DNA of 64,000 nucleotides from Pararhizobium sp. A13 (GTDB lineage: Bacteria; Pseudomonadota; Alphaproteobacteria; Rhizobiales; Rhizobiaceae). Below the pieces are notes generated by a model, which saw nothing but the letters and a program-made list of their open reading frames with translations, was not told the origin of the DNA and did not search any database. Where the stretch lies: contig NZ_CP149510.1 in NCBI RefSeq assembly GCF_040126305.1, positions 535,001 through 599,000 on the forward strand, written 5' to 3'. Both the position numbers and the translations under genes were made by a program. Below, piece by piece: positions 1 through 64,000 of this stretch; position 1 is the first letter of the stretch, and the number at the start of each line of letters is the position of its first letter.

Positions 1-783
1 CGCATGGGCGGTGATGATCATCGGATCGCTGCCGCCGGCCTCGATCACGGCCGGTTTCATCCGGCTGGCGGCGGCAGCGGCAACCGCCTTGCCGGCGGTG
101 ACCGAACCGGTGAAGGCAACCGCGTGGGTCAGCGGCGAGGCGATCAGGTGCTGCGCGACATCGGCACCACCGGGCATGCAGGCGATCAAGCCTTCGGGTA
201 ACGCTTCAAAGACCTGCATGAACTCGAGCGTCGACAACGTCGTCGCCAAGGCGGGCTTGATGATGCAGGCATTGCCCGCGGCAAGCGATGCCGCGACCGT
301 CCAGCACATCAGGAGGATCGGGAAGTTGAACGGCATGATGTGGACGCTAGTGCCGAGCGCCTCGTAGCGCGCATACTGGAACGAACCGGCCTGCGTCGTG
401 CCGGCCACCTTGCCCGCCTCGTCGCGGGCCATTTCGGCGAAGTAGCGGAAGGCGCCGGCGCAGTTGGCAACCTCGCCGATTGCTTCGGGATAGGGCTTGC
501 CCATCTCGCGCGACATGAGCTCGGCGCAGACCCGCATGTCGGTCGCCTCGATGCGGTTGGCGATGCGGTGCAGAATCGTGGCACGGCTCTTGGCGTCAAG
601 GCGTTTCCATTCGGATTGCGCTGTCTTGGCGGCAAGAAGCACTGAATCCAACTCGGCGACGGTCGCTGCTGCAAACACGCCTTCCTCACCGAGTGTCGCC
701 GGATTGATCACCGTGTGGCGCGCTCCCTTGGCGCGCACATAGTCTGGATGCCGGTAGAAAACGGGTTCGGCTGGAGTGAACAT
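1..783 (-). CDS. Aldehyde dehydrogenase family protein, N-terminal part (runs off left edge)
   Basis: The minus-strand frame is open from an ATG at 783 to the window edge, giving the first 261 residues of a protein whose family is usually about 480-500 long. It belongs to the NAD(P)-dependent aldehyde dehydrogenases. Visible motifs are PFNFP at 151-155 (Asn that stabilises the oxyanion), the IIKP lysine near 176, the Rossmann-type FTGSVTAGK at 224-232, and VIEAGG near 247-251 with the general-base Glu. The catalytic Cys would lie beyond the edge, so activity cannot be judged. The protein differs clearly from the second dehydrogenase at 9706-11184. It is the most distal visible gene of a minus-strand run with two cupins, a glycosyltransferase and a polyamine-type transporter, which suggests oxidation of an aldehyde made from the imported amine. 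The substrate is inferred, not shown. Confidence 0.9.
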   Translation of the reverse strand, partial: MFTPAEPVFYRHPDYVRAKGARHTVINPATLGEEGVFAAATVAELDSVLLAAKTAQSEWKRLDAKSRATILHRIANRIEATDMRVCAELMSREMGKPYPEAIGEVANCAGAFRYFAEMARDEAGKVAGTTQAGSFQYARYEALGTSVHIMPFNFPILLMCWTVAASLAAGNACIIKPALATTLSTLEFMQVFEALPEGLIACMPGGADVAQHLIASPLTHAVAFTGSVTAGKAVAAAAASRMKPAVIEAGGSDPMIITAHA

Positions 784-834
784 GGTGTTTTCCTGTTAAA
801 CGCATTTGCCTTGGTGAAGGCCCCCTCATCCTGC

Positions 835-855
835 CCTCTCCCCGCTGGGGAGAGG
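835..855. repeat. Short palindromic intergenic repeat (CTCTCCCC-GCT-GGGGAGAG)
   Basis: An 8-bp perfect inverted repeat with a 3-bp loop lies in the gap between the aldehyde dehydrogenase and the first cupin. The same motif recurs at 5902-6114 and 31337-31362. It is of the kind of rhizobial intergenic mosaic/palindromic repeat spread through these genomes. Confidence 0.7.
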
Positions 856-876
856 AGGTACAAAGACCGTAGCCAC

Positions 877-1224
877 TCAGCGGATCATGTAGACCTTCTT
901 GATCGTCTCATGCACGGTGCAGACACCCTTCCAGTCCTGCGGGAAGAAGGCTGCCGTGTCCGGCACGATCTCGATCACCTCCCCGCTTTCGTGCACATAG
1001 GTACAACGGCCTTCGAGGAAGTGGCAGAACTCGTCGCGGGTCACATGGCAGTTCCATGTGCCCGGCGTGCAGATCCACAGCCCGCATTCGGACTGGCCGT
1101 CCGGACCCTTGTGGATCAGCTTGCCGGTCGTACGGCTTTCGCCCGCGATCATGGTCGGGATGATGCCCCAGTCCTTGAGATCGGTTTCCTCGAGCGGCTT
1201 GCGCATCAGCGGTGTGGCGGTCAT
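877..1224 (-). CDS. Cupin_3-type (DUF861-like) small protein
   Basis: A 115-residue single-domain cupin. The start at 1224 is chosen over an upstream extension because GGAAAGGA lies just before it and the protein then begins at the family's usual place. Conserved features are WICTPGTW near 50-57, DEFCHFLEG at 64-72 and FFPQDWKG at 93-100, the beta-barrel core shared with its neighbour at 1254-1616. The two are clearly tandem paralogues. Cupins of this class include EutQ- and ureidoglycolate-lyase-like enzymes and non-enzymatic binding proteins; only one His lies in the EFCHF motif, so a full metal site is not obvious. Given the context, a role in handling an amine- or aldehyde-derived metabolite is possible but inferred. 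Confidence 0.85.
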   Translation of the reverse strand: MTATPLMRKPLEETDLKDWGIIPTMIAGESRTTGKLIHKGPDGQSECGLWICTPGTWNCHVTRDEFCHFLEGRCTYVHESGEVIEIVPDTAAFFPQDWKGVCTVHETIKKVYMIR

Positions 1225-1253
1225 GGCATGTTTCCTTTCCGATTTTGTTGTTG

Positions 1254-1616
1254 TCAGACCAGCATGTAGATGTTGCGCATGGTCTCGATCACGTGGCACT
1301 CGCCGGTCCAGCCGCCGGGGAACATGACGACGGTGCCCGCCTCGACTTCGATCACCTCGCCCTCGTCCGAGCGATAGACCGCCCGGCCGGCAACGAAATG
1401 GCAGAATTCGTCGCGCGGGATCGATAGCCGCCAGCGGCCCGGCGTGCAGACCCAGATACCGGATTCGGGCTGGTTGTTCGGCCCCTTGTGGACGAGCCGA
1501 CCGGTCGATTTCGACTGACCCTCGACACTGTCTGGCTGTGTGCCCCAGTCGACAAGATCATCATAGATTGTGGCGTTGTAGATGTGCGGCGCGGACGATG
1601 TTTTGAGTTCAACCAT
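1254..1616 (-). CDS. Cupin_3-type small protein, paralogue of the downstream cupin
   Basis: A 120-residue cupin. The start at 1616 is preceded by a GAGGGGGG Shine-Dalgarno-like run; the longer upstream reading enters a palindromic repeat and is not credible. It shares with the neighbour at 877-1224 the pattern WG..P....G.S..TG.L.HKGP, a W.CTPG.W block near 55-62, EFCHF at 70-74 and an ET....YM end. The tandem copies are about as long as each other and only 29 bp apart, so they probably act together, perhaps as a heteromeric pair. No substrate can be read from the sequence. The gene lies downstream of the glycosyltransferase on the same strand but is separated from it by a repeat-rich 233-bp gap. 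Confidence 0.85.
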   Translation of the reverse strand: MVELKTSSAPHIYNATIYDDLVDWGTQPDSVEGQSKSTGRLVHKGPNNQPESGIWVCTPGRWRLSIPRDEFCHFVAGRAVYRSDEGEVIEVEAGTVVMFPGGWTGECHVIETMRNIYMLV

Positions 1617-1619
1617 GAC

Positions 1620-1669
1620 ACCCCCCTCTGTTCCCTCGGGACATCTCCCCACCGAGGGGGGAGATTGGC
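1620..1669. repeat. Rhizobial intergenic repeat, copy in inverted orientation to 1742-1795
   Basis: The segment reads CCCCCCTCTG ... GACATCTCCCC ... GGGGGGAGAT. The copy at 1742-1795 is the same element on the other strand, so together they form a large inverted pair in the 1617-1849 gap between cupin and glycosyltransferase genes. Related pairs occur at 36163-36350. Confidence 0.75.
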
Positions 1670-1741
1670 GATTGCCACATCTTTCCGACTAACGCCGCAC
1701 CTTCAGCGAAAAACGATGCTTTTGCACGAGGGTTCGGCATG

Positions 1742-1795
1742 CCCCCGATCTCCCCCCTTGAGGGGGAGATGTCCCGAAGGGACAAAGGGGGGTAA
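1742..1795. repeat. Rhizobial intergenic repeat, partner of 1620-1669
   Basis: The segment reads GATCTCCCCCCTTGAGGGG ... GATGTCCCGAAGGGAC ... AGGGGGGT, with nested hairpins. Reverse-complemented it aligns with the copy at 1620-1669. Confidence 0.75.
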
Positions 1796-1849
1796 GCGGC
1801 AACGACAGAGCGAGCGGCGATCGAGTACCCGACCGCATCCGAAAAAATC

Positions 1850-3142
1850 TCAGCCATCGAACTTGCCCGTCCCGGCCAGCTGATCGAGGATGTCCGCCGC
1901 CTTCTTCGGCCCGTTCTGCGCCTGCATATGGGCGCTGGTCGCCGCCAGCTTCGCCTTCATCTTCGGATCGTTGATGCAGGCGTCGAGCTTGGCCGCAAGC
2001 TCCTCGTCGGTCCAGTCGTAACGCGGCATCTTGAAGCCATGGCCGGTCTCGTCAACGCGGGTTGCATTGTCATGACCATCCCAGACATAGGGCATGATGA
2101 TCGCCGGTTTGCCGAAATAGAGGCACTCGGTGAAGGAGTTGTTGCCGCCGTGATGGATCGCAGCGTCGATCTGCGGGATGACCGAAGGCTGCGGAAACCA
2201 GCTTTCGACGATGACGTTGCTAGGCAGGTTGTCGTACTGTTCCTTGTAGTCGCCGACATTGACGAGCGCCCGATAGGGCAGCTTGCCGAGGGTGGTGATC
2301 AGGCGTTTCAGAAGACCCGTGTCGCCGGCCCCGAGGCTGCCGAAAGAGATATACAGCAGCGGCTTGTCGTTGTTTTCGGCAAAGGTCGGCACCTCATAGG
2401 GCTTTTCCTTGCGCACGCACCCTTCCAGATACTGGAACCGTTTCGGATCGAGCGGATGAGCGCGATCGAACTTTACCGATTCCGGGTAAAGCAGCAGGTT
2501 CATGACGGGCGATGCCTCGAAGAACTGGCCAATCGGATAGGCGTCCTCGCCGGTCGAGTCGAGGAAAGCGTTGAAATCATCGTGGATCGGCTTGATCACC
2601 GCGTTGAATTTTTCGCGATACGCGGCGTGGCCTTCCAGATCATCCTGGCGGCAGCCGGACAGATGCGGCGGGATCTTCGGGTCCTCGATCTCGTTTTCCG
2701 AGCAGGAGATGATGCGCACCCAGGGCTTGCCGAACTGCTTGATCGCCGGGAACAGGATGACGTTGTCGACGCAGATCAGGTCCGGTTTGATCTTCGCCAG
2801 TACGCCCGGAAGATCTTTTTCAGCCCACTTGGCGCTGTCGACAATCGCCTCCCAGCAATCCTTCACGTAGTTGTCGATCTGGTCGTAAGGCGATTTGCGG
2901 AAGTTCGAAATGTGACCGTTGATGAAGTCTTCCCAGAATTTTGCCATCTGTTCCGGCGGCATCGGCGCCGAGAGGTTCACCGGATACGCCTCGAAACCAT
3001 ACCCCTTGTAAACATCGACGAAGCCGGGGTCGGACAGGAAGACCGCCTTGTGGCCGAGCGCTTCGACAGCCTGGGCGATGCCGACGGAGTTCAGCGCCGG
3101 GCCGAAAGCCGCCTCGGGGAAGAATGCTATCGTCTTGGACAT
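1850..3142 (-). CDS. MGT-family (GT1, UGT-like) glycosyltransferase
   Basis: A 430-residue GT-B fold glycosyltransferase of the macrolide-glycosyltransferase (MGT) type. The start at 3142 is used because AGAGGGAA precedes it and residues 1-25 (SKTIAFFPEA... SVGIAQ) form the expected first beta strand and helix of the acceptor domain. The donor-binding C-terminal half shows FGSLG near 267-271, SWFPQPS near 314-320, HHGGNNS at 330-336 and WDGHDN at 354-359, which correspond to the nucleotide-sugar signature of this family. Members move a sugar from UDP- or TDP-sugar onto small lipophilic or amine-containing acceptors. It is strongly similar in every motif to the gene at 8428-9693. It is directly downstream (20 bp) of a polyamine-type ABC ATPase, so its acceptor may relate to the imported compound. 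That link is inference. Confidence 0.9.
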   Translation of the reverse strand: MSKTIAFFPEAAFGPALNSVGIAQAVEALGHKAVFLSDPGFVDVYKGYGFEAYPVNLSAPMPPEQMAKFWEDFINGHISNFRKSPYDQIDNYVKDCWEAIVDSAKWAEKDLPGVLAKIKPDLICVDNVILFPAIKQFGKPWVRIISCSENEIEDPKIPPHLSGCRQDDLEGHAAYREKFNAVIKPIHDDFNAFLDSTGEDAYPIGQFFEASPVMNLLLYPESVKFDRAHPLDPKRFQYLEGCVRKEKPYEVPTFAENNDKPLLYISFGSLGAGDTGLLKRLITTLGKLPYRALVNVGDYKEQYDNLPSNVIVESWFPQPSVIPQIDAAIHHGGNNSFTECLYFGKPAIIMPYVWDGHDNATRVDETGHGFKMPRYDWTDEELAAKLDACINDPKMKAKLAATSAHMQAQNGPKKAADILDQLAGTGKFDG

Positions 3143-3161
3143 GAGTTCCCTCTTTGTTTTT

Positions 3162-4229
3162 CTAGTCCTGGAAAATCCGGCAGGCCGCTGCATCAAAGCC
3201 GAGTGACACCGTCGCCCCGGTTTGCGCAGCGGCCACTTCAGGTCCAGCCGCCGCCACGCGGACCTGAAGGGGCGCCGATTGCAGCGCCGTTTTGACGTAG
3301 AGCTGCCGGTCGAGACCGTGATAGGCGACATCGACGACCGTGCCGGCGATACCGATGCCCGCGGGCCTCAGGGCGATATTTTCCGGCCTGATTGCAAGCA
3401 CCGCCTTCTCATTTCGCTTCAGCCCACCAAGATCGCACGCAAGCGTTTCGCCAGCGGCCCGAAACAGGGCATCGGCGCCGATCTCGCCCTCAATGAAATT
3501 CATCACGCCGATGAAGCCCGCGACGAAACGGTTGGCGGGCCGCTCGTAGACTTCTTGCGGCGTGCCGCATTGCAGGATACGGCCATCCTTCAGCACCGCG
3601 ACCCGGTCGGCCATGACCAGCGCCTCTTCCTGATCGTGGGTGACGATGATGAAGGTGATGCCGACCTCGTTCTGCAGCCGTTTCAGTTCCAGCTGCATTT
3701 TTTCGCGCAGTTTCTTGTCAAGCGCGCCGAGCGGTTCGTCGAGCAAAAGCACCCTCGGCCGCTTGATCAGCGCGCGGGCCAAAGCCACCCGCTGTTTCTG
3801 ACCGCCGGAAAGCTCGGCCGGTTTGCGTTCGGCCAGTGCCTGGAGATCCGTCGTCTTCAGCATCTCCTCGACGCGGGCGGAAATCTCACCCTTGGCGAGG
3901 TGTTCCATTTCGAGGCCATAGGCGAGATTCTGCCGGACCGTCATATGCGGAAACAGGGCATAGGACTGGAACATCAGGTTGAGCGGTCGCTTTTCCGGCG
4001 CCTGATCGGTGATATCGCTGCCGGAAAGCCTGATCCGCCCCTCGTCCGGCTGCTCGAACCCGGCGATCATCCTGAGCAGCGTGGTCTTGCCGCAGCCCGA
4101 TGGCCCAAGCAGCGCGAAGAACTCGTTTTCGCGGATATCGAGCGACAGCCCGTCGACGGCAACCGTCTTGCCGAAACGCTTCACCACCGTATCGACCGCC
4201 AGAACCGGGGCTTTGAAGTCAATGTTCAT
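3162..4229 (-). CDS. Spermidine/putrescine-type ABC transporter ATP-binding protein (PotA-like)
   Basis: A 355-residue ATPase of an importer. Walker A GPSGCGKTT is at 42-50, the Q-loop Gln near 88, the signature LSGGQ at 140-144, Walker B LLLDEP at 161-166 and the H-loop His near 198. The C-terminal third (from about 240) is the TOBE-type regulatory domain of the PotA/FbpC/UgpC group. The start is taken at 4229, where ATG overlaps the stop of the permease in an ATGA junction; the nine-residue longer reading lies entirely inside the permease end. It would energise the two permeases at 4226-5876 with the periplasmic protein at 6125-7183. Substrate is polyamine-like by family, not proven. Confidence 0.93.
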   Translation of the reverse strand: MNIDFKAPVLAVDTVVKRFGKTVAVDGLSLDIRENEFFALLGPSGCGKTTLLRMIAGFEQPDEGRIRLSGSDITDQAPEKRPLNLMFQSYALFPHMTVRQNLAYGLEMEHLAKGEISARVEEMLKTTDLQALAERKPAELSGGQKQRVALARALIKRPRVLLLDEPLGALDKKLREKMQLELKRLQNEVGITFIIVTHDQEEALVMADRVAVLKDGRILQCGTPQEVYERPANRFVAGFIGVMNFIEGEIGADALFRAAGETLACDLGGLKRNEKAVLAIRPENIALRPAGIGIAGTVVDVAYHGLDRQLYVKTALQSAPLQVRVAAAGPEVAAAQTGATVSLGFDAAACRIFQD

Positions 4230-5017
4230 CGGGTCATCTGTTCTTTGTTTAGCCATTGCGAAAGCAGCAGCGCAGTCGCGCTGACGCCCATGACGATGGT
4301 GGCAAGCGCATTGATTTCCGGCGTTACGCCGAAACGGATCATCGAATAGATCTGCATCGGCAGCGTGATCGAGGAACGTCCGGCGCCGGAGGTGAAGAAG
4401 GCGATGATGAATTCATCGACCGACAGGGTGAAGGCGAGCAGCGCGCCGGCGACGATGGCCGGCAGCAGCACCGGGAAGGTCACGCGCCAGAAGGTGGTGA
4501 AGGCCGAGGCGCCGAGGTCGCGCGAGGCCTCGACGATCGAGAAATCGAAATTCTTCAACCGCGCCCGCACGACGGAGCAAACGAAGGCAAGGTCGAAAAT
4601 CACATGGCTGATGACGATCGTGTGCAGACCCATGGTCACATTCAACCGCGAAAACAGGGTGAGCAGCGCCACCGCCAGCACGATGTCGGGAATAACCATC
4701 GGCGCGAAGGCAAGCGCCTCCAGCGGCGTGCTCCTGCGCTTCCGTGTCTCCATGCCGAGCGCCAGCATCGTGCCGAGCACGGTGGCAATAAGGGTGGAGA
4801 AGATGGCAACAACCAGCGTGTTCCACGCGGCATGGAGAATATCGCTGTTGCCCGCCAGCGAAGCGTACCAGCGCAACGAAAAGCCCGACCAGGTCGTCGG
4901 CAGGCCGCTTGCATTGAACGACAGGAGAACCAGCACCGCAATCGGCAGGTAGAGAAAACCGAAGACAAGAACGAGGATCGCTCTCCCCGTCAGCTTGATG
5001 CGCAGCGAGTCAGCCAT
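4226..5017 (-). CDS. Spermidine/putrescine-type ABC transporter permease (PotC-like)
   Basis: A 263-residue inner-membrane permease with about six hydrophobic segments; the first spans roughly 12-33. The EAA loop EASRDLGASAF...P is near 163-182 and contacts the ATPase. Length and the second position in the operon fit PotC. It overlaps the next permease by 8 bp (5010-5017) and the ATPase by 4 bp, so translation of the three is coupled. Confidence 0.93.
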   Translation of the reverse strand: MADSLRIKLTGRAILVLVFGFLYLPIAVLVLLSFNASGLPTTWSGFSLRWYASLAGNSDILHAAWNTLVVAIFSTLIATVLGTMLALGMETRKRRSTPLEALAFAPMVIPDIVLAVALLTLFSRLNVTMGLHTIVISHVIFDLAFVCSVVRARLKNFDFSIVEASRDLGASAFTTFWRVTFPVLLPAIVAGALLAFTLSVDEFIIAFFTSGAGRSSITLPMQIYSMIRFGVTPEINALATIVMGVSATALLLSQWLNKEQMTR

Positions 5018-5876
5018 TGGCAGCCCCCAGCGTTTCGCCGCTGAAGCGGGATGAGGCGCGCGCCTGCAAGAGCAGCAGCGCGATCATGATGGCGATCAGC
5101 ACCATGCCGAGGGCGGCGCCGAACGGCCAGTCATTGGCGGTCAGGAACTGGTCGTAGACGAGATTGCCAATCATCTGGAACCGGCCGCCGCCGAGCAGCG
5201 CCGGGGTGACGAAATTGCCGATCGACAACACGAAGACGAAGACGCCGCCGGCAGCAATGCCGGGCATCGTGAGCGGCAAAGTCACCCGCAGGAAGGTCCG
5301 TACCCGCCCTGCCCCAAGATCACGCGAGGCTTCGATCAATTCGCTGTTCAGCCGCGACAGGCTGGAATAGATCGCCAGGATCACGAAAGGCAGATAGTTG
5401 TAAACGAGGCCGGTAATCACAGCACCTTCGCTGTAGAGCAAAGCCAGCGGTTCGCCCTCATAGCCGAGCCAGCGCAGCAGATTGTTGATCAGCCCCTCGC
5501 GGTTGAGCAACACGATCCAGGCATAGGTGCGGATCAGATAATTGCTCCAGAAAGGCAGGACGGCAAAAAACAGCAACAGCGGCTGCGTGCGCTTCGGAGC
5601 CAGGCAGATGGCGTAGGCCGCGGGATAGGCGATCAGGATCGCCAGCAGCGTCGCAATCCCGGCAATACGCACGGAGGCGAGGAATATCTTCGCATAGAGC
5701 GGATCGAAGACGCGCTGAAAATTCTCGAGCGTGAACGTGTATTCGATGCCGCCGTAGAGCCCCCGCGTCAGAAATCCATAGGCGAGGATGATCAGGCACG
5801 GCACGACCATGAACAGGCCGAGCCACGCAACGGCCGGCAGAGCCATGAGATTGGAACGAACCGTCTGCGAGGACAA
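5010..5876 (-). CDS. Spermidine/putrescine-type ABC transporter permease (PotB-like)
   Basis: A 288-residue permease with six predicted membrane segments, the first at about 13-34. The block LPFWSNYLIRTYAW at 107-120 is a hallmark of PotB-type subunits, and the EAA loop lies near 182-201. It pairs with the PotC-like subunit encoded just downstream. It follows the gene for the binding protein after a 248-bp gap filled with palindromic repeats, which may lower expression of the membrane parts relative to the binding protein. Confidence 0.93.
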   Translation of the reverse strand: MSSQTVRSNLMALPAVAWLGLFMVVPCLIILAYGFLTRGLYGGIEYTFTLENFQRVFDPLYAKIFLASVRIAGIATLLAILIAYPAAYAICLAPKRTQPLLLFFAVLPFWSNYLIRTYAWIVLLNREGLINNLLRWLGYEGEPLALLYSEGAVITGLVYNYLPFVILAIYSSLSRLNSELIEASRDLGAGRVRTFLRVTLPLTMPGIAAGGVFVFVLSIGNFVTPALLGGGRFQMIGNLVYDQFLTANDWPFGAALGMVLIAIMIALLLLQARASSRFSGETLGAANG

Positions 5877-5901
5877 GAAAAGAACTCCGGGGTTTATTTA
5901 C

Positions 5902-6114
5902 CCCTCTCCCCGCAGGCGGGGAGAGGGTTTTTGGATGCGTCCGTCAAGGCAATCCCACCTGAATTCGGACCGTTTGGCTTGCGGCACTTCTCCCCAGCGG
6001 GGAGAAGTGCCGGGCGCATGCGAGGCGATGAGGGGTGGCGCGGCAGATTCGGAGTAGGTGGCTTCGCCCCCCTCATCCGACCCTTCGGGCCACCTTCTCC
6101 CCGCTGGGGAGAAG
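5902..6114. repeat. Cluster of three palindromic repeats inside the transporter operon
   Basis: Three hairpins occupy the gap between the binding-protein gene and potB: 5902-5927 (CCCTCTCCCCGC arms), 5984-6010 (CACTTCTCCCC-AGC-GGGGAGAAGTG) and 6094-6114 (CTTCTCCCC-GCT-GGGGAGAAG). As RNA they would make stable stem-loops downstream of the binding-protein message, a position where such structures often protect the 3' end. Confidence 0.75.
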
Positions 6115-6124
6115 AGGAAACGGT

Positions 6125-7183
6125 TCAGTTTGCCGCCTTGATCTCGCTCACAGCACGGGAATAGTCGCGCTGTGCCTCGCCGAGGTCCTGAAGCTCCTCG
6201 TATTTGACGAGCGTTTCAGGCGAGACGCCCATGGTTGGGTATTTCTTGACGAGTTCCGGATCAAGGCTTTCCATGGCCGGCTTGTTCGGCACTTCGTAGA
6301 AGATGTTCGACGCCGCCCAGGCATGGTTCTTCGGCTCGAGAATGTAGTTCACGAACTTCAGCGCCGCGTCCTTGTGCTCGGAATTCTTCATCACCACCAT
6401 GGTGTCGATCCAGAGGTCGGAGCCTTCCTTCGGGACGACGAACTTGATCTTGTCGTTTTCGGCGATGCCGTAATTGCACCAGCCGTCCCAGGCCTGCACC
6501 AGCGAGGCTTCGCCGGAAACGAGCTTCGAATAGAAGGTCGTGTCGTCATAGGCGAGCAGGTTCTTCTTGGCTTCGATCAGCGCGTTTTTCGCCGCCTCGA
6601 TCTTTGCCGGGTCCTTTTCGTTGACGGAATAGCCCTTGTAGAGCAACCCCGCCGCCATCAGCCAGCGGTCGGTCGAGAGCATGGTGATCTTGCCCTTCAG
6701 CGCCGCCGGCGGGTCGAGCAGATAGGACCAGCTGTCCGGCGTGCCTTCAACGAGATCGGAACGATAGCAAAGGCCCGTCGTTCCCCAGGCGTAGGGAACG
6801 GCATAGGTATTGCCCGGATCGAACGCGAGCTTGGTTGCCTGCGGATAGAGGTTCTTGAGGTTCGGCACCTTCTCGACGCCAAGCGGTTCGAGCAGCCCCT
6901 GCCCATTCAAGATATGCGCGAAGGGGGAAGAGACGAACACGACGTCGTAGCCCTTGCCCTGGCCCGCCATCAGCTTGCCCATGATTTCTTCGTTGGTGGC
7001 GTGGTTGACCACCTCGATGGTGAGCCCGGTTTCCGCCTTGAAGGTCTCGGCGATATCCGGCGCCATGTATCCGGCCCAGTTGGAGATCACCAGATCGGCC
7101 GAAAGCGCGGTTCCGGCAGACAGAAGCATGGCTGTCGACGCAAGACCGGCCAGGCGCAGTTTCACTGACGTTTTCAAGGACAT
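6125..7183 (-). CDS. Polyamine-type ABC transporter substrate-binding protein (PotD-like)
   Basis: A 352-residue periplasmic protein. Residues 1-29 form a Sec signal peptide (basic start, hydrophobic core 11-22, cleavage likely after the Ala of TALSA). The mature protein starts DLVISNWAGYMAPD, the usual opening of spermidine/putrescine-binding proteins, and carries WGTTGLCYR and QAWDGWCNYG blocks. The ATG at 7183 sits directly against GGGAG with no spacing, so the TTG two codons later (7177), which has a 6-base spacing, may be the true start; the signal peptide is unaffected. The gene is first in the minus-strand operon and divergent from the GntR regulator. Ligand is an amine by family; which amine is unknown. 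Confidence 0.92.
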   Translation of the reverse strand: MSLKTSVKLRLAGLASTAMLLSAGTALSADLVISNWAGYMAPDIAETFKAETGLTIEVVNHATNEEIMGKLMAGQGKGYDVVFVSSPFAHILNGQGLLEPLGVEKVPNLKNLYPQATKLAFDPGNTYAVPYAWGTTGLCYRSDLVEGTPDSWSYLLDPPAALKGKITMLSTDRWLMAAGLLYKGYSVNEKDPAKIEAAKNALIEAKKNLLAYDDTTFYSKLVSGEASLVQAWDGWCNYGIAENDKIKFVVPKEGSDLWIDTMVVMKNSEHKDAALKFVNYILEPKNHAWAASNIFYEVPNKPAMESLDPELVKKYPTMGVSPETLVKYEELQDLGEAQRDYSRAVSEIKAAN

Positions 7184-7448
7184 CTCCCGTTGCTGGCGCA
7201 ATCCGGAGCCCAGGTTCGCCCTGGACGCTCGCCGCTTGCGCAAATCCATCATCCCGGAGGGTTTCGCGGTCCAGCGCGTCGCCGTCTCCGAGGGTCCAAC
7301 CTCTGTTCCCGAAGCGGCTCGCCGATTATCCGGTCTATGTGTCGCTTCATCAGGCAGTATTATTTATAAAAAAAATACGTCAATACGAATTCGTGTGGCG
7401 TCTGAAATTTAACAGATGCCCTTGCGAAAGGCCCTTGGAAGATGCAGC
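7184..7448. promoter_or_regulatory. Divergent control region between potD-like and gntR-like genes
   Basis: A 265-bp gap between two divergent start codons. An AT-rich block near 7361-7400 holds a perfect 10-bp palindrome ACGAATTCGT at 7385-7394 that could be an operator for the GntR protein. No convincing -35/-10 pair was assigned. Confidence 0.4.
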
Positions 7449-8414
7449 ATGCGTTTTATGGCAGCACGTTCAGGGCACAAGGCGATGGAAGCAGAGGCGA
7501 AGAAAGTCAAATATCGCCATGTCGAACTGGCGCAAAAAATACTTGATATCGCGACAGAACGGGGCATGAGCCGCGGTGAACGGCTTCCCGAACAGGCACT
7601 TGCCTCGCGCTGCAACGTCTCGCGCACCCCGATCCGCAAGGCCTTGCAGTTCCTTGCCGAGAAATCGATCGTCGAAGCGGAGGCCGAGGGCGGCTACCTG
7701 CTTGCCATCGACCCGGCCTCCTTTCCAGGCCTGGAGGATGCGGCTCAGCCGGCTGAAGAAACCGAGCTCTACAACGCCATCCTGCGCGACGTCTCGGCCG
7801 GCCGCATCAGCGACGCGCAAACGGTCGCCAGCCTGCAGCGGCGCTACGAGGCGTCGCGCAACGCGGTACAAAATGCGCTGACGAGGCTTGCCGAGGACAA
7901 CCTCGCCGAACGCGCGGCCGGCCAGCAATGGCTGATCAAGCAGTTCGCCATCAGCGGCGATGCAGTCGCCAAGAGCTTCGAATACCGCCTCTCCTGTGAG
8001 CCTCTGGCACTCACCATGCCCGGCTTCCGCCGCGACGTCGCGGCGATCACCTCGCTCAGGCAATCCATGGAAATCCTGCGCTCGATGACGGAGAGCAGCT
8101 TTGACCAGAAGCTCTTCGAGCGCACCGACTTCGACTTCCACATGCTGATCGCCAAAAGCTGCGGCAATCCCTTCATGTCGGAGGCGCTGTCGAGTCACCA
8201 CCGCCGCCGCCGATCGAGCCAACCGCCCGTGCATGTCAACGCCTTCCGGCTGATGCAGTCCAACATGGAGCACATCCAGATGCTGGAGCAGATCGAGCGC
8301 GGCCAGATGGAGCTTGCGGCCGACCTGATGCGCGTGCATATCCAGCTTTCCCATTCCCAGCGGCCGCGGCTGGCCGGACGCGGCGTCCCGCCTGTCTTCA
8401 AGGTGGTGGGCTAA
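7449..8414 (+). CDS. GntR-family regulator with two winged-helix segments and an FCD domain
   Basis: The start at 7449 is preferred because GGAAG lies 7 bases upstream; an ATG at 7416 has no ribosome site and one at 7485 is possible. The 321-residue product has a GntR winged helix at about 23-87 (PEQALASRCNVSRTPIRKALQFL). A second segment at about 105-165 (SLQRRYEASRNAVQNALTRLAEDN) looks like another GntR-type helix-turn-helix. An FCD ligand domain follows at about 172-300, with Asp227, His231, His275 and His297 in the places where such domains bind a metal and a carboxylate. It is divergent from the transporter operon and precedes a glycosyltransferase and dehydrogenase, so it most likely controls both arms. 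The ligand is unknown. Confidence 0.85.
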   Translation: MRFMAARSGHKAMEAEAKKVKYRHVELAQKILDIATERGMSRGERLPEQALASRCNVSRTPIRKALQFLAEKSIVEAEAEGGYLLAIDPASFPGLEDAAQPAEETELYNAILRDVSAGRISDAQTVASLQRRYEASRNAVQNALTRLAEDNLAERAAGQQWLIKQFAISGDAVAKSFEYRLSCEPLALTMPGFRRDVAAITSLRQSMEILRSMTESSFDQKLFERTDFDFHMLIAKSCGNPFMSEALSSHHRRRRSSQPPVHVNAFRLMQSNMEHIQMLEQIERGQMELAADLMRVHIQLSHSQRPRLAGRGVPPVFKVVG

Positions 8415-8427
8415 ACTCGGTGCGTGA

Positions 8428-9693
8428 ATGAGCCAGCCCAAGGTAATCGCCTTTTTTCCGGAAGCCAGCTACGGCGCCGCGCTGAACTGCGTTGGCATTG
8501 CCCAGGAGCTTCGCCGGATGGGCGCGCGGCCGGTCTTCATCTGCCATCCCGGCTTTCGCGGTGTCTTCAGCGAATACGGTTTTCCAGAGTACCAGCTGCA
8601 ATCGGCGGGCAGCGAAACCCCGACCGACTGGACCGATTTCATCAACCGCCATCAGGACGCGTTCCGGCAAACGCCGCTGGAGCAGGTGAAGAGCTATGTC
8701 GCTCCGACCTGGGAGGCGATCGTCGACACGGCAATTGCCGCCGAAGAGCCGCTTCGCCAGCTTCTGGCGCAGTTGAGGCCGTCGGTCGTCGTGCTCGACA
8801 ACGTCGTGATGTTCCCGGCCATCGCCAATGCCGGTGTGCCTTGGGTCAGGGTCGTCTCCTGCGCCGAGACGGAGCTGCGCGATCCGCTCGTGCCGCCCTA
8901 TCTTTCCGGCTGCGGCGGCAAGCCCGGTCCGGACTGGTCGACGTTTTCAGGGCGCTACGCCAAGGCCGTGGCTCCCGCACAAAAACGCATGAATGCCTTT
9001 CTCGCGGACTGCGGCCTGAGCCCTTTGCCGCCGGGCGAGTTCCTGGAAAACTCGCCTTTTCTCAATCTGCTTTTGTCGCCCCGCATTGTCCGTTTCGAAC
9101 GCGAAATACCGCTCGACGCGCAAAAATTCGTCTGTCTCGACGGCTGCGTCCGGCAGGAGGCGCCCTATACGCTGCCGCACTTTGCCTCGCATCAGGATGC
9201 GCCGCTGGTGCTCACGAGCTTCGGCAGCCTTGGCGCCATGGACGTCTCGATGATCAAGCGGATGATCGGCGGCTTTGCCGAACTGCCCTACCGCTTCATC
9301 GTCAATGTCGGGCCATGGCGCGACGACTACAGCCGCATACCCGACAATGTCTTCCTCGAAAGCTGGTTTCCGCAGCCTTCCGTCGTCGAACAGTCGAGCC
9401 TGTTCATCCATCACGGCGGCAACAACAGCTTTTGCGAGGCGCTCTATTTCGGCGTGCCGTCGCTCATCATGCCGTTCTGCTGGGATGGCCACGACAATGC
9501 GCGTCGTGCGGACGACGTTGGCGTGGGGCGCCGGATCGATCGCTACCGCTGGACCGAGGAGGAACTCGCCTCCGCCATCACCGGCCTGCTCGACAATCCT
9601 GCTCTGAACGATAAACTCTCGGCCAATTCGGACGCGATGAAGAAGGCCGCTGGCGTCACGGTGGCAGCCAAGGCAATTCTCGACCTGATCTAA
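8428..9693 (+). CDS. MGT-family (GT1) glycosyltransferase, paralogue of the one at 1850-3142
   Basis: A 421-residue glycosyltransferase. The acceptor domain opens KVIAFFPEASYGAALN..GIAQ. The donor domain has TSFGSLG near 263-269, ESWFPQPSVV at 311-320, HHGGNNS at 328-334 and WDGHDN at 352-357, all shared with the copy in the other arm of the cluster. Its start lies 13 bp after the regulator's stop with no strong ribosome site, suggesting coupled translation. Two related enzymes in one cluster may glycosylate the same acceptor at different positions or use different donors; this is inference. Confidence 0.9.
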   Translation: MSQPKVIAFFPEASYGAALNCVGIAQELRRMGARPVFICHPGFRGVFSEYGFPEYQLQSAGSETPTDWTDFINRHQDAFRQTPLEQVKSYVAPTWEAIVDTAIAAEEPLRQLLAQLRPSVVVLDNVVMFPAIANAGVPWVRVVSCAETELRDPLVPPYLSGCGGKPGPDWSTFSGRYAKAVAPAQKRMNAFLADCGLSPLPPGEFLENSPFLNLLLSPRIVRFEREIPLDAQKFVCLDGCVRQEAPYTLPHFASHQDAPLVLTSFGSLGAMDVSMIKRMIGGFAELPYRFIVNVGPWRDDYSRIPDNVFLESWFPQPSVVEQSSLFIHHGGNNSFCEALYFGVPSLIMPFCWDGHDNARRADDVGVGRRIDRYRWTEEELASAITGLLDNPALNDKLSANSDAMKKAAGVTVAAKAILDLI

Positions 9694-9705
9694 AGGGACG
9701 GCGAC

Positions 9706-11184
9706 ATGCAGGACAGGCTTTATATCGACGGAGAATGGATAAGGCCGGAAAAGGGCGGGACGCTGGATGTCATCAATCCCGCCACCGAAGAGATCATCCA
9801 CAAGGCCCCCGCCGGCACCAGCGGCGATATCGACAAGGCCGTCAAAGCCGCGCGCTACGCCTTCGATTCCGGCCCATGGCCGCGTTTCACGGGGACCGAG
9901 CGTGCCGTTTATCTGCGCGCCATCGCCTCGAAGATTATCGAGAAGCGGGAGTTTCTCGCCAAGCTCGAAGTCGCCGACAACGGCAAGCCCCTGCCCGAAG
10001 CGCTGTGGGACATCGACGATGTCGCCGGCTGCTTCAACTATTATGCCGGGCTTGCCGAGGAACTCGATCACAGTCCGGAGGAAACGATTCCGCTCAGCGA
10101 ACCGCGTTTCTCCTCACGCGTGGTGCGCGAACCGCTCGGCGTCGTCGGCGCCATCACACCATGGAACTATCCGCTGCTGATGGTCGCCTGGAAGGTGGCC
10201 CCTGCCCTTGCCGCCGGCTGCACCATGGTGCTGAAACCCTCGGAACTGACGCCGCTCACCGCGCTTGAACTTGGCGTCATTGCCGAGGAGGTCGACCTTC
10301 CGGCCGGCGTGCTCAACATCGTCACCGGTACCGGCCCGCAGGCCGGCGAGCCGTTGACCGAGCATCCGCTGGTCGACAAGCTCGCCTTCACCGGCTCGGT
10401 CTCCACCGGCCGCAAGGTGATGATGGCGGGCGCGCAGGACATCAAGAATGTCAGCCTCGAACTTGGCGGCAAATCGCCCTTCGTCATCTTCGCCGACAGC
10501 GATATCGACAAGGCCGTCGAATGGATCATGTTCGGCATCTTCTGGAACCAGGGCCAGGTCTGTTCGGCCACCTCGCGCGTGCTGGTCGAGGCGAGCATCT
10601 ACGACGCCGTCGTTTCGCGGCTGTGCGAGGAAGCGGCGAAGATCAAGATCGGCAGCGGCATGACCGAGGGCACGCTGCTTGGCCCGATCGTTTCCAAGGG
10701 GCAATACGACAAGATCGTTTCGGCGATCGAGCGTGCCCGCATCGACGGCGCGACGGTTGCAGCAGGCGGCAGCCGCCCGGCCGGCCTCAACAGCGGCTAT
10801 TTCATCGAGCCGACGGTCCTGACCGACATGAGCGAGGACAGCTACGTCTGGAAGGAGGAGATCTTCGGGCCTGTCGTCTGCGTCAAGCCGTTCAAGGACG
10901 AGGACGAGGCCATCCGCGTGGCCAATGACAGCCGCTTCGGGCTTGCGGCTGCCGTCATGTCGAAGGACGTGATGCGCGCCGAACGCGTGGCCGAGGCTTT
11001 CCGCGCCGGCATCGTCTGGGTCAACTGCTCGCAGCCGACCTTCACCGAGGCTCCCTGGGGCGGCTACAAACAATCCGGCATCGGCCGCGAACTGGGCCGC
11101 TGGGGACTGTCGAACTATCTGGAGACGAAGCAGATCACCCGGTTCAACAGCGACGAGCCGTGGGGGTGGTATATTAAAAGGTGA
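9706..11184 (+). CDS. Aldehyde dehydrogenase, betaine/aminoaldehyde dehydrogenase-like
   Basis: A complete 492-residue NAD-dependent dehydrogenase. PWNYP at 152-156 carries the oxyanion Asn, FTGSVSTG is at 228-235, the general base is Glu252 in LELGGKSP, and the nucleophile is Cys286 in QGQVCSATSR. The WNYP and QVCSATSR forms are typical of betaine-aldehyde and omega-aminoaldehyde dehydrogenases. These oxidise the aldehydes made when polyamines are deaminated. It is the last gene of the plus-strand arm (regulator, glycosyltransferase, dehydrogenase) with 12 bp between coding regions. Together with the transporter it supports an amine-uptake and oxidation role, though no amine oxidase or aminotransferase is visible in the window. 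Confidence 0.92.
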   Translation: MQDRLYIDGEWIRPEKGGTLDVINPATEEIIHKAPAGTSGDIDKAVKAARYAFDSGPWPRFTGTERAVYLRAIASKIIEKREFLAKLEVADNGKPLPEALWDIDDVAGCFNYYAGLAEELDHSPEETIPLSEPRFSSRVVREPLGVVGAITPWNYPLLMVAWKVAPALAAGCTMVLKPSELTPLTALELGVIAEEVDLPAGVLNIVTGTGPQAGEPLTEHPLVDKLAFTGSVSTGRKVMMAGAQDIKNVSLELGGKSPFVIFADSDIDKAVEWIMFGIFWNQGQVCSATSRVLVEASIYDAVVSRLCEEAAKIKIGSGMTEGTLLGPIVSKGQYDKIVSAIERARIDGATVAAGGSRPAGLNSGYFIEPTVLTDMSEDSYVWKEEIFGPVVCVKPFKDEDEAIRVANDSRFGLAAAVMSKDVMRAERVAEAFRAGIVWVNCSQPTFTEAPWGGYKQSGIGRELGRWGLSNYLETKQITRFNSDEPWGWYIKR

Positions 11185-11265
11185 GAATTTTGCGCCCGTG
11201 CCTGCGCGGGTTAAAGCGGTCTTTGCCTCGGACTTTCTCATTTTGGACAGCAGCACAACTCTCCT

Positions 11266-11308
11266 CCGTCATCCTCGCCCTTGTGGACCACAAGGGCGAG
11301 GATGACGG
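11266..11308. repeat. Near-perfect 43-bp palindrome
   Basis: Two 21-bp arms (11266-11286 and 11288-11308) are exact reverse complements around a single A at 11287. It lies 80 bp after the aldehyde dehydrogenase. It could end transcription or be a member of a rhizobial palindromic repeat family; there is no T-tract after it. Confidence 0.8.
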
Positions 11309-11905
11309 CGAGTGGGGGAAGCTCCTCGTCAACCAATGCCCCCCTGATGCCCATTGCCGCAAAGATCAGCCCTCGCAAACCCCGCTCGTCTGTCCTTCCG
11401 CTTTTTCAAAAACACGCTGAAGCGCCCGGACCGGTGAAGCCGGCACGGTTTAATCGCGCAGTCGGAGGGCGCACGCAAATGCGGGGCCTCGATTTGATTT
11501 AGTAGATGGCTCCGCATTTGCGTGGCCTTCGGCGTTTTTCGGGGCTTCCGGCCCCTTCAAATGCTTGCACTGTCTCGCTGCGCAGGAGAAACGTTCTCCT
11601 GCTTGCATGGCTCAACCAAACCGGACCTGGCAGCCCGGGGGAGACATCTGAGGTGGGTGAACCACCCGACACGCATCACCCTGACCCTGGCCGCACGTTA
11701 CGGCGCAAGGCGCAGGGCGCCGGCTCCCACCTGCCCGCGACCGTCTCGCGAAACACTCCGGCGGCGAAAACGGGAACCAGTATACGACGGCGTTTCCGGG
11801 CGGGGAAAACGGCGATGAAATTTATTTCGATGGATTGAACCCGGACACCGGTCCATGTGCAGCCGCCGAAATCTGAAATAGCGACGCAATCGGAAACACG
11901 ACTTG
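11309..11905. other. Gene-poor stretch with several hairpins, possible structured RNA
   Basis: No open frame here has the codon pattern of the neighbours. It contains a 12-bp inverted repeat ACGCAAATGCGG / CCGCATTTGCGT (about 11474-11526), a GGGGCTTCCGGCCCC hairpin near 11550, a GCAGGAGAA / TTCTCCTGC hairpin near 11585-11605 and a GGTGG / CCACC hairpin near 11655. This could be an RNA gene or decayed sequence. It did not match what I know of tmRNA, SRP RNA or RNase P RNA. Confidence 0.35.
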
Positions 11906-12124
11906 TCATGTTAGACGTTTGAACGTCCATTTGACGACATATTCGCCGTTGCGCTTGATTTTGGTTTTGGTCCGCACCCGGACCGGCCCACCCAACGAAA
12001 TCTCCGCATCGTCGAAGGCTTGGCGGGCCTCGGCGATGGCTTGATGATAGGCGCTGTTGTCACGTTTTGGGCTTTCAGCAATCGCCTTGAGAAGGGCGAC
12101 CGTGTCTAGTTTGTCTTCAGCCAT
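11906..12124 (-). CDS. Small hypothetical protein (72 aa)
   Basis: The start at 12124 gives MAEDKLDTVALLKAIAES..., with AAGGAG 12 bases upstream, and drops an unlikely 26-residue extension. The protein has an acidic helical first half and a basic C-terminal half (RTKTKIKRNGEYVVKWTFKRL). I do not recognise the family. The gene stands alone between two non-coding gaps in an AT-richer patch, consistent with acquired DNA. Confidence 0.5.
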   Translation of the reverse strand: MAEDKLDTVALLKAIAESPKRDNSAYHQAIAEARQAFDDAEISLGGPVRVRTKTKIKRNGEYVVKWTFKRLT

Positions 12125-12453
12125 GAATTGGTCGCACTCCTTCGCGGCCGCGCACAAACCTATGTCGCTATGCCCAACACATTGGGGCAATACACGAACC
12201 AACGTGCTCTACTCAATCCAAACCTCTGGCTTCAAATCTGCGGCGTCATCACATCAGCTTTTGGTCCGCAGCTGCCTTCAGCCTGTCGCAAAAGTCTGTC
12301 GCGAAACACTGACTTTCACGAGGGATTTTGCGACAGAAATTTCCTCCGGAATTCCAAGGGACGGATTTTGTCGTTGAATTTGGGCAGATCCTCTGAAAAC
12401 TCGATCGGCGAAGATCGGAATTGACGGGACGCAACCTTCCCTTTGGACAGCGG
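12125..12453. other. Non-coding gap with an 11-bp inverted repeat
   Basis: No supported gene. CTGTCGCAAAA (12283-12293) is repeated inverted as TTTTGCGACAG (12326-12336), with a third partial copy TGTCGCGAAA between them. The pattern resembles a protein-binding or recombination site, or a transposon scar, but nothing flanking confirms it. Confidence 0.4.
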
Positions 12454-12822
12454 TTAATTGCTTCCTGGAAGAGGCTGTAGGAAGATGCGCTCATAGCTAT
12501 CGAACGGTGGATTTTCGCCGAAACGCGCGTTTGCTGCAATGCCATGCGGATCTTCGGCGACCTTACTACGATAGCGGAGGTAGGTCGTCTCATCTGGAAA
12601 AGTGAAGAGGGCGACAGCAATATCGCTGGCTCCCTCCTCACCCACACGCGGGAAGCTCACGCCAACACCGGCCGGCTTTTCGCGAGGGATGAAATAGCCG
12701 TGGTGCGTTCCGCCATGACGTTCGATGAGGCCGATCCAGGTTCGGGCATAAGCTTGGAATTCCGCAATTCTGCCTTGATCAACGCGGTAGCGAACTTCGC
12801 AGGTAACGGGAGTATTCAACAT
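12454..12822 (-). CDS. NIPSNAP family protein
   Basis: A 122-residue protein with the ferredoxin-like alpha/beta pattern of NIPSNAP: YRVDQGRIAEFQAYARTW at the front, HGGTHHGYFIP in the middle and an RSKVAEDPHG.. segment before the C-terminal SYERIFLQPL. AAGGAG lies 11 bases before the ATG. Bacterial NIPSNAP proteins are small dimers of unknown or accessory function, often near oxidoreductases. Neighbours are a VOC protein and a Rid protein, so it may belong to a small detoxification or catabolic island. No catalytic residue can be named. Confidence 0.75.
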   Translation of the reverse strand: MLNTPVTCEVRYRVDQGRIAEFQAYARTWIGLIERHGGTHHGYFIPREKPAGVGVSFPRVGEEGASDIAVALFTFPDETTYLRYRSKVAEDPHGIAANARFGENPPFDSYERIFLQPLPGSN

Positions 12823-12949
12823 TCAGTGCTCATCTCCTTGATTACCTCGGAAAGCTGAAAGCCATTGACAATGGGCATTTGAACCGGTCGACGGCGACCC
12901 TAGGCAAGCGATCTTCAACCCAATGATTGCCTCTGTGGCCGTTGACTGA

Positions 12950-13226
12950 GATTCCTAAGTGTAATGTCCTGTGGTAACTTCTGCCATGGCCCATCTTTCA
13001 GCAACAGACCGACCTTTTGAAGCTCTACGTGGCGGAAGACGATAATGAAAAGCGAGCCAAATCCGTCAGCCTACATGAACGCACGGGCTGACTTCGAAGC
13101 AGCATAGAGCCCCACCTTTACAAGGTTCGTGTCCACCGCCTCCGGAAGAAGCAGCATCTGCGAGCGGTCTGTTCCTGATAAATGGGCCATAGCAAAACCT
13201 ACCATGGCCCGCTACCTTGAGGAATC
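12950..13226. repeat. Large imperfect inverted repeat (MITE-like or decayed insert)
   Basis: The arms 12972-13011 and 13165-13204 match at 33 of 40 positions when one is reverse-complemented, with the core ATGGCCCAT and ACAGACCG identical. Weaker similarity extends outward to GATTCCT at 12950 and AGGAATC at 13226. The centre is about 150 bp. It could be a miniature element or two inverted copies of one gene start. Confidence 0.5.
13071..13190 (-). pseudogene. Short decayed coding remnant (39 codons)
   Basis: From an ATG at 13190 the frame reads MAHLSGTDRSQMLLLPEAVD, then TNLVKVGLYAASKSARAFM and a stop. The first half resembles the N-terminus of some IS1182/IS5-type transposases; the second half resembles the YxxxK region of short-chain dehydrogenases. 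Neither reading accounts for the whole. It overlaps the right arm of the inverted repeat and has no ribosome site, so I take it as a scar. Confidence 0.25.
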
Positions 13227-13255
13227 CCGGATGCATTCCATAGAAAGAAGCGACA

Positions 13256-13618
13256 TTGCCAATAAACAGAATAGTGCTCTACGCGCAGGACGTCGAGGAG
13301 ACCGTTCGTTTCTACGAAAAACACTTTAGGTTTGAAGCGTCCAGACAGGCCGGCGACGGGATCATTGAACTGGTTAGCCAGGACAATGGGGCAAATTTGA
13401 TGATCCACCAAGCTGCCAAGGGACAACGAAGCGGCCAATCAACCGTCAAATTGGTCTTCGACGTAGAGGACCTCGAAGCCTTTTGCGCTCTTCGCGCGAA
13501 AGACGGACTCGAATTCGGAACCATCCATCAGGCAGATGGATACATGTTCGCCAATGCTAAGGACCCTTGCAAAAACTCAATCTCAGTTTCAAGCCGAGCC
13601 TTCCGGAAAACCGCCTAA
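13256..13618 (+). CDS. VOC (glyoxalase/bleomycin-resistance-like) protein
   Basis: A 120-residue single vicinal-oxygen-chelate module starting with TTG at 13256 after GAAAGAAG. The opening INRIVLYAQDVEETVRFYEKHFRFE is the classic first beta-alpha unit, followed by a second one (LVFDVEDLEAFCALRAKDGLEFG) and a closing YMFANAKDP strand, where the full form is usually D..GN. The protein could act as a metal-dependent lyase or dioxygenase or as a binding protein. It is convergent with the Rid gene and lies in an AT-richer patch. No specific substrate is indicated. Confidence 0.75.
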   Translation: MPINRIVLYAQDVEETVRFYEKHFRFEASRQAGDGIIELVSQDNGANLMIHQAAKGQRSGQSTVKLVFDVEDLEAFCALRAKDGLEFGTIHQADGYMFANAKDPCKNSISVSSRAFRKTA

Positions 13619-13658
13619 GACTTCTCACACAGTCTGCAGGGATTTCGCGACAACAGCA

Positions 13659-14057
13659 CTAGGCATCCGAAGGAATGCGGGCGATGACCTTGATCTCGAA
13701 ATCGAACCCAGCAAGCCAGTTCACACCGATTGCGGTCCAGTTCGGATAAGGCGGCTCGCTGAAAATCTGTTGTTTGACAGCCATAATGGTCCCGAACTGG
13801 TTCTCGGGGTCCGTGTGGAACGTAGTGACATCAATGATATCGTCAACGGTGCAGCCTCCAGCTTTAAGCGTTGCCTGAAGGTTGTCGAAGGCCAGTTGGA
13901 CCTGGCGCCCGAAATCAGGTTCAGAAGTCCCGTCGGGACGGCTGCCGACCTGTCCGGATACGAAGAGGAGGTCGCCGGAGCGAATCGCGGCTGAATAGCC
14001 GTGTTCCTCATAAAGAGCGTGCCTGTTTGCAGGAAAGATTGCGTTACGCTTAGCCAT
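13659..14057 (-). CDS. Rid-family (YjgF/YER057c/UK114) protein without the RidA arginine
   Basis: A 132-residue trimeric Rid fold: YSAAIRSGDLLFVSGQVG, then FDNLQATLKAGGCTVDDIIDVTTFHTD, then FEIKVIARIP at the end. In RidA the enamine/imine deaminase site needs an Arg in the PARS..V motif before the last strand; here the matching segment is YPNWTAIGV, with no Arg. It therefore belongs to another Rid subgroup, and imine deaminase activity cannot be assumed. AGAGAGA precedes the ATG. It is divergent from a TetR gene across a region with three matching operator palindromes, so it is probably repressed by that regulator. Confidence 0.88.
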   Translation of the reverse strand: MAKRNAIFPANRHALYEEHGYSAAIRSGDLLFVSGQVGSRPDGTSEPDFGRQVQLAFDNLQATLKAGGCTVDDIIDVTTFHTDPENQFGTIMAVKQQIFSEPPYPNWTAIGVNWLAGFDFEIKVIARIPSDA

Positions 14058-14143
14058 TTTGATCTCTCTTCATTGTTGTTGTTCGCACCTGATGGGCGCA
14101 GCGCAATGCTTCAAAAGCTTCACAAGCCATCGCTTCATCTGAT

Positions 14144-14207
14144 ATACGATGCGTATGTAAAATGGCTGACATACGGCACGTATGTCAAGTTAATATACGC
14201 ACCGTAT
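14144..14207. promoter_or_regulatory. Three tandem operator palindromes ATACG-N3-CGTAT
   Basis: Sites at 14144-14156 (centre ATG), 14171-14183 (centre GCA, extended to GACATACG/CGTATGTC at 14168-14186) and 14195-14207 (centre CAC). Centres are 27 and 24 bp apart. They lie between the divergent Rid and TetR genes, the last one 17 bp before the TetR start, the usual place for TetR-family autorepression. Confidence 0.8.
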
Positions 14208-14223
14208 GCGAATTTGAGGATTT

Positions 14224-14817
14224 ATGGCAAAGCGACGCGTCGAGATGATGGAGGAGAACCGCGCCAAGCTGATCGCGGCAGCTCGAAAGGCTTTTGCCGA
14301 TAAGGGATACGCCGCAGCGTCCATGGACGAATTGACGGCCGAGGTCGGTCTGACACGGGGCGCACTTTACCACAATTTCGGAGACAAGCGTGGGCTGCTG
14401 GCGGCGGTTGTCAATCAGATCGACGCTGAAATGGCTTCGCGCGCGAAGGAAATCGGCGCCCAATCGGAGCGCGACTGGGAAGGGTTGTTGGCCGAAGGGA
14501 TCGCCTATATCGAAATGGCGCTCGATCCCGAAGTACAGCGCATCGTTCTGCTCGACGGACCTGCAGTTCTCGGCGATCCGTCACAATGGCCCAGCCAGAA
14601 CAGTTGCCTTCAGGCGACAAAGCAGACGGTGGAGCGGTTAATCACACAAGGAATTCTCAAACCAGTTGACGCAGAAGCCGCTGCCCGGCTCCTCAATGGC
14701 GCCGCGCTCAATGCTGCCCTATGGATCGCTGCCAGTGACGATCCGAAGGGTGTTTTGCTGAAGGCTATCGAGGCCTTCCGCTCCCTGGCCATGGGCCTTC
14801 TTGTACGACCTGGGTGA
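14224..14817 (+). CDS. TetR/AcrR-family transcriptional regulator
   Basis: A 197-residue repressor. The N-terminal HTH domain spans about 10-60 (RAKLIAAARKAFADKGYAA, then MDELTAEVGLTRGALYHNFGDK). The C-terminal part is an all-helical ligand domain. It is divergent from the Rid gene, and three identical-core palindromes between them make a near-certain operator set. The last few codons run into a sequence that also occurs near 25087-25163, so the 3' end may have been altered by recombination. The inducer is unknown. Confidence 0.92.
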   Translation: MAKRRVEMMEENRAKLIAAARKAFADKGYAAASMDELTAEVGLTRGALYHNFGDKRGLLAAVVNQIDAEMASRAKEIGAQSERDWEGLLAEGIAYIEMALDPEVQRIVLLDGPAVLGDPSQWPSQNSCLQATKQTVERLITQGILKPVDAEAAARLLNGAALNAALWIAASDDPKGVLLKAIEAFRSLAMGLLVRPG

Positions 14818-14852
14818 AATCCCCGACGCCGATGTGTGCGCCGCAAACAAGC
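14791..14852. repeat. Diverged repeat, copy 1 (other copy 25087-25163)
   Basis: Shared blocks, in order, are GGCCTTC, GACCTGG, TGAAATC, CCGA, GCCGATG and GCAA. In this copy a spacer of about 12 bp is missing. The copy begins inside the TetR 3' end. Confidence 0.45.
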
Positions 14853-14983
14853 GTCTGCGTTAAGTAAAGATCGTACAACGCGAATTCAACGCCGCAGAAT
14901 AGGGCGGTTTGCGAACATGACAATGACCGGTACTGGCCCGCAGTCGTCGCCTCCCCCACACATCAACCGACTCCCCTAAGCCC

Positions 14984-17900
14984 CTACTCCGCCGCTTCCG
15001 CCCTCGCCGCCGGGACGTAGTTGAGGATCGGCCCGAGCCAGCGTTCGACCTCGCCGATCGGCATGTCCTTGCGCCCGGCATAGTCCTCGACCTGGTCGCG
15101 CTCGATCTTGGCGACGCCGAAGTAATAGGCTTCCGGGTGGCCGATATAGAGGCCGGAGACGGAGGAGCCCGGCCACATGGCGAAACTCTCCGTCAGCGTG
15201 ACGCCGATTTCCTGCTCGGCCTTCAGGAGACGAAACAGCGTCGCCTTTTCGGTGTGATCGGGCTGCGCCGGATAGCCGGGTGCCGGGCGGATGCCGGCAT
15301 AGGGCTCGCCGATCAGTTCGGCGGGCGTGAAGGTCTCGTCCGGTGCATAGCCCCAGAGCTCCTGGCGGACATATTCGTGCATACGCTCGGCAAAGGCCTC
15401 GGCGAAACGGTCGGCCAAGGCTTTCACCATGATCGAGGAGTAATCGTCATTGGCCCGCTCGAAGCGTTCGGCAATCGCCACTTCCTCGATGCCGGCGGTG
15501 ACGACGAAGCCGCCGATATAATCGTCTCTGCCGCTTTTGACCGGGGCGACGAAATCCGACAGGGCCACATTCGGCCGGCCGTCGCGCTTACTCATCTGCT
15601 GGCGCAGCGTGAAAAAGGTGGCGAGATCGGCGCTTCGCGTTTCATCCGTGAACAGGTGGATATCGTCCCCGACCACACCGGCCGGCCAGAAGCCGACGAC
15701 CGCCTTCGGCGCGAACCACTTTTCCGCGATGACTTTTGCCAGCATGGCTTGAGCATCGGCAAAGAGCTGGCGGGCGGCTTCGCCTTGCCGTTCGTCTTGG
15801 AGAATCTTCGGGTAGACGCCCTTTAGCTCCCAGGTCTGAAAGAACGGCGTCCAGTCGATATAACGCGCCAGTTCGGCGAGGTCCCAACCCTGAAAGACGC
15901 GGGTGCCGAGAAAGGAGGGCGTCTTCGGCTGATAGCCGTCCCAATCGACCGTCTGCGCGTTGGCGCGGGCCCTGGCCAGCGGCAGGCGCTGCTTTTCCAG
16001 CTCGTTGCGGGCATGCGCGTCGGCGACCTTCCTGTATTCGGCGCGGACCGTCTCGACATAGCCGGCCTTCGCTTCCGGCGACAGCAGACTGGAAACGACG
16101 CCGACGGCGCGGCTGGCGTCGGTGACGTAGATCGCCTGGCCCTGATGGTAGCGCGGGTGGATCTTGACGGCCGTGTGCACGCGGCTCGTCGTGGCGCCGC
16201 CAATCAGCAGCGGAATATCAAAGCCTTCGCGCTCCATTTCGGCCGCCACATGCGCCATCTCGTCGAGCGACGGCGTGATCAGGCCGGAAAGGCCGATGAT
16301 GTCGACATTGCGCTCGCGGGCGACTTCGAGGATTTTCGCCGCATGCACCATCACCCCGAGATCGATGATCTCGTAATTGTTGCAGGCGAGAACGACGCCG
16401 ACGATGTTCTTGCCGATGTCGTGCACATCGCCCTTCACCGTTGCCATCAGCACCTTGCCGGCGCTCTGGCGCTCGCCCTCGCCCTCGCCGCCACCCGCCA
16501 GCCGCTCGGCCTCCATATGGGGCAGGAGAACCGCAACCGCCTGCTTCATCACACGGGCCGACTTCACCACTTGCGGCAGGAACATCTTGCCGGAACCGAA
16601 GAGGTCGCCGACGACATTCATGCCGGCCATCAACGGGCCTTCGATGACATGCAGCGGCCGCGCGGCATTTTCCCGCGCTTCCTCCGTATCGGCGTCGATG
16701 AACTCGGTGATGCCGTTGACCAGCGCATGCTCCAGCCGCTTTTCAACCGACCATTCGCGCCATTTCAGGTCCCGCTCCCTGGCCTCCCTGCCGGCGGCAC
16801 CCTTGAAGCGTTCGGCCAGTTCCAAGAGCCGCTCGGTCGAATCGGCGCGGCGGTTGAGGACGACATCCTCGCAGGCTTCCTTCAGCTCCGGCTCGATCTG
16901 GTCGTAGACGGCAAGCTGGCCGGCATTGACGATGCCCATGTCCATGCCCGCCTGGATGGCATGATAGAGGAACACGGCATGCATCGCCTCGCGCACCGGC
17001 TCGTTGCCGCGGAAGGAGAAGGAGAGGTTCGAGACGCCGCCGGAAATATGGACATGCGGCAAGGTCTCGATGATCTCGCGCGTCGCCTCGATGAAGTCGA
17101 CGCCGTAATTGTTGTGTTCCTCGATACCGGTCGCCACCGCAAAGATGTTCGGATCGAAGATGATGTCTTCCGGCGCAAAACCGGCCTGTTCCGTCAAGAG
17201 CCTGTAGGCGCGGGTGCAGATCTCGACCTTACGGGCCTTCGTATCGGCCTGTCCCTTTTCGTCGAAGGCCATGACGACGACCGCGGCACCATAGGCGCGG
17301 CAGAGTTTTGCGTGATGCAGAAAGGCTTCCTCGCCTTCCTTCATCGAGATCGAATTGACCAGCGGCTTGCCCTGCACGCATTTCAGCCCGGCCTCGATGA
17401 TGTCCCATTTCGAACTGTCGATCATCACAGGCACACGGGCGATATCCGGCTCGGCGGCAATCAGGTTCAAGAACTCGACCATCGCCTGCTTCGAATCGAT
17501 CAGGCCCTCGTCCATGTTGACGTCGATGATCTGGGCGCCGTTCGCCACCTGGTCACGGGCGACATCGAGCGCCGCGGCATAGTCGCCGGCGGTGACCAGC
17601 TTGCGGAACTTGGCCGAGCCGGTGACGTTGGTGCGCTCGCCGACATTGACGAAGGCAATGTCCTTGCTCAGCGTGAACGGCTCTAGCCCGGACAGCTTCA
17701 TTAGTCGCGGCACCTCGGGAATGGCGCGCGGCGGGTGTTTCGAAACAGCCTCTGCGATCGCCCGGATATGGGCCGGCGTCGAGCCGCAGCAGCCGCCGAC
17801 GATGTTGACGAGGCCCTCGCGGGCAAAGCCCTCGATCTGGGCTGCCATCTCCTCGGGGCTTTCGTCGTAACGGCCGAATTCGTTCGGCAGGCCAGCATTC

Positions 17901-18763
17901 GGATAGGCGCAGACGAAGGTGTCGGCGACGTCGGAAATCTCGGTCAGGTGCTCGCGCATGGCATTGGCGCCGAGCGCGCAATTGAGGCCGATGGTGAAGG
18001 GCTCGGCATGGCGCACCGAATGCCAGAAGGCCGTCGGCGTCTGGCCGGACAGGGTGCGGCCGGAAAGATCGGTGATCGTGCCGGAGACCATCACCGGCAG
18101 GCGAACGCCCTTTTCGATGAACACTTCCTCGGTCGCAAAGATCGCCGCCTTGGCGTTCAGCGTGTCGAAGATCGTTTCGATCAGGATGATATCGGCGCCG
18201 CCATCGATCAGGCCGCGCAGCTGCAAGCCATAGGCGACGCGCAGGTCATCGAAGGTTACGGCGCGAAAACCGGGATTGTTGACGTCGGGCGAGATCGAGG
18301 CGGTGCGGTTGGTCGGCCCGAGCGCACCGGCGACGAAGCGGCGCTTGCCGTCGACCTGCTGCGCCCTGAGCCCCGCACGCCGCGCAAGCCGGGCACCGTC
18401 ACGGTTCAGTTCATAGACCATCGCCTCCATGCCGTAGTCGGCCTGGGCGATGGAGGTTGAGGAGAAGGTGTTGGTTTCGAGGATATCGGCGCCGGCGATG
18501 GCGTAGTTGTAATGGATTTCCTCAATCGCGCCGGGCTGGGTCAGGGTCAAAAGGTCGTTATTGCCCTGCAGATGACAGTCGCAGCCGGCGAAGCGGTCGC
18601 CACGGAAATGCTCTTCGCCGAGGCCAAGCTGCTGGATTTCCGTGCCCATCGCGCCGTCCATGATCAGGATGCGTTCACGCGCCGCCGCTTTCAATGCGGC
18701 CATGACTTCCGACCCATCGGGACGGGGTGAAATGGCGCCGAAAAGGGCATCGATGGCGGACAT
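14984..18763 (-). CDS. metH: Methionine synthase, cobalamin-dependent
   Basis: A 1259-residue enzyme transferring methyl from methyltetrahydrofolate through cobalamin to homocysteine. The start at 18763 follows AACGGGAGA; a longer frame would add 141 unrelated residues. Modules in order: the homocysteine domain (DGAMGTEIQ near 36; zinc Cys in GLNCALG and the GGCCGSTP pair near 321); the folate domain ([14 protein letters not shown]); the cobalamin domain (VHDIGKN near 777, DxHxxG); and the C-terminal AdoMet activation domain ([12 protein letters not shown] near 1157). Full length matches the family. It is monocistronic, with a perfect palindrome and the terminator of the upstream operon in its 5' gap. 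Confidence 0.97.
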
Positions 18764-18811
18764 GGGAAATCTCCCGTTCTGAAAACGACAATACAGTAGC
18801 ATACAGGCATC

Positions 18812-18831
18812 ACATAAAGATATCTTTATGT
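18812..18831. promoter_or_regulatory. Perfect 20-bp palindrome upstream of metH
   Basis: ACATAAAGATATCTTTATGT is its own reverse complement, 49 bp before the metH start. ArsR-family regulators of the methionine cycle in proteobacteria (SahR-like) bind palindromes of this general kind; that assignment is inference. Confidence 0.65.
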
Positions 18832-18861
18832 CAATATATGCATCTCCGCAATCAAACGAAC

Positions 18862-18904
18862 GGGCAAAAAGAAACCGGCCCGTTTCAGAGGAAACGAGCC
18901 GGTT
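18862..18904 (-). terminator. Rho-independent terminator after the AGE-epimerase operon
   Basis: On the minus strand a 14-bp stem (AACCGGCTCGTTTC with GAAACGGGCCGGTT, one G-T pair) around a 4-base loop is followed by TCTTTTTG. It lies 24 bp after the stop of the epimerase gene. Confidence 0.85.
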
Positions 18905-18927
18905 GGACATCGATCGGATATGCCGCG

Positions 18928-20085
18928 TCAGAGCCGTTTGAGGCAGTCGTCCACTTCGTAGATGGCGCAGAGGATGTGATAGAAGCTGCTGGCGGGCGCC
19001 GGTTCTTCGACGAAGCTGCCATCGGCCTTCTGCTTGTCGCGCCACAGCCCCTTGACCGGCGTGTCGAGAAACCGCATCAGCGCCGTTGCGGCGCGAACGG
19101 AGGAGCGGAGATAACGCTCGCGCTCCTCGCCTTGTGTGAGCGCCGCAAAGCGGATCGCCGCCTTCAGCCATTCCGTCTGCGGCCACAGCCGGGCGATCGG
19201 ATCGGCGACGGAGAAATCGTCGAGAAGCGTCATGACAGCCACGTCGCGCGGCTGCGCAATGCCATATTGCTCTCCGATCTCGAACAGGCGGCGCGCCTTC
19301 ACCAACGCATCGGCATCGCCGCGCCGCTCACCCCAGCGCAAGAGCAGCCAGGCCCACTCGAACTGGTGGCCCGGCTCGACGATGCGGCCCTTGTCGCCCG
19401 GCATCGGCGACCAGTCGTGATCGAAGAATTCGCGCAGCGCGCCGGTTTCGGTATCGATGAAATGATCCATGCAAAGCGCTGCGATCTCATCGGCGAGATT
19501 GGTCCAGGCAACCGTGTCGAAACCATCCACCTCTTCGCTCGCGAGGCACGCCTCGAACAGGTGCATATGCGGGTTGGAGCAGAGCGGCAGGCGCGGTGGA
19601 TTGTCTTCCTCGAAGCCCGCCAAAGGGTGCTTGCAATGGGCTTCGAGCTTTTGCAGCAAGATATTGCTGCGCTCGATCATCTCCGCCTTCCGCTCCGGAA
19701 AGACCTGAGCCACATAGGCAAAGGACAAAAGCGCGAAAGCCTGGTTGTAGAGATCGAACGACGCGTCGATCAGATGTCCGTCCGCATCCGCGAGCGCCCC
19801 GTAAAAGCCGTTCGGCTGCAGATAGACGCGATCGAAATAGGCAAGCCCGCTCCGAGCGACGCTCTGCCAGTCTCCCGGCCAGCCGCGACGGCCCGCTTCC
19901 GCAAAGCAATAGACCTGGCGCGGCTGGACGCGCGACCGGCGGTTCGCCCGCGTCGGCTCGCCCGTCATGTCGATCGTCTCGACGAAGCCGCCGCTCGACG
20001 TGTCAAAGCCCTTGTCGCGCCAGATCGGCAGCGCCGCACTGGCGAGCCAGTCGTTCAATTTCGCGGAAAAGCCGGCAATATCCAT
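18928..20085 (-). CDS. AGE-family sugar epimerase/isomerase (mannose isomerase-like)
   Basis: A 385-residue alpha/alpha-barrel protein of the N-acylglucosamine 2-epimerase superfamily. The ATG at 20085 is chosen since GGACGGA lies 8 bases upstream; TTG at 20115 would overlap the previous gene. Features are [14 protein letters not shown] near 50-65, [16 protein letters not shown] near 108-123, the NPHMHLFEA motif near 170 with catalytic-type His, and [12 protein letters not shown] near 240-251 with a second His. Members convert mannose to fructose or epimerise N-acyl sugars. The adjoining ROK kinase resembles fructokinases, so mannose to fructose to fructose-6-phosphate is plausible. Overlapping or close spacing (19 bp) marks an operon. 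Confidence 0.88.
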
Positions 20086-20104
20086 TATCACTGTCCGTCC
20101 GTTC

Positions 20105-20599
20105 TTATGCGCCAAGTTTCAACGCGCCGAGATCCTTGCCGAGCACATTGGCGAGCGCTTCGACGACCATGTTGTGATCCTCGCGCTGCGGCAGGCCGGA
20201 AACCGTAACCGCGCCGATGCAGCCGGTGCCCTTGACGACGATCGGGAAGCTGCCGCCATGCGGCGCAAACTCGGCATCGGGCAGGCCGAACTTCGCCTGC
20301 AGCGTGCTGTCCTGCTTGGCGAGTGTCAGGCCGATCGCGTAGCTGCTCTTCAGGAAGCGGAAAACGCAGTTGCGCTTGCGGCGCACCCAGTTCGGATTGT
20401 CGGGCGTCGATCCCTCCAGCGCCGCATAGAAGACCGGCATGGAAAACAGCGTGACGTCGATCACGACGCCCAATTTTCCTTCCACCGCCATGTCGCGTAG
20501 CAACGCACCGAGTTTCCAGCCGGTTTCCAGGTTAAAACTGTCGAACTGCAGTTCCTTCTCCTGCAACGCGATGCGTTCGAGATCCTTGTCGAAATTCAT
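20105..20599 (-). CDS. UPF0303 family (GlcG/HbpS-like, DUF336) protein
   Basis: A 164-residue protein with the typical start NFDKDLERIALQEKELQF and the conserved YAALEGSTPDNPNWVRRKRN block near 59-78, followed by HGGSFPIVVKGTGCIGAVTVSGL. UPF0303/HbpS-like proteins are small alpha-beta octamers found beside sugar or glycolate genes, and some bind haem; function here is unknown. It lies between the ROK kinase (21 bp away) and the AGE epimerase, so it is likely co-transcribed and may assist the same sugar pathway. Confidence 0.88.
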   Translation of the reverse strand: MNFDKDLERIALQEKELQFDSFNLETGWKLGALLRDMAVEGKLGVVIDVTLFSMPVFYAALEGSTPDNPNWVRRKRNCVFRFLKSSYAIGLTLAKQDSTLQAKFGLPDAEFAPHGGSFPIVVKGTGCIGAVTVSGLPQREDHNMVVEALANVLGKDLGALKLGA

Positions 20600-20620
20600 A
20601 TCGCCGTTTCCCCTTGTCTT

Positions 20621-21517
20621 TCAGTCTTTCCAGAGCCAGGCGGCGCCGCGCACGCCGGAACTGTCGCCATGCACCGCCTTGCGGATCGGCGTTTCGAAAC
20701 TGTCGCCGAAAATATATTTGACAATCAAATCCGGCAGCTCGTCGTAGATCTCGTCGACATTCGACATGCCGCCGCCAAGCACGAAGACATCGGGGTCGAC
20801 GATGTTGGTGAGCAGCGCCAGGCTGCGGGCGAGCCGGTCGACGAAGCGCTCGTAGACGGCGGTGGCGACCGGATTGCCGCTGCGCTTGTCGGCGATGATG
20901 TCGCGGCCGCGCCGGTCGATGCCCGTCGTGGTCCGGTAATCGAGTTCGACGCCGGTGCCGCAGGCATACATGTCGAGGCAGCCATGTTTACCGCACCAGC
21001 ATTTGTGGCCCGGATACTCGTCCGGCGTCATCCAGGGCAGCGGATAGTGGCCGATTTCGGCGGCGATGCCCTGATAGCCGGCATGCACATGTTTGCCGAT
21101 CGCAAGCCCCCCGCCATGGCCGGTGCCGACGATGACGCCGAAAACCGTATGCGCATCCTTGCCGGCGCCATCCACGGCTTCCGAGACAGCAAGGCAATTG
21201 GCATCATTGGCAAGCCGCACTTCGCGGCCGAGCGCTGCCTGGAGATCGCGCCCGAGCGGCTGGCCGTTCAAGAGCACGGCATTGGAATTGCGCACGATGC
21301 CGGTGCGCGGATTGGGGCTGCCGGGAATACCGATGCCGATCGTCCCCTGTTCGCCCGCCATCTGCTCGGCGGTGGCGACAAGCTCCTGCACCGCGCGGAT
21401 GCAGGCATCGTAACCGCTGGTCGGCGTCGCGATGCGGTGCCGGGCCCTGGTCGTGCCATCGCGGTCGAGCGCGATGACTTCCATTTTCGTGCCGCCCCAG
21501 TCAATTCCAATGAACAT
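20621..21517 (-). CDS. ROK-family sugar kinase (fructokinase/Mak-like)
   Basis: A 298-residue kinase. The ATP-phosphate motif DWGGTK is at 6-11, the catalytic Asp is in NDAN at 104-107, GHGGGLAIG near 133-141 and the sugar-binding GHYP at 156-159. A zinc motif CWCGKHGC at 173-180 (with His171) completes the ROK signature. The overall form is closest to Mak-type fructokinases and N-acetyl-sugar kinases. It starts an operon with UPF0303 and AGE genes, giving phosphorylation of the ketose made by the isomerase. No transporter gene is adjacent. Confidence 0.9.
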   Translation of the reverse strand: MFIGIDWGGTKMEVIALDRDGTTRARHRIATPTSGYDACIRAVQELVATAEQMAGEQGTIGIGIPGSPNPRTGIVRNSNAVLLNGQPLGRDLQAALGREVRLANDANCLAVSEAVDGAGKDAHTVFGVIVGTGHGGGLAIGKHVHAGYQGIAAEIGHYPLPWMTPDEYPGHKCWCGKHGCLDMYACGTGVELDYRTTTGIDRRGRDIIADKRSGNPVATAVYERFVDRLARSLALLTNIVDPDVFVLGGGMSNVDEIYDELPDLIVKYIFGDSFETPIRKAVHGDSSGVRGAAWLWKD

Positions 21518-21739
21518 GTCGGATCAAACTCTTGTGCATCTCGTTGCAATGAGCGGCGCCTCATCGGCCGGGTGTTCTCCCGTTCCGCCGCACCTGCTTA
21601 ACACCGGAAAAGCGTTTCGCGCCAGTCCGCCCGGCTGCGAAGCGCACGAGAAAATCCAGTTCCGACAAGGCCGATGCAAAACCGCATCGGAAAAACACTT
21701 GGCTTCGCGGCCGAGCTTTTGTAAGGGTTCTTTCCGGCT

Positions 21740-21816
21740 GGTCCCATAGCTCAGCAGGATAGAGCGCAGGATTCCTAATCCTGAGGCCGATGGTTCGAAT
21801 CCATCTGGGATCACCA
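21740..21816 (+). tRNA. tRNA-Arg (anticodon CCT)
   Basis: The 77-nt cloverleaf includes an encoded CCA. The acceptor stem GGTCCCA pairs with TGGGATC (one G-T), the D-arm starts TAGCTCAG, the anticodon stem CAGGA/TCCTG holds the loop TTCCTAA with CCT at 21774-21776, and the T-arm is GATGG-TTCGAAT-CCATC. It reads AGG codons. Confidence 0.97.
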
Positions 21817-22065
21817 GCAAACCAACATCCTGCTATTTCCGACGCTCAAACGAGCTCCGACACCGTTCCCCATATTCGCGTCGCAATGGGCGATCTCAGT
21901 TGCGCAACTGTCTTCTTTTTTCGGCGCCATCCGGTCGTATAGTCGCGTCGTCGCGATATTGTAACGGGTGGCTTGGCGGTGCGTTCCATGCCCCCAAGGC
22001 CGAACCAGGTCTACCTGAGGCTCAAACGCGTGAGGCGACGGAGCGCCTGGCAAGCGGGGCACGGT

Positions 22066-23229
22066 TCAGGTGTCCGACCTTGCCGAGGCCTTTCTCGTGG
22101 ACATCTCCAACTCCCGAAGGCGGCGACGCTCCGCGACCCTTGCGTCTATCCTTGCCTGTATTCGCGCCTGACGGCGATCTTCCTTTCTCTGCTCGGTCCT
22201 GAGGCGCACCATCTCGTAGTAAGATCGCTCGGCCTCTTCCTGACCATGAATGCCAATCTTGACGTCCTCCTCCACCGCGACCCTGAAAGCGTCCGCCAAT
22301 TCCTCTGCGGGCAGGCCCGGATTGCAGTAAAACGCTTCAAACACCTGCATGTTGAAGTCAAGGACGTGGGGGTATATGTGCCTGCGATCTGCCATCCACT
22401 GGTTCTTGAACAGCCTGGTCACCGCTTCGTAACTCGGCATGTAATGGAGACGCTCATCGGTTCCGTTGGCCCTCATAAACTCGTCCAAGGCTGCCCGGAT
22501 TATAGCCTTGGATACCGCGTCGGCGCTTAGGCAGGAAACCGACCTGAAAGTTGCCGCCAGGGGTATTGGGGAAACCGAAAACAGGATATGTGCATCGGGC
22601 CGGAACTTTCGGATCAACGCCCGTATGGCTTGGAGGTTTGCAGCATTTTCGGCAAAGCTCGAAACGCGGAATTTGTGCCGGGCCGGGTCATATTTGTCCA
22701 TCGGAACGGCACGCCAAAACACCTCTCCTGTCGGCTCGTCGTACCAAACTTCCGACAGACCGAGCGTGATGATGAAGAGATCCGCTTGGTCAAATAAGTC
22801 TTTGGTTTCAAGCCTGACCGCTTCATCGTATCCGAATTCTTCGGCCGCATATCCGTGCCAAAGGTCGGCATTCGGGGTCTTGTTGAGCCAGGCCCACTCG
22901 AATTGCTGAAGGATGGCGAACGTGTTCACAATCCCGTCGCCCATTTGCGTGACGTAAGCTCGGCTCTCCTTTTTGGTCAAAACATTATAGTCGCGGCCAT
23001 GGAGATAGTCGCTGATGTTCGCTGCGAAACATGACCCGAAGGCGACAATAGGCGTTTCCTTGGTCACGAATTTGGAAGCGGGGGCCCACCCCTCCATCAG
23101 GTATTCAGCCAGGAAATTTGGTGCGGCAAACGAGTTGTTCGTCGGATGAAAGTTGGTGTGTTCCCCGCGAAAGAAGCTCTGCGACGTCTTGCGTTGCCGT
23201 CCGTCTTGCTCGTATGCGTAGAATGCCAT
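22066..23229 (-). CDS. GSCFA domain protein
   Basis: A 387-residue protein with the name-giving motif in AFGSCFAANI near 63-72, then GDGIVNTFAILQQFEWAW near 97-114 and FIITLGLSEVWYD near 151-163. GSCFA belongs to the SGNH-hydrolase-like group; the Ser of GSCFA and a downstream His (DRRHIYPH near 281) could form the active site. Such proteins are often linked to surface polysaccharide modification, but no sugar cluster is here. The last 60 residues are a highly charged Arg/Glu-rich coiled coil, which is unusual. GAGAGGTG precedes the ATG. It stands alone downstream of a tRNA-Arg gene, pointing towards it, a place where acquired genes collect. Confidence 0.85.
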   Translation of the reverse strand: MAFYAYEQDGRQRKTSQSFFRGEHTNFHPTNNSFAAPNFLAEYLMEGWAPASKFVTKETPIVAFGSCFAANISDYLHGRDYNVLTKKESRAYVTQMGDGIVNTFAILQQFEWAWLNKTPNADLWHGYAAEEFGYDEAVRLETKDLFDQADLFIITLGLSEVWYDEPTGEVFWRAVPMDKYDPARHKFRVSSFAENAANLQAIRALIRKFRPDAHILFSVSPIPLAATFRSVSCLSADAVSKAIIRAALDEFMRANGTDERLHYMPSYEAVTRLFKNQWMADRRHIYPHVLDFNMQVFEAFYCNPGLPAEELADAFRVAVEEDVKIGIHGQEEAERSYYEMVRLRTEQRKEDRRQARIQARIDARVAERRRLRELEMSTRKASARSDT

Positions 23230-23360
23230 TATTCACCTCTCAAATTGAGACCGGCACGCTACTTCAAGGGCTGACCGTGTCAATGGGCTGTGCGTCGCGC
23301 GACTCCGTTCGGCGGGGGTTTGGAACTCGAGGGCATCCAGTCTAAACGCACTGCCCAAAG

Positions 23361-23386
23361 AAAAAGGCCGGGTGAAAACCCGACCT
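23361..23386 (-). terminator. Rho-independent terminator of the PLP-enzyme gene
   Basis: On the minus strand GGTCGGGT-TTTC-ACCCGGCC is followed by TTTTTC. It lies about 135 bp after the stop at 23521. Confidence 0.8.
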
Positions 23387-23520
23387 CTCCGACCCGCCTC
23401 GACAGCACTGCCAGTACATCCGTGGTCAGCCGCTGGAAACGAATTCCATGAGCGCAATATGGTGCACGAATGTAACCGTTTCAAGACATTGCCAAAAATA
23501 AGCGCAAGCAGGACCGCGCC

Positions 23521-24804
23521 TCAGGCCGCATCCAGCGCCACCGTCAGGTCGGCGATCAGGTCGTCCGGGTGTTCGATGCCGATCGACAGGCGGATGGTCG
23601 ATTCCAGGACGCCGATCCGCTGGCGCACGTCAGCCGGCACGCCGGAATGGGTCATCGTGGCGGGGTGGCTGGCGAGCGATTCGGTGCCGCCGAGGCTCAC
23701 GGCCAGCTTGAAGATCTGCAGCGCATTGAGAAACCGGAACGAGGCCGGCTGGCCGCCGCGGATATCGAAGGAGAAGGTCGAGCCGGCGCCGCTGCACTGC
23801 GCGGCAAAGGTCCTGCCGACCGGCGATTCGGCGTCGTGATAGGGCAGATAGTGGATACCCTCGACCTTGGGGTGGTCGCGCAGGAAATCGGCAATCTGGA
23901 GGGCATTGCCGTTCGCCTTTTCCATGCGGATCGACAGCGTTTCCAGTGAGCGGCCCAGCATCCAGCAGGAATGCGGATCGAGCTGCGTGCCGATGGCGCC
24001 GCGCAGGGCCTTGATCTGCTTCATGATCGCCTTGGTGCCCAGCGCCGCGCCGGCGATCAGGTCGGAGTGGCCGCCGACATATTTGGTCAGCGAATAGAGC
24101 GAAAGGTCAGCACCGTGCTCGATCGGCCGCTGGAAGACGGGTCCGAGCAGCGTGTTGTCGCAGGCGACAATCGGCGTGTGCCCCTGCGTTTCGCCGATCC
24201 TGTCGGCGATCCGGCGGATCATCGCGACATCGACGAGGCTGTTGGTCGGGTTGGCCGGCGTTTCGATCAGGATCACCGAAATGCGGCCCTTGGCCATGGC
24301 CGCATCCGCCGCCTGCTGCACAGACTTCTCGCTGACGCCATCGGCGAACCCGACGGCGGTGACGCCCATATTGAGGAAGGTCTTCGCCAGGAGCGTTTCG
24401 GTGCCGCCGTAGAGCGGCTGCGAATGCAGGATCGCGTCACCCGGCCTGACGAAGGCAAGCAGCGTCGTGGCGATCGCCGACATGCCGGAGGAAAACAGTG
24501 CGCAGCTCTCGGTGCGCTCATAGACCGCCAGGCGGTCCTCGACGATTTCGCTATTGGGATGGTTGAAGCGGGAATAGACCAGGCCTGCCCCGGTGCCCGC
24601 CGGCGGCTCCCGGCGGCCGGAGACGAAATCGAAGAAATCCCGCCCCTCTTCCGCCGATTTGAAGACGAAAGTGGATGTCAGGAAGACCGGCGGCTTGACG
24701 GCGCCCTCGGACAGTTCCGGATCATAACCATAGTTCAGCATCTGCGTTTCGGGATGCAGTTTATGATTGCCGATATGGGTCTTGGAGGGATGGGGAGCGG
24801 TCAT
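23521..24804 (-). CDS. Cystathionine gamma-synthase / methionine gamma-lyase family PLP enzyme
   Basis: A 427-residue fold-type I PLP enzyme of the Cys/Met metabolism family. Residues [17 protein letters not shown] near 78-94 hold the phosphate-binding Tyr/Arg of the partner subunit, FSSGMSAI at 104-111 binds phosphate, ETPANPTN is at 181-188, and the Schiff-base lysine is Lys241 in [11 protein letters not shown]. The C-terminal [17 protein letters not shown] block is complete. Members either cleave methionine or cystathionine or make cystathionine, and sequence alone does not settle which. It has its own terminator and an inverted repeat in its promoter region; its presence near metH suggests sulfur amino acid turnover, though the two are 5 kb apart and not one operon. 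Confidence 0.9.
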
Positions 24805-24820
24805 GACAGTCTCCGGGATT

Positions 24821-24848
24821 TTGATGTGAATTACGCAGTCTACATCAA
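24821..24848. promoter_or_regulatory. Inverted repeat TTGATGT-N14-ACATCAA upstream of the PLP enzyme
   Basis: Two 7-bp arms (24821-24827, 24842-24848) lie 17-44 bp before the start codon. The position suits a repressor or Lrp-type site; the binding protein is unknown. Confidence 0.45.
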
Positions 24849-25326
24849 GTTTGGCTGCTACTTCTTGCCAATCTGAACGCGTTTTTGACCAAAAATTGCG
24901 CGGTGCTGATCGAAACTGGACAAAATCCGGATTTTTCGGCGACGCCGTATGGATCGAAGTGCGGAGAAATGCTCAGGCGCTCCCGGCGCGGGCCGGAACA
25001 AGGAACAGACTTGCCCGTTCGTGGATGGCCATCACCAGAGGAGCAAGGCCAGCCGAGGCTGGTTCTCCATCCGATGCGCTCGAAGCCATCCGGCCTTCCT
25101 TCGAGGACCTGGTTGAAATCTCCGATGTCAGCGTCGCTGCCGATGCAAATATGCCGCAAGCATTCGTCGCCCTTGCGCCGGGCGCAAAGCGTAGGTGACG
25201 CTATGAAGACGCCGAGTAGGTGTTCCGGAAGCTCGCCCGGGAAAACTGGGGGCTCAAGGCGCTGAGTTCGACTGAGGTCTTCGCCTGACTATTCCGGCCG
25301 CCGCGCGAGCCTGCCGGTTCTCGGCT
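24849..25326. other. Gap without a supported gene; holds repeat copy 2 at 25087-25163
   Basis: Short frames on both strands lack ribosome sites and family features. The segment 25087-25163 aligns with 14791-14852 in several blocks (see that entry). It likely contains the promoter of the PLP-enzyme gene at its left end and otherwise decayed sequence. Confidence 0.45.
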
Positions 25327-27075
25327 CTAATCCACCGCATCGCTTTGCGCGTCACGCAGGATATTCATCTGCTTGCGCTCGCGCGCCATGTCGCTGACAG
25401 CGGCGCGCAGTCGCGGGTGCCGGGCCATGAAGATGTTGAAGTCGCGCCGGTCGAGTTTCAGGAACTGGCAGAAATCCACCGCGATCACATCGGCGGTGCG
25501 CAATCCACCGCTGAGCAGCGCCATCTCGCCGAAGAAAGCGCCCGCCTCCAGAAGGACAGCCTTGCCCGGCAGGCGGACCTCGACGGCGCCGGCGGCGATG
25601 AAATACATGGCATCACCGCGCTCGCCGACCCTGATGACCTTGTCGCCCGGCGATGCCGACGCCGGCCGGAACAGGAGGAGAAGCTCCTCCAGGGCATGTT
25701 CATTGACCTCGGAAAACATCGGGAATGTGTTCACCAGTTGCTGCTTCTTCAGCTGCTGCTGGCTTTCCTTTTCTTCGGCTTTTTCCCTGATGATATCGAG
25801 ATCCCGCGTCAGCGCGGCAAATTTGCGCTGGCCATACTGGCTTGCGAAAACGGGCATCGCACGGCCGATTGCCGTTTTCAGCTTCGCCGCGACAGCGAAC
25901 ATCAGCGGGTTCAGCGTAATCGAAAGAATAGCGCCGGCGAGGATGAGGTCGTGGCCTTCCTGTGACAAGAGCCCGAGCGAGACGCCAAGCCCGGCGACGA
26001 TGAAGGAGAACTCGCCGATCTGCGCCAGGCTTGCCGCCACCGTCAGCGCCATTTGCAGCGGATAGCGCAACAGGAGCACGAAACCGGCGGCGATCAGCGA
26101 TTTGCCGCAAATGATCAGCGCCAGGATGGCGGCGACCGCAAGCGGCTGATGGATCAGGATCATCGGGTTGAACAGCATGCCGACCGAGACGAAGAACAGC
26201 ACCGAAAAAGCATTCTGCAGCGGCAACGAATCGGCGGCGGCCCGGTGGCTGAGGTGGGATTCGCTCATGATGACGCCGGCAAAGAACGCGCCGAGCGCGA
26301 AGGACACGCCGAAAATCGTCGCCGACCCGAAGGCGATGCCGAGCGCGATGGCAAGCACGGTCAGCGTGAACAGTTCGCGCGAGCCGGTGCGAGCGACCAG
26401 CGTCAGCAGCCATGGAACGAGCCGAGGTCCCAGCATGACGGCAAGCACCGCAAAGGCGCCGAGCTTGAGCAGCGTGACAAGAATGGTCAGGGCAATCGAC
26501 GTACCGCCTCCAGCGTCCGTCGCATGCGCTGCCGTCGCACCCTGGTCGCCCAAGACCTCCGCGACGATGGGCAGGAGAACAAGCGTCAGGACCATCGCCA
26601 GATCCTCGACGATCAGCCAGCCGATGGCCACACGGCCATTGGGCGAGTTGACGAGATTTCGCTCTTCCAGCGCCTTGAGCAGCACCACGGTGCTGGCAAC
26701 GGAGACGCTGAGGCCGAAGACGAGCCCAGCGCCGAGACTCCAGCCCCACAGCGTGCAGAGGCCGATGCCGAGCAGCGTCGCAAGGATGATCTGACCGATG
26801 GCGCCGGGAATGGCGATGCCGCGGACGGCGATGAGATCCGATGCCGAAAAATGCAAGCCGACGCCGAACATCAACAGGATGACGCCGATTTCCGCCAGTT
26901 GCGCGGCAAGCGCGCTATCCGCGGTAAAGCCCGGCGTGAACGGCCCCATCAGGATGCCGGCAACCAGATAACCGACCAGCGGCGGCAAACGAAGCCTGTC
27001 CGCAAGATAGCCAAAACCAGCGGCCAGTACGAAGCTGATCGCAACCGTCGCCACCAAAGCCATGTCCTGATGCAC
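25327..27075 (-). CDS. CPA2-type cation/proton antiporter with C-terminal cyclic-nucleotide-binding domain
   Basis: A 582-residue membrane protein. Residues 1-400 form about twelve hydrophobic segments of the KefB/YbaL monovalent cation:proton antiporter-2 family, with LPPLVGYLVAGILMGPFTPG near 31-50 and the GWLIVEDLAMVL segment near 152-163 that carries the exchange Asp. After a charged, coiled linker (about 420-450) the C-terminus is a cNMP-binding beta-roll: GDKVIRVGERGDAMYFI, then the phosphate-binding cassette FFGEMALLSGGLRTADV with its Glu and Arg. Most relatives instead carry an RCK/TrkA-N NAD-binding domain. Transport of K+ or Na+ may therefore respond to cAMP or cGMP. It is monocistronic. 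Confidence 0.9.
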   Translation of the reverse strand: MHQDMALVATVAISFVLAAGFGYLADRLRLPPLVGYLVAGILMGPFTPGFTADSALAAQLAEIGVILLMFGVGLHFSASDLIAVRGIAIPGAIGQIILATLLGIGLCTLWGWSLGAGLVFGLSVSVASTVVLLKALEERNLVNSPNGRVAIGWLIVEDLAMVLTLVLLPIVAEVLGDQGATAAHATDAGGGTSIALTILVTLLKLGAFAVLAVMLGPRLVPWLLTLVARTGSRELFTLTVLAIALGIAFGSATIFGVSFALGAFFAGVIMSESHLSHRAAADSLPLQNAFSVLFFVSVGMLFNPMILIHQPLAVAAILALIICGKSLIAAGFVLLLRYPLQMALTVAASLAQIGEFSFIVAGLGVSLGLLSQEGHDLILAGAILSITLNPLMFAVAAKLKTAIGRAMPVFASQYGQRKFAALTRDLDIIREKAEEKESQQQLKKQQLVNTFPMFSEVNEHALEELLLLFRPASASPGDKVIRVGERGDAMYFIAAGAVEVRLPGKAVLLEAGAFFGEMALLSGGLRTADVIAVDFCQFLKLDRRDFNIFMARHPRLRAAVSDMARERKQMNILRDAQSDAVD

Positions 27076-27181
27076 ACTCTACTCCCGACTGCCCAAGCTG
27101 TTGCGCCAACACAATGTTTTTTCACATCGTAAGCCGTCCTTGGCGCTTTGATAAAGTGGCACATTCGGGAAAATGACGGTT

Positions 27182-27531
27182 TTATCGCCATGAACCGGCT
27201 TCCTGCCCTGTATTCCAGTCGAGGGGCGCTTCATCGATCAGCTTCATCTGGAACCGCCCGTCCGGTTGCACGCATCCACGATGCATTGCCGGACAGATGC
27301 GACGTCCTGTGAAGCTGCCGGATCGCCTTGGTGATGGAGTGGTCGAGCTGCCGGACGTCCAGGTCAGCGGAAGCACCGGTCTCTCGCAGATACTCGCAGG
27401 TGCTCGCCGGTCAGGCCGATCGAATTGTCGATCACATCGATATGCAGCCGGATCTCGCGCCAGGGTTCATCGACGCAATCGGCCAGCGCCTGTCCGATGT
27501 GGGCATAAATGTCTTGTGCGCTTTCCGGCAT
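27182..27531 (-). pseudogene. Frameshifted DUF600 (YezG-like immunity protein) gene
   Basis: From the ATG at 27531 the frame encodes ESAQDIYAHIGQALADCVDE then PWREIRLHIDVIDNSIGL, the usual start of the DUF600/YezG family (Y.eIg..i....p..W....l...v.d.S). Similarity then jumps to a second frame (LDVRQLDHSITKAIRQLHR) and again to a third (PDGRFQMKLIDEAPLDWNTG), which ends at 27182. Two frameshifts, or sequence errors, are needed to restore one protein of about 115 residues. YezG-type proteins are immunity partners of polymorphic toxins; no toxin gene is adjacent. I rate it a relic of a lost toxin-immunity locus. Confidence 0.6.
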
Positions 27532-27632
27532 GTCGCTCCCCTCGCCGCATCGTGATACTATGCGAGATAGGCAAGTCTCGACCGGCGGAATGGATGCGCA
27601 GCAAGAATCACCGGTCACATTCTGAGCATTTC

Positions 27633-27675
27633 GCCTAACTTTTAGGCAATCGACCGAGAGCACCTATTTTAGGCA
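27633..27675. promoter_or_regulatory. GCCTAA-CTT-TTAGGC palindrome and TTTTAGGCA direct repeats upstream of nasT
   Basis: The palindrome is at 27633-27647. TTTTAGGCA occurs at 27640-27648 and again at 27667-27675, 27 bp apart, 35-70 bp before the nasT start. This spacing on one DNA face suits a regulator or tandem promoter elements. Confidence 0.4.
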
Positions 27676-27710
27676 TTGCCAAGAATGCTGCGCTGCGTCA
27701 TCTATGCGCC

Positions 27711-28298
27711 ATGGCTTATTTTGACCTCACCATTCTCGTCATCGATGAGAACGCGATCCGCGCCTCCATCATCGAGGAAGGATTGCGTGAGGCAGGGCAT
27801 ACGAAGGTGACGGTGGTCCATGAAGTCAACGGCATCGCCCGCATCATCGAGACACTGCAGCCGGACGTGATCGTCATCGATCTTGAAAACCCCAATCGCG
27901 ACATGATGGAGCATCTGTTCCAGCTCACTCGGACGGTCGGCCGGCCGATTGCCATGTTCGTCGATCGCTCCGACACAGCCTCGATCGAGGCGGCGGTGGA
28001 AGCCGGCGTCTCCGCCTACATCGTCGATGGCCTGAAGAAGGAGCGCGTCAAACCCATTCTCGACATGGCCGTCAGCCGCTTCAATGCCTTCAGCCGGCTG
28101 CAGCAGGAGCTTGCCGACGCGAAATCCGCACTGGAGGAACGCAAGGTCATCGAGCGGGCGAAGGGCATCCTGATGAAGATGCGCGGCCTTTCCGAGGAGC
28201 AGGCCTTCGCGCTTTTGCGCCAGACGGCGATGAACGAGAAGAAGAAGATGGCGGATATCGCCCAGAGCGTCGTTACCGCCGCAGGATTGTTGATGTGA
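27711..28298 (+). CDS. nasT: ANTAR-domain antitermination regulator of nitrate assimilation (NasT)
   Basis: A 195-residue response-regulator-like protein. The REC-type domain spans 1-125 with Asp57 in VIVIDL at the phosphorylation position, though the surrounding acidic pocket (IDEN at 11-14) is only partly kept. The ANTAR RNA-binding domain is at about 141-188 (RKVIERAKGILMKMRGLSEEQAFALLRQTAM). NasT binds a leader RNA to prevent early termination when the nitrate sensor NasS releases it. The NasS-type gene follows 43 bp downstream and the nitrate transport and reduction operon comes next, which fits this role closely. Confidence 0.93.
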   Translation: MAYFDLTILVIDENAIRASIIEEGLREAGHTKVTVVHEVNGIARIIETLQPDVIVIDLENPNRDMMEHLFQLTRTVGRPIAMFVDRSDTASIEAAVEAGVSAYIVDGLKKERVKPILDMAVSRFNAFSRLQQELADAKSALEERKVIERAKGILMKMRGLSEEQAFALLRQTAMNEKKKMADIAQSVVTAAGLLM

Positions 28299-28341
28299 TG
28301 ACAGCACCTCAGCCAAAGATCTTCCAGCGGGAGGAGTTGGA

Positions 28342-29634
28342 GTGAACATGACCACCAAGGTTACGGAATTGCGCGGTGACGGTCACCTTGCCGCACCCGC
28401 CGGAATGAACGCCGAAGGCCCGCGCACCCTGCGAGCCGGCTTCATTCCGCTTGTCGACGCCTCCGTACTGATCGCCGCCGCCGAGTTCGGCTTTGCGCAG
28501 AAGGAGGGCCTGACCCTCGACCTGGTCAAGGATGTCTCCTGGGCCAATGTCCGCGACCGGCTTGCCTTCCGCCAGTTCGACATCGCTCATATGCTGTCGC
28601 CCATGCCGGTCGCCTCGATGCTGGGGCTCGGCTCCAATCCATCGCCGACGATCACCCCTTTCTCGTTGGGGCGCGGCGGCAATGCGATCACGCTGTCGAC
28701 ACGGCTTTTCGCCCGCATGCGCGAGGCGGCGGCCCTGCCTGAAACGGCGAGCGCTCTGGAGAACGCGCGAGCGCTTTCGAAGGTCATTGAAGGCCTGAAG
28801 GCGCGCGGCGAACCGCTGCCGACATTGGGCGTCACCTATCCCTTCTCCTCGCACAATTACGAATTCCGCTACTGGCTGGCGGCCGGCGGCATCGATCCGG
28901 ACCGCGACGTCAAGCTCGTCGTCGTACCGCCGCCGATGACGTCGGATGCGCTCGCCGCCGGCGCCATCGACGGGTTCTGCGTCGGCGCGCCCTGGAACAT
29001 GGTCGCCTCGGAGCGAGGCGTCGGCCGTATCGTCGCCGCCAAGCAGGACATCTGGCCGTCCGCGCCGGAAAAGGTGATCGGCATGCGGCCCGACTGGGCG
29101 CAGACGCATCCGGAAACGGTCTCCCGATTGATCGTTGCGCTGGATGCGGCGGCACGCTGGTGCGACCGCCCGGACAATCACGATAAGCTGGCGGAAGCGC
29201 TGGCAGACGGCCGTTATCTCTCCGCGCCGGTCGATATCATCCGCCGCGTGCTGGCAGGCGAATTCAACCTCGATGCGCAGGGCAATCGCCGCATCATCGA
29301 CGACTATTTCACGTTCCACGCAGGGTTCGCCAACTACCCGCGCCCGAGCCAGGCCCTGTGGATCTACAGCCAGATGATCCGCTGGGGCCAGACCGACCTG
29401 TCCTCCGCCGGCATGACGGCGGCAGCCGCGGCCTATCGGCCCGACATCTACCGCCTGGCGCTTGGAGCGAACGTTGCACCGCTGCTGGATGACGATATTC
29501 GCGTCGAGGGAGCTGTGGACGGAGACCGCTTCCTGGACGGGCAGGTTTTCGACCCGGTCCGGATGGACGACTATATTGCCGGGTTCGCGGTCAAAAGCAC
29601 GACGCTCGGCGGCCACGCCGGCGACGAAATCTAG
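28342..29634 (+). CDS. nasS: Nitrate sensor, NrtA-like cytosolic protein (NasS)
   Basis: A 430-residue protein of the nitrate/bicarbonate-binding family (NrtA/CmpA). Unlike the true transporter component at 29995 it has no signal peptide, which is the mark of the cytoplasmic sensor NasS. GGAGGAG lies 5 bases before GTG 28342; ATG at 28348 is the alternative. Shared motifs with NrtA include GFIPL.DA..L..A, HMLSPMPVASMLGLG, NYEFRYWLAAGGIDPD, FCVGAPWN and ALWIYSQMIRWGQ. NasS without nitrate holds NasT inactive; binding nitrate frees NasT. The gene is directly downstream of nasT and divergence is not seen, so both form one two-gene unit ahead of the sigma54-driven operon. Confidence 0.92.
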   Translation: MNMTTKVTELRGDGHLAAPAGMNAEGPRTLRAGFIPLVDASVLIAAAEFGFAQKEGLTLDLVKDVSWANVRDRLAFRQFDIAHMLSPMPVASMLGLGSNPSPTITPFSLGRGGNAITLSTRLFARMREAAALPETASALENARALSKVIEGLKARGEPLPTLGVTYPFSSHNYEFRYWLAAGGIDPDRDVKLVVVPPPMTSDALAAGAIDGFCVGAPWNMVASERGVGRIVAAKQDIWPSAPEKVIGMRPDWAQTHPETVSRLIVALDAAARWCDRPDNHDKLAEALADGRYLSAPVDIIRRVLAGEFNLDAQGNRRIIDDYFTFHAGFANYPRPSQALWIYSQMIRWGQTDLSSAGMTAAAAAYRPDIYRLALGANVAPLLDDDIRVEGAVDGDRFLDGQVFDPVRMDDYIAGFAVKSTTLGGHAGDEI

Positions 29635-29796
29635 CGCCACGGCTTTTGCACTGCACAAAAATTCGCACTTGAACTTGCCGTCGCAAAGCAACAGCTGAAT
29701 TTTTTAGCACAAAACAGCAGCGATCAAAAATTACTCACTCAACAGATTGACGCAAAAATCCATACAATTTCAAAGCCATAATGTTTCTCCTCCAAA

Positions 29797-29813
29797 CTGG
29801 CACGGGCTTTGCA
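29797..29813 (+). promoter_or_regulatory. Sigma54 (RpoN) promoter of the nitrate assimilation operon
   Basis: CTGGCACGGGCTTTGCA has the GG at 29799-29800 and GC at 29811-29812 with exactly 10 bp between, matching the TGGCACG-N4-TTGC consensus. It faces nrtA; the predicted start of transcription is near 29824. Nitrogen control through NtrC is expected. Confidence 0.88.
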
Positions 29814-29823
29814 TGACATAAAT

Positions 29824-29994
29824 CGCTCCGGTCAATGGCGATCGCAGCAGACGAACGCGCGATAGGCGTTCGCAAGAGACATCGACGTCGCAAGGGTTTT
29901 GCAGTCCGGGATTCCTCCTTCCCGCATACGCAAATCTCCGAGCGGCGTTTTTTATTGCCAAAAATCCGACCGGCCACAGCAGAGGGAACTGTTC
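29824..29994 (+). promoter_or_regulatory. Leader RNA of nrtA, candidate NasT target
   Basis: About 170 nt between the sigma54 start and nrtA. Hairpins: CGAACGC/GCGTTCG near 29852-29872 with a 7-base loop, and a CGGGA/TCCCG stem (flanked by TTTGC and GCAAA) near 29895-29935. A T-rich run GTTTTTTATT follows at about 29948-29957. This layout is compatible with ANTAR-controlled attenuation, but I could not see two clear hexaloops with the required A1 and G4. Confidence 0.4.
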
Positions 29995-31293
29995 ATGAAG
30001 ACGATTTTGAGCAACGGCATCACCCGTCGCAGCCTCCTGAAAACCACCGCAACCGCCGCACTGATCGGCGCGGTCAAGACGGCCTTCCCGTCGGGCGCCT
30101 TTGCCGCCGGCGCAGGCCCGGAAGTGACCGGCGTCAAGCTCGGCTACATCGCACTGACGGATTCGGCGGCGCTGATCATCGCCAAGGAGAAGGGCTTTTT
30201 CGAAAAGCATGGCATGCCGGACGTCGAGGTTGCCAAACAGGCCTCCTGGGGCGCGACACGCGACAATCTCGTGCTCGGCGGCGCAGCCAACGGCATCGAC
30301 GGCGCCCACATCCTCTCGCCGCTGCCTTACCTGATGCACACCGGCAAGGTGACGCAGAACAACGTTCCGGTACCGATGGCGATCCTCGCCCGCCTAAACT
30401 GCGACAGCCAGGCGATCTCCGTCGCCAAGGAATACGCCGACACCGGCGTCCAGCTCGACGCCTCCAAGCTCAAGGCCGCTTTTGAGAAAAAGAAGGCCGA
30501 CGGCGGCGAAGTGAAGGTGGCGATGACCTTCCCAGGCGGTACCCACGATCTCTGGATCCGCTACTGGCTGGCCGCCGGCGGCATCGACCCCGACAAGGAC
30601 GTCTCGACCATCGTCGTGCCGCCGCCGCAGATGGTGGCGAACATGAAGGTCGGCAACATGGACTGTTTCTGTGTCGGCGAGCCCTGGAACGAACAGCTGG
30701 TCAACCAGGGCATCGGCTTTACCGCGGCGTCCACCGGGGAACTCTGGAAGGGGCATCCGGAAAAGGCGCTCGGCATGCGCGCTGACTGGATCGAGAAGAA
30801 CCCGAACGCCGCCAAGGCGCTGATGATGGCCGTGATGGAAGCCCAGCAATGGTGCGAAAGCATGGACAACAAGGAAGAGATGGCAACGATCCTCGGCAAG
30901 CGCCAATGGATCAACACGCCGGTGAAAGACATCATCGGCCGGCTGAAGGGCGACATCAATTACGGCAACGGCCGGGTCGTGCACGGCACCGATCTCTTCA
31001 TGAAGTTCTGGGCGAACGGCGCTTCCTATCCGTTCAAGAGCCACGACACCTGGTTCCTGGCCGAAAACATCCGGTGGGGCAAACTGGCGCCCGACACGGA
31101 CATCAAGGCACTGGTCGATCAGGTCAACCGCGAGGATATCTGGCGTGCAGCCGCCGCTGATCTGGGCGTTGCCGCATCAGACATTCCAGCCTCGACCTCG
31201 CGCGGCAAGGAAACCTTCTTCGACGGCAAGGTCTTCGACCCGGAAAACCCGTCCGCCTATCTGGATAGCCTGACGATCAAGGCCGCGTCCTGA
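29995..31293 (+). CDS. nrtA: Nitrate ABC transporter substrate-binding protein (NrtA)
   Basis: A 432-residue periplasmic nitrate-binding protein. The ATG at 29995 follows AGAGGGAAC and opens a Tat signal: TRRSLLK with the twin Arg at 11-12, a hydrophobic core at 18-28 and AFA-A near 35-38. The mature part has GYIALTDSAALIIAKEKGFFEKHG, NGIDGAHILSPLPYL, RYWLAAGGIDPDKD, FCVGEPWNEQL and IRWGKL, the family's ligand frame, shared with NasS. It delivers nitrate (or nitrite) to NrtB. It is the first gene of the operon, under the sigma54 promoter and leader. Confidence 0.95.
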   Translation: MKTILSNGITRRSLLKTTATAALIGAVKTAFPSGAFAAGAGPEVTGVKLGYIALTDSAALIIAKEKGFFEKHGMPDVEVAKQASWGATRDNLVLGGAANGIDGAHILSPLPYLMHTGKVTQNNVPVPMAILARLNCDSQAISVAKEYADTGVQLDASKLKAAFEKKKADGGEVKVAMTFPGGTHDLWIRYWLAAGGIDPDKDVSTIVVPPPQMVANMKVGNMDCFCVGEPWNEQLVNQGIGFTAASTGELWKGHPEKALGMRADWIEKNPNAAKALMMAVMEAQQWCESMDNKEEMATILGKRQWINTPVKDIIGRLKGDINYGNGRVVHGTDLFMKFWANGASYPFKSHDTWFLAENIRWGKLAPDTDIKALVDQVNREDIWRAAAADLGVAASDIPASTSRGKETFFDGKVFDPENPSAYLDSLTIKAAS

Positions 31294-31336
31294 TGTGTCC
31301 GGGGCAGCACTGCGGAGTGTTGCCCCTCACCCTAGC

Positions 31337-31412
31337 CCTCTCCCCGCTCGCGGGGAGAGGGACGACGGAGCGAGCCGCATGTTCCTTCCCCCCGTTCACG
31401 GGGAGAAGGGGG
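31337..31412. repeat. Two palindromic repeats in the nrtA-nrtB gap
   Basis: A 12-bp stem CCCTCTCCCCGC / GCGGGGAGAGGG at 31337-31362 with a 2-base loop, and a CCCCCGT/ACGGGGAG-type hairpin near 31388-31412. They may stabilise the nrtA message relative to the membrane gene, as at 5902-6114. Confidence 0.75.
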
Positions 31413-31492
31413 CAGCCCTTCTTCTTAAACAAGGGGGGCCAGATGAGGGGCTCTCGAGCAGGCCCGGTTCAATTTATTGAGGACTAAGACCC

Positions 31493-32386
31493 ATGGCAGC
31501 AACAGCACATAAAGAAGATCTAGCCATCCCCCCGACGATATCCCCGAAGGGTAAGATTATCGCACTGCCGGGCCGGCCCGCTGCGAAAACGAAGCCGAAG
31601 CAGATCGCGGTCGCGCTCGCGCGCAATGTCCTGCCGCCGCTGGTCGTGCTCATCGTCATCCTGACGATCTGGCAGATCCTCTGTTCGGGCGCCGGCGCGA
31701 CGCTGCCGCCGCCGTCGCAGGTCTGGCAGGAAAGCTACGATCTGATCGCCTATCCGTTCTTCGACTACGGCTCGCAGGACATCGGTCTTGGCTGGCGAGT
31801 GCTGATCTCGCTGCAGCGCGTCGCCTATGGTTTCGGCCTTGCCGCCGTCGCCGGCGTGCTCATCGGCGCCGTCATCGGCCAGTCCGTCTGGGCCATGCGC
31901 GGCCTTGATCCGATCTTCCAGATTCTCCGCACCGTTCCGCCGCTCGCCTGGCTGCCTCTGTCGCTCGCCGCGTTCCAGGACTCGAACCCCTCGGCGATCT
32001 TCGTGATCTTCATCACCTCGATCTGGCCGGTGATCATCAACACCGCCGTCGGCGTCCGCAACATCCCGCAGGACTACCGCAACGTCGCCAAGGTGCTGTG
32101 CCTCAACCAGTTCGAGTTCTTCTTCAAGATCATGCTGCCATCGGCAGCCCCTTACATCTTCACCGGCCTTCGTATCGGCGTCGGCCTGTCTTGGCTCGCC
32201 ATCGTCGCGGCTGAAATGCTGACCGGCGGCGTCGGCATCGGCTTCTTCATCTGGGATGCGTGGAACTCGTCGCGCCTGCCCGACATCATCGTCGCGCTCG
32301 CCTATATCGGCGTCGTCGGCTTCATCCTCGACAAGCTGGTCGCAGCTCTCGGCACCATCGTCACCCGCGGCGCTTCCGCATCTTAA
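31493..32386 (+). CDS. nrtB: Nitrate ABC transporter permease (NrtB)
   Basis: A 297-residue permease. About 40 polar residues precede the first membrane segment (VLPPLVVLIVILTIWQIL near 46-63). The EAA-type loop is around VRNIPQDYRNVAKVLCLNQFEFFFKIMLPSAAP at 188-220. GLSWLAIVAAEMLTGGVGIGFFIWDAWN near 227-254 is diagnostic of nitrate/bicarbonate (NrtB/CmpB) permeases. It forms the channel for NrtA-bound nitrate with the ATPase encoded 12 bp downstream. It is separated from nrtA by repeats. Confidence 0.95.
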   Translation: MAATAHKEDLAIPPTISPKGKIIALPGRPAAKTKPKQIAVALARNVLPPLVVLIVILTIWQILCSGAGATLPPPSQVWQESYDLIAYPFFDYGSQDIGLGWRVLISLQRVAYGFGLAAVAGVLIGAVIGQSVWAMRGLDPIFQILRTVPPLAWLPLSLAAFQDSNPSAIFVIFITSIWPVIINTAVGVRNIPQDYRNVAKVLCLNQFEFFFKIMLPSAAPYIFTGLRIGVGLSWLAIVAAEMLTGGVGIGFFIWDAWNSSRLPDIIVALAYIGVVGFILDKLVAALGTIVTRGASAS

Positions 32387-32398
32387 GGGACTTCGATC

Positions 32399-33196
32399 AT
32401 GAACGCCTATCTGAAACTCGACCATATCGACAAGCACTTCGACCGGGGCGGGCAACGCGCCGAGGTATTGAAGGGTGTCAACCTGACGATCGACAAGGGC
32501 GAATTCGTCTCGATCATCGGCCATTCGGGCTGCGGCAAGTCGACCCTGCTCAACCTGATCGCCGGCCTGACGCCGGTTTCGTCCGGCGCGGTGCTGCTGG
32601 AAAACCGGGAGGTCAACGCGCCGGGACCGGAACGCGCCGTCGTCTTCCAGAACCACAGCCTGTTGCCCTGGCTGACGGTCTATGAAAACGTCAACCTCGC
32701 CGTCTCCAAGGTTTTCGGCAGGACCAAGAGCAAGGCGGAACGCCATGAGTGGGTCATGGCCAATCTCGACCTCGTCCAGATGGGCCATGCCAAGGACAAG
32801 CGGCCGTCCGAGATTTCCGGCGGCATGAAGCAGCGCGTCGGCATCGCCCGGGCGCTCGCCATGGAGCCGAAGATCCTGCTGCTCGACGAACCCTTCGGCG
32901 CGCTCGACGCCCTGACGCGGGCGCATCTGCAGGACGCGGTGATGGAAATCCACGCCCGCCTCGGCAACACCATGGTCATGATCACTCACGATGTCGATGA
33001 AGCCGTGCTTTTGTCCGACCGGATCGTCATGATGACCAACGGTCCTGCAGCCAAGATCGGCGAAGTCCTCGACGTGCCGATTGCCCGGCCACGCAACCGC
33101 ATCGAGCTCGCCTCAGACCGCACCTATCTCAAGTGTCGGGAGGCGGTCCTGAAGTTCCTCTATGAACGCCACCGCTTCGTCGAAGCAGCGGAGTAA
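32399..33196 (+). CDS. nrtC: Nitrate ABC transporter ATP-binding protein (NrtC/NrtD-like)
   Basis: A 265-residue ATPase. Walker [10 protein letters not shown] at 41-49, [18 protein letters not shown] (Q-loop) at 81-98, signature ISGGMKQR at 139-146, Walker B LLLDEP at 160-165, then FGALD. The final part has ARPRNRIEL, typical of the nitrate/taurine importer group. It lacks the C-terminal NrtA-like domain of cyanobacterial NrtC, so it equals the single-domain NrtD form. It lies 12 bp after nrtB and 4 bp before nirB. Confidence 0.95.
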
Positions 33197-33200
33197 GCCC

Positions 33201-35651
33201 ATGACCCAGAAACTCGTCATCATCGGCAACGGCATGGCCCCCGGGCGCATGCTGGAGCACCTGCTGGAACAGGCGCCAGGCCTCTATGAGGTGACCATCT
33301 TCAATGCCGAACCGCGCGTCAACTACGACCGCATCATGCTCTCACCGGTCCTTTCCGGCGAAAAGAGCTATGAGGAAATCGTCATCCACGGCGACGGCTG
33401 GTACATCGAACACGGCATCACGCTCTACAAGGGCCACAAGATCGTCTCGATCGACCGCGCCAAGAAGACCGTCACCTCCGATCATGGCGTGACGGAAAGC
33501 TATGACAAGCTCGTCGTCGCGACCGGCTCCGTGCCCTTCATCATCCCGGTACCCGGCAAGGATCTGCCCGGCGTCATCACCTACCGCGACCTCGACGACG
33601 TCAACGCCATGCTGCTCGCCGCCCAGTCGCGCGAAAAGGCGGTCGTCATCGGCGGTGGCCTGCTCGGGCTCGAGGCGGCGGCAGGTCTTGCCTCGCGCGG
33701 CATGGATGTGACTGTCCTGCATGTCATGCCGACGCTGATGGAACGTCAGCTCGATCCCGCCGCCGGCTACCTCTTGCAGAAGGCCGTCGAGGAACGCGGC
33801 ATCAAGGTCATCTGCAAGGCCAACACGAAGGCGATCATCGGCGATGGCAAGGTCGAGGGCATCGAGCTCGACAACGGCACGATCATTCCCGCGACACTCG
33901 TCGTCATGGCGGTCGGCATCCGTCCGAATGCCAATCTCGCCAAGGAAGCGGGGCTTGCTGTCAATCGCGGCATCGTTGTCGATGCCGGCATGCAGACCTC
34001 CGATGGCGATATCCTGGCGCTCGGCGAATGCGCCGAAGTCGGCGGCATGGTCTATGGCCTCGTCGCACCGCTCTACGAAATGGCCCGCATCGCCGCTTCG
34101 CATCTGGCGGGCGATCGTACGCCCGCTTTCGTGCATTCGGACACGCCGACCAAGCTCAAGGTCACCGGCATCAACCTCTTCTCCCTCGGCGATTTCGCCG
34201 AAGGCGACGACCGCGAGGAGATCGTGCTGCGCGACGCGACGGCCGGTGTCTACAAGCGTCTGGTGCTGAAGGACAACCGCATCATCGGCACCGTGCTTTA
34301 CGGCGAAACGGCCGACGGCGCCTGGTTCAACGACCTGAAGAAGAAAGCCACCGATATCTCGGAAATGCGTGAAACGCTCATTTTCGGCCAGGCCTACCAG
34401 GGAGGGTCCCCGCTGGACCCTATGGCGGCCGTTGCAGCCTTGCCGGATGATGCGGAAATCTGCGGCTGCAACGGCGTCTGCAAGGGCAAGATCACGGGTA
34501 CGATCACCGCGAAGGGACTGAGCTCGCTCGACGACGTGCGGGCCCACACCAAGGCATCCGCCTCCTGCGGCTCCTGCACCGGGCTTGTCGAACAGCTGAT
34601 GTCGATCACGCTCGGCGATGCCTATAATCCGGCCGCCGTTCAGCCGATGTGCACCTGCACCGAGCTCGGACATGACGACGTGCGCCGCCTGATCAAGGCC
34701 AAGGGTCTGAAGACCATTCCGGCGGTCATGCAGGAACTGGAATGGAAGACCTCCTGTGGCTGCGCCAAATGCCGCCCGGCCCTCAACTACTACCTCGTCT
34801 GCGACTGGCCGGACGAATATGCCGACGATTACCAGTCGCGCTTCATCAACGAGCGCGTCCACGCCAACATCCAGAAGGACGGTACCTACTCCGTCGTGCC
34901 GCGCATGTGGGGCGGCGTGACGAATTCGAAGGAACTGCGCGCCATCGCCGACGTGGTCGACAAGTTCGAGGTGCCGCTGGTCAAGGTCACCGGCGGCCAG
35001 CGCATCGACCTTCTCGGCATCGAGAAGGAAGACCTGCCCGCCGTCTGGGCCGATCTCGGCAAGGCCGGCTTCGTCTCCGGCCAGGCCTATGCGAAGGGCC
35101 TGCGCACCGTAAAAACCTGCGTCGGTTCCGACTGGTGCCGCTTCGGCACGCAGGATTCGACCGGGCTCGGCATCCGCATCGAGAAGTTCATGTGGGGCTC
35201 CTGGACGCCGGCCAAGCTCAAGATGGCCGTCTCCGGCTGTCCGCGCAACTGCGCCGAGGCAACCTGCAAGGATATCGGGGTCATCTGCGTCGATTCGGGC
35301 TTCGAGATCCATTTTGCAGGGGCTGCCGGTCTCGACATCAAGGGCACCGAAGTCCTTGGCCTCGTGAAAACCGAGGACGAGGCTTTGCAATACATCGTGG
35401 CGCTGACGCAGATGTACCGCGAGCAGGGCCGCTATCTGGAGCGCATCTACAAATGGGCCAAGCGCATCGGTCTCGACGAGATCCGCCGCCAGATCATGGG
35501 CGATGCGGAGAAGCGCCAGGCCTACTACGACCGCTTCGTCTTCTCCCAGAAATTCGCCCAGATCGACCCCTGGTCGGAGCGCGTCTCCGGCAAGGACAAG
35601 CATGAGTTCCGGCCGATGGCGACGGTTGGATACTCGGAAGCGGCGGAGTAA
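33201..35651 (+). CDS. nirB: Assimilatory nitrite reductase [NAD(P)H], large subunit
   Basis: An 816-residue cytosolic enzyme that reduces nitrite to ammonium with six electrons. The ATG at 33201 is used; a longer frame begins inside nrtC. Modules in order: a two-dinucleotide FAD/NAD domain (VIIGNGMAPGRM near 6-17, AVVIGGGLLGLEAAAGL near 148-164); a first BFD [2Fe-2S] domain (CGCNGVCKG near 421); a second Cys cluster (CTCTELG, then CGCAKC near 516-521); then the ferredoxin-like half with the siroheme/[4Fe-4S] ligands CVGSDWC near 638-644 and SGCPRNC near 677-683. The order and spacing match E. coli NirB. The siroheme is supplied by CysG, encoded later in the operon. Confidence 0.97.
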   Translation: MTQKLVIIGNGMAPGRMLEHLLEQAPGLYEVTIFNAEPRVNYDRIMLSPVLSGEKSYEEIVIHGDGWYIEHGITLYKGHKIVSIDRAKKTVTSDHGVTESYDKLVVATGSVPFIIPVPGKDLPGVITYRDLDDVNAMLLAAQSREKAVVIGGGLLGLEAAAGLASRGMDVTVLHVMPTLMERQLDPAAGYLLQKAVEERGIKVICKANTKAIIGDGKVEGIELDNGTIIPATLVVMAVGIRPNANLAKEAGLAVNRGIVVDAGMQTSDGDILALGECAEVGGMVYGLVAPLYEMARIAASHLAGDRTPAFVHSDTPTKLKVTGINLFSLGDFAEGDDREEIVLRDATAGVYKRLVLKDNRIIGTVLYGETADGAWFNDLKKKATDISEMRETLIFGQAYQGGSPLDPMAAVAALPDDAEICGCNGVCKGKITGTITAKGLSSLDDVRAHTKASASCGSCTGLVEQLMSITLGDAYNPAAVQPMCTCTELGHDDVRRLIKAKGLKTIPAVMQELEWKTSCGCAKCRPALNYYLVCDWPDEYADDYQSRFINERVHANIQKDGTYSVVPRMWGGVTNSKELRAIADVVDKFEVPLVKVTGGQRIDLLGIEKEDLPAVWADLGKAGFVSGQAYAKGLRTVKTCVGSDWCRFGTQDSTGLGIRIEKFMWGSWTPAKLKMAVSGCPRNCAEATCKDIGVICVDSGFEIHFAGAAGLDIKGTEVLGLVKTEDEALQYIVALTQMYREQGRYLERIYKWAKRIGLDEIRRQIMGDAEKRQAYYDRFVFSQKFAQIDPWSERVSGKDKHEFRPMATVGYSEAAE

Positions 35652-35653
35652 CT

Positions 35654-35770
35654 ACCTCCCCCTTGAGGGGGGAGGTCGCGCGGAACGCGCGGGTGGGGGT
35701 GATATCGGGTACCGCGACAGGTCACCCCACCCCGGAGCTGCGCTCCGACCCTCCCCCTCAAGGGGAGGGT
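35654..35770. repeat. Inverted pair of rhizobial repeats between nirB and nirD
   Basis: The left copy starts CCTCCCCCTTGAGGGGGGAG and runs to GGGTGGGGGTGA; the right copy is the same element reversed, TCACCCCACCCC ... CCTCAAGGGGAGGG. Together they can fold into one long hairpin just after the nirB stop. Confidence 0.8.
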
Positions 35771-35817
35771 AAAGGGTCGATGCCGCCGCGTACTAAGAGA
35801 GCAAAGGGAACCAACAG

Positions 35818-36147
35818 ATGAACTGGATCGCAATCGGCGACATCAACGACATCCCGCTGCGCGGCGCCCGCTGCGTGAAGACGCCGCAGGGCAAGATCGC
35901 CGTGTTCCGCACGGCCGAAAACGAGGTCTTCGCCATCGAGGATCACTGCCCGCACAAGGGCGGGCCGCTCAGCCAGGGCATCGTTCACGGCAAGGCCGTC
36001 ACCTGCCCGCTGCACAACTGGGTGATCTCGCTCGAAAGCGGCAAGGCGCTCGGCGCCGATGACGGCTCAGTGCGGACGATCGCCGTGCGCAACGAGGACG
36101 GTGCGCTCTCCATAGCGCTCGAAAGCCTGATGATGGCGGCGGAATAG
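35818..36147 (+). CDS. nirD: Nitrite reductase small subunit, Rieske-type
   Basis: A 109-residue protein with one Rieske-like domain. The cluster motifs CPHKGG near 43-48 and CPLHNW near 62-67 keep two Cys and two His, so unlike E. coli NirD, which lacks the cluster ligands, this one probably binds [2Fe-2S]. It begins IAIGDINDIPLRGARCVKT, the usual start of NirD. It pairs with NirB to form the NADH-dependent nitrite reductase. Flanking inverted repeat pairs set it apart within the operon. Confidence 0.93.
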   Translation: MNWIAIGDINDIPLRGARCVKTPQGKIAVFRTAENEVFAIEDHCPHKGGPLSQGIVHGKAVTCPLHNWVISLESGKALGADDGSVRTIAVRNEDGALSIALESLMMAAE

Positions 36148-36162
36148 GCGCATGGAGCAAGA

Positions 36163-36350
36163 AATACCCCCCTCTGTCGCTTCGCGACATCTCCCCCTCA
36201 AGGGGGGAGATCGGATGGCATATGCCGCTGCCTCGTACAGCAATTTTAGCGTCTGGAAGATGCGCGTTGCCGTTGGAGGACACGAACGGCGCGGTACGCT
36301 ACCGATCTCCTCCCTTGAGGGGGAGATGTCAGCGATGCTGACAGAGGGGG
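36163..36350. repeat. Inverted pair of rhizobial repeats between nirD and nasA
   Basis: The left copy at 36163-36213 (CCCCCCTCTGTCGCTTCGCG..., then CCCCTCAAGGGGGGAGATC) and the right copy at 36300-36350 (GATCTCCTCCCTTGAGGGG..., ending ACAGAGGGGGGT) are reverse complements with a 90-bp spacer. It is the same element as at 1620-1669 and 1742-1795. Confidence 0.8.
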
Positions 36351-36389
36351 GTGGCTACAACGAATGCCGGAGCCAGTGGAGGCACGCCC

Positions 36390-39047
36390 ATGCCCACTGA
36401 AACCAAAACCACCTGCCCCTATTGCGGCGTCGGTTGCGGCGTCATCGCCAGGATCGATGATAACGGCACAGTCAGCGTCAAGGGTGACCCGGACCATCCC
36501 GCCAATTTCGGACGCCTGTGTTCCAAGGGCTCGGCGCTCGCCGAAACCATCGATCTCGACGGACGCATTCTTCATCCTCAGATCGATGGACGCGGCGCAA
36601 GCTGGGACGATGCGCTTGACCTTGTCGCCTCCCGTTTTTCCGAAACCATCGCCGAGCATGGTCCCGACTCGGTCGCCTTCTACGTCTCCGGCCAGTTGCT
36701 GACGGAGGACTATTACGTCGCCAACAAGCTGATGAAGGGTTTTGTCGGCTCGGCCAATATCGACACCAATTCGCGCCTTTGCATGTCATCCTCCGTCGCC
36801 GGCCATCGCCGTGCTTTCGGTGCCGATACCGTACCTGGCGTCTACGAGGACATCGAGCTTGCCGATCTGGTCATCCTGACCGGTTCCAATCTCGCCTGGT
36901 GCCATCCGGTCATCTATCAGCGCCTCGCCGCCGCCAAGGCCGCCCGGCCCAGCATGAAAGTCGTCGTCATCGACCCGCGCCGCACCATGACGGCCGATAT
37001 CGCCGACCTGCACCTGGCGATCCGGCCGGACGGCGACGTGGCGCTGTTCATGGGCCTGCTTGCCCACCTTGCCGGCACCGCTGCGATCGACCAGAACTAT
37101 ATCGGCACGCACACCAATGGTTTTGCAGAGGCTTTCGCCGCGGCCTCGGCTCTCGGCGTCGCCGACCTGATGGAATTGACCGGCCTGCCCTCCATGCAGT
37201 TGCGCCAGTTCTTCCGCCTGTTCGAGGAAACCGAAAAGGTCGTCACCTGCTACAGCCAGGGCGTCAACCAGTCCGCTTCCGGCACCGACAAGGTCAATGC
37301 CATCCTCAACTGTCATCTGGCGACCGGACGCATCGGCCGTCCCGGCATGGGGCCTTTCTCGCTGACCGGCCAGCCGAACGCCATGGGCGGGCGCGAGGTC
37401 GGCGGTCTCGCCAATATGCTCGCCGCCCACATGGCAATCGAAAATGCTGAGGATTGCGACCGTGTCCAACGCTTCTGGCAATCGCCTGATATTGCCCGCA
37501 AGCCTGGCCTGAAGGCCGTCGACATGTTCCGGGCCGTGGCTGACGGAAGGATCAAGGCGCTCTGGATCATGGCCACCAACCCGGTCGTCTCGATGCCGGA
37601 TGCCGACGCCGTCGCAGCCGCGATCGCGGCCTGTCCTTTCGTCGTCGTGTCCGACATCCTCACGGACACCGATACGGCGAAGTTCGCCCATGTCCTCCTG
37701 CCATCGCTCGGCTGGGGCGAGAAGGACGGCACCGTCACCAATTCGGAGCGCCGCATTTCCCGTCAGCGCGCCTATCTTGCCGCCCCTGGCGAAGCGAAGG
37801 CCGACTGGTGGCAGATGGCCGAGGTCGGCCGCCGCATGGGTTTTAAGAGCGCGTTCTCCTTCCGCTCCGCCACGGCCGTCTTTGCCGAGCACGCGGCTTT
37901 GTCGGCCTTCGAAAACCGCGGCAGCCGCGATTTCGATATCGGCGCGCATCAGCAGATCGATGAAACGACTTACGATGCGCTGGACCCCTTTCAATGGCCG
38001 CAGCCGGAGGGCGCGGAACCACGTGCAACCCGGTTCTTCAGCTCCGGCGGCTTCTTCCATCCCGACCACAAGGCGCGTTTCATTGCCGTCAGCGCTCCGG
38101 TCTCGGACCGGACCAGTGTCGATTTCCCGCTGACGCTCAACACCGGCCGCATCCGCGACCAGTGGCACACGATGACGCGGACGGGAAAGAGCGCCCGGCT
38201 TTCCGCACATATCGCCGAGCCCTTCGCGGAAATCCATCCGCGCGACGCCATGGAACTCGGCATCGCCAGCGCCGGCCTCGTCGAGATCGAAAGCCCCTAC
38301 GGCAAGGCCGTCGTGCGCGCCCTGGTTACCGAACGTCAGGCCCGCGGCAGCCTGTTCGTGCCCATGCACTGGAACGATCAGTTTGCCGCCAAGGCCCGCA
38401 TCGACGCTGTCGTCGCGCCGATCACCGACCCCTTCTCCGGTCAGCCGGCCTCGAAGAACGTCGCCATTGCTGCCCGACCGCTGAAGGTTGCAAGCTTTGG
38501 CTTTGCGGTTTCGGCCGCCAAGCCGCTGGATCTCGATACCACCTACTGGGCCATGGCAAAGGCCGAAGGCGGCTGGCGGCTGGAACTGGCGTTCGATGCC
38601 GCGCCCGAAAACTGGACGGAATGGTGCCGCACGCATCTCGGTATTCCCAACCATATCGAGCCGCTCGGCTACGCGGACGCCCAGACCGGCGACCTGCGCC
38701 TTGCCTTCTTCGATGGCGATCGGTTGCTTGCCGCATTCTTCCTCGCCCGCCAACCGGTCGCCGTCGCGCGCAACTGGGCAATCGAGCAACTGACTGTCCA
38801 ACATGCCGAAATGGCCAAACGGTTCGCCGTCGTTGCCGGGCGCCCGGGCGCTGGCCGCATGGATCCAGGTGCCACCGTCTGCTCCTGCTTCAGCGTCGGC
38901 GTCAACCAGATCATCGCCGCCGTGCGCGGCGGCTGCCACAGCGTCGAGGCCGTCGGCAAGGAATTGAACGCCGGAACCAATTGCGGCTCATGCCGCGCCG
39001 AGATCAGGGGGATCATCGATGGATGCCTTGCAGCTGCTGCCGAGTGA
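36390..39047 (+). CDS. nasA: Assimilatory nitrate reductase, catalytic subunit (molybdopterin, Fe-S)
   Basis: An 885-residue cytosolic enzyme. AGTGGAGG precedes the ATG at 36390. The N-terminal [4Fe-4S] ligands are Cys9, Cys12, Cys16 and Cys44 (CPYCGVGC, then GRLCSKG). The molybdopterin domains follow, with NIDTNSRLCMSS near 124-135 holding the NarB/NasA-type Cys, YSQGVNQSASGTDK near 289-302 and NTGRIRDQWHTMTRTGKS near 584-601. The C-terminus adds a BFD-type [2Fe-2S] domain (CSC at 831-833, CGSC at 865-868), as in Klebsiella-type NasA, which can take electrons without a separate NasC. It overlaps cysG by 29 bp. Confidence 0.96.
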   Translation: MPTETKTTCPYCGVGCGVIARIDDNGTVSVKGDPDHPANFGRLCSKGSALAETIDLDGRILHPQIDGRGASWDDALDLVASRFSETIAEHGPDSVAFYVSGQLLTEDYYVANKLMKGFVGSANIDTNSRLCMSSSVAGHRRAFGADTVPGVYEDIELADLVILTGSNLAWCHPVIYQRLAAAKAARPSMKVVVIDPRRTMTADIADLHLAIRPDGDVALFMGLLAHLAGTAAIDQNYIGTHTNGFAEAFAAASALGVADLMELTGLPSMQLRQFFRLFEETEKVVTCYSQGVNQSASGTDKVNAILNCHLATGRIGRPGMGPFSLTGQPNAMGGREVGGLANMLAAHMAIENAEDCDRVQRFWQSPDIARKPGLKAVDMFRAVADGRIKALWIMATNPVVSMPDADAVAAAIAACPFVVVSDILTDTDTAKFAHVLLPSLGWGEKDGTVTNSERRISRQRAYLAAPGEAKADWWQMAEVGRRMGFKSAFSFRSATAVFAEHAALSAFENRGSRDFDIGAHQQIDETTYDALDPFQWPQPEGAEPRATRFFSSGGFFHPDHKARFIAVSAPVSDRTSVDFPLTLNTGRIRDQWHTMTRTGKSARLSAHIAEPFAEIHPRDAMELGIASAGLVEIESPYGKAVVRALVTERQARGSLFVPMHWNDQFAAKARIDAVVAPITDPFSGQPASKNVAIAARPLKVASFGFAVSAAKPLDLDTTYWAMAKAEGGWRLELAFDAAPENWTEWCRTHLGIPNHIEPLGYADAQTGDLRLAFFDGDRLLAAFFLARQPVAVARNWAIEQLTVQHAEMAKRFAVVAGRPGAGRMDPGATVCSCFSVGVNQIIAAVRGGCHSVEAVGKELNAGTNCGSCRAEIRGIIDGCLAAAAE

Positions 39048-40509
39048 CCGGAACATCCGCCCTGCCCGCATGGCGCCGCTTGCCAAGCTGCCGGTCTTTT
39101 GGGCCCTTGATGGAAAACGCGCAATCGTCGCTGGCGGGTCCGACGCCGCAGCCTGGAAGGCGGAACTTCTCGCCGCTTGCGGAGCCGAAATCCACGTCTA
39201 TGCGGAAGAATTGAGCGAGACGTTTGCGAACCTCGTCAATCAAGACAGCCGGTTCTTTCATCACAGGAAGCAATGGTCGCCTGCATCCTTCGAAGGCGCG
39301 GCAATCGCCATTGCCGACTGCAAAGACGACGAGGCCGCCGCCGCGTTCTTCGAGGCAGCCTGCAGCGCCGGCGTACCGGTCAACGTCATCGACAACCCGA
39401 AATACTGCCAGTTCCAGTTCGGGTCGATCGTCAACCGCTCACCCGTCGTCGTCGCCATTTCCACCGATGGCGCAGCGCCCATCCTCGCCCAGGCGATCCG
39501 CCGGCGCATCGAGACGCTTTTGCCGCCGTCGCTGAAATCCTGGGCAGCGCTGGCGCATTCCATTCGCGAAAAGGTCAATGCAAAGGTAAGCCCCGGTGCG
39601 CCGAGACGCGCCTTCTGGGAAGGTTTCGTCGATCGCGCGTTTGGCGCCGCACCGGAGACCGAAACCGAAGCAGAGCTTCTCGCCGATGCCCGACGGATCG
39701 TCGCGCAGGCCAAGCCATCCATCGGCCATGTCACGCTGGTCGGGGCCGGTCCCGGCGATGCAGAGCTGCTGACGCTGAAGGCGGTGCGCGCCCTGCAGGC
39801 CGCCGATGTCATCCTGTTCGACGATCTCGTCTCCGACGAGGTGCTGGAACTTGCCCGCCGCGAGGCGAAGCGCATGCTCGTCGGCAAACGCGGCGGCCGC
39901 ACAAGCTGCAAGCAGGAGGACATCAACGCCACAATGATCCAGCTCGCCAAGGCCGGCAAACGCGTGGTCCGCCTGAAATCCGGCGATCCGATGATCTTCG
40001 GCCGTGCCGGGGAAGAGATTGCCTGTCTGGAGCAGGAAGGCATTCCGGTCGGTGTCGTGCCGGGCATCACTTCCGCCAGCGCCATGGCCGCAAGGCTCGG
40101 CGTCTCGCTGACGCACCGCGACCACGCGCAGGCCGTCCGCTTCGTCACCGGCCACTCGCGCCTCGGCGACCTGCCCGAACATCTTGATTGGCAAAATCTG
40201 GCTGAGCCGCGGACAACGACGATTTTCTACATGGGCGGACGCACCGCAGGACAAATCCGCACGCGGCTTCTGGCTGCCGGGATGGCAAGCGAGACCCCGG
40301 CGGTTGTCATGAGCGCCGTCACGCGCAGCAATGAAAAGCGCTGGATCGGCACAGTCGGTGACTTGGCGGATGCCGTGGCGCGAATCGGCGTCGACAACCC
40401 GATCCTGATTGGCGTCGGCCAGGCCTTTTCGGAAGCACGAGCCGGAGTTGAGAGCCCTGCCGGGCAACCGCGACCGGAATACGATCTAGCTCGAGCCCAG
40501 GCAATGTGA
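39019..40509 (+). CDS. cysG: Siroheme synthase, multifunctional
   Basis: A 496-residue fusion that makes siroheme from uroporphyrinogen III. Residues about 20-225 are the dehydrogenase/ferrochelatase part (FWALDGKRAIVAGGSDAAAWKAELL; NVIDNPKYCQFQFGSIVNRSP). Residues about 236-480 are the uroporphyrinogen methyltransferase (VTLVGAGPGDAELLTLKA, then DDLVSDEVL, VRLKSGDPMIFGRAGEE, VPGITSASAMAARLG, the AdoMet sites). Its start lies inside the nasA 3' end, in another frame, so expression is coupled to NasA. The cofactor serves NirB. The last 25 residues are a variable tail. Confidence 0.95.
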   Translation: MDALQLLPSDRNIRPARMAPLAKLPVFWALDGKRAIVAGGSDAAAWKAELLAACGAEIHVYAEELSETFANLVNQDSRFFHHRKQWSPASFEGAAIAIADCKDDEAAAAFFEAACSAGVPVNVIDNPKYCQFQFGSIVNRSPVVVAISTDGAAPILAQAIRRRIETLLPPSLKSWAALAHSIREKVNAKVSPGAPRRAFWEGFVDRAFGAAPETETEAELLADARRIVAQAKPSIGHVTLVGAGPGDAELLTLKAVRALQAADVILFDDLVSDEVLELARREAKRMLVGKRGGRTSCKQEDINATMIQLAKAGKRVVRLKSGDPMIFGRAGEEIACLEQEGIPVGVVPGITSASAMAARLGVSLTHRDHAQAVRFVTGHSRLGDLPEHLDWQNLAEPRTTTIFYMGGRTAGQIRTRLLAAGMASETPAVVMSAVTRSNEKRWIGTVGDLADAVARIGVDNPILIGVGQAFSEARAGVESPAGQPRPEYDLARAQAM

Positions 40510-40963
40510 TGCCTGATCGTCTGGCGGCGGGACGCAACACCGATCCGCCGCCAGATTCGCCGCCTATGGCAGCAGCGAAGTCGTTGACCAATTCTGCCCG
40601 TAGTTGCGGGCATCCCGTTCGAACGATTACCTGTGCAGAGCGCCTTGGCGCCGAAGGCAGGGACCGATGAATTCCGTTGTGAACACTACGTCCCCTGTTC
40701 ATGTCGGCCAGAGGCTATCAACCAAAGGTTAACCATAAATTACAATCTCTGTGATGTATCTGCAAAATTGCAATCTTGACACGCATACATAAGTGCCGGG
40801 ACAGCCTTCCGGCAAAAAAACCGCCACAATCGATCGTCACTCGTATCGCAGAGGCATTGCGGCCACGATCGGCGCCGTTCCCGCCTTGTCGGATTCCGGT
40901 CAGAGCGCCCCTCTGCCTACTGGAGAACCTTTAGTGCCCCGGCCGGGCGGCAGGAGACGATGC
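40510..40963. other. Gap after cysG, probable promoter region of the 70-codon gene
   Basis: No supported coding region until 40964. The middle is AT-rich (40725-40795) and holds a TTGACA at 40776-40781 that could be a -35 element, but no matching -10 at standard spacing was found. No terminator was seen for the nitrate operon. Confidence 0.4.
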
Positions 40964-41176
40964 ATGACGAAATGGCGCAATGAGCCGATGCTCCCTCACC
41001 ATGTGGAGCTTTGCCAGCGCGTCTTCGACGCCACCAGAACGGCCCGCAAGATCACCCCCGAGAGCGATGCCAACGACCCGGTAGCGGCACTCGTCCTGAC
41101 GCTCTATCGCCATGGCGTGCGGGAGGAGGAGGAGCTGTTGCGACGGGTTCTTCAGGCGCTGGACGAGGAATCCTGA
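40964..41176 (+). CDS. Small hypothetical protein (70 aa)
   Basis: The ATG at 40964 has AGGAGA six bases upstream; longer forms in the same frame lack a ribosome site. The product is helical and charged, with HHVELCQRVFDATRTARKI, then DPVAALVLTLYRHGVREEEELL. I do not recognise the family. It may be a small regulatory or partner protein; no operon partner is close (the next gene begins 142 bp on). Confidence 0.6.
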   Translation: MTKWRNEPMLPHHVELCQRVFDATRTARKITPESDANDPVAALVLTLYRHGVREEEELLRRVLQALDEES

Positions 41177-41318
41177 TCGAACTCCCGCGCCGCCGCCAGG
41201 CTTCAAAGGCAAAACCATTTCGCTCTACGCTGCGGAGGGGCTACAACATACAGGCTTGACCACCGGACAATATTGATAAAAACTATAGACTATCAGAATT
41301 GGCCGGCGGTGAGATGTC

Positions 41319-42803
41319 ATGAACCAATTGATCGTCAATCCGATGACCTTGTCAGCGCGCAGTGAATCGACAGCGTCGAAAGCGAAACGGCGGCCGGTGG
41401 TCGCCATCATCGGCGGCGGCGTCTCCGGCGCGGCTGCGGCTTTCCATCTCGCCCAATCGGACCAGAGCCCGGCACCGACGATCATCGTTTTCGAACCGCG
41501 CGACGGCTTGGGCAGGGGACTTGCCTACGACACGGCGGAACCGGCCCACCGCATCAACGTGCCCGCGGCGCGCATGAGCCTCCTTCTCGACGAACCCGAT
41601 CACTTCGTGCGCTGGATCGACGCCCATTCGGCGACATCGGGCGACGCCGATGCGCTGCGGCCGGACGGCAATCTCTTTCCCCGGCGAAACGTGTTCGGCG
41701 ATTATGTCAATGCCATGCTGCAGCCGCTTGTTGACGACGGCACCGTCCAGCATCGCCGCTCCGCGGTGGCGCATCTGCTGCGTGACGGACAACGCTGGCG
41801 TCTCATCGAAGAGGACGGTGCCGAGGCCATGGCGGATATCGTCGTCATCGCCACCAGCCATCCCCCGCCGTTGGCGCCGGGCGGGCTTCAAACGCTCCTG
41901 AAGAATCATCCGCGCTTCGTGCCGGAGCCGACCAGAGCCGGCGCGCTGGATGCCATCCGCCCTTCCGACCGGGTATTGGTCATCGGCAACGGCCTGACCT
42001 CGGCCGATGTGATCGCCTCCCTGGCGCTCAAGGGGCACACGGGCGCGATCACGGCGATCTCGCGTCGCGGCCTGCGGTCCCGGGGACATGCGCCCTTCCC
42101 GCAAGATCCCGCGGGTGATTTCCTCGCCGACCCCGCTTTCACCGCGCGAACGCTTGTTCGAAACATCCGCAACGCCATTCGCGGGGCAACCGCAACCGGG
42201 CTGACCTGGCATGGCGTCATCGACCAGGTGCGAGCACAGGGCCAATCGATCTGGCAGCTTCTGCCCTTGGCGGAAAGGCAACGTATCGTACGGCACCTGC
42301 GGCCCTATTGGGATGTCCATCGTTTCCGGGTCGCGCCGCAGGTGGAAGCGGCACTCAACGAGGCGATCTCGCAGGGCCGCCTTGAAATTCTTGCCGGGTC
42401 GATCGCAGGTACCAATGTCGAAGACGAGGCGGTCCACTGCACGCTCCGCCTTCGACGCAGCCGGGAGACCCTGGAGCGGATCTATGACGCCGTCGTGGTC
42501 ACCACCGGTCCCGGACATGGCGGCATTCTTGCGAGCCAACCCTTTCTCGCGGAATTGGCGCAGAGCGGCTATCTCGAACTCGACCCGACCGGCCTTGGCC
42601 TTTCCTGTACCCGCAATTCCGAAGCGGTCGGCCCCGTGGCCGGCGTAACACCGTCGCTGCTGATTGCCGGCCCCCTGGCGCGCGGCACCTTCGGCGAACT
42701 CATGGGCCTGCCGCAGGTGACGGAACACGCGGCTTTCGTCGCTTCCGTCGTTGCCGAGCGCTTGCAGGCAACGGTGCTTGGTCCGGCGCAAAACCTGCTT
42801 TAA
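41319..42803 (+). CDS. FAD/NAD(P)-binding protein (NAD_binding_9 type)
   Basis: A 494-residue oxidoreductase-like protein. The first Rossmann motif is VVAIIGGGVSGAAAAFHLA near 27-45, with an acidic strand end IIVFEPRDGLGRGLAY near 54-69. A second nucleotide site is RVLVIGNGLTSADVIASLA near 218-236. HRINVPAARMSLL near 77-89 and FPRRNVFGDYV near 119-129 are typical of the family of FAD-binding proteins often annotated near siderophore or hydroxylase functions. Reaction and substrate are unknown. The 5' gap is AT-rich (41262-41305). It converges with the META-domain gene. Confidence 0.85.
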   Translation: MNQLIVNPMTLSARSESTASKAKRRPVVAIIGGGVSGAAAAFHLAQSDQSPAPTIIVFEPRDGLGRGLAYDTAEPAHRINVPAARMSLLLDEPDHFVRWIDAHSATSGDADALRPDGNLFPRRNVFGDYVNAMLQPLVDDGTVQHRRSAVAHLLRDGQRWRLIEEDGAEAMADIVVIATSHPPPLAPGGLQTLLKNHPRFVPEPTRAGALDAIRPSDRVLVIGNGLTSADVIASLALKGHTGAITAISRRGLRSRGHAPFPQDPAGDFLADPAFTARTLVRNIRNAIRGATATGLTWHGVIDQVRAQGQSIWQLLPLAERQRIVRHLRPYWDVHRFRVAPQVEAALNEAISQGRLEILAGSIAGTNVEDEAVHCTLRLRRSRETLERIYDAVVVTTGPGHGGILASQPFLAELAQSGYLELDPTGLGLSCTRNSEAVGPVAGVTPSLLIAGPLARGTFGELMGLPQVTEHAAFVASVVAERLQATVLGPAQNLL

Positions 42804-42891
42804 GGAAAGACTCTTCTTAGTCGAGTCGATCTATCGACCACACCTTTACTGCTTTTTTCGCGTGGCGGCCGCGTCGGCCATCGTCTGCCAA

Positions 42892-43356
42892 TCATTCGTT
42901 TTCGACACCGGGATTGGTGAGAAGAACCTCTGCCGAGAGAGTATGCGCGGCAAGCCGCATGTAAAGGTTCGAATCGGGTTTGGTAAGCACGAGCTTGGTG
43001 TCCTCGACCTTCCAGGACAACCCGAACCGCAGGGCATGGAAGAACTTCATCTCCTGGTCCATCACGGCCGGGACGCACATCTTGCGCGTGGCGCCGGCGG
43101 GGCCGAATATGATCTCGTTGCCCTCCAGGTTGAATGTGCCGGTGTAGTGATTGCAGCCGGCAAAACCGGAATAGGTGCCGTCATCGTTGATTTCGAGCGT
43201 CGTCTGTAAGTCGTCGATCACGCCGCCGCCGCCGATATCCTCGGCAAGCCACGTCCCGACAAGTTCCGCTGGCACGGATTCGGCCGAGACGGTCGACACA
43301 GATGTCGCATCGAGGAGCACACAGGAGCAGGAGAGAAACAGCGCAAGTTTCAACAT
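42892..43356 (-). CDS. META-domain secreted protein (HslJ-like)
   Basis: A 154-residue protein beginning at the ATG at 43356, with a hydrophobic N-terminus (LKLALFLSCSCVLL) that is a signal peptide; Cys10 or Cys12 could give a lipoprotein but the lipobox is not clear. The mature part contains VGTWLAEDIGGGGVIDD, then DGTYSGFAGCNHYTGTF near 70-86, matching the META/HslJ fold (pfam03724) with its G.GGCN.Y-like core. Such proteins are envelope proteins linked to heat or novobiocin resistance in E. coli. A frame 37 codons longer lacks a signal at its start and is rejected. Confidence 0.8.
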   Translation of the reverse strand: MLKLALFLSCSCVLLDATSVSTVSAESVPAELVGTWLAEDIGGGGVIDDLQTTLEINDDGTYSGFAGCNHYTGTFNLEGNEIIFGPAGATRKMCVPAVMDQEMKFFHALRFGLSWKVEDTKLVLTKPDSNLYMRLAAHTLSAEVLLTNPGVENE

Positions 43357-43511
43357 GTGAGATCCCGTCCCTCCGAATTGGCGCGCCTTCTGCCGCGATT
43401 CGCGCCTGCCCGCGACCATATCGCCATATCCTCTTTGGAGACTAGTCTTGTTGACAGCCGCTTTCACCTGTAGAGCCTAGCGTGAAACAAGAAAAACAAC
43501 GGGACTTGGCC

Positions 43512-44717
43512 ATGACCTCCGGCGCACCTGAAAAACGCCGATTGACCATTCTGGGCTCCACAGGCTCGATCGGCACCAACACGCTCGACGTCATCAACCA
43601 GCTCGGCGGCCGTGACGCGTTCGAGATTGCCGCCGTGACCGGCAATGGCAACATCGGCCTGCTCGCCGAGCAGGCCAAGGCGACAGGCGCTGAACTCGCC
43701 GTGACCGCCAGCGAGGGCCAGTACGAAAACCTGAAATCAGCGCTGGCAGGCACCGGCATCGAGGTCGCCGCCGGCCGCAGCGGCCTGATCGAGGCCGCCC
43801 AGCGCGACGCCGGCTGGGTCATGGCGGCCATCGTCGGGACGGCCGGCCTCGCGCCGACGCTCGCCGCCGCCAAGCGCGGCGCCGATATCGCGCTCGCCAA
43901 CAAGGAATGTCTGGTCTCGGCTGGAGAGCTCTTCGTGCGCGCGGTTGCCGAAGGCGGCGGACGGCTGATTCCGGTCGACAGCGAACACAGTGCGATCTTC
44001 CAGTCGCTGGAGGACGATCAGCGCCACGCCGTCGAACGGATCGTGCTGACCGCGTCCGGCGGCCCGTTCCGCACCTGGTCGCGTGAGCAAATGGCAGGCG
44101 TGACGGCGGAGATCGCACGCGCCCATCCGAACTGGTCGATGGGCCTGAAGATCTCGATCGGCAGCGCCTCGATGTTCAACAAGGCGCTGGAAATGATCGA
44201 GGCGAAGCACCTGTTCGACGTCGCGCCAAACCAGATCGAAGTCGTCGTCCATCCGCAGTCGATCATCCATTCGATGGTCGGCTACACCGACGGCTCCGTT
44301 ATCGCTCAGTTGGGCTGCCCCGACATGCGCACCGCGATCGGCTACGCACTGACCTATCCCACGCGGACGAAACTCAATGTCGATCGGCTCGACTTCGCCA
44401 AACTCGCAAGGCTGGATTTCGAGGCACCGGACGAGGTCCGCTTCCCGGCGCTCCGCCTTGCCCGCACCGCGATGGAACGCGGCGGCTTGCAGGGCGCGAT
44501 CATGAACGCGGCCGAAGAGATCGCCTTCCATGCCTTCGTCTCAGGCCGCATCGGTTTCCTCGATATGGCCGATATCGCCGAGGTGGTCATGGACCGCATG
44601 ACGGACCTCGCGCCCGCCGTTTCCATGGATGACGTTTTCGCCGCCGACAGCGAAGCCCGCGCCCGTGCCGCCGAAGCCATCGCTGGAAAGGAAAAGGCCG
44701 CCGGAGCGGCGGCCTGA
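43512..44717 (+). CDS. dxr: 1-deoxy-D-xylulose 5-phosphate reductoisomerase
   Basis: A 401-residue MEP-pathway enzyme that turns DXP into 2-C-methyl-D-erythritol 4-phosphate with NADPH and a divalent metal. The ATG at 43512 (MTSGAPEKRRLTILGSTGSIG) fits the family start; GTG at 43482 is the upstream alternative. The NADPH motif GSTGSIGTNTLDV is near 15-27, NKECLVSAGE near 127-136, the metal site VDSEHSAIFQ near 150-159, the flexible loop SGGPFRTW near 178-185, and MGLKISIGSASMFNKALEMIEA near 208-229. Full length. It is convergent with hemA. A hairpin overlaps its last codons but has no T-tract. Confidence 0.96.
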   Translation: MTSGAPEKRRLTILGSTGSIGTNTLDVINQLGGRDAFEIAAVTGNGNIGLLAEQAKATGAELAVTASEGQYENLKSALAGTGIEVAAGRSGLIEAAQRDAGWVMAAIVGTAGLAPTLAAAKRGADIALANKECLVSAGELFVRAVAEGGGRLIPVDSEHSAIFQSLEDDQRHAVERIVLTASGGPFRTWSREQMAGVTAEIARAHPNWSMGLKISIGSASMFNKALEMIEAKHLFDVAPNQIEVVVHPQSIIHSMVGYTDGSVIAQLGCPDMRTAIGYALTYPTRTKLNVDRLDFAKLARLDFEAPDEVRFPALRLARTAMERGGLQGAIMNAAEEIAFHAFVSGRIGFLDMADIAEVVMDRMTDLAPAVSMDDVFAADSEARARAAEAIAGKEKAAGAAA

Positions 44718-44742
44718 TTCAATTCAATAAGTTAGCTTTACC

Positions 44743-45960
44743 TTACGCAACAGCCCTTGCCAGGGCGCAGCGCGACCAGAGCTGGTGCAGCGCGCCGACC
44801 AGATGGTCGATATCGCCGTCCGAATGCAGCGGCGTTGGCGTGATGCGCAGGCGCTCGGTCTTCTTCGGCACCGTCGGATAGTTGATCGGCTGGACATAGA
44901 TGCCGCAATTGTCGAGCAAGAGATCGGAAATCCACTTGCACTTGGCCGCATCGCCGACGACGACCGGCACGATGTGGCTCGGATTGGCCATGTGCGGAAT
45001 GCCGTTCTTGTCGAGCAGGTTGCGCAGGCGGCGAACCCGTTCCTGATGGGCGAAGCGTTCGACCTGGCTTTCTTTGAGGTGCCGGATCGAGGCAACCGCA
45101 CCGGCGGCGAGCGCCGGCGGCAGCGCAGTCGTGAAGATGAAGCCGGAGGCAAACGAACGGATGAAGTCGCACAGCGCGCTCGATGCCGCGATATAACCGC
45201 CCATGACGCCGAAAGCCTTGCCGAGCGTGCCTTCGATCACCGTCAGCCGGTGCATCAGGCCTTCGCGCTCGGCAATGCCGCCGCCGCGCGGGCCGTACAT
45301 GCCGACGGCATGGACCTCGTCGAGATAGGTCATCGCGCCGTACTTGTCGGCGAGGTCACAGATTTCCTTGATCGGCGAGATATCGCCATCCATCGAGTAG
45401 ACCGATTCGAACGCAATGATTTTGGGCGCACGCGGGTCTGCGGCCTTCAGCTTGGCTTCGAGGTCGGTCACGGAATTGTGCTTGAAGATCACCCGCTCGC
45501 ATTTGGAGTGGCGGATGCCCTCGATCATCGATGCGTGGTTGCCGGCATCCGAAAAGACGATCACGCCGGGGATCTTCGAACAGAGCGTTCCGAGTGCTGC
45601 CCAGTTGGAGACGTAGCCGGAGGTGAAGAGCAGCGCCGATTCCTTGCCGTGCAGATCGGCAAGCTCGCGCTCGAGAAGAACGTGGTAGTGGTTGGTTCCA
45701 GAAATATTCCGGGTGCCTCCCGCACCCGCGCCACACTGGTCGATGGCGAGTTTCATCGCCTCGGTGACCTTGGGATGCTGGCCCATGCCGAGATAGTCGT
45801 TGGAACACCAGACAGTGACGTCCTGCTTTTCGCCTTGGGCGTTATATCGGGTCGCCTTGGGGAATTGTCCGCGCTGGCGCTCCAGATCGGCGAACACGCG
45901 GTAGCGGCCTTCCTGATGCAGGCCGTCCAGTTCGCCTTTGAAGAAACTTTCGAAATCCAT
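44743..45960 (-). CDS. hemA: 5-aminolevulinate synthase
   Basis: A 405-residue PLP enzyme condensing glycine and succinyl-CoA, the alphaproteobacterial (Shemin) entry to haem and corrinoids. The start at 45960 follows GGAGACG; the extra 12 codons of the longer frame are rejected. The Schiff-base lysine is Lys248 in EGTLGKAFG, the same number as in Rhodobacter capsulatus. [38 protein letters not shown] and [12 protein letters not shown] are all present. An FNR/FixK-like box lies 152 bp upstream, consistent with low-oxygen control. Confidence 0.97.
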
Positions 45961-46463
45961 CATCGTCTCCAGAACCTTGCCGTCTTTTTGATCCAAAGAC
46001 AGCCTGCGTCAATCCCGAAGCTTGGGATCGCCACCGCCTGCGGCAAAAGGCCCCTAATTTTGAACAGTTCCAAACTATCCGTCATGGATTTCATTCCACT
46101 TAACCTTGATCTGAGTCAAGCCCGCGTGAAAAGGACGGGCCGCTCCTTGCTTATATTCTGTTTCAACGAAACCGGCCCTAATCATTTGAGCAGCAACTGA
46201 CGCTCTTGGCATGCCCCTCATCAGATACCGCCGGAAATTTCTCCGGACTGTCACGCCGGGAACAGCGTCTTCAGCTTCCGTTCAGGTTGAATGACATTTC
46301 TTGTAACGAGGGGATATTGCAGGGTATCTGTAGACTTTCGCAGACATGCAATTATCCTCGAAGTTGCAAGTTCGACCGGAGGGGGACCTTACCGTCCAGC
46401 TTCCATTCCTGGGGAGAACGGACGGCGGAGAGGCAAGCTTTCGCGTCCAGATTGGAGAACCAA
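45961..46463. other. Divergent gap between hemA and the glycine-zipper lipoprotein gene
   Basis: About 500 bp with no supported gene; the long upstream extension of the lipoprotein frame lacks coding character. It contains the FNR/FixK-like box at 46106-46119 and presumably promoters for both genes. Confidence 0.6.
46106..46119. promoter_or_regulatory. FNR/FixK-like anaerobox upstream of hemA
   Basis: TTGATCTGAGTCAA matches the consensus TTGAT-N4-ATCAA at 9 of 10 defined positions (G instead of A at the first base of the right arm). It lies about 152 bp before the hemA ATG. Confidence 0.6.
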
Positions 46464-46718
46464 ATGAAGAAAGCCATTGCGCTTGTCTTGATCGCGTTGT
46501 CGGTCGCAAGCTGCACGCAGACTGAAAAGGGTGCGGGCATAGGTGCTGTTTCCGGCGCCATCATCGGCGGAGCCGTCACCGGCAACGTCCGCGGTGCCGC
46601 TGTCGGCGCTGCAATCGGCGGCGTTACGGGCGCGGTCATCGGCCATGTCTCGGAACAGCCCGGCCAGTGCTACTACCGCGACCGCTACGGCCGCCGCTAC
46701 ATCGACGATTGCCCGTGA
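46464..46718 (+). CDS. Glycine-zipper lipoprotein (84 aa)
   Basis: TTGGAGA precedes the ATG. Residues 1-17 are a lipoprotein signal (KKAIALVLIALSVASC, lipidated Cys at 17). A glycine zipper follows: GAGIGAVSGAIIGGAVTG and GAAVGAAIGGVTGAVIG (about 24-60). The C-terminus is CYYRDRYGRRYIDDCP, with two Cys that may form a disulfide. Proteins of this kind (YMGG/17-kDa-antigen-like) are small outer-membrane lipoproteins. It is monocistronic, with a strong terminator downstream. Confidence 0.88.
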   Translation: MKKAIALVLIALSVASCTQTEKGAGIGAVSGAIIGGAVTGNVRGAAVGAAIGGVTGAVIGHVSEQPGQCYYRDRYGRRYIDDCP

Positions 46719-46793
46719 TATAGCCCACAGGCTGCAGCCGGCAGGGCGAATGACGTCATGGGCGCCGTTGCCCCGGTTACAGGAAATACTGCC

Positions 46794-46820
46794 AGCCCCG
46801 GAGAAATCCGGGGCTTTTTT
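46794..46820 (+). terminator. Rho-independent terminator after the lipoprotein gene
   Basis: A perfect 9-bp stem AGCCCCGGA/TCCGGGGCT with a GAAA tetraloop, followed by TTTTTG. Confidence 0.92.
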
Positions 46821-46989
46821 GTTTCCAACGCGTCACACTTGTCGCGGTTTTTCTCCAAATTCCGGCGTTATGCCTTCATCACGGGAGCAATGCTGTGTAG
46901 GGTCATCGTTAATGAAGGGAAAACCTTGTCATGCAATGGTGCCCCTGCCATGACGGCAGGCGGATGTTGGAAGTAGCCTGGAAAGCGGA

Positions 46990-48912
46990 ATGCGGAAACG
47001 AAAGCGTCTGCCGACTGTAAGTGTTGCGTACCGGAACGCTGGCACTGCTTTTGCCGTCGCCGCTCTGGCCGTATGCGGGCCTTTGTCGGTCACGGACGCC
47101 CATGCCTTCAAGATCTTCGGCATGCGTTTCTTCGAAAGTGACGAGGAAAAGGTCGAGGTCATCGATCCCGTCAACTACAACCTTACCTTGACGGAAGGCT
47201 CGGGCGACGAGGATCTGAAGGAAGCGCTGGAAAACAGTTCGCGCCTGTTCCAGGACAAAGACAAGCCCGTTTCCGGCGATCTCGGCCTCGCCATCAAGGC
47301 GCGCGATGATCGCGATCGCCTTCTCGCCGCCCTCTATGAACAGGCCCGCTATGGCGGCACGGTCGACGTCAAGGTGAACGGCCAGGACATCGACACGCTG
47401 CCGCCCGACCCGGTGTTTCCGGACGGCGCCCCGGTTCCCGTTGAAATCACGGTGACGCCCGGTCCGGTTTTCACGCTTGGCAATGTCGTGCTCAAGGGAG
47501 ACGCCCTCGGGCGCAGACCGGACGAATACCTGAAAGCCGGCGCGCGGGCGGATTCGACCCTCATCATCAAGGCCGGCGAAAAGGTTGTCGAGGACCTCAA
47601 GGAAGAGGGCCGGCCGCTTGCCAGGCTGACGGAGCGCAGCGCCATTGCCGATCACAAGACGAACACGGTGGATGTGGTCATCGCCGCGGAAGGCGGCCCG
47701 GTTGCGCCGGTCGGCACCGTGACCGTGACCGGTACCAAGACCGTCGATCCCGCCTTCGTTGCCAGCTACTCGCGCCTCAACGGCGGCAAGCCCTATTCGC
47801 CGGAAAACCTGCGCAAGGCCTCCGAACGGCTGCGCCAGCTCGGCGTGTTTTCGAGCATCACCATCAAGGAAGCCAATGAGCTGGCGCCGGATGGCACCAT
47901 CCCGATGACCATCGAGGTCTCCGAAGGCAAGCACCGCTATTTCGGCGCCGGCGCGCAATATTCGACCACGGACGGTTTCGGGATCCAGGGCTATTGGGGT
48001 CACCGCAATCTCTTCGGCCAGGCCGAATCGCTGCGCGTCGAAGGCTCGGTCAACCGCATCGGCGAAACGACCGATGTCGGCAGCCTCGATTATTCGGCCG
48101 GCCTGCTTTTTGCCAAGCCCGGCGCCTTCGGGCCGGCGTCCACCTTCAATGCCAGCCTGAAAGCGCAGCTCCTCGACCCCGACGCCTATAGCGCGACGAT
48201 CTTCACGGGCGCGGCCGGCGCAACCTTCGAGCTGTCCGATACGGACACGATTTCCGGCGGCGCAGAGCTGAGCTGGGCCGATATCGACGACGCTTTCGGC
48301 ACCAACGAATATCTGACGGCGGCGATCCCGATCGAATATGTCCGCGACACGCGCGACGACAAGCTCAATCCGACAGCAGGCTACCGCGCCTCGATCAACG
48401 CCAAACCGAGCTACGAGATCAACGGCCAGGCGTTCTTCAGTTCGTTCGAGGGCTCGGCCTCGGCCTATCTCGGCCTCGGCGCGGAAAACCGCTTCGTGCT
48501 GGCCGGCAAGCTCGGCGCCGGCGTCCTGGCCGGTGGCGACGGCCTGGCCTCCATTCCAGCCAACCGTCGCTTCTATCTCGGCGGCGGCGGCACGGTGCGC
48601 GGCTATTCCTACCAGGAGATCAGCCCGCGCAACGGCGACAATGAAATCCTCGGTGGCCGCTCCTATGTTAACGCCTCGGTTGAGGCTCGCATCAACATCA
48701 CCGAAAAGATCGGCATCGTTCCCTTCCTCGACGCCGGAACGGTATCGGCCAAGACCACGCCGGATTTTTCCGATATCCGTGCGGGAGCGGGAATCGGCAT
48801 CCGATATGCAACGCCGTTCGGGCCGATCCGGCTCGATTTTGCCGTGCCGCTGAACGCCTATCCGGGTGGCACCAAATACGGGATCTATGCCGGGATCGGG
48901 CAATCCTTCTGA
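46990..48912 (+). CDS. tamA: Outer-membrane translocation/assembly protein TamA
   Basis: A 640-residue Omp85 protein. A signal peptide covers about 1-39 (VAALAVCGPLSVTDAHA). POTRA domains follow to about 310 (VEITVTPGPVFTLGNVVLKG, LARLTERSAIADHKTNTVDV, VTVTGTKTVDPAFVASYS). The C-terminal 16-strand barrel begins near HRYFGAGAQYST at 317-328. GGGGTVRGYSYQEISPRNG near 533-551 is the conserved barrel-lumen loop, and the protein ends in a terminal Phe (IGQSF), an assembly signal. With TamB it inserts or exports outer-membrane proteins and possibly phospholipids. tamB follows 66 bp downstream. Confidence 0.95.
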   Translation: MRKRKRLPTVSVAYRNAGTAFAVAALAVCGPLSVTDAHAFKIFGMRFFESDEEKVEVIDPVNYNLTLTEGSGDEDLKEALENSSRLFQDKDKPVSGDLGLAIKARDDRDRLLAALYEQARYGGTVDVKVNGQDIDTLPPDPVFPDGAPVPVEITVTPGPVFTLGNVVLKGDALGRRPDEYLKAGARADSTLIIKAGEKVVEDLKEEGRPLARLTERSAIADHKTNTVDVVIAAEGGPVAPVGTVTVTGTKTVDPAFVASYSRLNGGKPYSPENLRKASERLRQLGVFSSITIKEANELAPDGTIPMTIEVSEGKHRYFGAGAQYSTTDGFGIQGYWGHRNLFGQAESLRVEGSVNRIGETTDVGSLDYSAGLLFAKPGAFGPASTFNASLKAQLLDPDAYSATIFTGAAGATFELSDTDTISGGAELSWADIDDAFGTNEYLTAAIPIEYVRDTRDDKLNPTAGYRASINAKPSYEINGQAFFSSFEGSASAYLGLGAENRFVLAGKLGAGVLAGGDGLASIPANRRFYLGGGGTVRGYSYQEISPRNGDNEILGGRSYVNASVEARINITEKIGIVPFLDAGTVSAKTTPDFSDIRAGAGIGIRYATPFGPIRLDFAVPLNAYPGGTKYGIYAGIGQSF

Positions 48913-48978
48913 TTACCGAAGGACGGGCCGGAGAGAGAAGCAATTTCACCGCGACGCAACTTGGACTATGGATAAACC

Positions 48979-51900
48979 ATGAATCGTTTCCTCCGTTTCC
49001 TGAAAGCCGCGTCGCGCTGGTTCCTCTATTGCCTCGGCCTCGTCCTTGTTGCCGCCGTGCTCTTCCTGCTCTTTGCCGGCTTTACGGCGCCGGGCGCGCG
49101 GCTTGTCGCCGCGATGATCGAGAAATACGCCTCGACCCCGGACCAGATCGTGCGCATCAACGATCCGAGCGCGCTGCTCACCGGCGATTTCACCGCTTCC
49201 AGCGTCACCCTGTTCGACAGCAAGGGCGTCTATGCGGAAATCCGTGAAGTCGCGATCGACTGGTCGCCGACCGCGCTTTTTGCCAAACGCTTCGAAGCAG
49301 CGAAGCTTTCCGCCGGATCGGTGCGTCTTGAACGGCTGCCGATCCCCTCGCAGGAAACCCGGGAGGTCCGCAAAACCTTCGCTTTGCCGCTCGATGTCAA
49401 GATCGATGCCTTCGACCTTAAAGACGTCGTCATCGGCAAAGAGATCGCCGGCGTCGATCAGTTCCTGAGCGCTCAAGGCAAGCTGAACGCCACCAATGCC
49501 AGCATTGCCACCGCGCTTGCCGTCGCGCAACGCGACCGGCCCGATGCCAAGGCCATCGCCGACATCATCTTCAATCCGGCCGGCAACGAGTTGAGACTGG
49601 AGACCACGATCGAGGAACCGAAAGGCGGATTGCTGGCCAAGGCCTTGCGCCTGCCCGGCGAACCGGCAATCAGCGTCAACGTCACCGGCCAGGGGCCGCT
49701 TTCCAACTGGAGCGGCACGGCGACAGCCGCACTCGACGGCAAAGCAGTATTGAAGCTCGGCGGCCAGCACACGCTGGCCGCCGATGGATTCCGCACCGTC
49801 TCGCTCAAGGGCGGCGGCACGTTCAGCGATCTTCTGCCCGCCGCCTTCCGGCCGTTGTTCGAAGGCACCACCGACATCGACCTTTCCGCGGCGATCGACG
49901 GCAAGACCGTCCGCATCCAAACAGGCAATGTCTCCACCGGCGCGCTGACGCTGTCGGCATCCGGCACCTACAGCACGACAGGTCAAAACGACCTGCAGGC
50001 GAGCCTCACCGGCAAGAACGGTCCGATCGATTTCCGCCTGCCGCTGGAAAAAGGCGAGGCCCACCTCGCGATCGACACGGCCAGCGTCTCGCTGATCGGC
50101 GATGCGCAAACCGCGGTGCTCGACATCGGCGCTGCGATCGGCAAGGCGACGTTGCCTCAGGGTGAGATCGAGGCGATCAAGCTGCACGCCTATAGCGACG
50201 GCTTCAACCTCTCAACGCGCACCGGACCGCTCAAAACCACGATAGAAACCGGTGCGACCCGCTTTGCCAACGCCGATATCGATCGTGTGATCAAGGGACC
50301 GGTCAAGATCGACGGCTCGCTGTCGCTGACACCGGAAACGGTATCCTTCGATCCGATCACCATCGAAAGCGCCAGCATCGGCGGCACGCTGACCGGCTCC
50401 TACACGATCGCCGAAAATACGCTCGCGACCGGTTTCAAGCTCTTCGCCCTGCCCGCCGTCCTGCCGCCGGCGCTGGCTGCGAAATTCGACACGACGATCG
50501 TCATCGCCGGCAATCTCGGAACAGGCGCCAATGGTAACGTCGATGTGAGCGACCTCACCATCAAGTCCGGGACCGTCGAGGTCGCCGCCTCAGCGGCGCT
50601 CGAAACCGGCAATCTGACGGCCGCAATCACCGGCACCGTGCCGGAAATCGGCAAGCTGCTCGCCGACGCCAAGGGCTCTGCCACCTTCAGCGCCGACGTG
50701 ACCGGGCCGCTCGATGCGCTCGACGTCAAGGCCAAGGTCACGTCGAGCGGAACAACGCTTGCCGGCCGCACTCTGAACGACTTCGCCGTCAATGCCGATG
50801 CGGTCATCGGCCGCGACGGGCCGACGGGAACCGTCACCGCCAGCGGCAGCGTCGACGGACAGGTGATCAACGCCAAGGCGGATATCGCAACGGCGAAAGG
50901 CACGACCAATGTTCCGTCGTTCGAGGCGGTGATCGGATCAAACACCCTGAAAGGTTCGCTCGATCTGACGAAGGAGTTCGAGCCGAACGGTTCGCTCACC
51001 TTCAACTTCCCTGATGTCGGACTGCTCGCCGCGATGGCCGGGCAGACCGCGTCCGGCGACCTCGCCGGCTCGGCCAGTATCAAGACGGAAAGCGGCATGA
51101 CCTCCGTTGCGGTGAAAGCCAGCGGTTCCGGCATCACGCGCGGCGATCTGGTCATCACCAAGCCGGCTGCCGACATCACCATTGCCGACCTCAAGGCGCT
51201 GGCGATCAAGGGCGCTGTGACGGTCGAGGAAGTGAAGCAGGGCAGCAACCTGCTCACCGGCCTCAAGCTCGGCTTCGAGCAGCAGGGCAAAACGACGAAT
51301 TTCGCTCTTGACGGGATCTATGACGCCGCCCCGCTCAGCGCCCGCGGCGATCTGCAGAGCGCTGCCGGACGCACGACGATCAAGCTGCAATCCTTCACGG
51401 CAGCACCGAAGAAAATCCCGCTGGAACTCGCCAACCCGACCACCATCGTGATCGAGAAAGGCGCCGTCAACCTGCAACGACTGGCGATCAACGCCTATGG
51501 CGGCACCGCCACCCTCACCGGCAGCGCTGGCGAAAAACTGAACATAACCGCCGCGCTCGCCGGTATCGACACCCGCCTACCACTTGAAGGCGGCGAGACG
51601 CATATCGTGCTTGATACAGGCACGGCATCGATCAACGGCGACATGCAGTCCGCGGTCCTCGATGTTGCGGCCAATGTCGCCGAGGTTGCACTGCCGCAGG
51701 GACGCTTCGACGCCATCAAGCTGACCGCACACAGCGACGCCTTCAATCTCGCCACGCGCTCCGGCGCGGTGACAGCGACGGTCGAGGCCGGTGCGACGCA
51801 ACTGACCAATGCCGATCTCGATCGGTTGGTCAAAGGCCCGCTCACGGTGGCAACGACGCTCGATGTGACACCCGAAACGATCGGTTTCAGCCCGATCACG

Positions 51901-54690
51901 ATCGGCAGCGCCAATCTCGACGGCGCGCTCGCCGGCACTTTCAGCCTTGCCGACAACAGGCTGAACACGACGTTCAAGCTCTCGGCCCGCCCGGCCGCCC
52001 TGCCCGCCTCCATCTCGGCAAAATTCGATACGCCGGTGGACGTCGCCGGCACGCTTGCGACCGGCCCTGACGGCGCCGTCGACATCACGAACCTCAACGT
52101 GACCTCCGGCACGCTCCAGGCCGCCGGTTCCGTCGCGCTCAAGTCGCAGACCCTGACGGCCGCACTGACCGGCACCGTGCTTGATCTCGGCAAGGTGCTC
52201 GCTGATGCAGAAGGCCAGGCCAACTTCACGGTTGACGCTACCGGCCCGCTCGGCAATCTCGGCGTCAAGGCCGAAATCACGTCCCGCGGCGCGACGCTTG
52301 CCGGCCGCACCTTGAGCGACCTGCAGCTGACGGCGGACGCAACCGCCAACCCGAAGAACCCGCAGGCGAAGATCACCGCCACCGGCGTGCTCGGCGGCCA
52401 GGCGATCAACGTCAAGGCCGATCTCGTTTCCAAGGACGGCCGCACCAGCGTGCCGGTCCTGCAGGTGCAGATCGGCGAGAACACGCTGAACGGCGTCGTC
52501 AACTTCACGTCCGACTTCCTGCCGCAGGGGACGATCGACTTCACATTCCCCGATGTCGGGCTGCTCGCCGCCATGGCCGGCGAAAAGGCCTCCGGCGACT
52601 TGGCGGGATCGGCGTCGATCAAAAGCGATGGCGGCATAACCTCGATCGCGCTCAAGGCCAGCGGCTCCGGCATCAAGCGCGGCGATCTCGTCATCACCAA
52701 GCCGGTGGCGGACATCACCATCGCCGATTTGAAGGCGCTGGCGATCAAGGGCAATCTTTCCATCGAAACCTTTGCCCAAGGCGCCAACCGCGTCAGCGGC
52801 CTGAAGCTCGATTTCGTCCAGCAGGAAAACCAGACCAATGTCGCGCTCGATGGCAGCTATGATGGCGCGCCGCTGAAGTTGCGCGCCGATATCCAGACGG
52901 CGGGCGGCAAGACGACTGTCGATCTCGCCTCCTTCACTGCCGCCCCGAGAAAGATCCCGGTCAAGCTCTCAGCACCGACGACAATCTCCATCGAGAACGG
53001 CACCGTCAGCCTGCAGAAATTGACGATCGCGGCGTCCGGCGGCACGATCACGGTGACCGGATCAGCGGGCGAAAAACTCGATCTCGCCATCAATCTCAAT
53101 GCCCTGCCCGCCAGGCTTGCCAATACCTTCGCGCCGTCGCTCGGCGCGGACGGCGCCATCAGCGGCACGGTGGGTGTCAAAGGCACATCGACCGCACCGG
53201 TCGCCACCTACGATCTGCGCTGGGCCAATGCGGTGGTTGCGCAAGCCAGGTCGGCCGGCGTCAGCGCGCTCGACATCACCGCCAAGGGCCAGTTCGCCAA
53301 CAGCACCGTGACGCTCGACGCGACGATCAGCGGTGCGGGCGGCCTCTCCTTCAGGGGCGGCGGCAAGGTGGGCCTCACCGGCAACAGGCCGATCGACATG
53401 AAATTCTCCGGCAACCTGCCCTTCGGTCTCGCCGCAGGTCTGCTGGCGCAGCAGGGCTTCACGCTGACAGGCGCCGCCAATGTCGATCTCGCCATCAGAG
53501 GCGCTGCGACGGCGCCGCAGATCACCGGCACGATCTCGACCTCCGGTGCCCGACTTGTCGATGTCCGCCGTAACCTCGCGATCACCGACCTGACGGCCAA
53601 TATTTCCCTCGACGGCAAACAGGCAAGTATCCAAAAACTGTCCGGTCGGCTCGCCAGCGGCGGTTCGCTCGATGTCAGCGGCACGGTCGGCATCGCGCCG
53701 GGCTCCGGCTTTCCTGCCGATCTCACTATCCGTCTCGACAACGCGACCTATGTCGACGGCAGCCTGTTCACCGCCAACGTCGATGGCGCCCTGACGCTGA
53801 AGGGCTCCCTCACGGCGGCGCCGGTGCTGGGCGGAAAGGTCACCATTCAGAAGGCAGCGATTACGATTCCGGAAAAACTCCCGGCTTCGCTGTCGGAGAT
53901 CAACATCAAGCACAAGAATGCTCCGGCCAAGGTTCGCCAGATGCAGGCGGATGTCAAAAGCGACACGGCGAGCAGCGGCGGGGCCAAGAGCGGCGGCGTG
54001 GCCTTCGACCTCGCCGTCCATGCACCTGGAAAGCTATTCGTCCGCGGCCGCGGCATCGACGCCGAACTCGGCGGCGATCTGACGATCCGCGGCACAGCCG
54101 CCCAGCCGGTAGTGTCGGGCGGTTTCCAGATGCGGCGCGGCCGATTGGAAATTCTCGGCAAACGGCTCGATTTCTCCGACGGCACGATCAGCTTCGGCGG
54201 CAATCTGATCCCGACGCTCGACCTCGACGCAACGTCGACTGCAGGGTCGACGACGATCACCGTCAATGTCGCCGGTCTTGCCAACAATCCGACCGTCACC
54301 TTCTCGTCTTCGCCCGCTCTGCCGCAGGATGAAATCCTGGCGCAGCTGATCTTCAACCGGTCGCTCTCCAACCTGTCGGCCCTGCAGATCGCGCAGCTCG
54401 CGAGTGCCGTGAGCCAGCTCGCAGGCGGCGGCTCCAACTCGCTTCTCGACGGATTGCGCAACAAGCTCGGCGTCGACGATCTCGACGTCTCGACCGACGC
54501 CAACGGCGGCGCCCAGGTGACGGCCGGCAAATATCTGAACGACCGCACCTATCTGGAACTTCAGTCAGGCTCCGAAGCCGGCAGCGGCAAGGCGATCATC
54601 AATCTCGACGTCGGCCGCGGCGTCAAGCTGCGCGGCGAAGCCGGCAGCAGCGGTACAGGCGCGGGCATCTTCTACGAGAAGGAATATTGA
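48979..54690 (+). CDS. tamB: Translocation/assembly module protein TamB, enlarged by an internal duplication
   Basis: A 1903-residue inner-membrane-anchored periplasmic protein. One membrane segment is at about 12-36 (WFLYCLGLVLVAAVLFLLFAG). The long middle is repetitive beta structure expected to form a hydrophobic groove spanning the periplasm. The C-terminal DUF490 domain is intact: RGRLEILGKRLDFSDGTISF near 1715-1734, SSPALPQDEILAQLIFNRSLSNLS near 1776-1799, ending KLRGEAGSSGTGAGIFYEKEY. Residues 354-866 and 867-1379 are two copies of one 513-residue unit, which explains a length several hundred residues above usual. It works with TamA, just upstream. Confidence 0.95.
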   Translation: MNRFLRFLKAASRWFLYCLGLVLVAAVLFLLFAGFTAPGARLVAAMIEKYASTPDQIVRINDPSALLTGDFTASSVTLFDSKGVYAEIREVAIDWSPTALFAKRFEAAKLSAGSVRLERLPIPSQETREVRKTFALPLDVKIDAFDLKDVVIGKEIAGVDQFLSAQGKLNATNASIATALAVAQRDRPDAKAIADIIFNPAGNELRLETTIEEPKGGLLAKALRLPGEPAISVNVTGQGPLSNWSGTATAALDGKAVLKLGGQHTLAADGFRTVSLKGGGTFSDLLPAAFRPLFEGTTDIDLSAAIDGKTVRIQTGNVSTGALTLSASGTYSTTGQNDLQASLTGKNGPIDFRLPLEKGEAHLAIDTASVSLIGDAQTAVLDIGAAIGKATLPQGEIEAIKLHAYSDGFNLSTRTGPLKTTIETGATRFANADIDRVIKGPVKIDGSLSLTPETVSFDPITIESASIGGTLTGSYTIAENTLATGFKLFALPAVLPPALAAKFDTTIVIAGNLGTGANGNVDVSDLTIKSGTVEVAASAALETGNLTAAITGTVPEIGKLLADAKGSATFSADVTGPLDALDVKAKVTSSGTTLAGRTLNDFAVNADAVIGRDGPTGTVTASGSVDGQVINAKADIATAKGTTNVPSFEAVIGSNTLKGSLDLTKEFEPNGSLTFNFPDVGLLAAMAGQTASGDLAGSASIKTESGMTSVAVKASGSGITRGDLVITKPAADITIADLKALAIKGAVTVEEVKQGSNLLTGLKLGFEQQGKTTNFALDGIYDAAPLSARGDLQSAAGRTTIKLQSFTAAPKKIPLELANPTTIVIEKGAVNLQRLAINAYGGTATLTGSAGEKLNITAALAGIDTRLPLEGGETHIVLDTGTASINGDMQSAVLDVAANVAEVALPQGRFDAIKLTAHSDAFNLATRSGAVTATVEAGATQLTNADLDRLVKGPLTVATTLDVTPETIGFSPITIGSANLDGALAGTFSLADNRLNTTFKLSARPAALPASISAKFDTPVDVAGTLATGPDGAVDITNLNVTSGTLQAAGSVALKSQTLTAALTGTVLDLGKVLADAEGQANFTVDATGPLGNLGVKAEITSRGATLAGRTLSDLQLTADATANPKNPQAKITATGVLGGQAINVKADLVSKDGRTSVPVLQVQIGENTLNGVVNFTSDFLPQGTIDFTFPDVGLLAAMAGEKASGDLAGSASIKSDGGITSIALKASGSGIKRGDLVITKPVADITIADLKALAIKGNLSIETFAQGANRVSGLKLDFVQQENQTNVALDGSYDGAPLKLRADIQTAGGKTTVDLASFTAAPRKIPVKLSAPTTISIENGTVSLQKLTIAASGGTITVTGSAGEKLDLAINLNALPARLANTFAPSLGADGAISGTVGVKGTSTAPVATYDLRWANAVVAQARSAGVSALDITAKGQFANSTVTLDATISGAGGLSFRGGGKVGLTGNRPIDMKFSGNLPFGLAAGLLAQQGFTLTGAANVDLAIRGAATAPQITGTISTSGARLVDVRRNLAITDLTANISLDGKQASIQKLSGRLASGGSLDVSGTVGIAPGSGFPADLTIRLDNATYVDGSLFTANVDGALTLKGSLTAAPVLGGKVTIQKAAITIPEKLPASLSEINIKHKNAPAKVRQMQADVKSDTASSGGAKSGGVAFDLAVHAPGKLFVRGRGIDAELGGDLTIRGTAAQPVVSGGFQMRRGRLEILGKRLDFSDGTISFGGNLIPTLDLDATSTAGSTTITVNVAGLANNPTVTFSSSPALPQDEILAQLIFNRSLSNLSALQIAQLASAVSQLAGGGSNSLLDGLRNKLGVDDLDVSTDANGGAQVTAGKYLNDRTYLELQSGSEAGSGKAIINLDVGRGVKLRGEAGSSGTGAGIFYEKEY
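50038..53115 (+). repeat. Tandem duplication of 1539 bp (513 codons) inside tamB
   Basis: Unit 1 is 50038-51576, unit 2 is 51577-53115. Both open with LPLE.GE.H...DT and hold matching blocks at the same offset: FPDVGLLAAMAG, ASGDLAGSASIK, KASGSGI.RGDLVITKP and DITIADLKALAIKG. Codon choices differ between copies, so the event is not recent. Confidence 0.88.
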
Positions 54691-54698
54691 GCGGCGGG

Positions 54699-55151
54699 CT
54701 ATAGCCCCGTCGCCATCTTGCTCGTTTTCAGCAGGATATTCGTTTCCGTCAGATTGATGCCGTCGATCAGCCGGATGCGCCGCAGCGTTTCGTCGAAGGT
54801 GGCGAGATCCTTGTCCTCGAGCTCGGCGATGAAATCCCAGCGGCCATTGGTGGAATGGAGCGCCCTGACCTGCGGCAGGCCGCGCAATTGCGCAGCAACC
54901 TTGTCGGCCATCTTGCCGTGAATCTCGATCATGACGATAGCCCTGACACCGGTGCCGGAAAGTTCCGCGCCGGTGCGGATGGTGAAGGCGGCGATGGTGC
55001 CCGACGACACCAGACGGTCGATGCGGGCGGCAACGGTGGCACGCGATGCACCGGTTGCCGCAGCCAGCGACGACACCGGTGTGCGGGCATTGTGGCGAAG
55101 CGCGCTGATCAGCGTATGATCCAGATCGTCAAGGCTTATCATTATGCTCAT
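54699..55151 (-). CDS. Lrp/AsnC-family transcriptional regulator
   Basis: A 150-residue regulator. The N-terminal winged helix is at about 5-55 (LDDLDHTLISALRHNARTPVSSLAAATGASRATVAARIDRL). The RAM ligand domain follows (VRAIVMIEIHGKMADKVAAQLRGLPQVRALHSTNGRWDFIAEL). ATG at 55151 and ATG at 55142 are both possible starts, neither with a strong ribosome site. It is divergent from rocF-rocD across 129 bp, so it very likely senses an amino acid such as arginine or ornithine and controls that operon. The ligand is inferred from context. Confidence 0.9.
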   Translation of the reverse strand: MSIMISLDDLDHTLISALRHNARTPVSSLAAATGASRATVAARIDRLVSSGTIAAFTIRTGAELSGTGVRAIVMIEIHGKMADKVAAQLRGLPQVRALHSTNGRWDFIAELEDKDLATFDETLRRIRLIDGINLTETNILLKTSKMATGL

Positions 55152-55280
55152 CCAGATTTATCAAAGTGCCGATAATAGCCTTCTATCTGTCAGTTTTCCA
55201 TCTTTTTGCTACCATCTGAAACGGCAATAATCCGCCCACAAACCGGGCAAACCGGCATCACGCAAACCTGCGGGGAAATC

Positions 55281-56216
55281 ATGGCTGAATCCAAGAAAAA
55301 CATTGCGCTGATCGGCGCCCCACTCGAGGAAGGCTCCGGCCGCCGTGGTTGCGCCATGGGTCCGGCAGCGCTGCGCATCGCCGGCATTGACACCATCCTC
55401 GCCGGCCTCGGCCACAGCGTTACCGACGAAGGCGACCTGAAGCCGCTGCCGGCCCGTGACCTTGCCAATCATCCCGGGGCCAACAACCTGCAGATCGTTG
55501 CCGCCATCACCCGCGCATTGGATGAGACGGTCCACGACACGGCGCGAGGCGGCAAGTTCCCGCTGATCCTCGGCGGCGACCATGCCCTGTCGATGGGCTC
55601 GGTTTCCGGCATGGCGCGCTATGCAAGGGAACAGAACCGCCCGCTCTTCGTGCTGTGGCTCGATGCCCATGCCGACTTCAATTCCCCGACAACCTCGCCA
55701 TCCGGCAACATGCATGGCATGCCGGTCGCATTCTTCTGCGGCCAGGCCGAATTCGCCCCGATCCTCGACAAGGACCGGCCGCTGGTCGACCCGAGACACG
55801 TCTTCCAGGTCGGCATCCGTTCCGTCGATGACCGCGAGCGCGAGGAAATCGCCGAGCACGGCGTCAATGTCTACGACATGCGCGCTATCGACGAGACCGG
55901 CATGGCCCATATCATGCACGAGATCATCGCGACGATTAAGGGCGCAAACGGCATGCTGCATGTCAGCCTCGATGTCGATTTTCTCGATCCCGAGTTCGCC
56001 CCCGGCGTCGGCACCACGGTGCCCGGCGGCGCGACCTTCCGCGAAGCGCATCTGATCATGGAAATGCTCTGCGACAGCGGCCTCGTCTCGTCGCTCGATC
56101 TCGTCGAGCTCAACCCCTTCCTCGACGATCGCGGCAAGAGCGCCCGCATCCTCGTCGAACTGACCGCCAGCCTGTTCGGCCGCCGCATTCTCGATCGCCC
56201 GACCCGCGGCGCCTGA
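55281..56216 (+). CDS. rocF: Arginase
   Basis: A 311-residue manganese enzyme hydrolysing arginine to ornithine and urea. CGGGGAAA lies before the ATG at 55281; an upstream in-frame start adds 25 unrelated residues. Binuclear-metal motifs: GGDHALSMG near 100-108, DAHADFNSPTTSPSGN.HG near 128-146, and SLDVDFLDPEFAPG near 232-245, followed by GG.T.REAH. All metal ligands (His, Asp) are present. It lies 30 bp before the aminotransferase gene, forming a two-step arginine catabolic operon with the divergent Lrp regulator. Confidence 0.95.
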   Translation: MAESKKNIALIGAPLEEGSGRRGCAMGPAALRIAGIDTILAGLGHSVTDEGDLKPLPARDLANHPGANNLQIVAAITRALDETVHDTARGGKFPLILGGDHALSMGSVSGMARYAREQNRPLFVLWLDAHADFNSPTTSPSGNMHGMPVAFFCGQAEFAPILDKDRPLVDPRHVFQVGIRSVDDREREEIAEHGVNVYDMRAIDETGMAHIMHEIIATIKGANGMLHVSLDVDFLDPEFAPGVGTTVPGGATFREAHLIMEMLCDSGLVSSLDLVELNPFLDDRGKSARILVELTASLFGRRILDRPTRGA

Positions 56217-56246
56217 GCCCACGAATCCGAGCCACTGGAGGTCCCC

Positions 56247-57452
56247 ATGAACACGACGAACGCACTCATCGAAACAGAATATCGGCTCGGCGCGCACAAC
56301 TACAAGCCGCTCGACGTCATCCTGTCGCGCGGCGAAGGCGTCTATGTCTGGGATCTCGACGGCAATCGCTACCTCGACTGCCTGTCGGCCTATTCCGCCG
56401 TCAACCAGGGCCATTGCCATCCGAAGATCCTCGCGGCGATGGTCGAGCAGGCGCAGAAGCTGACGCTGACCTCCCGCGCCTTCCGCAACGACCAGCTGGC
56501 ACATCTCTACGAGGAACTGGCAGCGCTCACCGGCAGCCACAAGATCCTGCCGATGAACTCCGGCGCTGAAGCCGTCGAAACCGCCGTCAAGGCGGTCCGC
56601 AAATGGGGATACGAGGTCAAGGGCGTTCCCGACGACAAGGCCGAGATCATTGTCTGCTCGAACAACTTCCACGGCCGCACCATGGGCATCGTCGGTTTCT
56701 CCACCGACCCGGACGCCCGTACCGGTTTCGGCCCCTTCGCGCCCGGCTTCGTCACCGTGCCCTTCGGCGATATCGAAGCCTTCCGCGCGGCGATCAACGA
56801 GAACACCGTCGCTTTCCTGATCGAGCCGATCCAGGGCGAAGCCGGCGTCATCATCCCGCCACGCGGCTATTTCCCCGAGGTCCGCGCGCTCTGCTCGAAG
56901 CACGGCGTGACGCTGATCCTCGACGAGATCCAGACCGGCCTTGGCCGAACCGGCAAGCTGCTTGCCGAAGAGCATGAGGGCATCGAGGCCGACGTGACCT
57001 TGATCGGCAAGGCGCTCTCCGGCGGCTTCTATCCGGTTTCGGCCGTGCTCTCGAATTCCGAGGTGCTCGGCGTCTTGAAGCCCGGCCAACATGGCTCGAC
57101 CTTTGGCGGTAACCCGCTTGCCTGCGCCATCGCCCGCGCAGCCTTGAAGGCGCTGACCGAGGAAGGCATGATCGAGAACTCCGCCCGCATGGGCGAGCGC
57201 TTCCAGGCTGGCCTGAAGGACATCCGCTCCAACATCATCAAGGACGTCCGCGGCCGCGGCCTGATGCTTGCCGTCGAGCTCGTGCCGGAAGCGGGCGGCG
57301 CCCGCAAATATTGCGAGGCCCTCAAGGAACGCGGCATCCTCGCCAAGGACACCCATGGCGACACGATCCGCATCGCCCCGCCGCTGGTCATCACGCAAGA
57401 CCAGGTCGACTGGGCGATCGAGCAGTTGGCGGGCGTTCTCGCCTCGGCTTGA
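56247..57452 (+). CDS. rocD: Ornithine aminotransferase
   Basis: A 401-residue class III PLP aminotransferase converting ornithine plus 2-oxoglutarate to glutamate semialdehyde and glutamate. [19 protein letters not shown] near 109-127 binds the PLP phosphate, [13 protein letters not shown] near 225-237 carries the PLP-ring Asp, and the Schiff-base lysine is in [16 protein letters not shown] near 254. [12 protein letters not shown] follows. GGAGGT precedes the ATG. It is co-transcribed with arginase, making arginine usable as nitrogen and carbon source. Confidence 0.95.
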
Positions 57453-57729
57453 TCATTCAGCGCTCCGGCCGCCAACCCGCCGCTGCGCTTTCCTCGAGCT
57501 GCAAAAGCATCTCTTAACGATTTGTGATATAATGTCCTTTGCAGGGCGCGAACGGCTATCTGCCGCGCATGACGCATCGCCCCTGACCGGATGTAGCCGG
57601 CATTTCAGACAATTTATCCGACGCAGCAAGCGCAGGCATGCCCAATGGCGCCAGCAGCATGCAGCCGAGGTCTGTTAAGAGCCAAGCGCCGTGGCGCCGG
57701 CTGAAAGCCGCAACGGGAAGGAACCGCAG

Positions 57730-58209
57730 ATGACGAATGCACTGAAAATGGCAGGTTTCGACGGCGAGACGCTGGAAATCATCGCCTTCCGCCTTCACGA
57801 TCAGGAATTCTGCGTGAAGACCACGACGATCCGCGAAATCCGCGGCTGGGCGCCCTCGACGCCGATCCCGCATTCGCCGGCCGATGTGCTCGGCGTCATG
57901 AACCTGCGCGGCACGGTCATCCCGATCATCGACCTCGCCCATAAGCTCGGCATGAAGTCGACGGTTGCCAACGAGCGCAGCGCCATCGTCGTCGCCGAAG
58001 TGCACAACATGGTCATCGGCCTCGTGGTCGACCGTGTCTCCGACATCCTGACGGTCCAGGGCAACCAGGTGCAGCCGGTTCCGGAAATCACCACATCCTT
58101 CGACAAAAGCTATGCCGAAGGCATCATCGCCAACGAGAGCGGCATGATCTGCTTCCTCAATCTCGCCCGCATGTTCAAGGAACGCGAGATGGACGACATG
58201 GCCGCCTGA
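57730..58209 (+). CDS. cheW: Chemotaxis coupling protein CheW
   Basis: A 159-residue CheW-domain protein. GGAAGGA lies before the ATG at 57730; a 13-codon longer reading is rejected. ETLEIIAFRLHDQEFCVKTTTIREIRGW opens the first SH3-like subdomain, and the conserved VLGVMNLRGTVIPIIDLAHKLG is near 57-78. The second subdomain holds GLVVDRVSDILTV near 100-112. It links receptors to the CheA kinase. It lies apart from any che operon, with its own terminator, so it may serve an alternative receptor array. Confidence 0.95.
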   Translation: MTNALKMAGFDGETLEIIAFRLHDQEFCVKTTTIREIRGWAPSTPIPHSPADVLGVMNLRGTVIPIIDLAHKLGMKSTVANERSAIVVAEVHNMVIGLVVDRVSDILTVQGNQVQPVPEITTSFDKSYAEGIIANESGMICFLNLARMFKEREMDDMAA

Positions 58210-58232
58210 TCGGCGACCCAACCGAATTGACG

Positions 58233-58258
58233 AGAGCGGCCAACGGCCGCTCTTTTTT
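58233..58258 (+). terminator. Rho-independent terminator of cheW
   Basis: A perfect 9-bp stem AGAGCGGCC/GGCCGCTCT with an AAC loop, followed by five T residues. Confidence 0.93.
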
Positions 58259-58394
58259 GTTTCAGGCGACTGCCGTATCCGGCGTATCCTCGCCGATAGA
58301 GACGCTACGTCGATCCTCGCCCGGCGACAGGCCCACGAGCTTGCAAAAATCTTGCGTACGGCACTGGAATCCTCGTTGCCGATCTGCGGCGGCC

Positions 58395-58500
58395 TGACTT
58401 CACGCCCCCGTCGAGGGGGAGGGTCGGCGCGAAGCGACGGGGTGGGATGACTTTCGTGCGCTCCTGACGGTCACCCCCACCCGCCGCTATGCGGCGACCA
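58395..58500. repeat. Rhizobial intergenic repeat copies
   Basis: CCCCCGTCGAGGGGGAGGGT ... GCGAAGCG ... GGGGTGGGATGA resembles the elements at 35654-35770; a partial reversed copy (GGTCACCCCCACCCGCCG) follows. Together they form an inverted pair. Confidence 0.65.
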
Positions 58501-59089
58501 AAGGTTGCCGAAACAGCTTTGGCCACGCCCGGAAAAATCCCCATGGTTTTACTTGTCGTTCACTTGGCCGGGGCGCTGAAAAGTGCCGAGACTAAGTAAT
58601 TTAATATGACGCCTTCCAGCGCGCCGTTCAGCGTTCGTCGACTGGCAACTCCGGTTTCTCTGCGGGGATGGCGGCACCTTTTTCCGGTACGGGTGACGCT
58701 CACGGTTTTCGCCGCGACGCCACGAAAGGCATTGCTCACACAACGCCAGTCGCCGCTCCTCATGTGTGCCTCACAGGCACGCCCCGTCCTGTTTCAGACG
58801 AGAGGAAAACCATTTTCTGACAGTCCACCGGATGGAAGCTTACGACCGTCCCCCACCCGGCACCGGTCCCGCCTCGCCGCGACGCCTCGCGGGGTAGCCG
58901 ATGACGGAACAGGTCGATCATGGCACAGGTTTTCGCGGCGGGGACGGGCGGGGAAATTGCGGGCTCGCAGACGGATCCCCTCACCGACAAACTCTATCAC
59001 TTAGCCTTCGGCTAAAATGTTGATTTTGTGTCCTCTCCCACAAGGGGAGTGGGACACTCTGGCGCGGCCAGCCCGCCTCACTTTGCGCC
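58501..59089. other. Stretch with no gene I can support
   Basis: Open frames exist on both strands, the longest being 58606-59004 on plus, but they are rich in Arg, Ser and Pro, lack ribosome sites and overlap one another, as random frames in GC-rich DNA do. No RNA family was recognised. It may be decayed DNA or hold an unrecognised RNA. Confidence 0.4.
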
Positions 59090-61408
59090 TCAGTTGTTCG
59101 CTGACTCATTGACGACAGGGTAACGCGCGTCCTCCCAGGCGGGGAAGCCACCGGCGAAATGGTAGACATTCGTGTATCCCCACACGAGCGCCTTGGCGGA
59201 CGAGTAGGCCGAGTCGCCGCAATATTTGCCGTGGCAGGAGAAGATTATCTCCTCGTCCTTGCGCGCGACCCTCGCCAACGCCTCTCTCGAGAGGACGGTG
59301 ACGACAGGTATGTTGATGGCGCCGGCGGCATGGGAACGGGCGAAGCTCAGGGCGCTGCGGACATCGATCAATTTGACGCCGCGATCGAGCAGCCGCTTGG
59401 CTGTGGGAGCATCGATCTTGGTCGTGCCCCGGACGTTGTATTCGCCGTTCGTCTTGCTGATAAACCCTGCGTAGGCATCATAGGGAATATCGATGCCGGC
59501 GCCTGGCTGGACGCCGGCCTTGCGCAGGCCGTCCTGCAGCCGGTCACGATAGGTCCTGTCATAGTCGAACACATCGCCGTACCACCACCATCCCATCTCC
59601 TGCACCGTCAAAGGGAAATAGCCGGCGGAAACGTTGAGCGCGTCGAATTTGTCGATATTGGCCTTCACGCCATCGGCGCGCCCGAGATGGCCGAGACACG
59701 CAACGATCGTTGCGTAATCCTCGGCGATATCCGACTGCCGGGTGACAACGACCTGAAGGTTCTTCAGCGCTTCCTCGTATTTTTGCTGATGGAACAGCGC
59801 CAAAGCGAGAACGCGCAGATAGCTCGGCGGATATTGCGGATCGAGCCGCATGGCGAGGCGCGCTTCCTGTTCGGCCTCGGGCCCGCGTCCGGTGGCGTTA
59901 AGAATGCGCGCCTTGCTGACGTGATTTTCAGGATCGTTTGGAGCGAGCTGCATCGCGCGGTTGATTTCGGCAAAGGCCTCGTCGTAATGGCCTTGCTTCG
60001 CCATCACTTCCGCGGAGATTGCATAGGCGAGCGCATTGGGTTTGCGCATGGCAAGCCCAAGATTCTCCTTCATGCGCTCCATCGCCTTCTCGAAGCCGAG
60101 ATTGGCCGATTCCCAGTTGGAGGATGCCATCCGCCAATCCGCCATGGCGAGCGCTGCGTATGCGCGGCTGTAGTGGGGATCGAGTTCGATCGCCTTTTCC
60201 AGGAGAGGGGTCGCCATCAGCGTTTCCTCTTCATTGCCGCGACGCAGGTGATCCAATCCCTTCAGAACGAGGTCATAGGCCTCCGGACTACGGGTCTCCA
60301 CCTGCGCGGCCGCCGCCTTTTCCGCGGAGGTGAGCTCGACTGTGAGCGCCGAGACGATCTCGCCGATGACCTTGTCCTGCAATGCGAAAATATCGCCCAT
60401 GGGGCCGTCGTAGCGGTCGGCCCAGAGATGATGATCCCCGCGTGCATCGATGAGCTGAGCGTTGATGCGGACCTGGTCGCCCTGCCGCCGTACGCTGCCC
60501 TCCAGCACGTATCGCACGCCAAGCTCTTCCGCGACCTGTCGCAGCGTCGCTTGCTTGCCCTTGTAGGCGAAAGTGGAATTGCGCGAGGTGACGAAAATGC
60601 CGGACAGTTTGGAAAGATCCGTGATGAGATCCTCCGTCATGCCATCGGCGAAATAGACCTGTTCGGGATCGGAACTCAGATTGTCGAACGGCATCACCGC
60701 TATCGACGGCTTGTCCGGCAGTGCGAGAACCTGGTGATCCGCCGCCGCCGTTCCGGCGCTCGGCGCCCACGGACGAAGCCAGACGGCCGAGGCAACCGCG
60801 AGAAGCAACAAAAGCGCGGCGGCAGCAAATCCCCACGCGCGCGTGCCACGGGAGGCGTCGCGCCGGCGTCGCGCCGAACCATCGAACTGCACACGATAGG
60901 TGCGCACGGGTCTCGATATGTTTTTCACACGCTGTTCGCCGATGAACTCAAGCGGCAGGCCCAGTTTTCCCTGCAACTGATCATAGGCCGTGCCGGAGAC
61001 GAACAATCCGCCCGGCTCGCACAGCTGTTCGAGGCGGGAAGCGACGTTGATGCCGTCGCCCAGCAGGTCGTCGCCCTCGACCACGACGTCGCCGAGATTG
61101 ATCCCCATGCGAAAGAGGATGCGCCGTTCCGGCGGTACATCCGCCTGATGCTCGATAACGCCCTTCTGAACCGCAACGGCGCAGGCAACCGCATCGACTA
61201 CAGAGCCGAATTCGACGATGATACCGTCGCCCATCAGCTTGACGATACGTCCGTGATACTCGTTCAACAGCGGATCAATCACGTTGCATCGCAAGGCCTT
61301 GATCGCGGCAAGAGTATTCTCCTCGTCCGCCTCGACGAGGCGCGAGTAGCCGACGATATCGGCGGCGAGAATGGCAACGAGGCGCCGCTCCGCATGATCT
61401 GTCACCAT
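59090..61408 (-). CDS. Class III adenylate/guanylate cyclase fused to TolB-like, TPR and rhodanese domains
   Basis: A 772-residue signalling protein. Residues 1-175 are a class III cyclase domain with metal Asp17 (ADIVGYSRLVE) and Asp61 (KLMGDGIIVEF) and the transition-state pair in NVASRLE at 121-127. A membrane segment lies at about 194-210. Then comes a TolB N-terminal-like segment (IAVMPFDNLSSDPEQVYFADG near 236-256) and TPR helices (about 375-600). Up to here it is the common rhizobial cyclase-TPR type. The C-terminal 120 residues are a rhodanese domain with RLLDRGVKLIDVRSALSFARSHAAGAINIP and the loop CHGKYC, Cys725 being the likely nucleophile. Sulfur or redox state may thus tune cAMP synthesis or the reverse; this is inference. 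It is monocistronic. Confidence 0.9.
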   Translation of the reverse strand: MVTDHAERRLVAILAADIVGYSRLVEADEENTLAAIKALRCNVIDPLLNEYHGRIVKLMGDGIIVEFGSVVDAVACAVAVQKGVIEHQADVPPERRILFRMGINLGDVVVEGDDLLGDGINVASRLEQLCEPGGLFVSGTAYDQLQGKLGLPLEFIGEQRVKNISRPVRTYRVQFDGSARRRRDASRGTRAWGFAAAALLLLLAVASAVWLRPWAPSAGTAAADHQVLALPDKPSIAVMPFDNLSSDPEQVYFADGMTEDLITDLSKLSGIFVTSRNSTFAYKGKQATLRQVAEELGVRYVLEGSVRRQGDQVRINAQLIDARGDHHLWADRYDGPMGDIFALQDKVIGEIVSALTVELTSAEKAAAAQVETRSPEAYDLVLKGLDHLRRGNEEETLMATPLLEKAIELDPHYSRAYAALAMADWRMASSNWESANLGFEKAMERMKENLGLAMRKPNALAYAISAEVMAKQGHYDEAFAEINRAMQLAPNDPENHVSKARILNATGRGPEAEQEARLAMRLDPQYPPSYLRVLALALFHQQKYEEALKNLQVVVTRQSDIAEDYATIVACLGHLGRADGVKANIDKFDALNVSAGYFPLTVQEMGWWWYGDVFDYDRTYRDRLQDGLRKAGVQPGAGIDIPYDAYAGFISKTNGEYNVRGTTKIDAPTAKRLLDRGVKLIDVRSALSFARSHAAGAINIPVVTVLSREALARVARKDEEIIFSCHGKYCGDSAYSSAKALVWGYTNVYHFAGGFPAWEDARYPVVNESANN

Positions 61409-61538
61409 GGCACAGCCTCCTCGAACACGGCACTGAAAGCCTGTTCCTGGGTCCTTGGCCGATTGGGATTTTTCACCGCGTATTAGCGATTTCTATATTA
61501 CTCCCCTTTGCCCGGCGGGACGAGCAGAAATGACATAA

Positions 61539-62081
<543 letters not shown>

Positions 62082-62133
62082 GCCCAAACCTGACACCCGC
62101 GGCAGGAGGCCGCCTCACCTATTCGGCATTGCT

Positions 62134-63513
62134 CTAGGGCCCCGACCTGGCAATCAGCCTGCGATCAAATCCACCCAGAATGCGCTTCACCAACGCCGGA
62201 TAGTCCTCGTCGAAATGGTGACCCCCGTCGATTGAAAGAACCTCGACACCGGTGCCGGCCAGCGTCGGGCAGAGATCGTCTTCATCGTCCGTCCCGTAGA
62301 TGCATTGAACAAGGGCAGGATTGATTTTCGCGATGTCGTCCGCCGGATCTCCAGAACCGTCCGATCCGGTCGCGCCAAGCCAGCCGAGCACGGAGATCTT
62401 GTAGTCGACCTGATGCGAGACGGCCATCAGCGAGATCTGCGCGACCCGCTCGCGGTCAACCTTCGGCAACAGATTGTATGTCCTCGGCAGGATATCCGCC
62501 CCGAAGGAATAGCCGACCAGCAGGACATGCTTGACGTTCCAGCGCTTGGCATAGAACGCGATGATGCGGTGGAGATCGTCCGCGGTTTCCTGCGGCTGGC
62601 GCTCGGACCAGAAATATCGCAGCGAATCGATCCCGACCACCGGCACCCCCTGCTGCTGGAGGACGTCGCCGACCTGCTTGTCGATATCGCGCCAGCCGCC
62701 GTCGCCGGAATAGATGATCGCCATCGTGTCGCGGCTCGGCTTGGCATCGAGCACCGTCAGCGGCAGGCCGAGCGGGTTGTCGTCATCCGCCGACGCGGAA
62801 ATGAGCGCAGACAGCGTGTCCGACAGAGCCGCCCACGTATCGTCGTCCGTCTCTGTTGTCTGGATATCGCTGTGCTTGGCAGTCAATGTGGCGACATGCG
62901 CCCGTCCGTCCGCCGGCGCCGCGCCGGTGAACAGCACGGTGACCGGGTCGGGCAGCGGCCCGTCGGTCAGGCCGTAGATCATCCGACCGCCGGTTGTCTG
63001 CTTGTCGGCGGGCGTGCACAGCTGCTTCGTCAACGCGATGCCGGCCTCGGGATCGACGGCCAGCGTCTGCCCGATCGTCGCGGCAGGCGTCTGCGCGGCG
63101 ATCGCTAGGGCAAGCGTGCCGCCCGCGCCGACACCCGCGACGATCGGCAGCCGATAGTTGCCGTTCTTTGCCGCCCGCTGGACCTCCTGGCTCAGCGCCT
63201 CGATGTCGGACACCATGTAGACGCAATCGCCATCATCCTTTGAAAGCGATGCCAGATAGGCCGGGAGATCGATGCCGATCACCAGCGCGCCCGCTCCCGT
63301 CAGCGTCTTTGCCAGCGCATCTTCCTTTTCCGACCAGCCGGTCTTGTCGGAGATCAAAAAGACCGCCGCGGCAAGGGCACCATCCGGCATCATTATATGC
63401 GGGGCGGGAATCATGCCCGTGTCGAAGCCTGACGTATCCTGCGCCCGCGCGCCGGTCGCGGAAAGAAGCAGGCAGGCGCCCAGCGCTGTGCGGACCATGG
63501 TTTTCCAGATCAT
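62134..63513 (-). CDS. acvB: AcvB/VirJ-family periplasmic hydrolase
   Basis: A 459-residue protein with a signal peptide (1-24, cleavage after ARA). It has the two-part AcvB form: an N-terminal half (about 25-250) and a C-terminal VirJ-like alpha/beta-hydrolase half. The nucleophile Ser336 is in GYSFGAD, and the likely catalytic His is in DGGHHFDEDY near 432-433. AcvB is needed for T-DNA transfer in Agrobacterium and acts on lysyl-phosphatidylglycerol; in rhizobia the pair lpiA-atvA/acvB gives acid tolerance. It overlaps the lpiA stop by ATGA, so the two are one operon. The start at 63513 removes a 66-residue extension lying within lpiA. Confidence 0.93.
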   Translation of the reverse strand: MIWKTMVRTALGACLLLSATGARAQDTSGFDTGMIPAPHIMMPDGALAAAVFLISDKTGWSEKEDALAKTLTGAGALVIGIDLPAYLASLSKDDGDCVYMVSDIEALSQEVQRAAKNGNYRLPIVAGVGAGGTLALAIAAQTPAATIGQTLAVDPEAGIALTKQLCTPADKQTTGGRMIYGLTDGPLPDPVTVLFTGAAPADGRAHVATLTAKHSDIQTTETDDDTWAALSDTLSALISASADDDNPLGLPLTVLDAKPSRDTMAIIYSGDGGWRDIDKQVGDVLQQQGVPVVGIDSLRYFWSERQPQETADDLHRIIAFYAKRWNVKHVLLVGYSFGADILPRTYNLLPKVDRERVAQISLMAVSHQVDYKISVLGWLGATGSDGSGDPADDIAKINPALVQCIYGTDDEDDLCPTLAGTGVEVLSIDGGHHFDEDYPALVKRILGGFDRRLIARSGP

Positions 63514-64000
63514 TTTTTCACGATCCCCTTTACGCCGCCGCCAATGAGAAATGTCGCATCCATCAGGGCGAGGACAGGATTGATCCCGCCGCCCGCCGCC
63601 ATGTAGCGGGGCTGCCAGTGCGGATGAAACTTCGATTTGAAGGCCTTTAGCCCCTTGAAATTGTAGAAGCGTTCGCCGTGCTCGAAGACGGTTCGCCCGA
63701 TTTTGTCCCAAACGGGCGATGACCGGCGGGCGGAAAGCCCTGCCAAAGGGGCCATGCCGAGATTGAAAGTCTTGAACCCTTTGTCGCGAAGAAATTCCAT
63801 CAGCGAGGCGAACAGAAAATCCATCGATCCCTTGGGGGCATCCGGAGAAAATCGCATGAGATCCACCGACCCCTCCTCGAGCGTATCGGTGACAAGGACA
63901 TTGGCGAAAGCGACGATTCGTCCATCGACCCTGAGAACGGCAACCGGCTGGCCTGCGATATAGTCCGCGTCGAAAGCGCCCAGCGAAAAGCCCTTTTCCT
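63510..64000 (-). CDS. lpiA: Phosphatidylglycerol lysyltransferase LpiA/MprF, C-terminal part (runs off right edge)
   Basis: The last 162 residues of the protein are visible, in an open minus-strand frame from the window edge to TGA at 63510. They show EKGFSLGAFDADYIAGQPVA, VDGRIVAFANVLVTDT, EEGSVDLMRFSPDAPKGSMD and FNLGMAPLAGLSARRS, the hallmarks of the DUF2156 aminoacyl-transferase domain of MprF/LpiA. The enzyme adds lysine from Lys-tRNA to phosphatidylglycerol at the cytoplasmic face. It overlaps acvB by 4 bp. The N-terminal membrane part is outside the window. Confidence 0.93.
   Translation of the reverse strand, partial: EKGFSLGAFDADYIAGQPVAVLRVDGRIVAFANVLVTDTLEEGSVDLMRFSPDAPKGSMDFLFASLMEFLRDKGFKTFNLGMAPLAGLSARRSSPVWDKIGRTVFEHGERFYNFKGLKAFKSKFHPHWQPRYMAAGGGINPVLALMDATFLIGGGVKGIVKK

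Follow-up and report, generated by a model that had tools for sequence, protein, structure and literature searches.

A conserved cluster pairing two UGT-like glycosyltransferases that lack the catalytic histidine with a PotABCD-like importer in Pararhizobium sp. A13 and relatives

The described systems closest to parts of the locus analyzed here belong to amine metabolism and to glycosyl transfer. E. coli PotABCD combines an ATPase, two permeases and a solute-binding protein, PotD, whose acidic polyamine ligands we take from the structure literature to be E36, D168, E171 and D257. The Puu pathway (PuuA to PuuE) includes, to our knowledge, neither glycosyltransferases nor paired cupins, and carboxyspermidine and saccharopine dehydrogenases provide a third point of reference. 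Members of the UGT/GT1 superfamily share a GT-B fold, a C-terminal UDP-sugar domain and a His-Asp catalytic dyad. Those considered here are the macrolide family (TIGR01426; OleD and YjiC) and the spider-mite enzymes UGT203A2 (7lvy and 7mco) and UGT202A2 (6pnt and 8sfy), which are the closest known glycosyltransferase systems. A literature search found no description of the gene set reported below.

The cluster occupies positions 1 to 11184 of the window, a 64,000-nucleotide stretch of the Pararhizobium sp. A13 genome, and consists of two divergent arms. On the minus strand, the order is aldehyde dehydrogenase, cupin, cupin, glycosyltransferase and potACBD. ALDH_L, the aldehyde dehydrogenase of the core operon (1 to 783; PF00171, E 8.6e-62), has its 3' part outside the window, and in close relatives the operon likewise continues past this point. 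It is followed by cupA, a single-domain, EutQ-like Cupin_3 protein (877 to 1224; PF05899, E 1.7e-16), cupB, a second Cupin_3 protein (1254 to 1616; PF05899, E 3e-14), and the glycosyltransferase GT_L (1850 to 3142, starting at the ATG of MSKTIAFFPEA; most analyses took 1850 to 3130). The importer genes encode a PotA-like ATPase (3162 to 4256; PF00005/PF08402), a PotC-like permease (4226 to 5017; PF00528), a PotB-like permease (5010 to 5876; PF00528) and a PotD-like solute-binding protein (6125 to 7252; PF13416). The plus strand carries a GntR-family regulator with an FCD domain (7416 to 8414; PF00392 and PF07729), the glycosyltransferase GT_R (8428 to 9693; PF06722/PF00201) and ALDH_R, a betaine/aminoaldehyde-dehydrogenase-like protein (9706 to 11184). 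Pfam and profile searches of the window placed all of the genes named in the first-pass annotation where it had put them.

To examine linkage, 398 genomes of the phylum and 199 of the family were sampled, among which 28 genomes other than that of the window carry the cluster glycosyltransferases. The GT family is sporadic, being found in 8 of the 398 genomes from the phylum and in 23 of the 199 from the family, with exactly two matches in 7 of the 8 and 22 of the 23, respectively. All 28 genomes have GT_L adjoining potABCD, as counted by tblastn, since ORF-based counts were too low for the overlapping pot genes. Both cupA and ALDH_L were found in 27 of 28 (for ALDH_L, 26 by tblastn plus L107 from a separate look at its neighborhood), the single absence in each case falling at a contig end. 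The divergent block was also present in Rhizobiaceae, Shinella, Mesorhizobium, Hoeflea, Pseudomonas and Ruegeria, and two haloarchaeal records hold a simpler version with a single glycosyltransferase, GT_L, in a cupin-ALDH operon. G008 likewise has one glycosyltransferase only. Exceptions amounted to 3 of 80 loci: Solimicrobium L050, where gntR-GT_R stands alone with no further cluster gene within 10 kb, L049, which lacks the importer, and L057, which lacks potBCD. Outside these, the glycosyltransferases were not scattered independently of the transporter, and chance juxtaposition was rejected, given the recurrence in all 28 sampled genomes that carry these enzymes. Co-divergence correlations of 0.63 to 0.91 were obtained without a control and were not used as evidence. 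Among Streptomyces/Nonomuraea relatives at 35%, the neighborhood of L102, the single annotated record, contained no importer, cupin or ALDH. These data support both glycosyltransferases, the importer, the cupins and ALDH_L as one heritable unit.

Control of the cluster probably is shared as well, judging from the intergenic sequence. A near-palindromic block between the arms (7356 to 7382), with conserved GTATT...AATAC ends, stood out in the intergenic alignment of the loci and is a candidate operator. It was exact in 23/80 loci and within 2 mismatches in 37/80. In Mesorhizobium, a version palindromic at 14/22 positions has compensating GTACT/AGTAC ends. Palindromicity alone was rejected as proof of an operator: the candidate is palindromic at 18/22 positions, a level that 26 22-mers of the window reach, possibly including the site itself. 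The candidate had one match in the 6.36-Mb genome at 3 mismatches or fewer (control, 0). A wider regulon was rejected, as no second match was found at this threshold. We consider it probable that one putative operator is common to both arms and that the cluster is jointly controlled.

The importer is a full four-gene PotABCD-like set in one operon, as in E. coli, and its PotA-like ATPase passes the subfamily cut-off (TIGR01187 potA, 365.8 bits versus 355.6). The PotB-like permease scored 268 bits against a PotB cut-off of 348, and the PotD-like protein 155 bits against 582. Unlike in E. coli PotD, the ligand pocket shows E36G, D168T and E171W in 76/76 sequences and Y85P in 75/76, so that D257 is the only one of the four acidic ligands retained (76/76). 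W34, Y37, W229, W255 and Y293 are likewise kept in 76/76. Loss of three acidic polyamine-binding residues suggests that the ligand is probably neither putrescine nor spermidine. The description of the importer as polyamine-type thus stands for its gene set but not for classical polyamine uptake, and plain putrescine/spermidine uptake was rejected on the altered pocket. The same residues make it very unlikely that the locus is an ordinary polyamine catabolic operon with the glycosyltransferases as passengers, as its importer and ALDH annotations and the PuuA/PuuB-like genes of relatives might suggest; such a reading is further at odds with the retention of glycosyltransferases in all sampled clusters and with the haloarchaeal GT_L, which also lies within a cupin-ALDH operon.

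GT_L and GT_R are 48% identical, and a genome-wide search with GT_R matched only these two proteins at E ≤ 1e-3. In a tree, the copies of each form their own clade, which agrees with the earlier description of the arms as mirrored as far as the glycosyltransferase pair is concerned. Both proteins have the GT-B fold and the C-terminal UDP-sugar domain of the UGT/GT1 superfamily, but not its His-Asp dyad. The position of the catalytic His is occupied by Ala in 80/80 GT_R and by Pro in 74/74 GT_L sequences, while the partner Asp is kept. In a wider set (n = 78), the position held Pro in 55 and Ala in 23, and the dyad Asp was invariant. The donor motif HHGGNN is intact, but the DQ motif otherwise usual reads DG in 77/78, with Gly replacing the donor Gln. 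The first-pass annotation had assigned both to the MGT/macrolide family. This assignment was not borne out: although fold and donor domain are common to both groups, the cluster proteins lack the catalytic His and reach only 117.8 bits (GT_L) and 111.1 bits (GT_R) against the curated TIGR01426 cut-off of 260. A macrolide- or antibiotic-modifying activity was rejected on score, His loss and nearest solved structure.

The nearest solved relatives are the spider-mite UGTs (GT_R versus UGT203A2, E 2.8e-52). UGT203A2 has the catalytic His (FGHVN) and DQ, whereas the cluster enzymes have FGPALN or [FY]GAALN and DG. Descent of the mite UGTs from exactly the cluster family was considered and set aside, because the mite sequences sit on long tree branches with which the tree cannot settle the relationship. 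The mite structures contain bound flavonoids according to their titles, and papers on mite UGTs, judged by their listings, treat these as detoxification genes. Together with the sporadic distribution of the GT family, this raises the possibility that importer and ALDHs serve a nutrient amine while the glycosyltransferases O- or N-glycosylate either a co-occurring toxin of plants or microbes or a reactive aldehyde formed as a by-product, giving a dead-end conjugate. We regard detoxification as unlikely, though worth keeping in view. A broad detoxifying glycosyltransferase would not be expected in one operon with cupins and an importer in 28/28 genomes, nor as an invariant paralogous pair, and no exporter or efflux gene occurs among the first 25 recurrent neighbor families listed (each in at least 5 loci).

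Loss of the general-base His, retention of the Asp and the acidic invariants E6 and E147 in the N-terminal, acceptor-binding half would suit N-glycosylation better than O-glycosylation. A published precedent exists for UGTs without the dyad His that favor N-glycosylation (PMC12246196). In the same study, C-to-A mutants showed decreased N-glycosylation and increased O-glycosylation, and His loss alone is therefore no proof of N-transfer. Given the change from DQ to DG, the proteins may use an uncommon sugar or may transfer none. GT-like proteins that transfer no sugar and act as a hetero-pair sensing or binding nucleotide sugars, or that perform another UGT-fold reaction, would account for the lost His, the altered DQ motif and the joint retention of two strictly different paralogues. 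We nevertheless judge this improbable, as neither the dyad Asp nor the donor motif outside DQ varies, and as the sugar-kinase partners of some loci point to a sugar product. An obligate hetero-pair is not general, because the haloarchaeal records and G008 have one glycosyltransferase only.

The two aldehyde dehydrogenases differ in standing. The catalytic motifs of ALDH_L are GQ[VI]CT in 64/64 full-length relatives and EAGGS in 63/64. ALDH_R has ELGGK and GQVCS in 36/36 and scores 558 bits with the BADH model, below its cut-off of 668.6. It was present in 39/80 loci and 12/28 sampled genomes; in L022 and L078 it lies several kilobases away on the opposite strand. We therefore rejected a mirrored function of the two ALDHs and regard ALDH_R as an accessory. 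The sole solved relative of cupA is an uncharacterized protein (3bcw, E 3.1e-8); its motif DEFCHFLEG...CTVHET is strongly conserved (n = 69).

Further partner genes vary among relatives. A saccharopine/carboxyspermidine-dehydrogenase-like gene with Sacchrp_dh domains (nearest structure 8deb, E 1.2e-16) was found in 37/80 loci and 14/28 genomes, and in many Rhizobiaceae it is the next gene after ALDH_L, a position beyond the window. PuuA-like glutamine synthetase and PuuB-like oxidase genes were found in 19/80 and 18/80 loci, respectively, adjoining the cluster in Mesorhizobium and others. Both are absent from the window, with a neighboring PuuA-like (45%) and PuuB-like (38%) pair elsewhere in the genome. 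At an identity of at least 35%, no locus had both the dehydrogenase-like gene (37 loci) and the synthetase/oxidase genes (19 loci), a pattern confounded by lineage and short flanks. The Pseudomonas cluster had neither dehydrogenase-like nor PuuB-like genes alongside. In Natrialba, the transporter is near a glutamine synthetase, an FAD oxidase, an amidotransferase and an aminotransferase, among them genes of PuuA/D/E type. Genes for sugar kinases are missing from most loci, including both arms in the window. An AmgK-like gene was present in 17/80 loci and 7/28 genomes; its product of about 347 amino acids scores 237.4 bits against the NF045698 equivalog cut-off of 500 and is, by sequence, related to AmgK rather than AmgK itself. 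An amino alcohol is another conceivable substrate for such kinases. In the window genome, the only AmgK-like relative (34%) lies elsewhere, and a ROK kinase and a phosphohexomutase occur in 2/2 haloarchaeal records.

Some of these partners could equally serve the synthesis of a sugar-capped amine or polyamine-like product (a compatible solute, signal or metallophore) from an imported precursor: the glycosyltransferases and the carboxyspermidine-dehydrogenase-like protein could assemble a conjugate, and the haloarchaeal ROK kinase and phosphohexomutase could supply donor synthesis. Aldehyde dehydrogenases, FCD-GntR regulators and PuuA/PuuB-like partners are, however, typical of catabolism, which the two ALDHs and the Natrialba PuuD/PuuE-type pair fit as well. 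The dehydrogenase-like protein reaches 24 bits against an equivalog cut-off of 800 for carboxynorspermidine synthase (NF043000), and the 25 recurrent families mentioned above lack an exporter. A biosynthetic role is thus distinctly unlikely.

We favor, with a rough probability of 0.42, a self-sufficient catabolic module under GntR control that would take up and oxidize a mono-cationic amine, and in which the glycosyltransferases would N-glycosylate the amine or an aminoaldehyde. Gene content, linkage, the operator site and the residue changes are direct observations. From gene linkage, glycosyltransferase pairing, the shared operator, the recurring amine-oxidation and sugar-kinase partners, and the loss of His with Asp and HHGGNN kept, we infer a substrate, a donor and a reaction as follows. 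By homology, the Pot-type ABC importer would take up a compound bearing a single cationic amine head rather than a classical di- or triamine. An amine-opening enzyme would then yield an aldehyde, in many Rhizobiaceae presumably the saccharopine/carboxyspermidine-dehydrogenase-like protein, or alternatively, in Mesorhizobium and others, a flavin oxidase resembling PuuB, in some cases accompanied by a PuuA-like ligase. The aldehyde would be converted to an acid by ALDH_L, plus ALDH_R where present. In the unusual step, GT_L and GT_R would use a nucleotide sugar to glycosylate a nitrogen of the substrate or aminoaldehyde, after which the cupins may process or release the conjugate. Some lineages may salvage the sugar by an AmgK-like kinase or, in haloarchaea, by ROK and phosphohexomutase. 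A more speculative extension, unlikely in its full form, is that in both bacteria and haloarchaea the sugar acts as a reusable protecting group in amine catabolism, shielding an aminoaldehyde as glutamate does in the Puu pathway: N-glycosylation by the His-less UGTs would precede oxidation, which would take place on the protected intermediate, a cupin would release the sugar, and a kinase (ROK with phosphohexomutase, or AmgK-like) would return it towards the donor pool. Of the earlier interpretation, import, oxidation and glycosylation of an amine-like compound is still the reading with most support, in keeping with the heritable unit and the putative shared operator, whereas MGT membership, classical polyamine uptake and ALDH_R as an equal half are not supported.

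For a pathway not found in the literature search, this cluster of soil bacteria provides a gene set of defined order, a putative operator and clear predictions at the residue level. Its glycosyltransferases are the closest prokaryotic relatives found of the spider-mite detoxification UGTs with solved structures, a point relevant to the origin of the arthropod family. If the His-less UGTs are N-glycosyltransferases acting on imported amines, they would constitute a dedicated bacterial and archaeal amine glycosyltransferase family and, besides glutamylation, a second chemical answer to reactive aminoaldehydes.

The window, positions 535001-599000 of contig C1 (64 kb in a 6.36-Mb genome), begins within an aldehyde dehydrogenase gene. 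As the first-pass annotation described, two divergent arms were present, each with one glycosyltransferase and one aldehyde dehydrogenase, the left arm adding Pot-like genes and two cupins. ALDH_L, two Cupin_3 proteins (cupA and cupB), the glycosyltransferase GT_L, and the PotA-, PotC-, PotB-, and PotD-like genes follow in this order on the minus strand; the GntR/FCD regulator (gntR), GT_R, and ALDH_R follow on the plus strand. Because right-arm genes are separated by 12-13 bp, and potA/potC and potC/potB overlap, the layout is consistent with two operons fired from the single intergenic region 7253-7415.

Alignment of this region with 15 relatives revealed a single conserved block, AGTATTATTTATAAAAAAAATACGTCA (7356-7382), amid otherwise diverged DNA. 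Allowing up to 3 mismatches, it occurred once in the whole genome (control pattern, 0). Of the 80 loci described below, 23 had a perfect best match, 37 had one with no more than 2 mismatches, and 62 had one with no more than 6; the other 18, largely Pseudomonas, matched at chance level only. The Mesorhizobium version, AGTACTATTGCAGAAAAAAGTACGTCA, carries compensating changes at both ends. Palindromicity was 18/22, a level that alone is not rare within the window. The block is likely a dedicated local operator.

Scanning genome contigs with GT_R yielded 288 encoding loci, the best 80 of which were retained. ORFs were found for gntR and GT_R in 80/80, potD in 76, GT_L and potB in 75, potA and potC in 74, cupA in 69, ALDH_L in 68, cupB in 67, and ALDH_R in 39. 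A tblastn recheck attributed most missing genes to contig ends or masked stretches. True exceptions were L049 (no importer; GT_L about 8 kb away and cut), L057 (without potBCD), and L050 from Solimicrobium silvestre, the one clear unlinked case, in which gntR-GT_R is alone and the 10 kb around it contain none of the importer, GT_L, cupin, or ALDH_L genes. A Rhizobium MAG contig (JAHHDR010000022.1) carries two complete copies of the cluster (L039 and L040), oppositely oriented and separated by about 33 kb, which reflects either a genuine duplication or a misassembly. On a Ruegeria conchae plasmid (L101), the full cluster directly adjoins another Pot-type ABC operon, accompanied by an SDR gene.

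Since these loci were picked by similarity, phylum and family genome samples were added. GT_L matches (E<=1e-20) occurred in 8/398 phylum and 23/199 family genomes, with two GT matches in 7/8 and 22/23 of these, respectively. Two genomes, the window's own among them, were common to both samples, leaving 28 others, with one region taken from each. By tblastn, cupA and cupB were each present in 27/28, gntR in 25, GT_R in 26 (L111 stops at a contig end; L107 has none), ALDH_L in 26 at 55% identity (27 counting a 58% match in L107), ALDH_R in 12, and an AmgK-like kinase in 7. GT_L and potA to potD were all present in 28/28. From the 80-locus and 28-genome counts, therefore, the scattering in relatives that was named beforehand as refuting the proposed locus was not observed, apart from the three exceptional loci; the arrangement is more than chance.

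Several features were noted around the cluster. At 12001-14000, G+C content dips to 0.535, against about 0.62, and long ORFs are few; a TetR-like gene named by eye (14224-14817) comes next. A long MetH-like (methionine synthase) gene occupies the minus strand at 14984-18800, and a few relatives (L013, L051, and L133) also have one close to the cluster. To the left of the window, in L003, translated ORFs near the cluster resembled rRNA-operon reading frames, and matches in five relatives (L005-L007, L009, and L010) started within about 0.7 kb of the contig start, as expected beside an rRNA operon.

In close relatives, ALDH_L is followed by a gene whose 395-aa product belongs to the saccharopine dehydrogenase family (PF03435/PF16653) and has carboxyspermidine dehydrogenase as its best solved relative (8deb, E 1.2e-16). 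Such a gene occurred in 37/80 loci and 14/28 sampled genomes and, by analogy with L005-L012, we infer one in the window's genome, beyond the window. Mesorhizobium and others carry a PuuA-like synthetase and PuuB-like oxidase in its place (19/80 and 18/80 loci by ORFs); in G008, a PuuB-like gene neighbors the cluster, together with a second gene that, judged by eye from the encoded N-terminus, resembles flavin amine oxidases. Elsewhere, the window's genome encodes PuuA-like (45%) and PuuB-like (38%) proteins in neighboring genes. An AmgK-like kinase is placed between cupA and ALDH_L in 17/80 loci. On plasmids of Natrialba magadii and Natronorubrum aibiense, a GT-cupin-ALDH operon precedes genes for a ROK kinase and a phosphohexomutase, and a Pot-type importer is encoded no more than about 11 kb away. 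The ROK kinase scores below cut-off against its closest NCBIfam model, an ATP-dependent glucokinase.

An ordinary polyamine operon is one rival explanation, on which the binding protein bears. Compared with E. coli PotD, E36G, D168T, and E171W were found in 76/76 cluster proteins and Y85P in 75/76, whereas W34, Y37, W229, W255, D257, and Y293 were retained. With one acidic anchor and an aromatic cage left, the sequence suggests a mono-cationic ligand. Haloarchaeal binding proteins deviate from this pattern, D168 and E171 being kept in the Natronorubrum protein.

Both glycosyltransferases have the catalytic His replaced, and another rival holds them to be non-catalytic. Since actinobacterial relatives about 35% identical (L102, L103, and L144) carry the His-less motif YGPTNN/YGPSNN, a wider family of His-less UGTs exists outside the cluster. 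L102 has no importer, cupin, or ALDH neighbors; L103 lies on an 11.85-Mb Nonomuraea record filed as a plasmid (NZ_LT559118.1), which is probably a chromosome.

The recurring set comprises an importer, an amine-opening enzyme, ALDH, cupins, a His-less GT, and at times a sugar kinase. No description of it was found in the PMC literature, a search that left subscription papers and preprints outside. Detoxification and biosynthesis are further rivals for its role. The simplest reading remains that the importer would take up an amine for catabolism, with the GT step being N-glycosylation of the amine or aminoaldehyde. On the boldest reading, the sugar would be a recyclable protecting group, the counterpart of glutamate in the Puu pathway.
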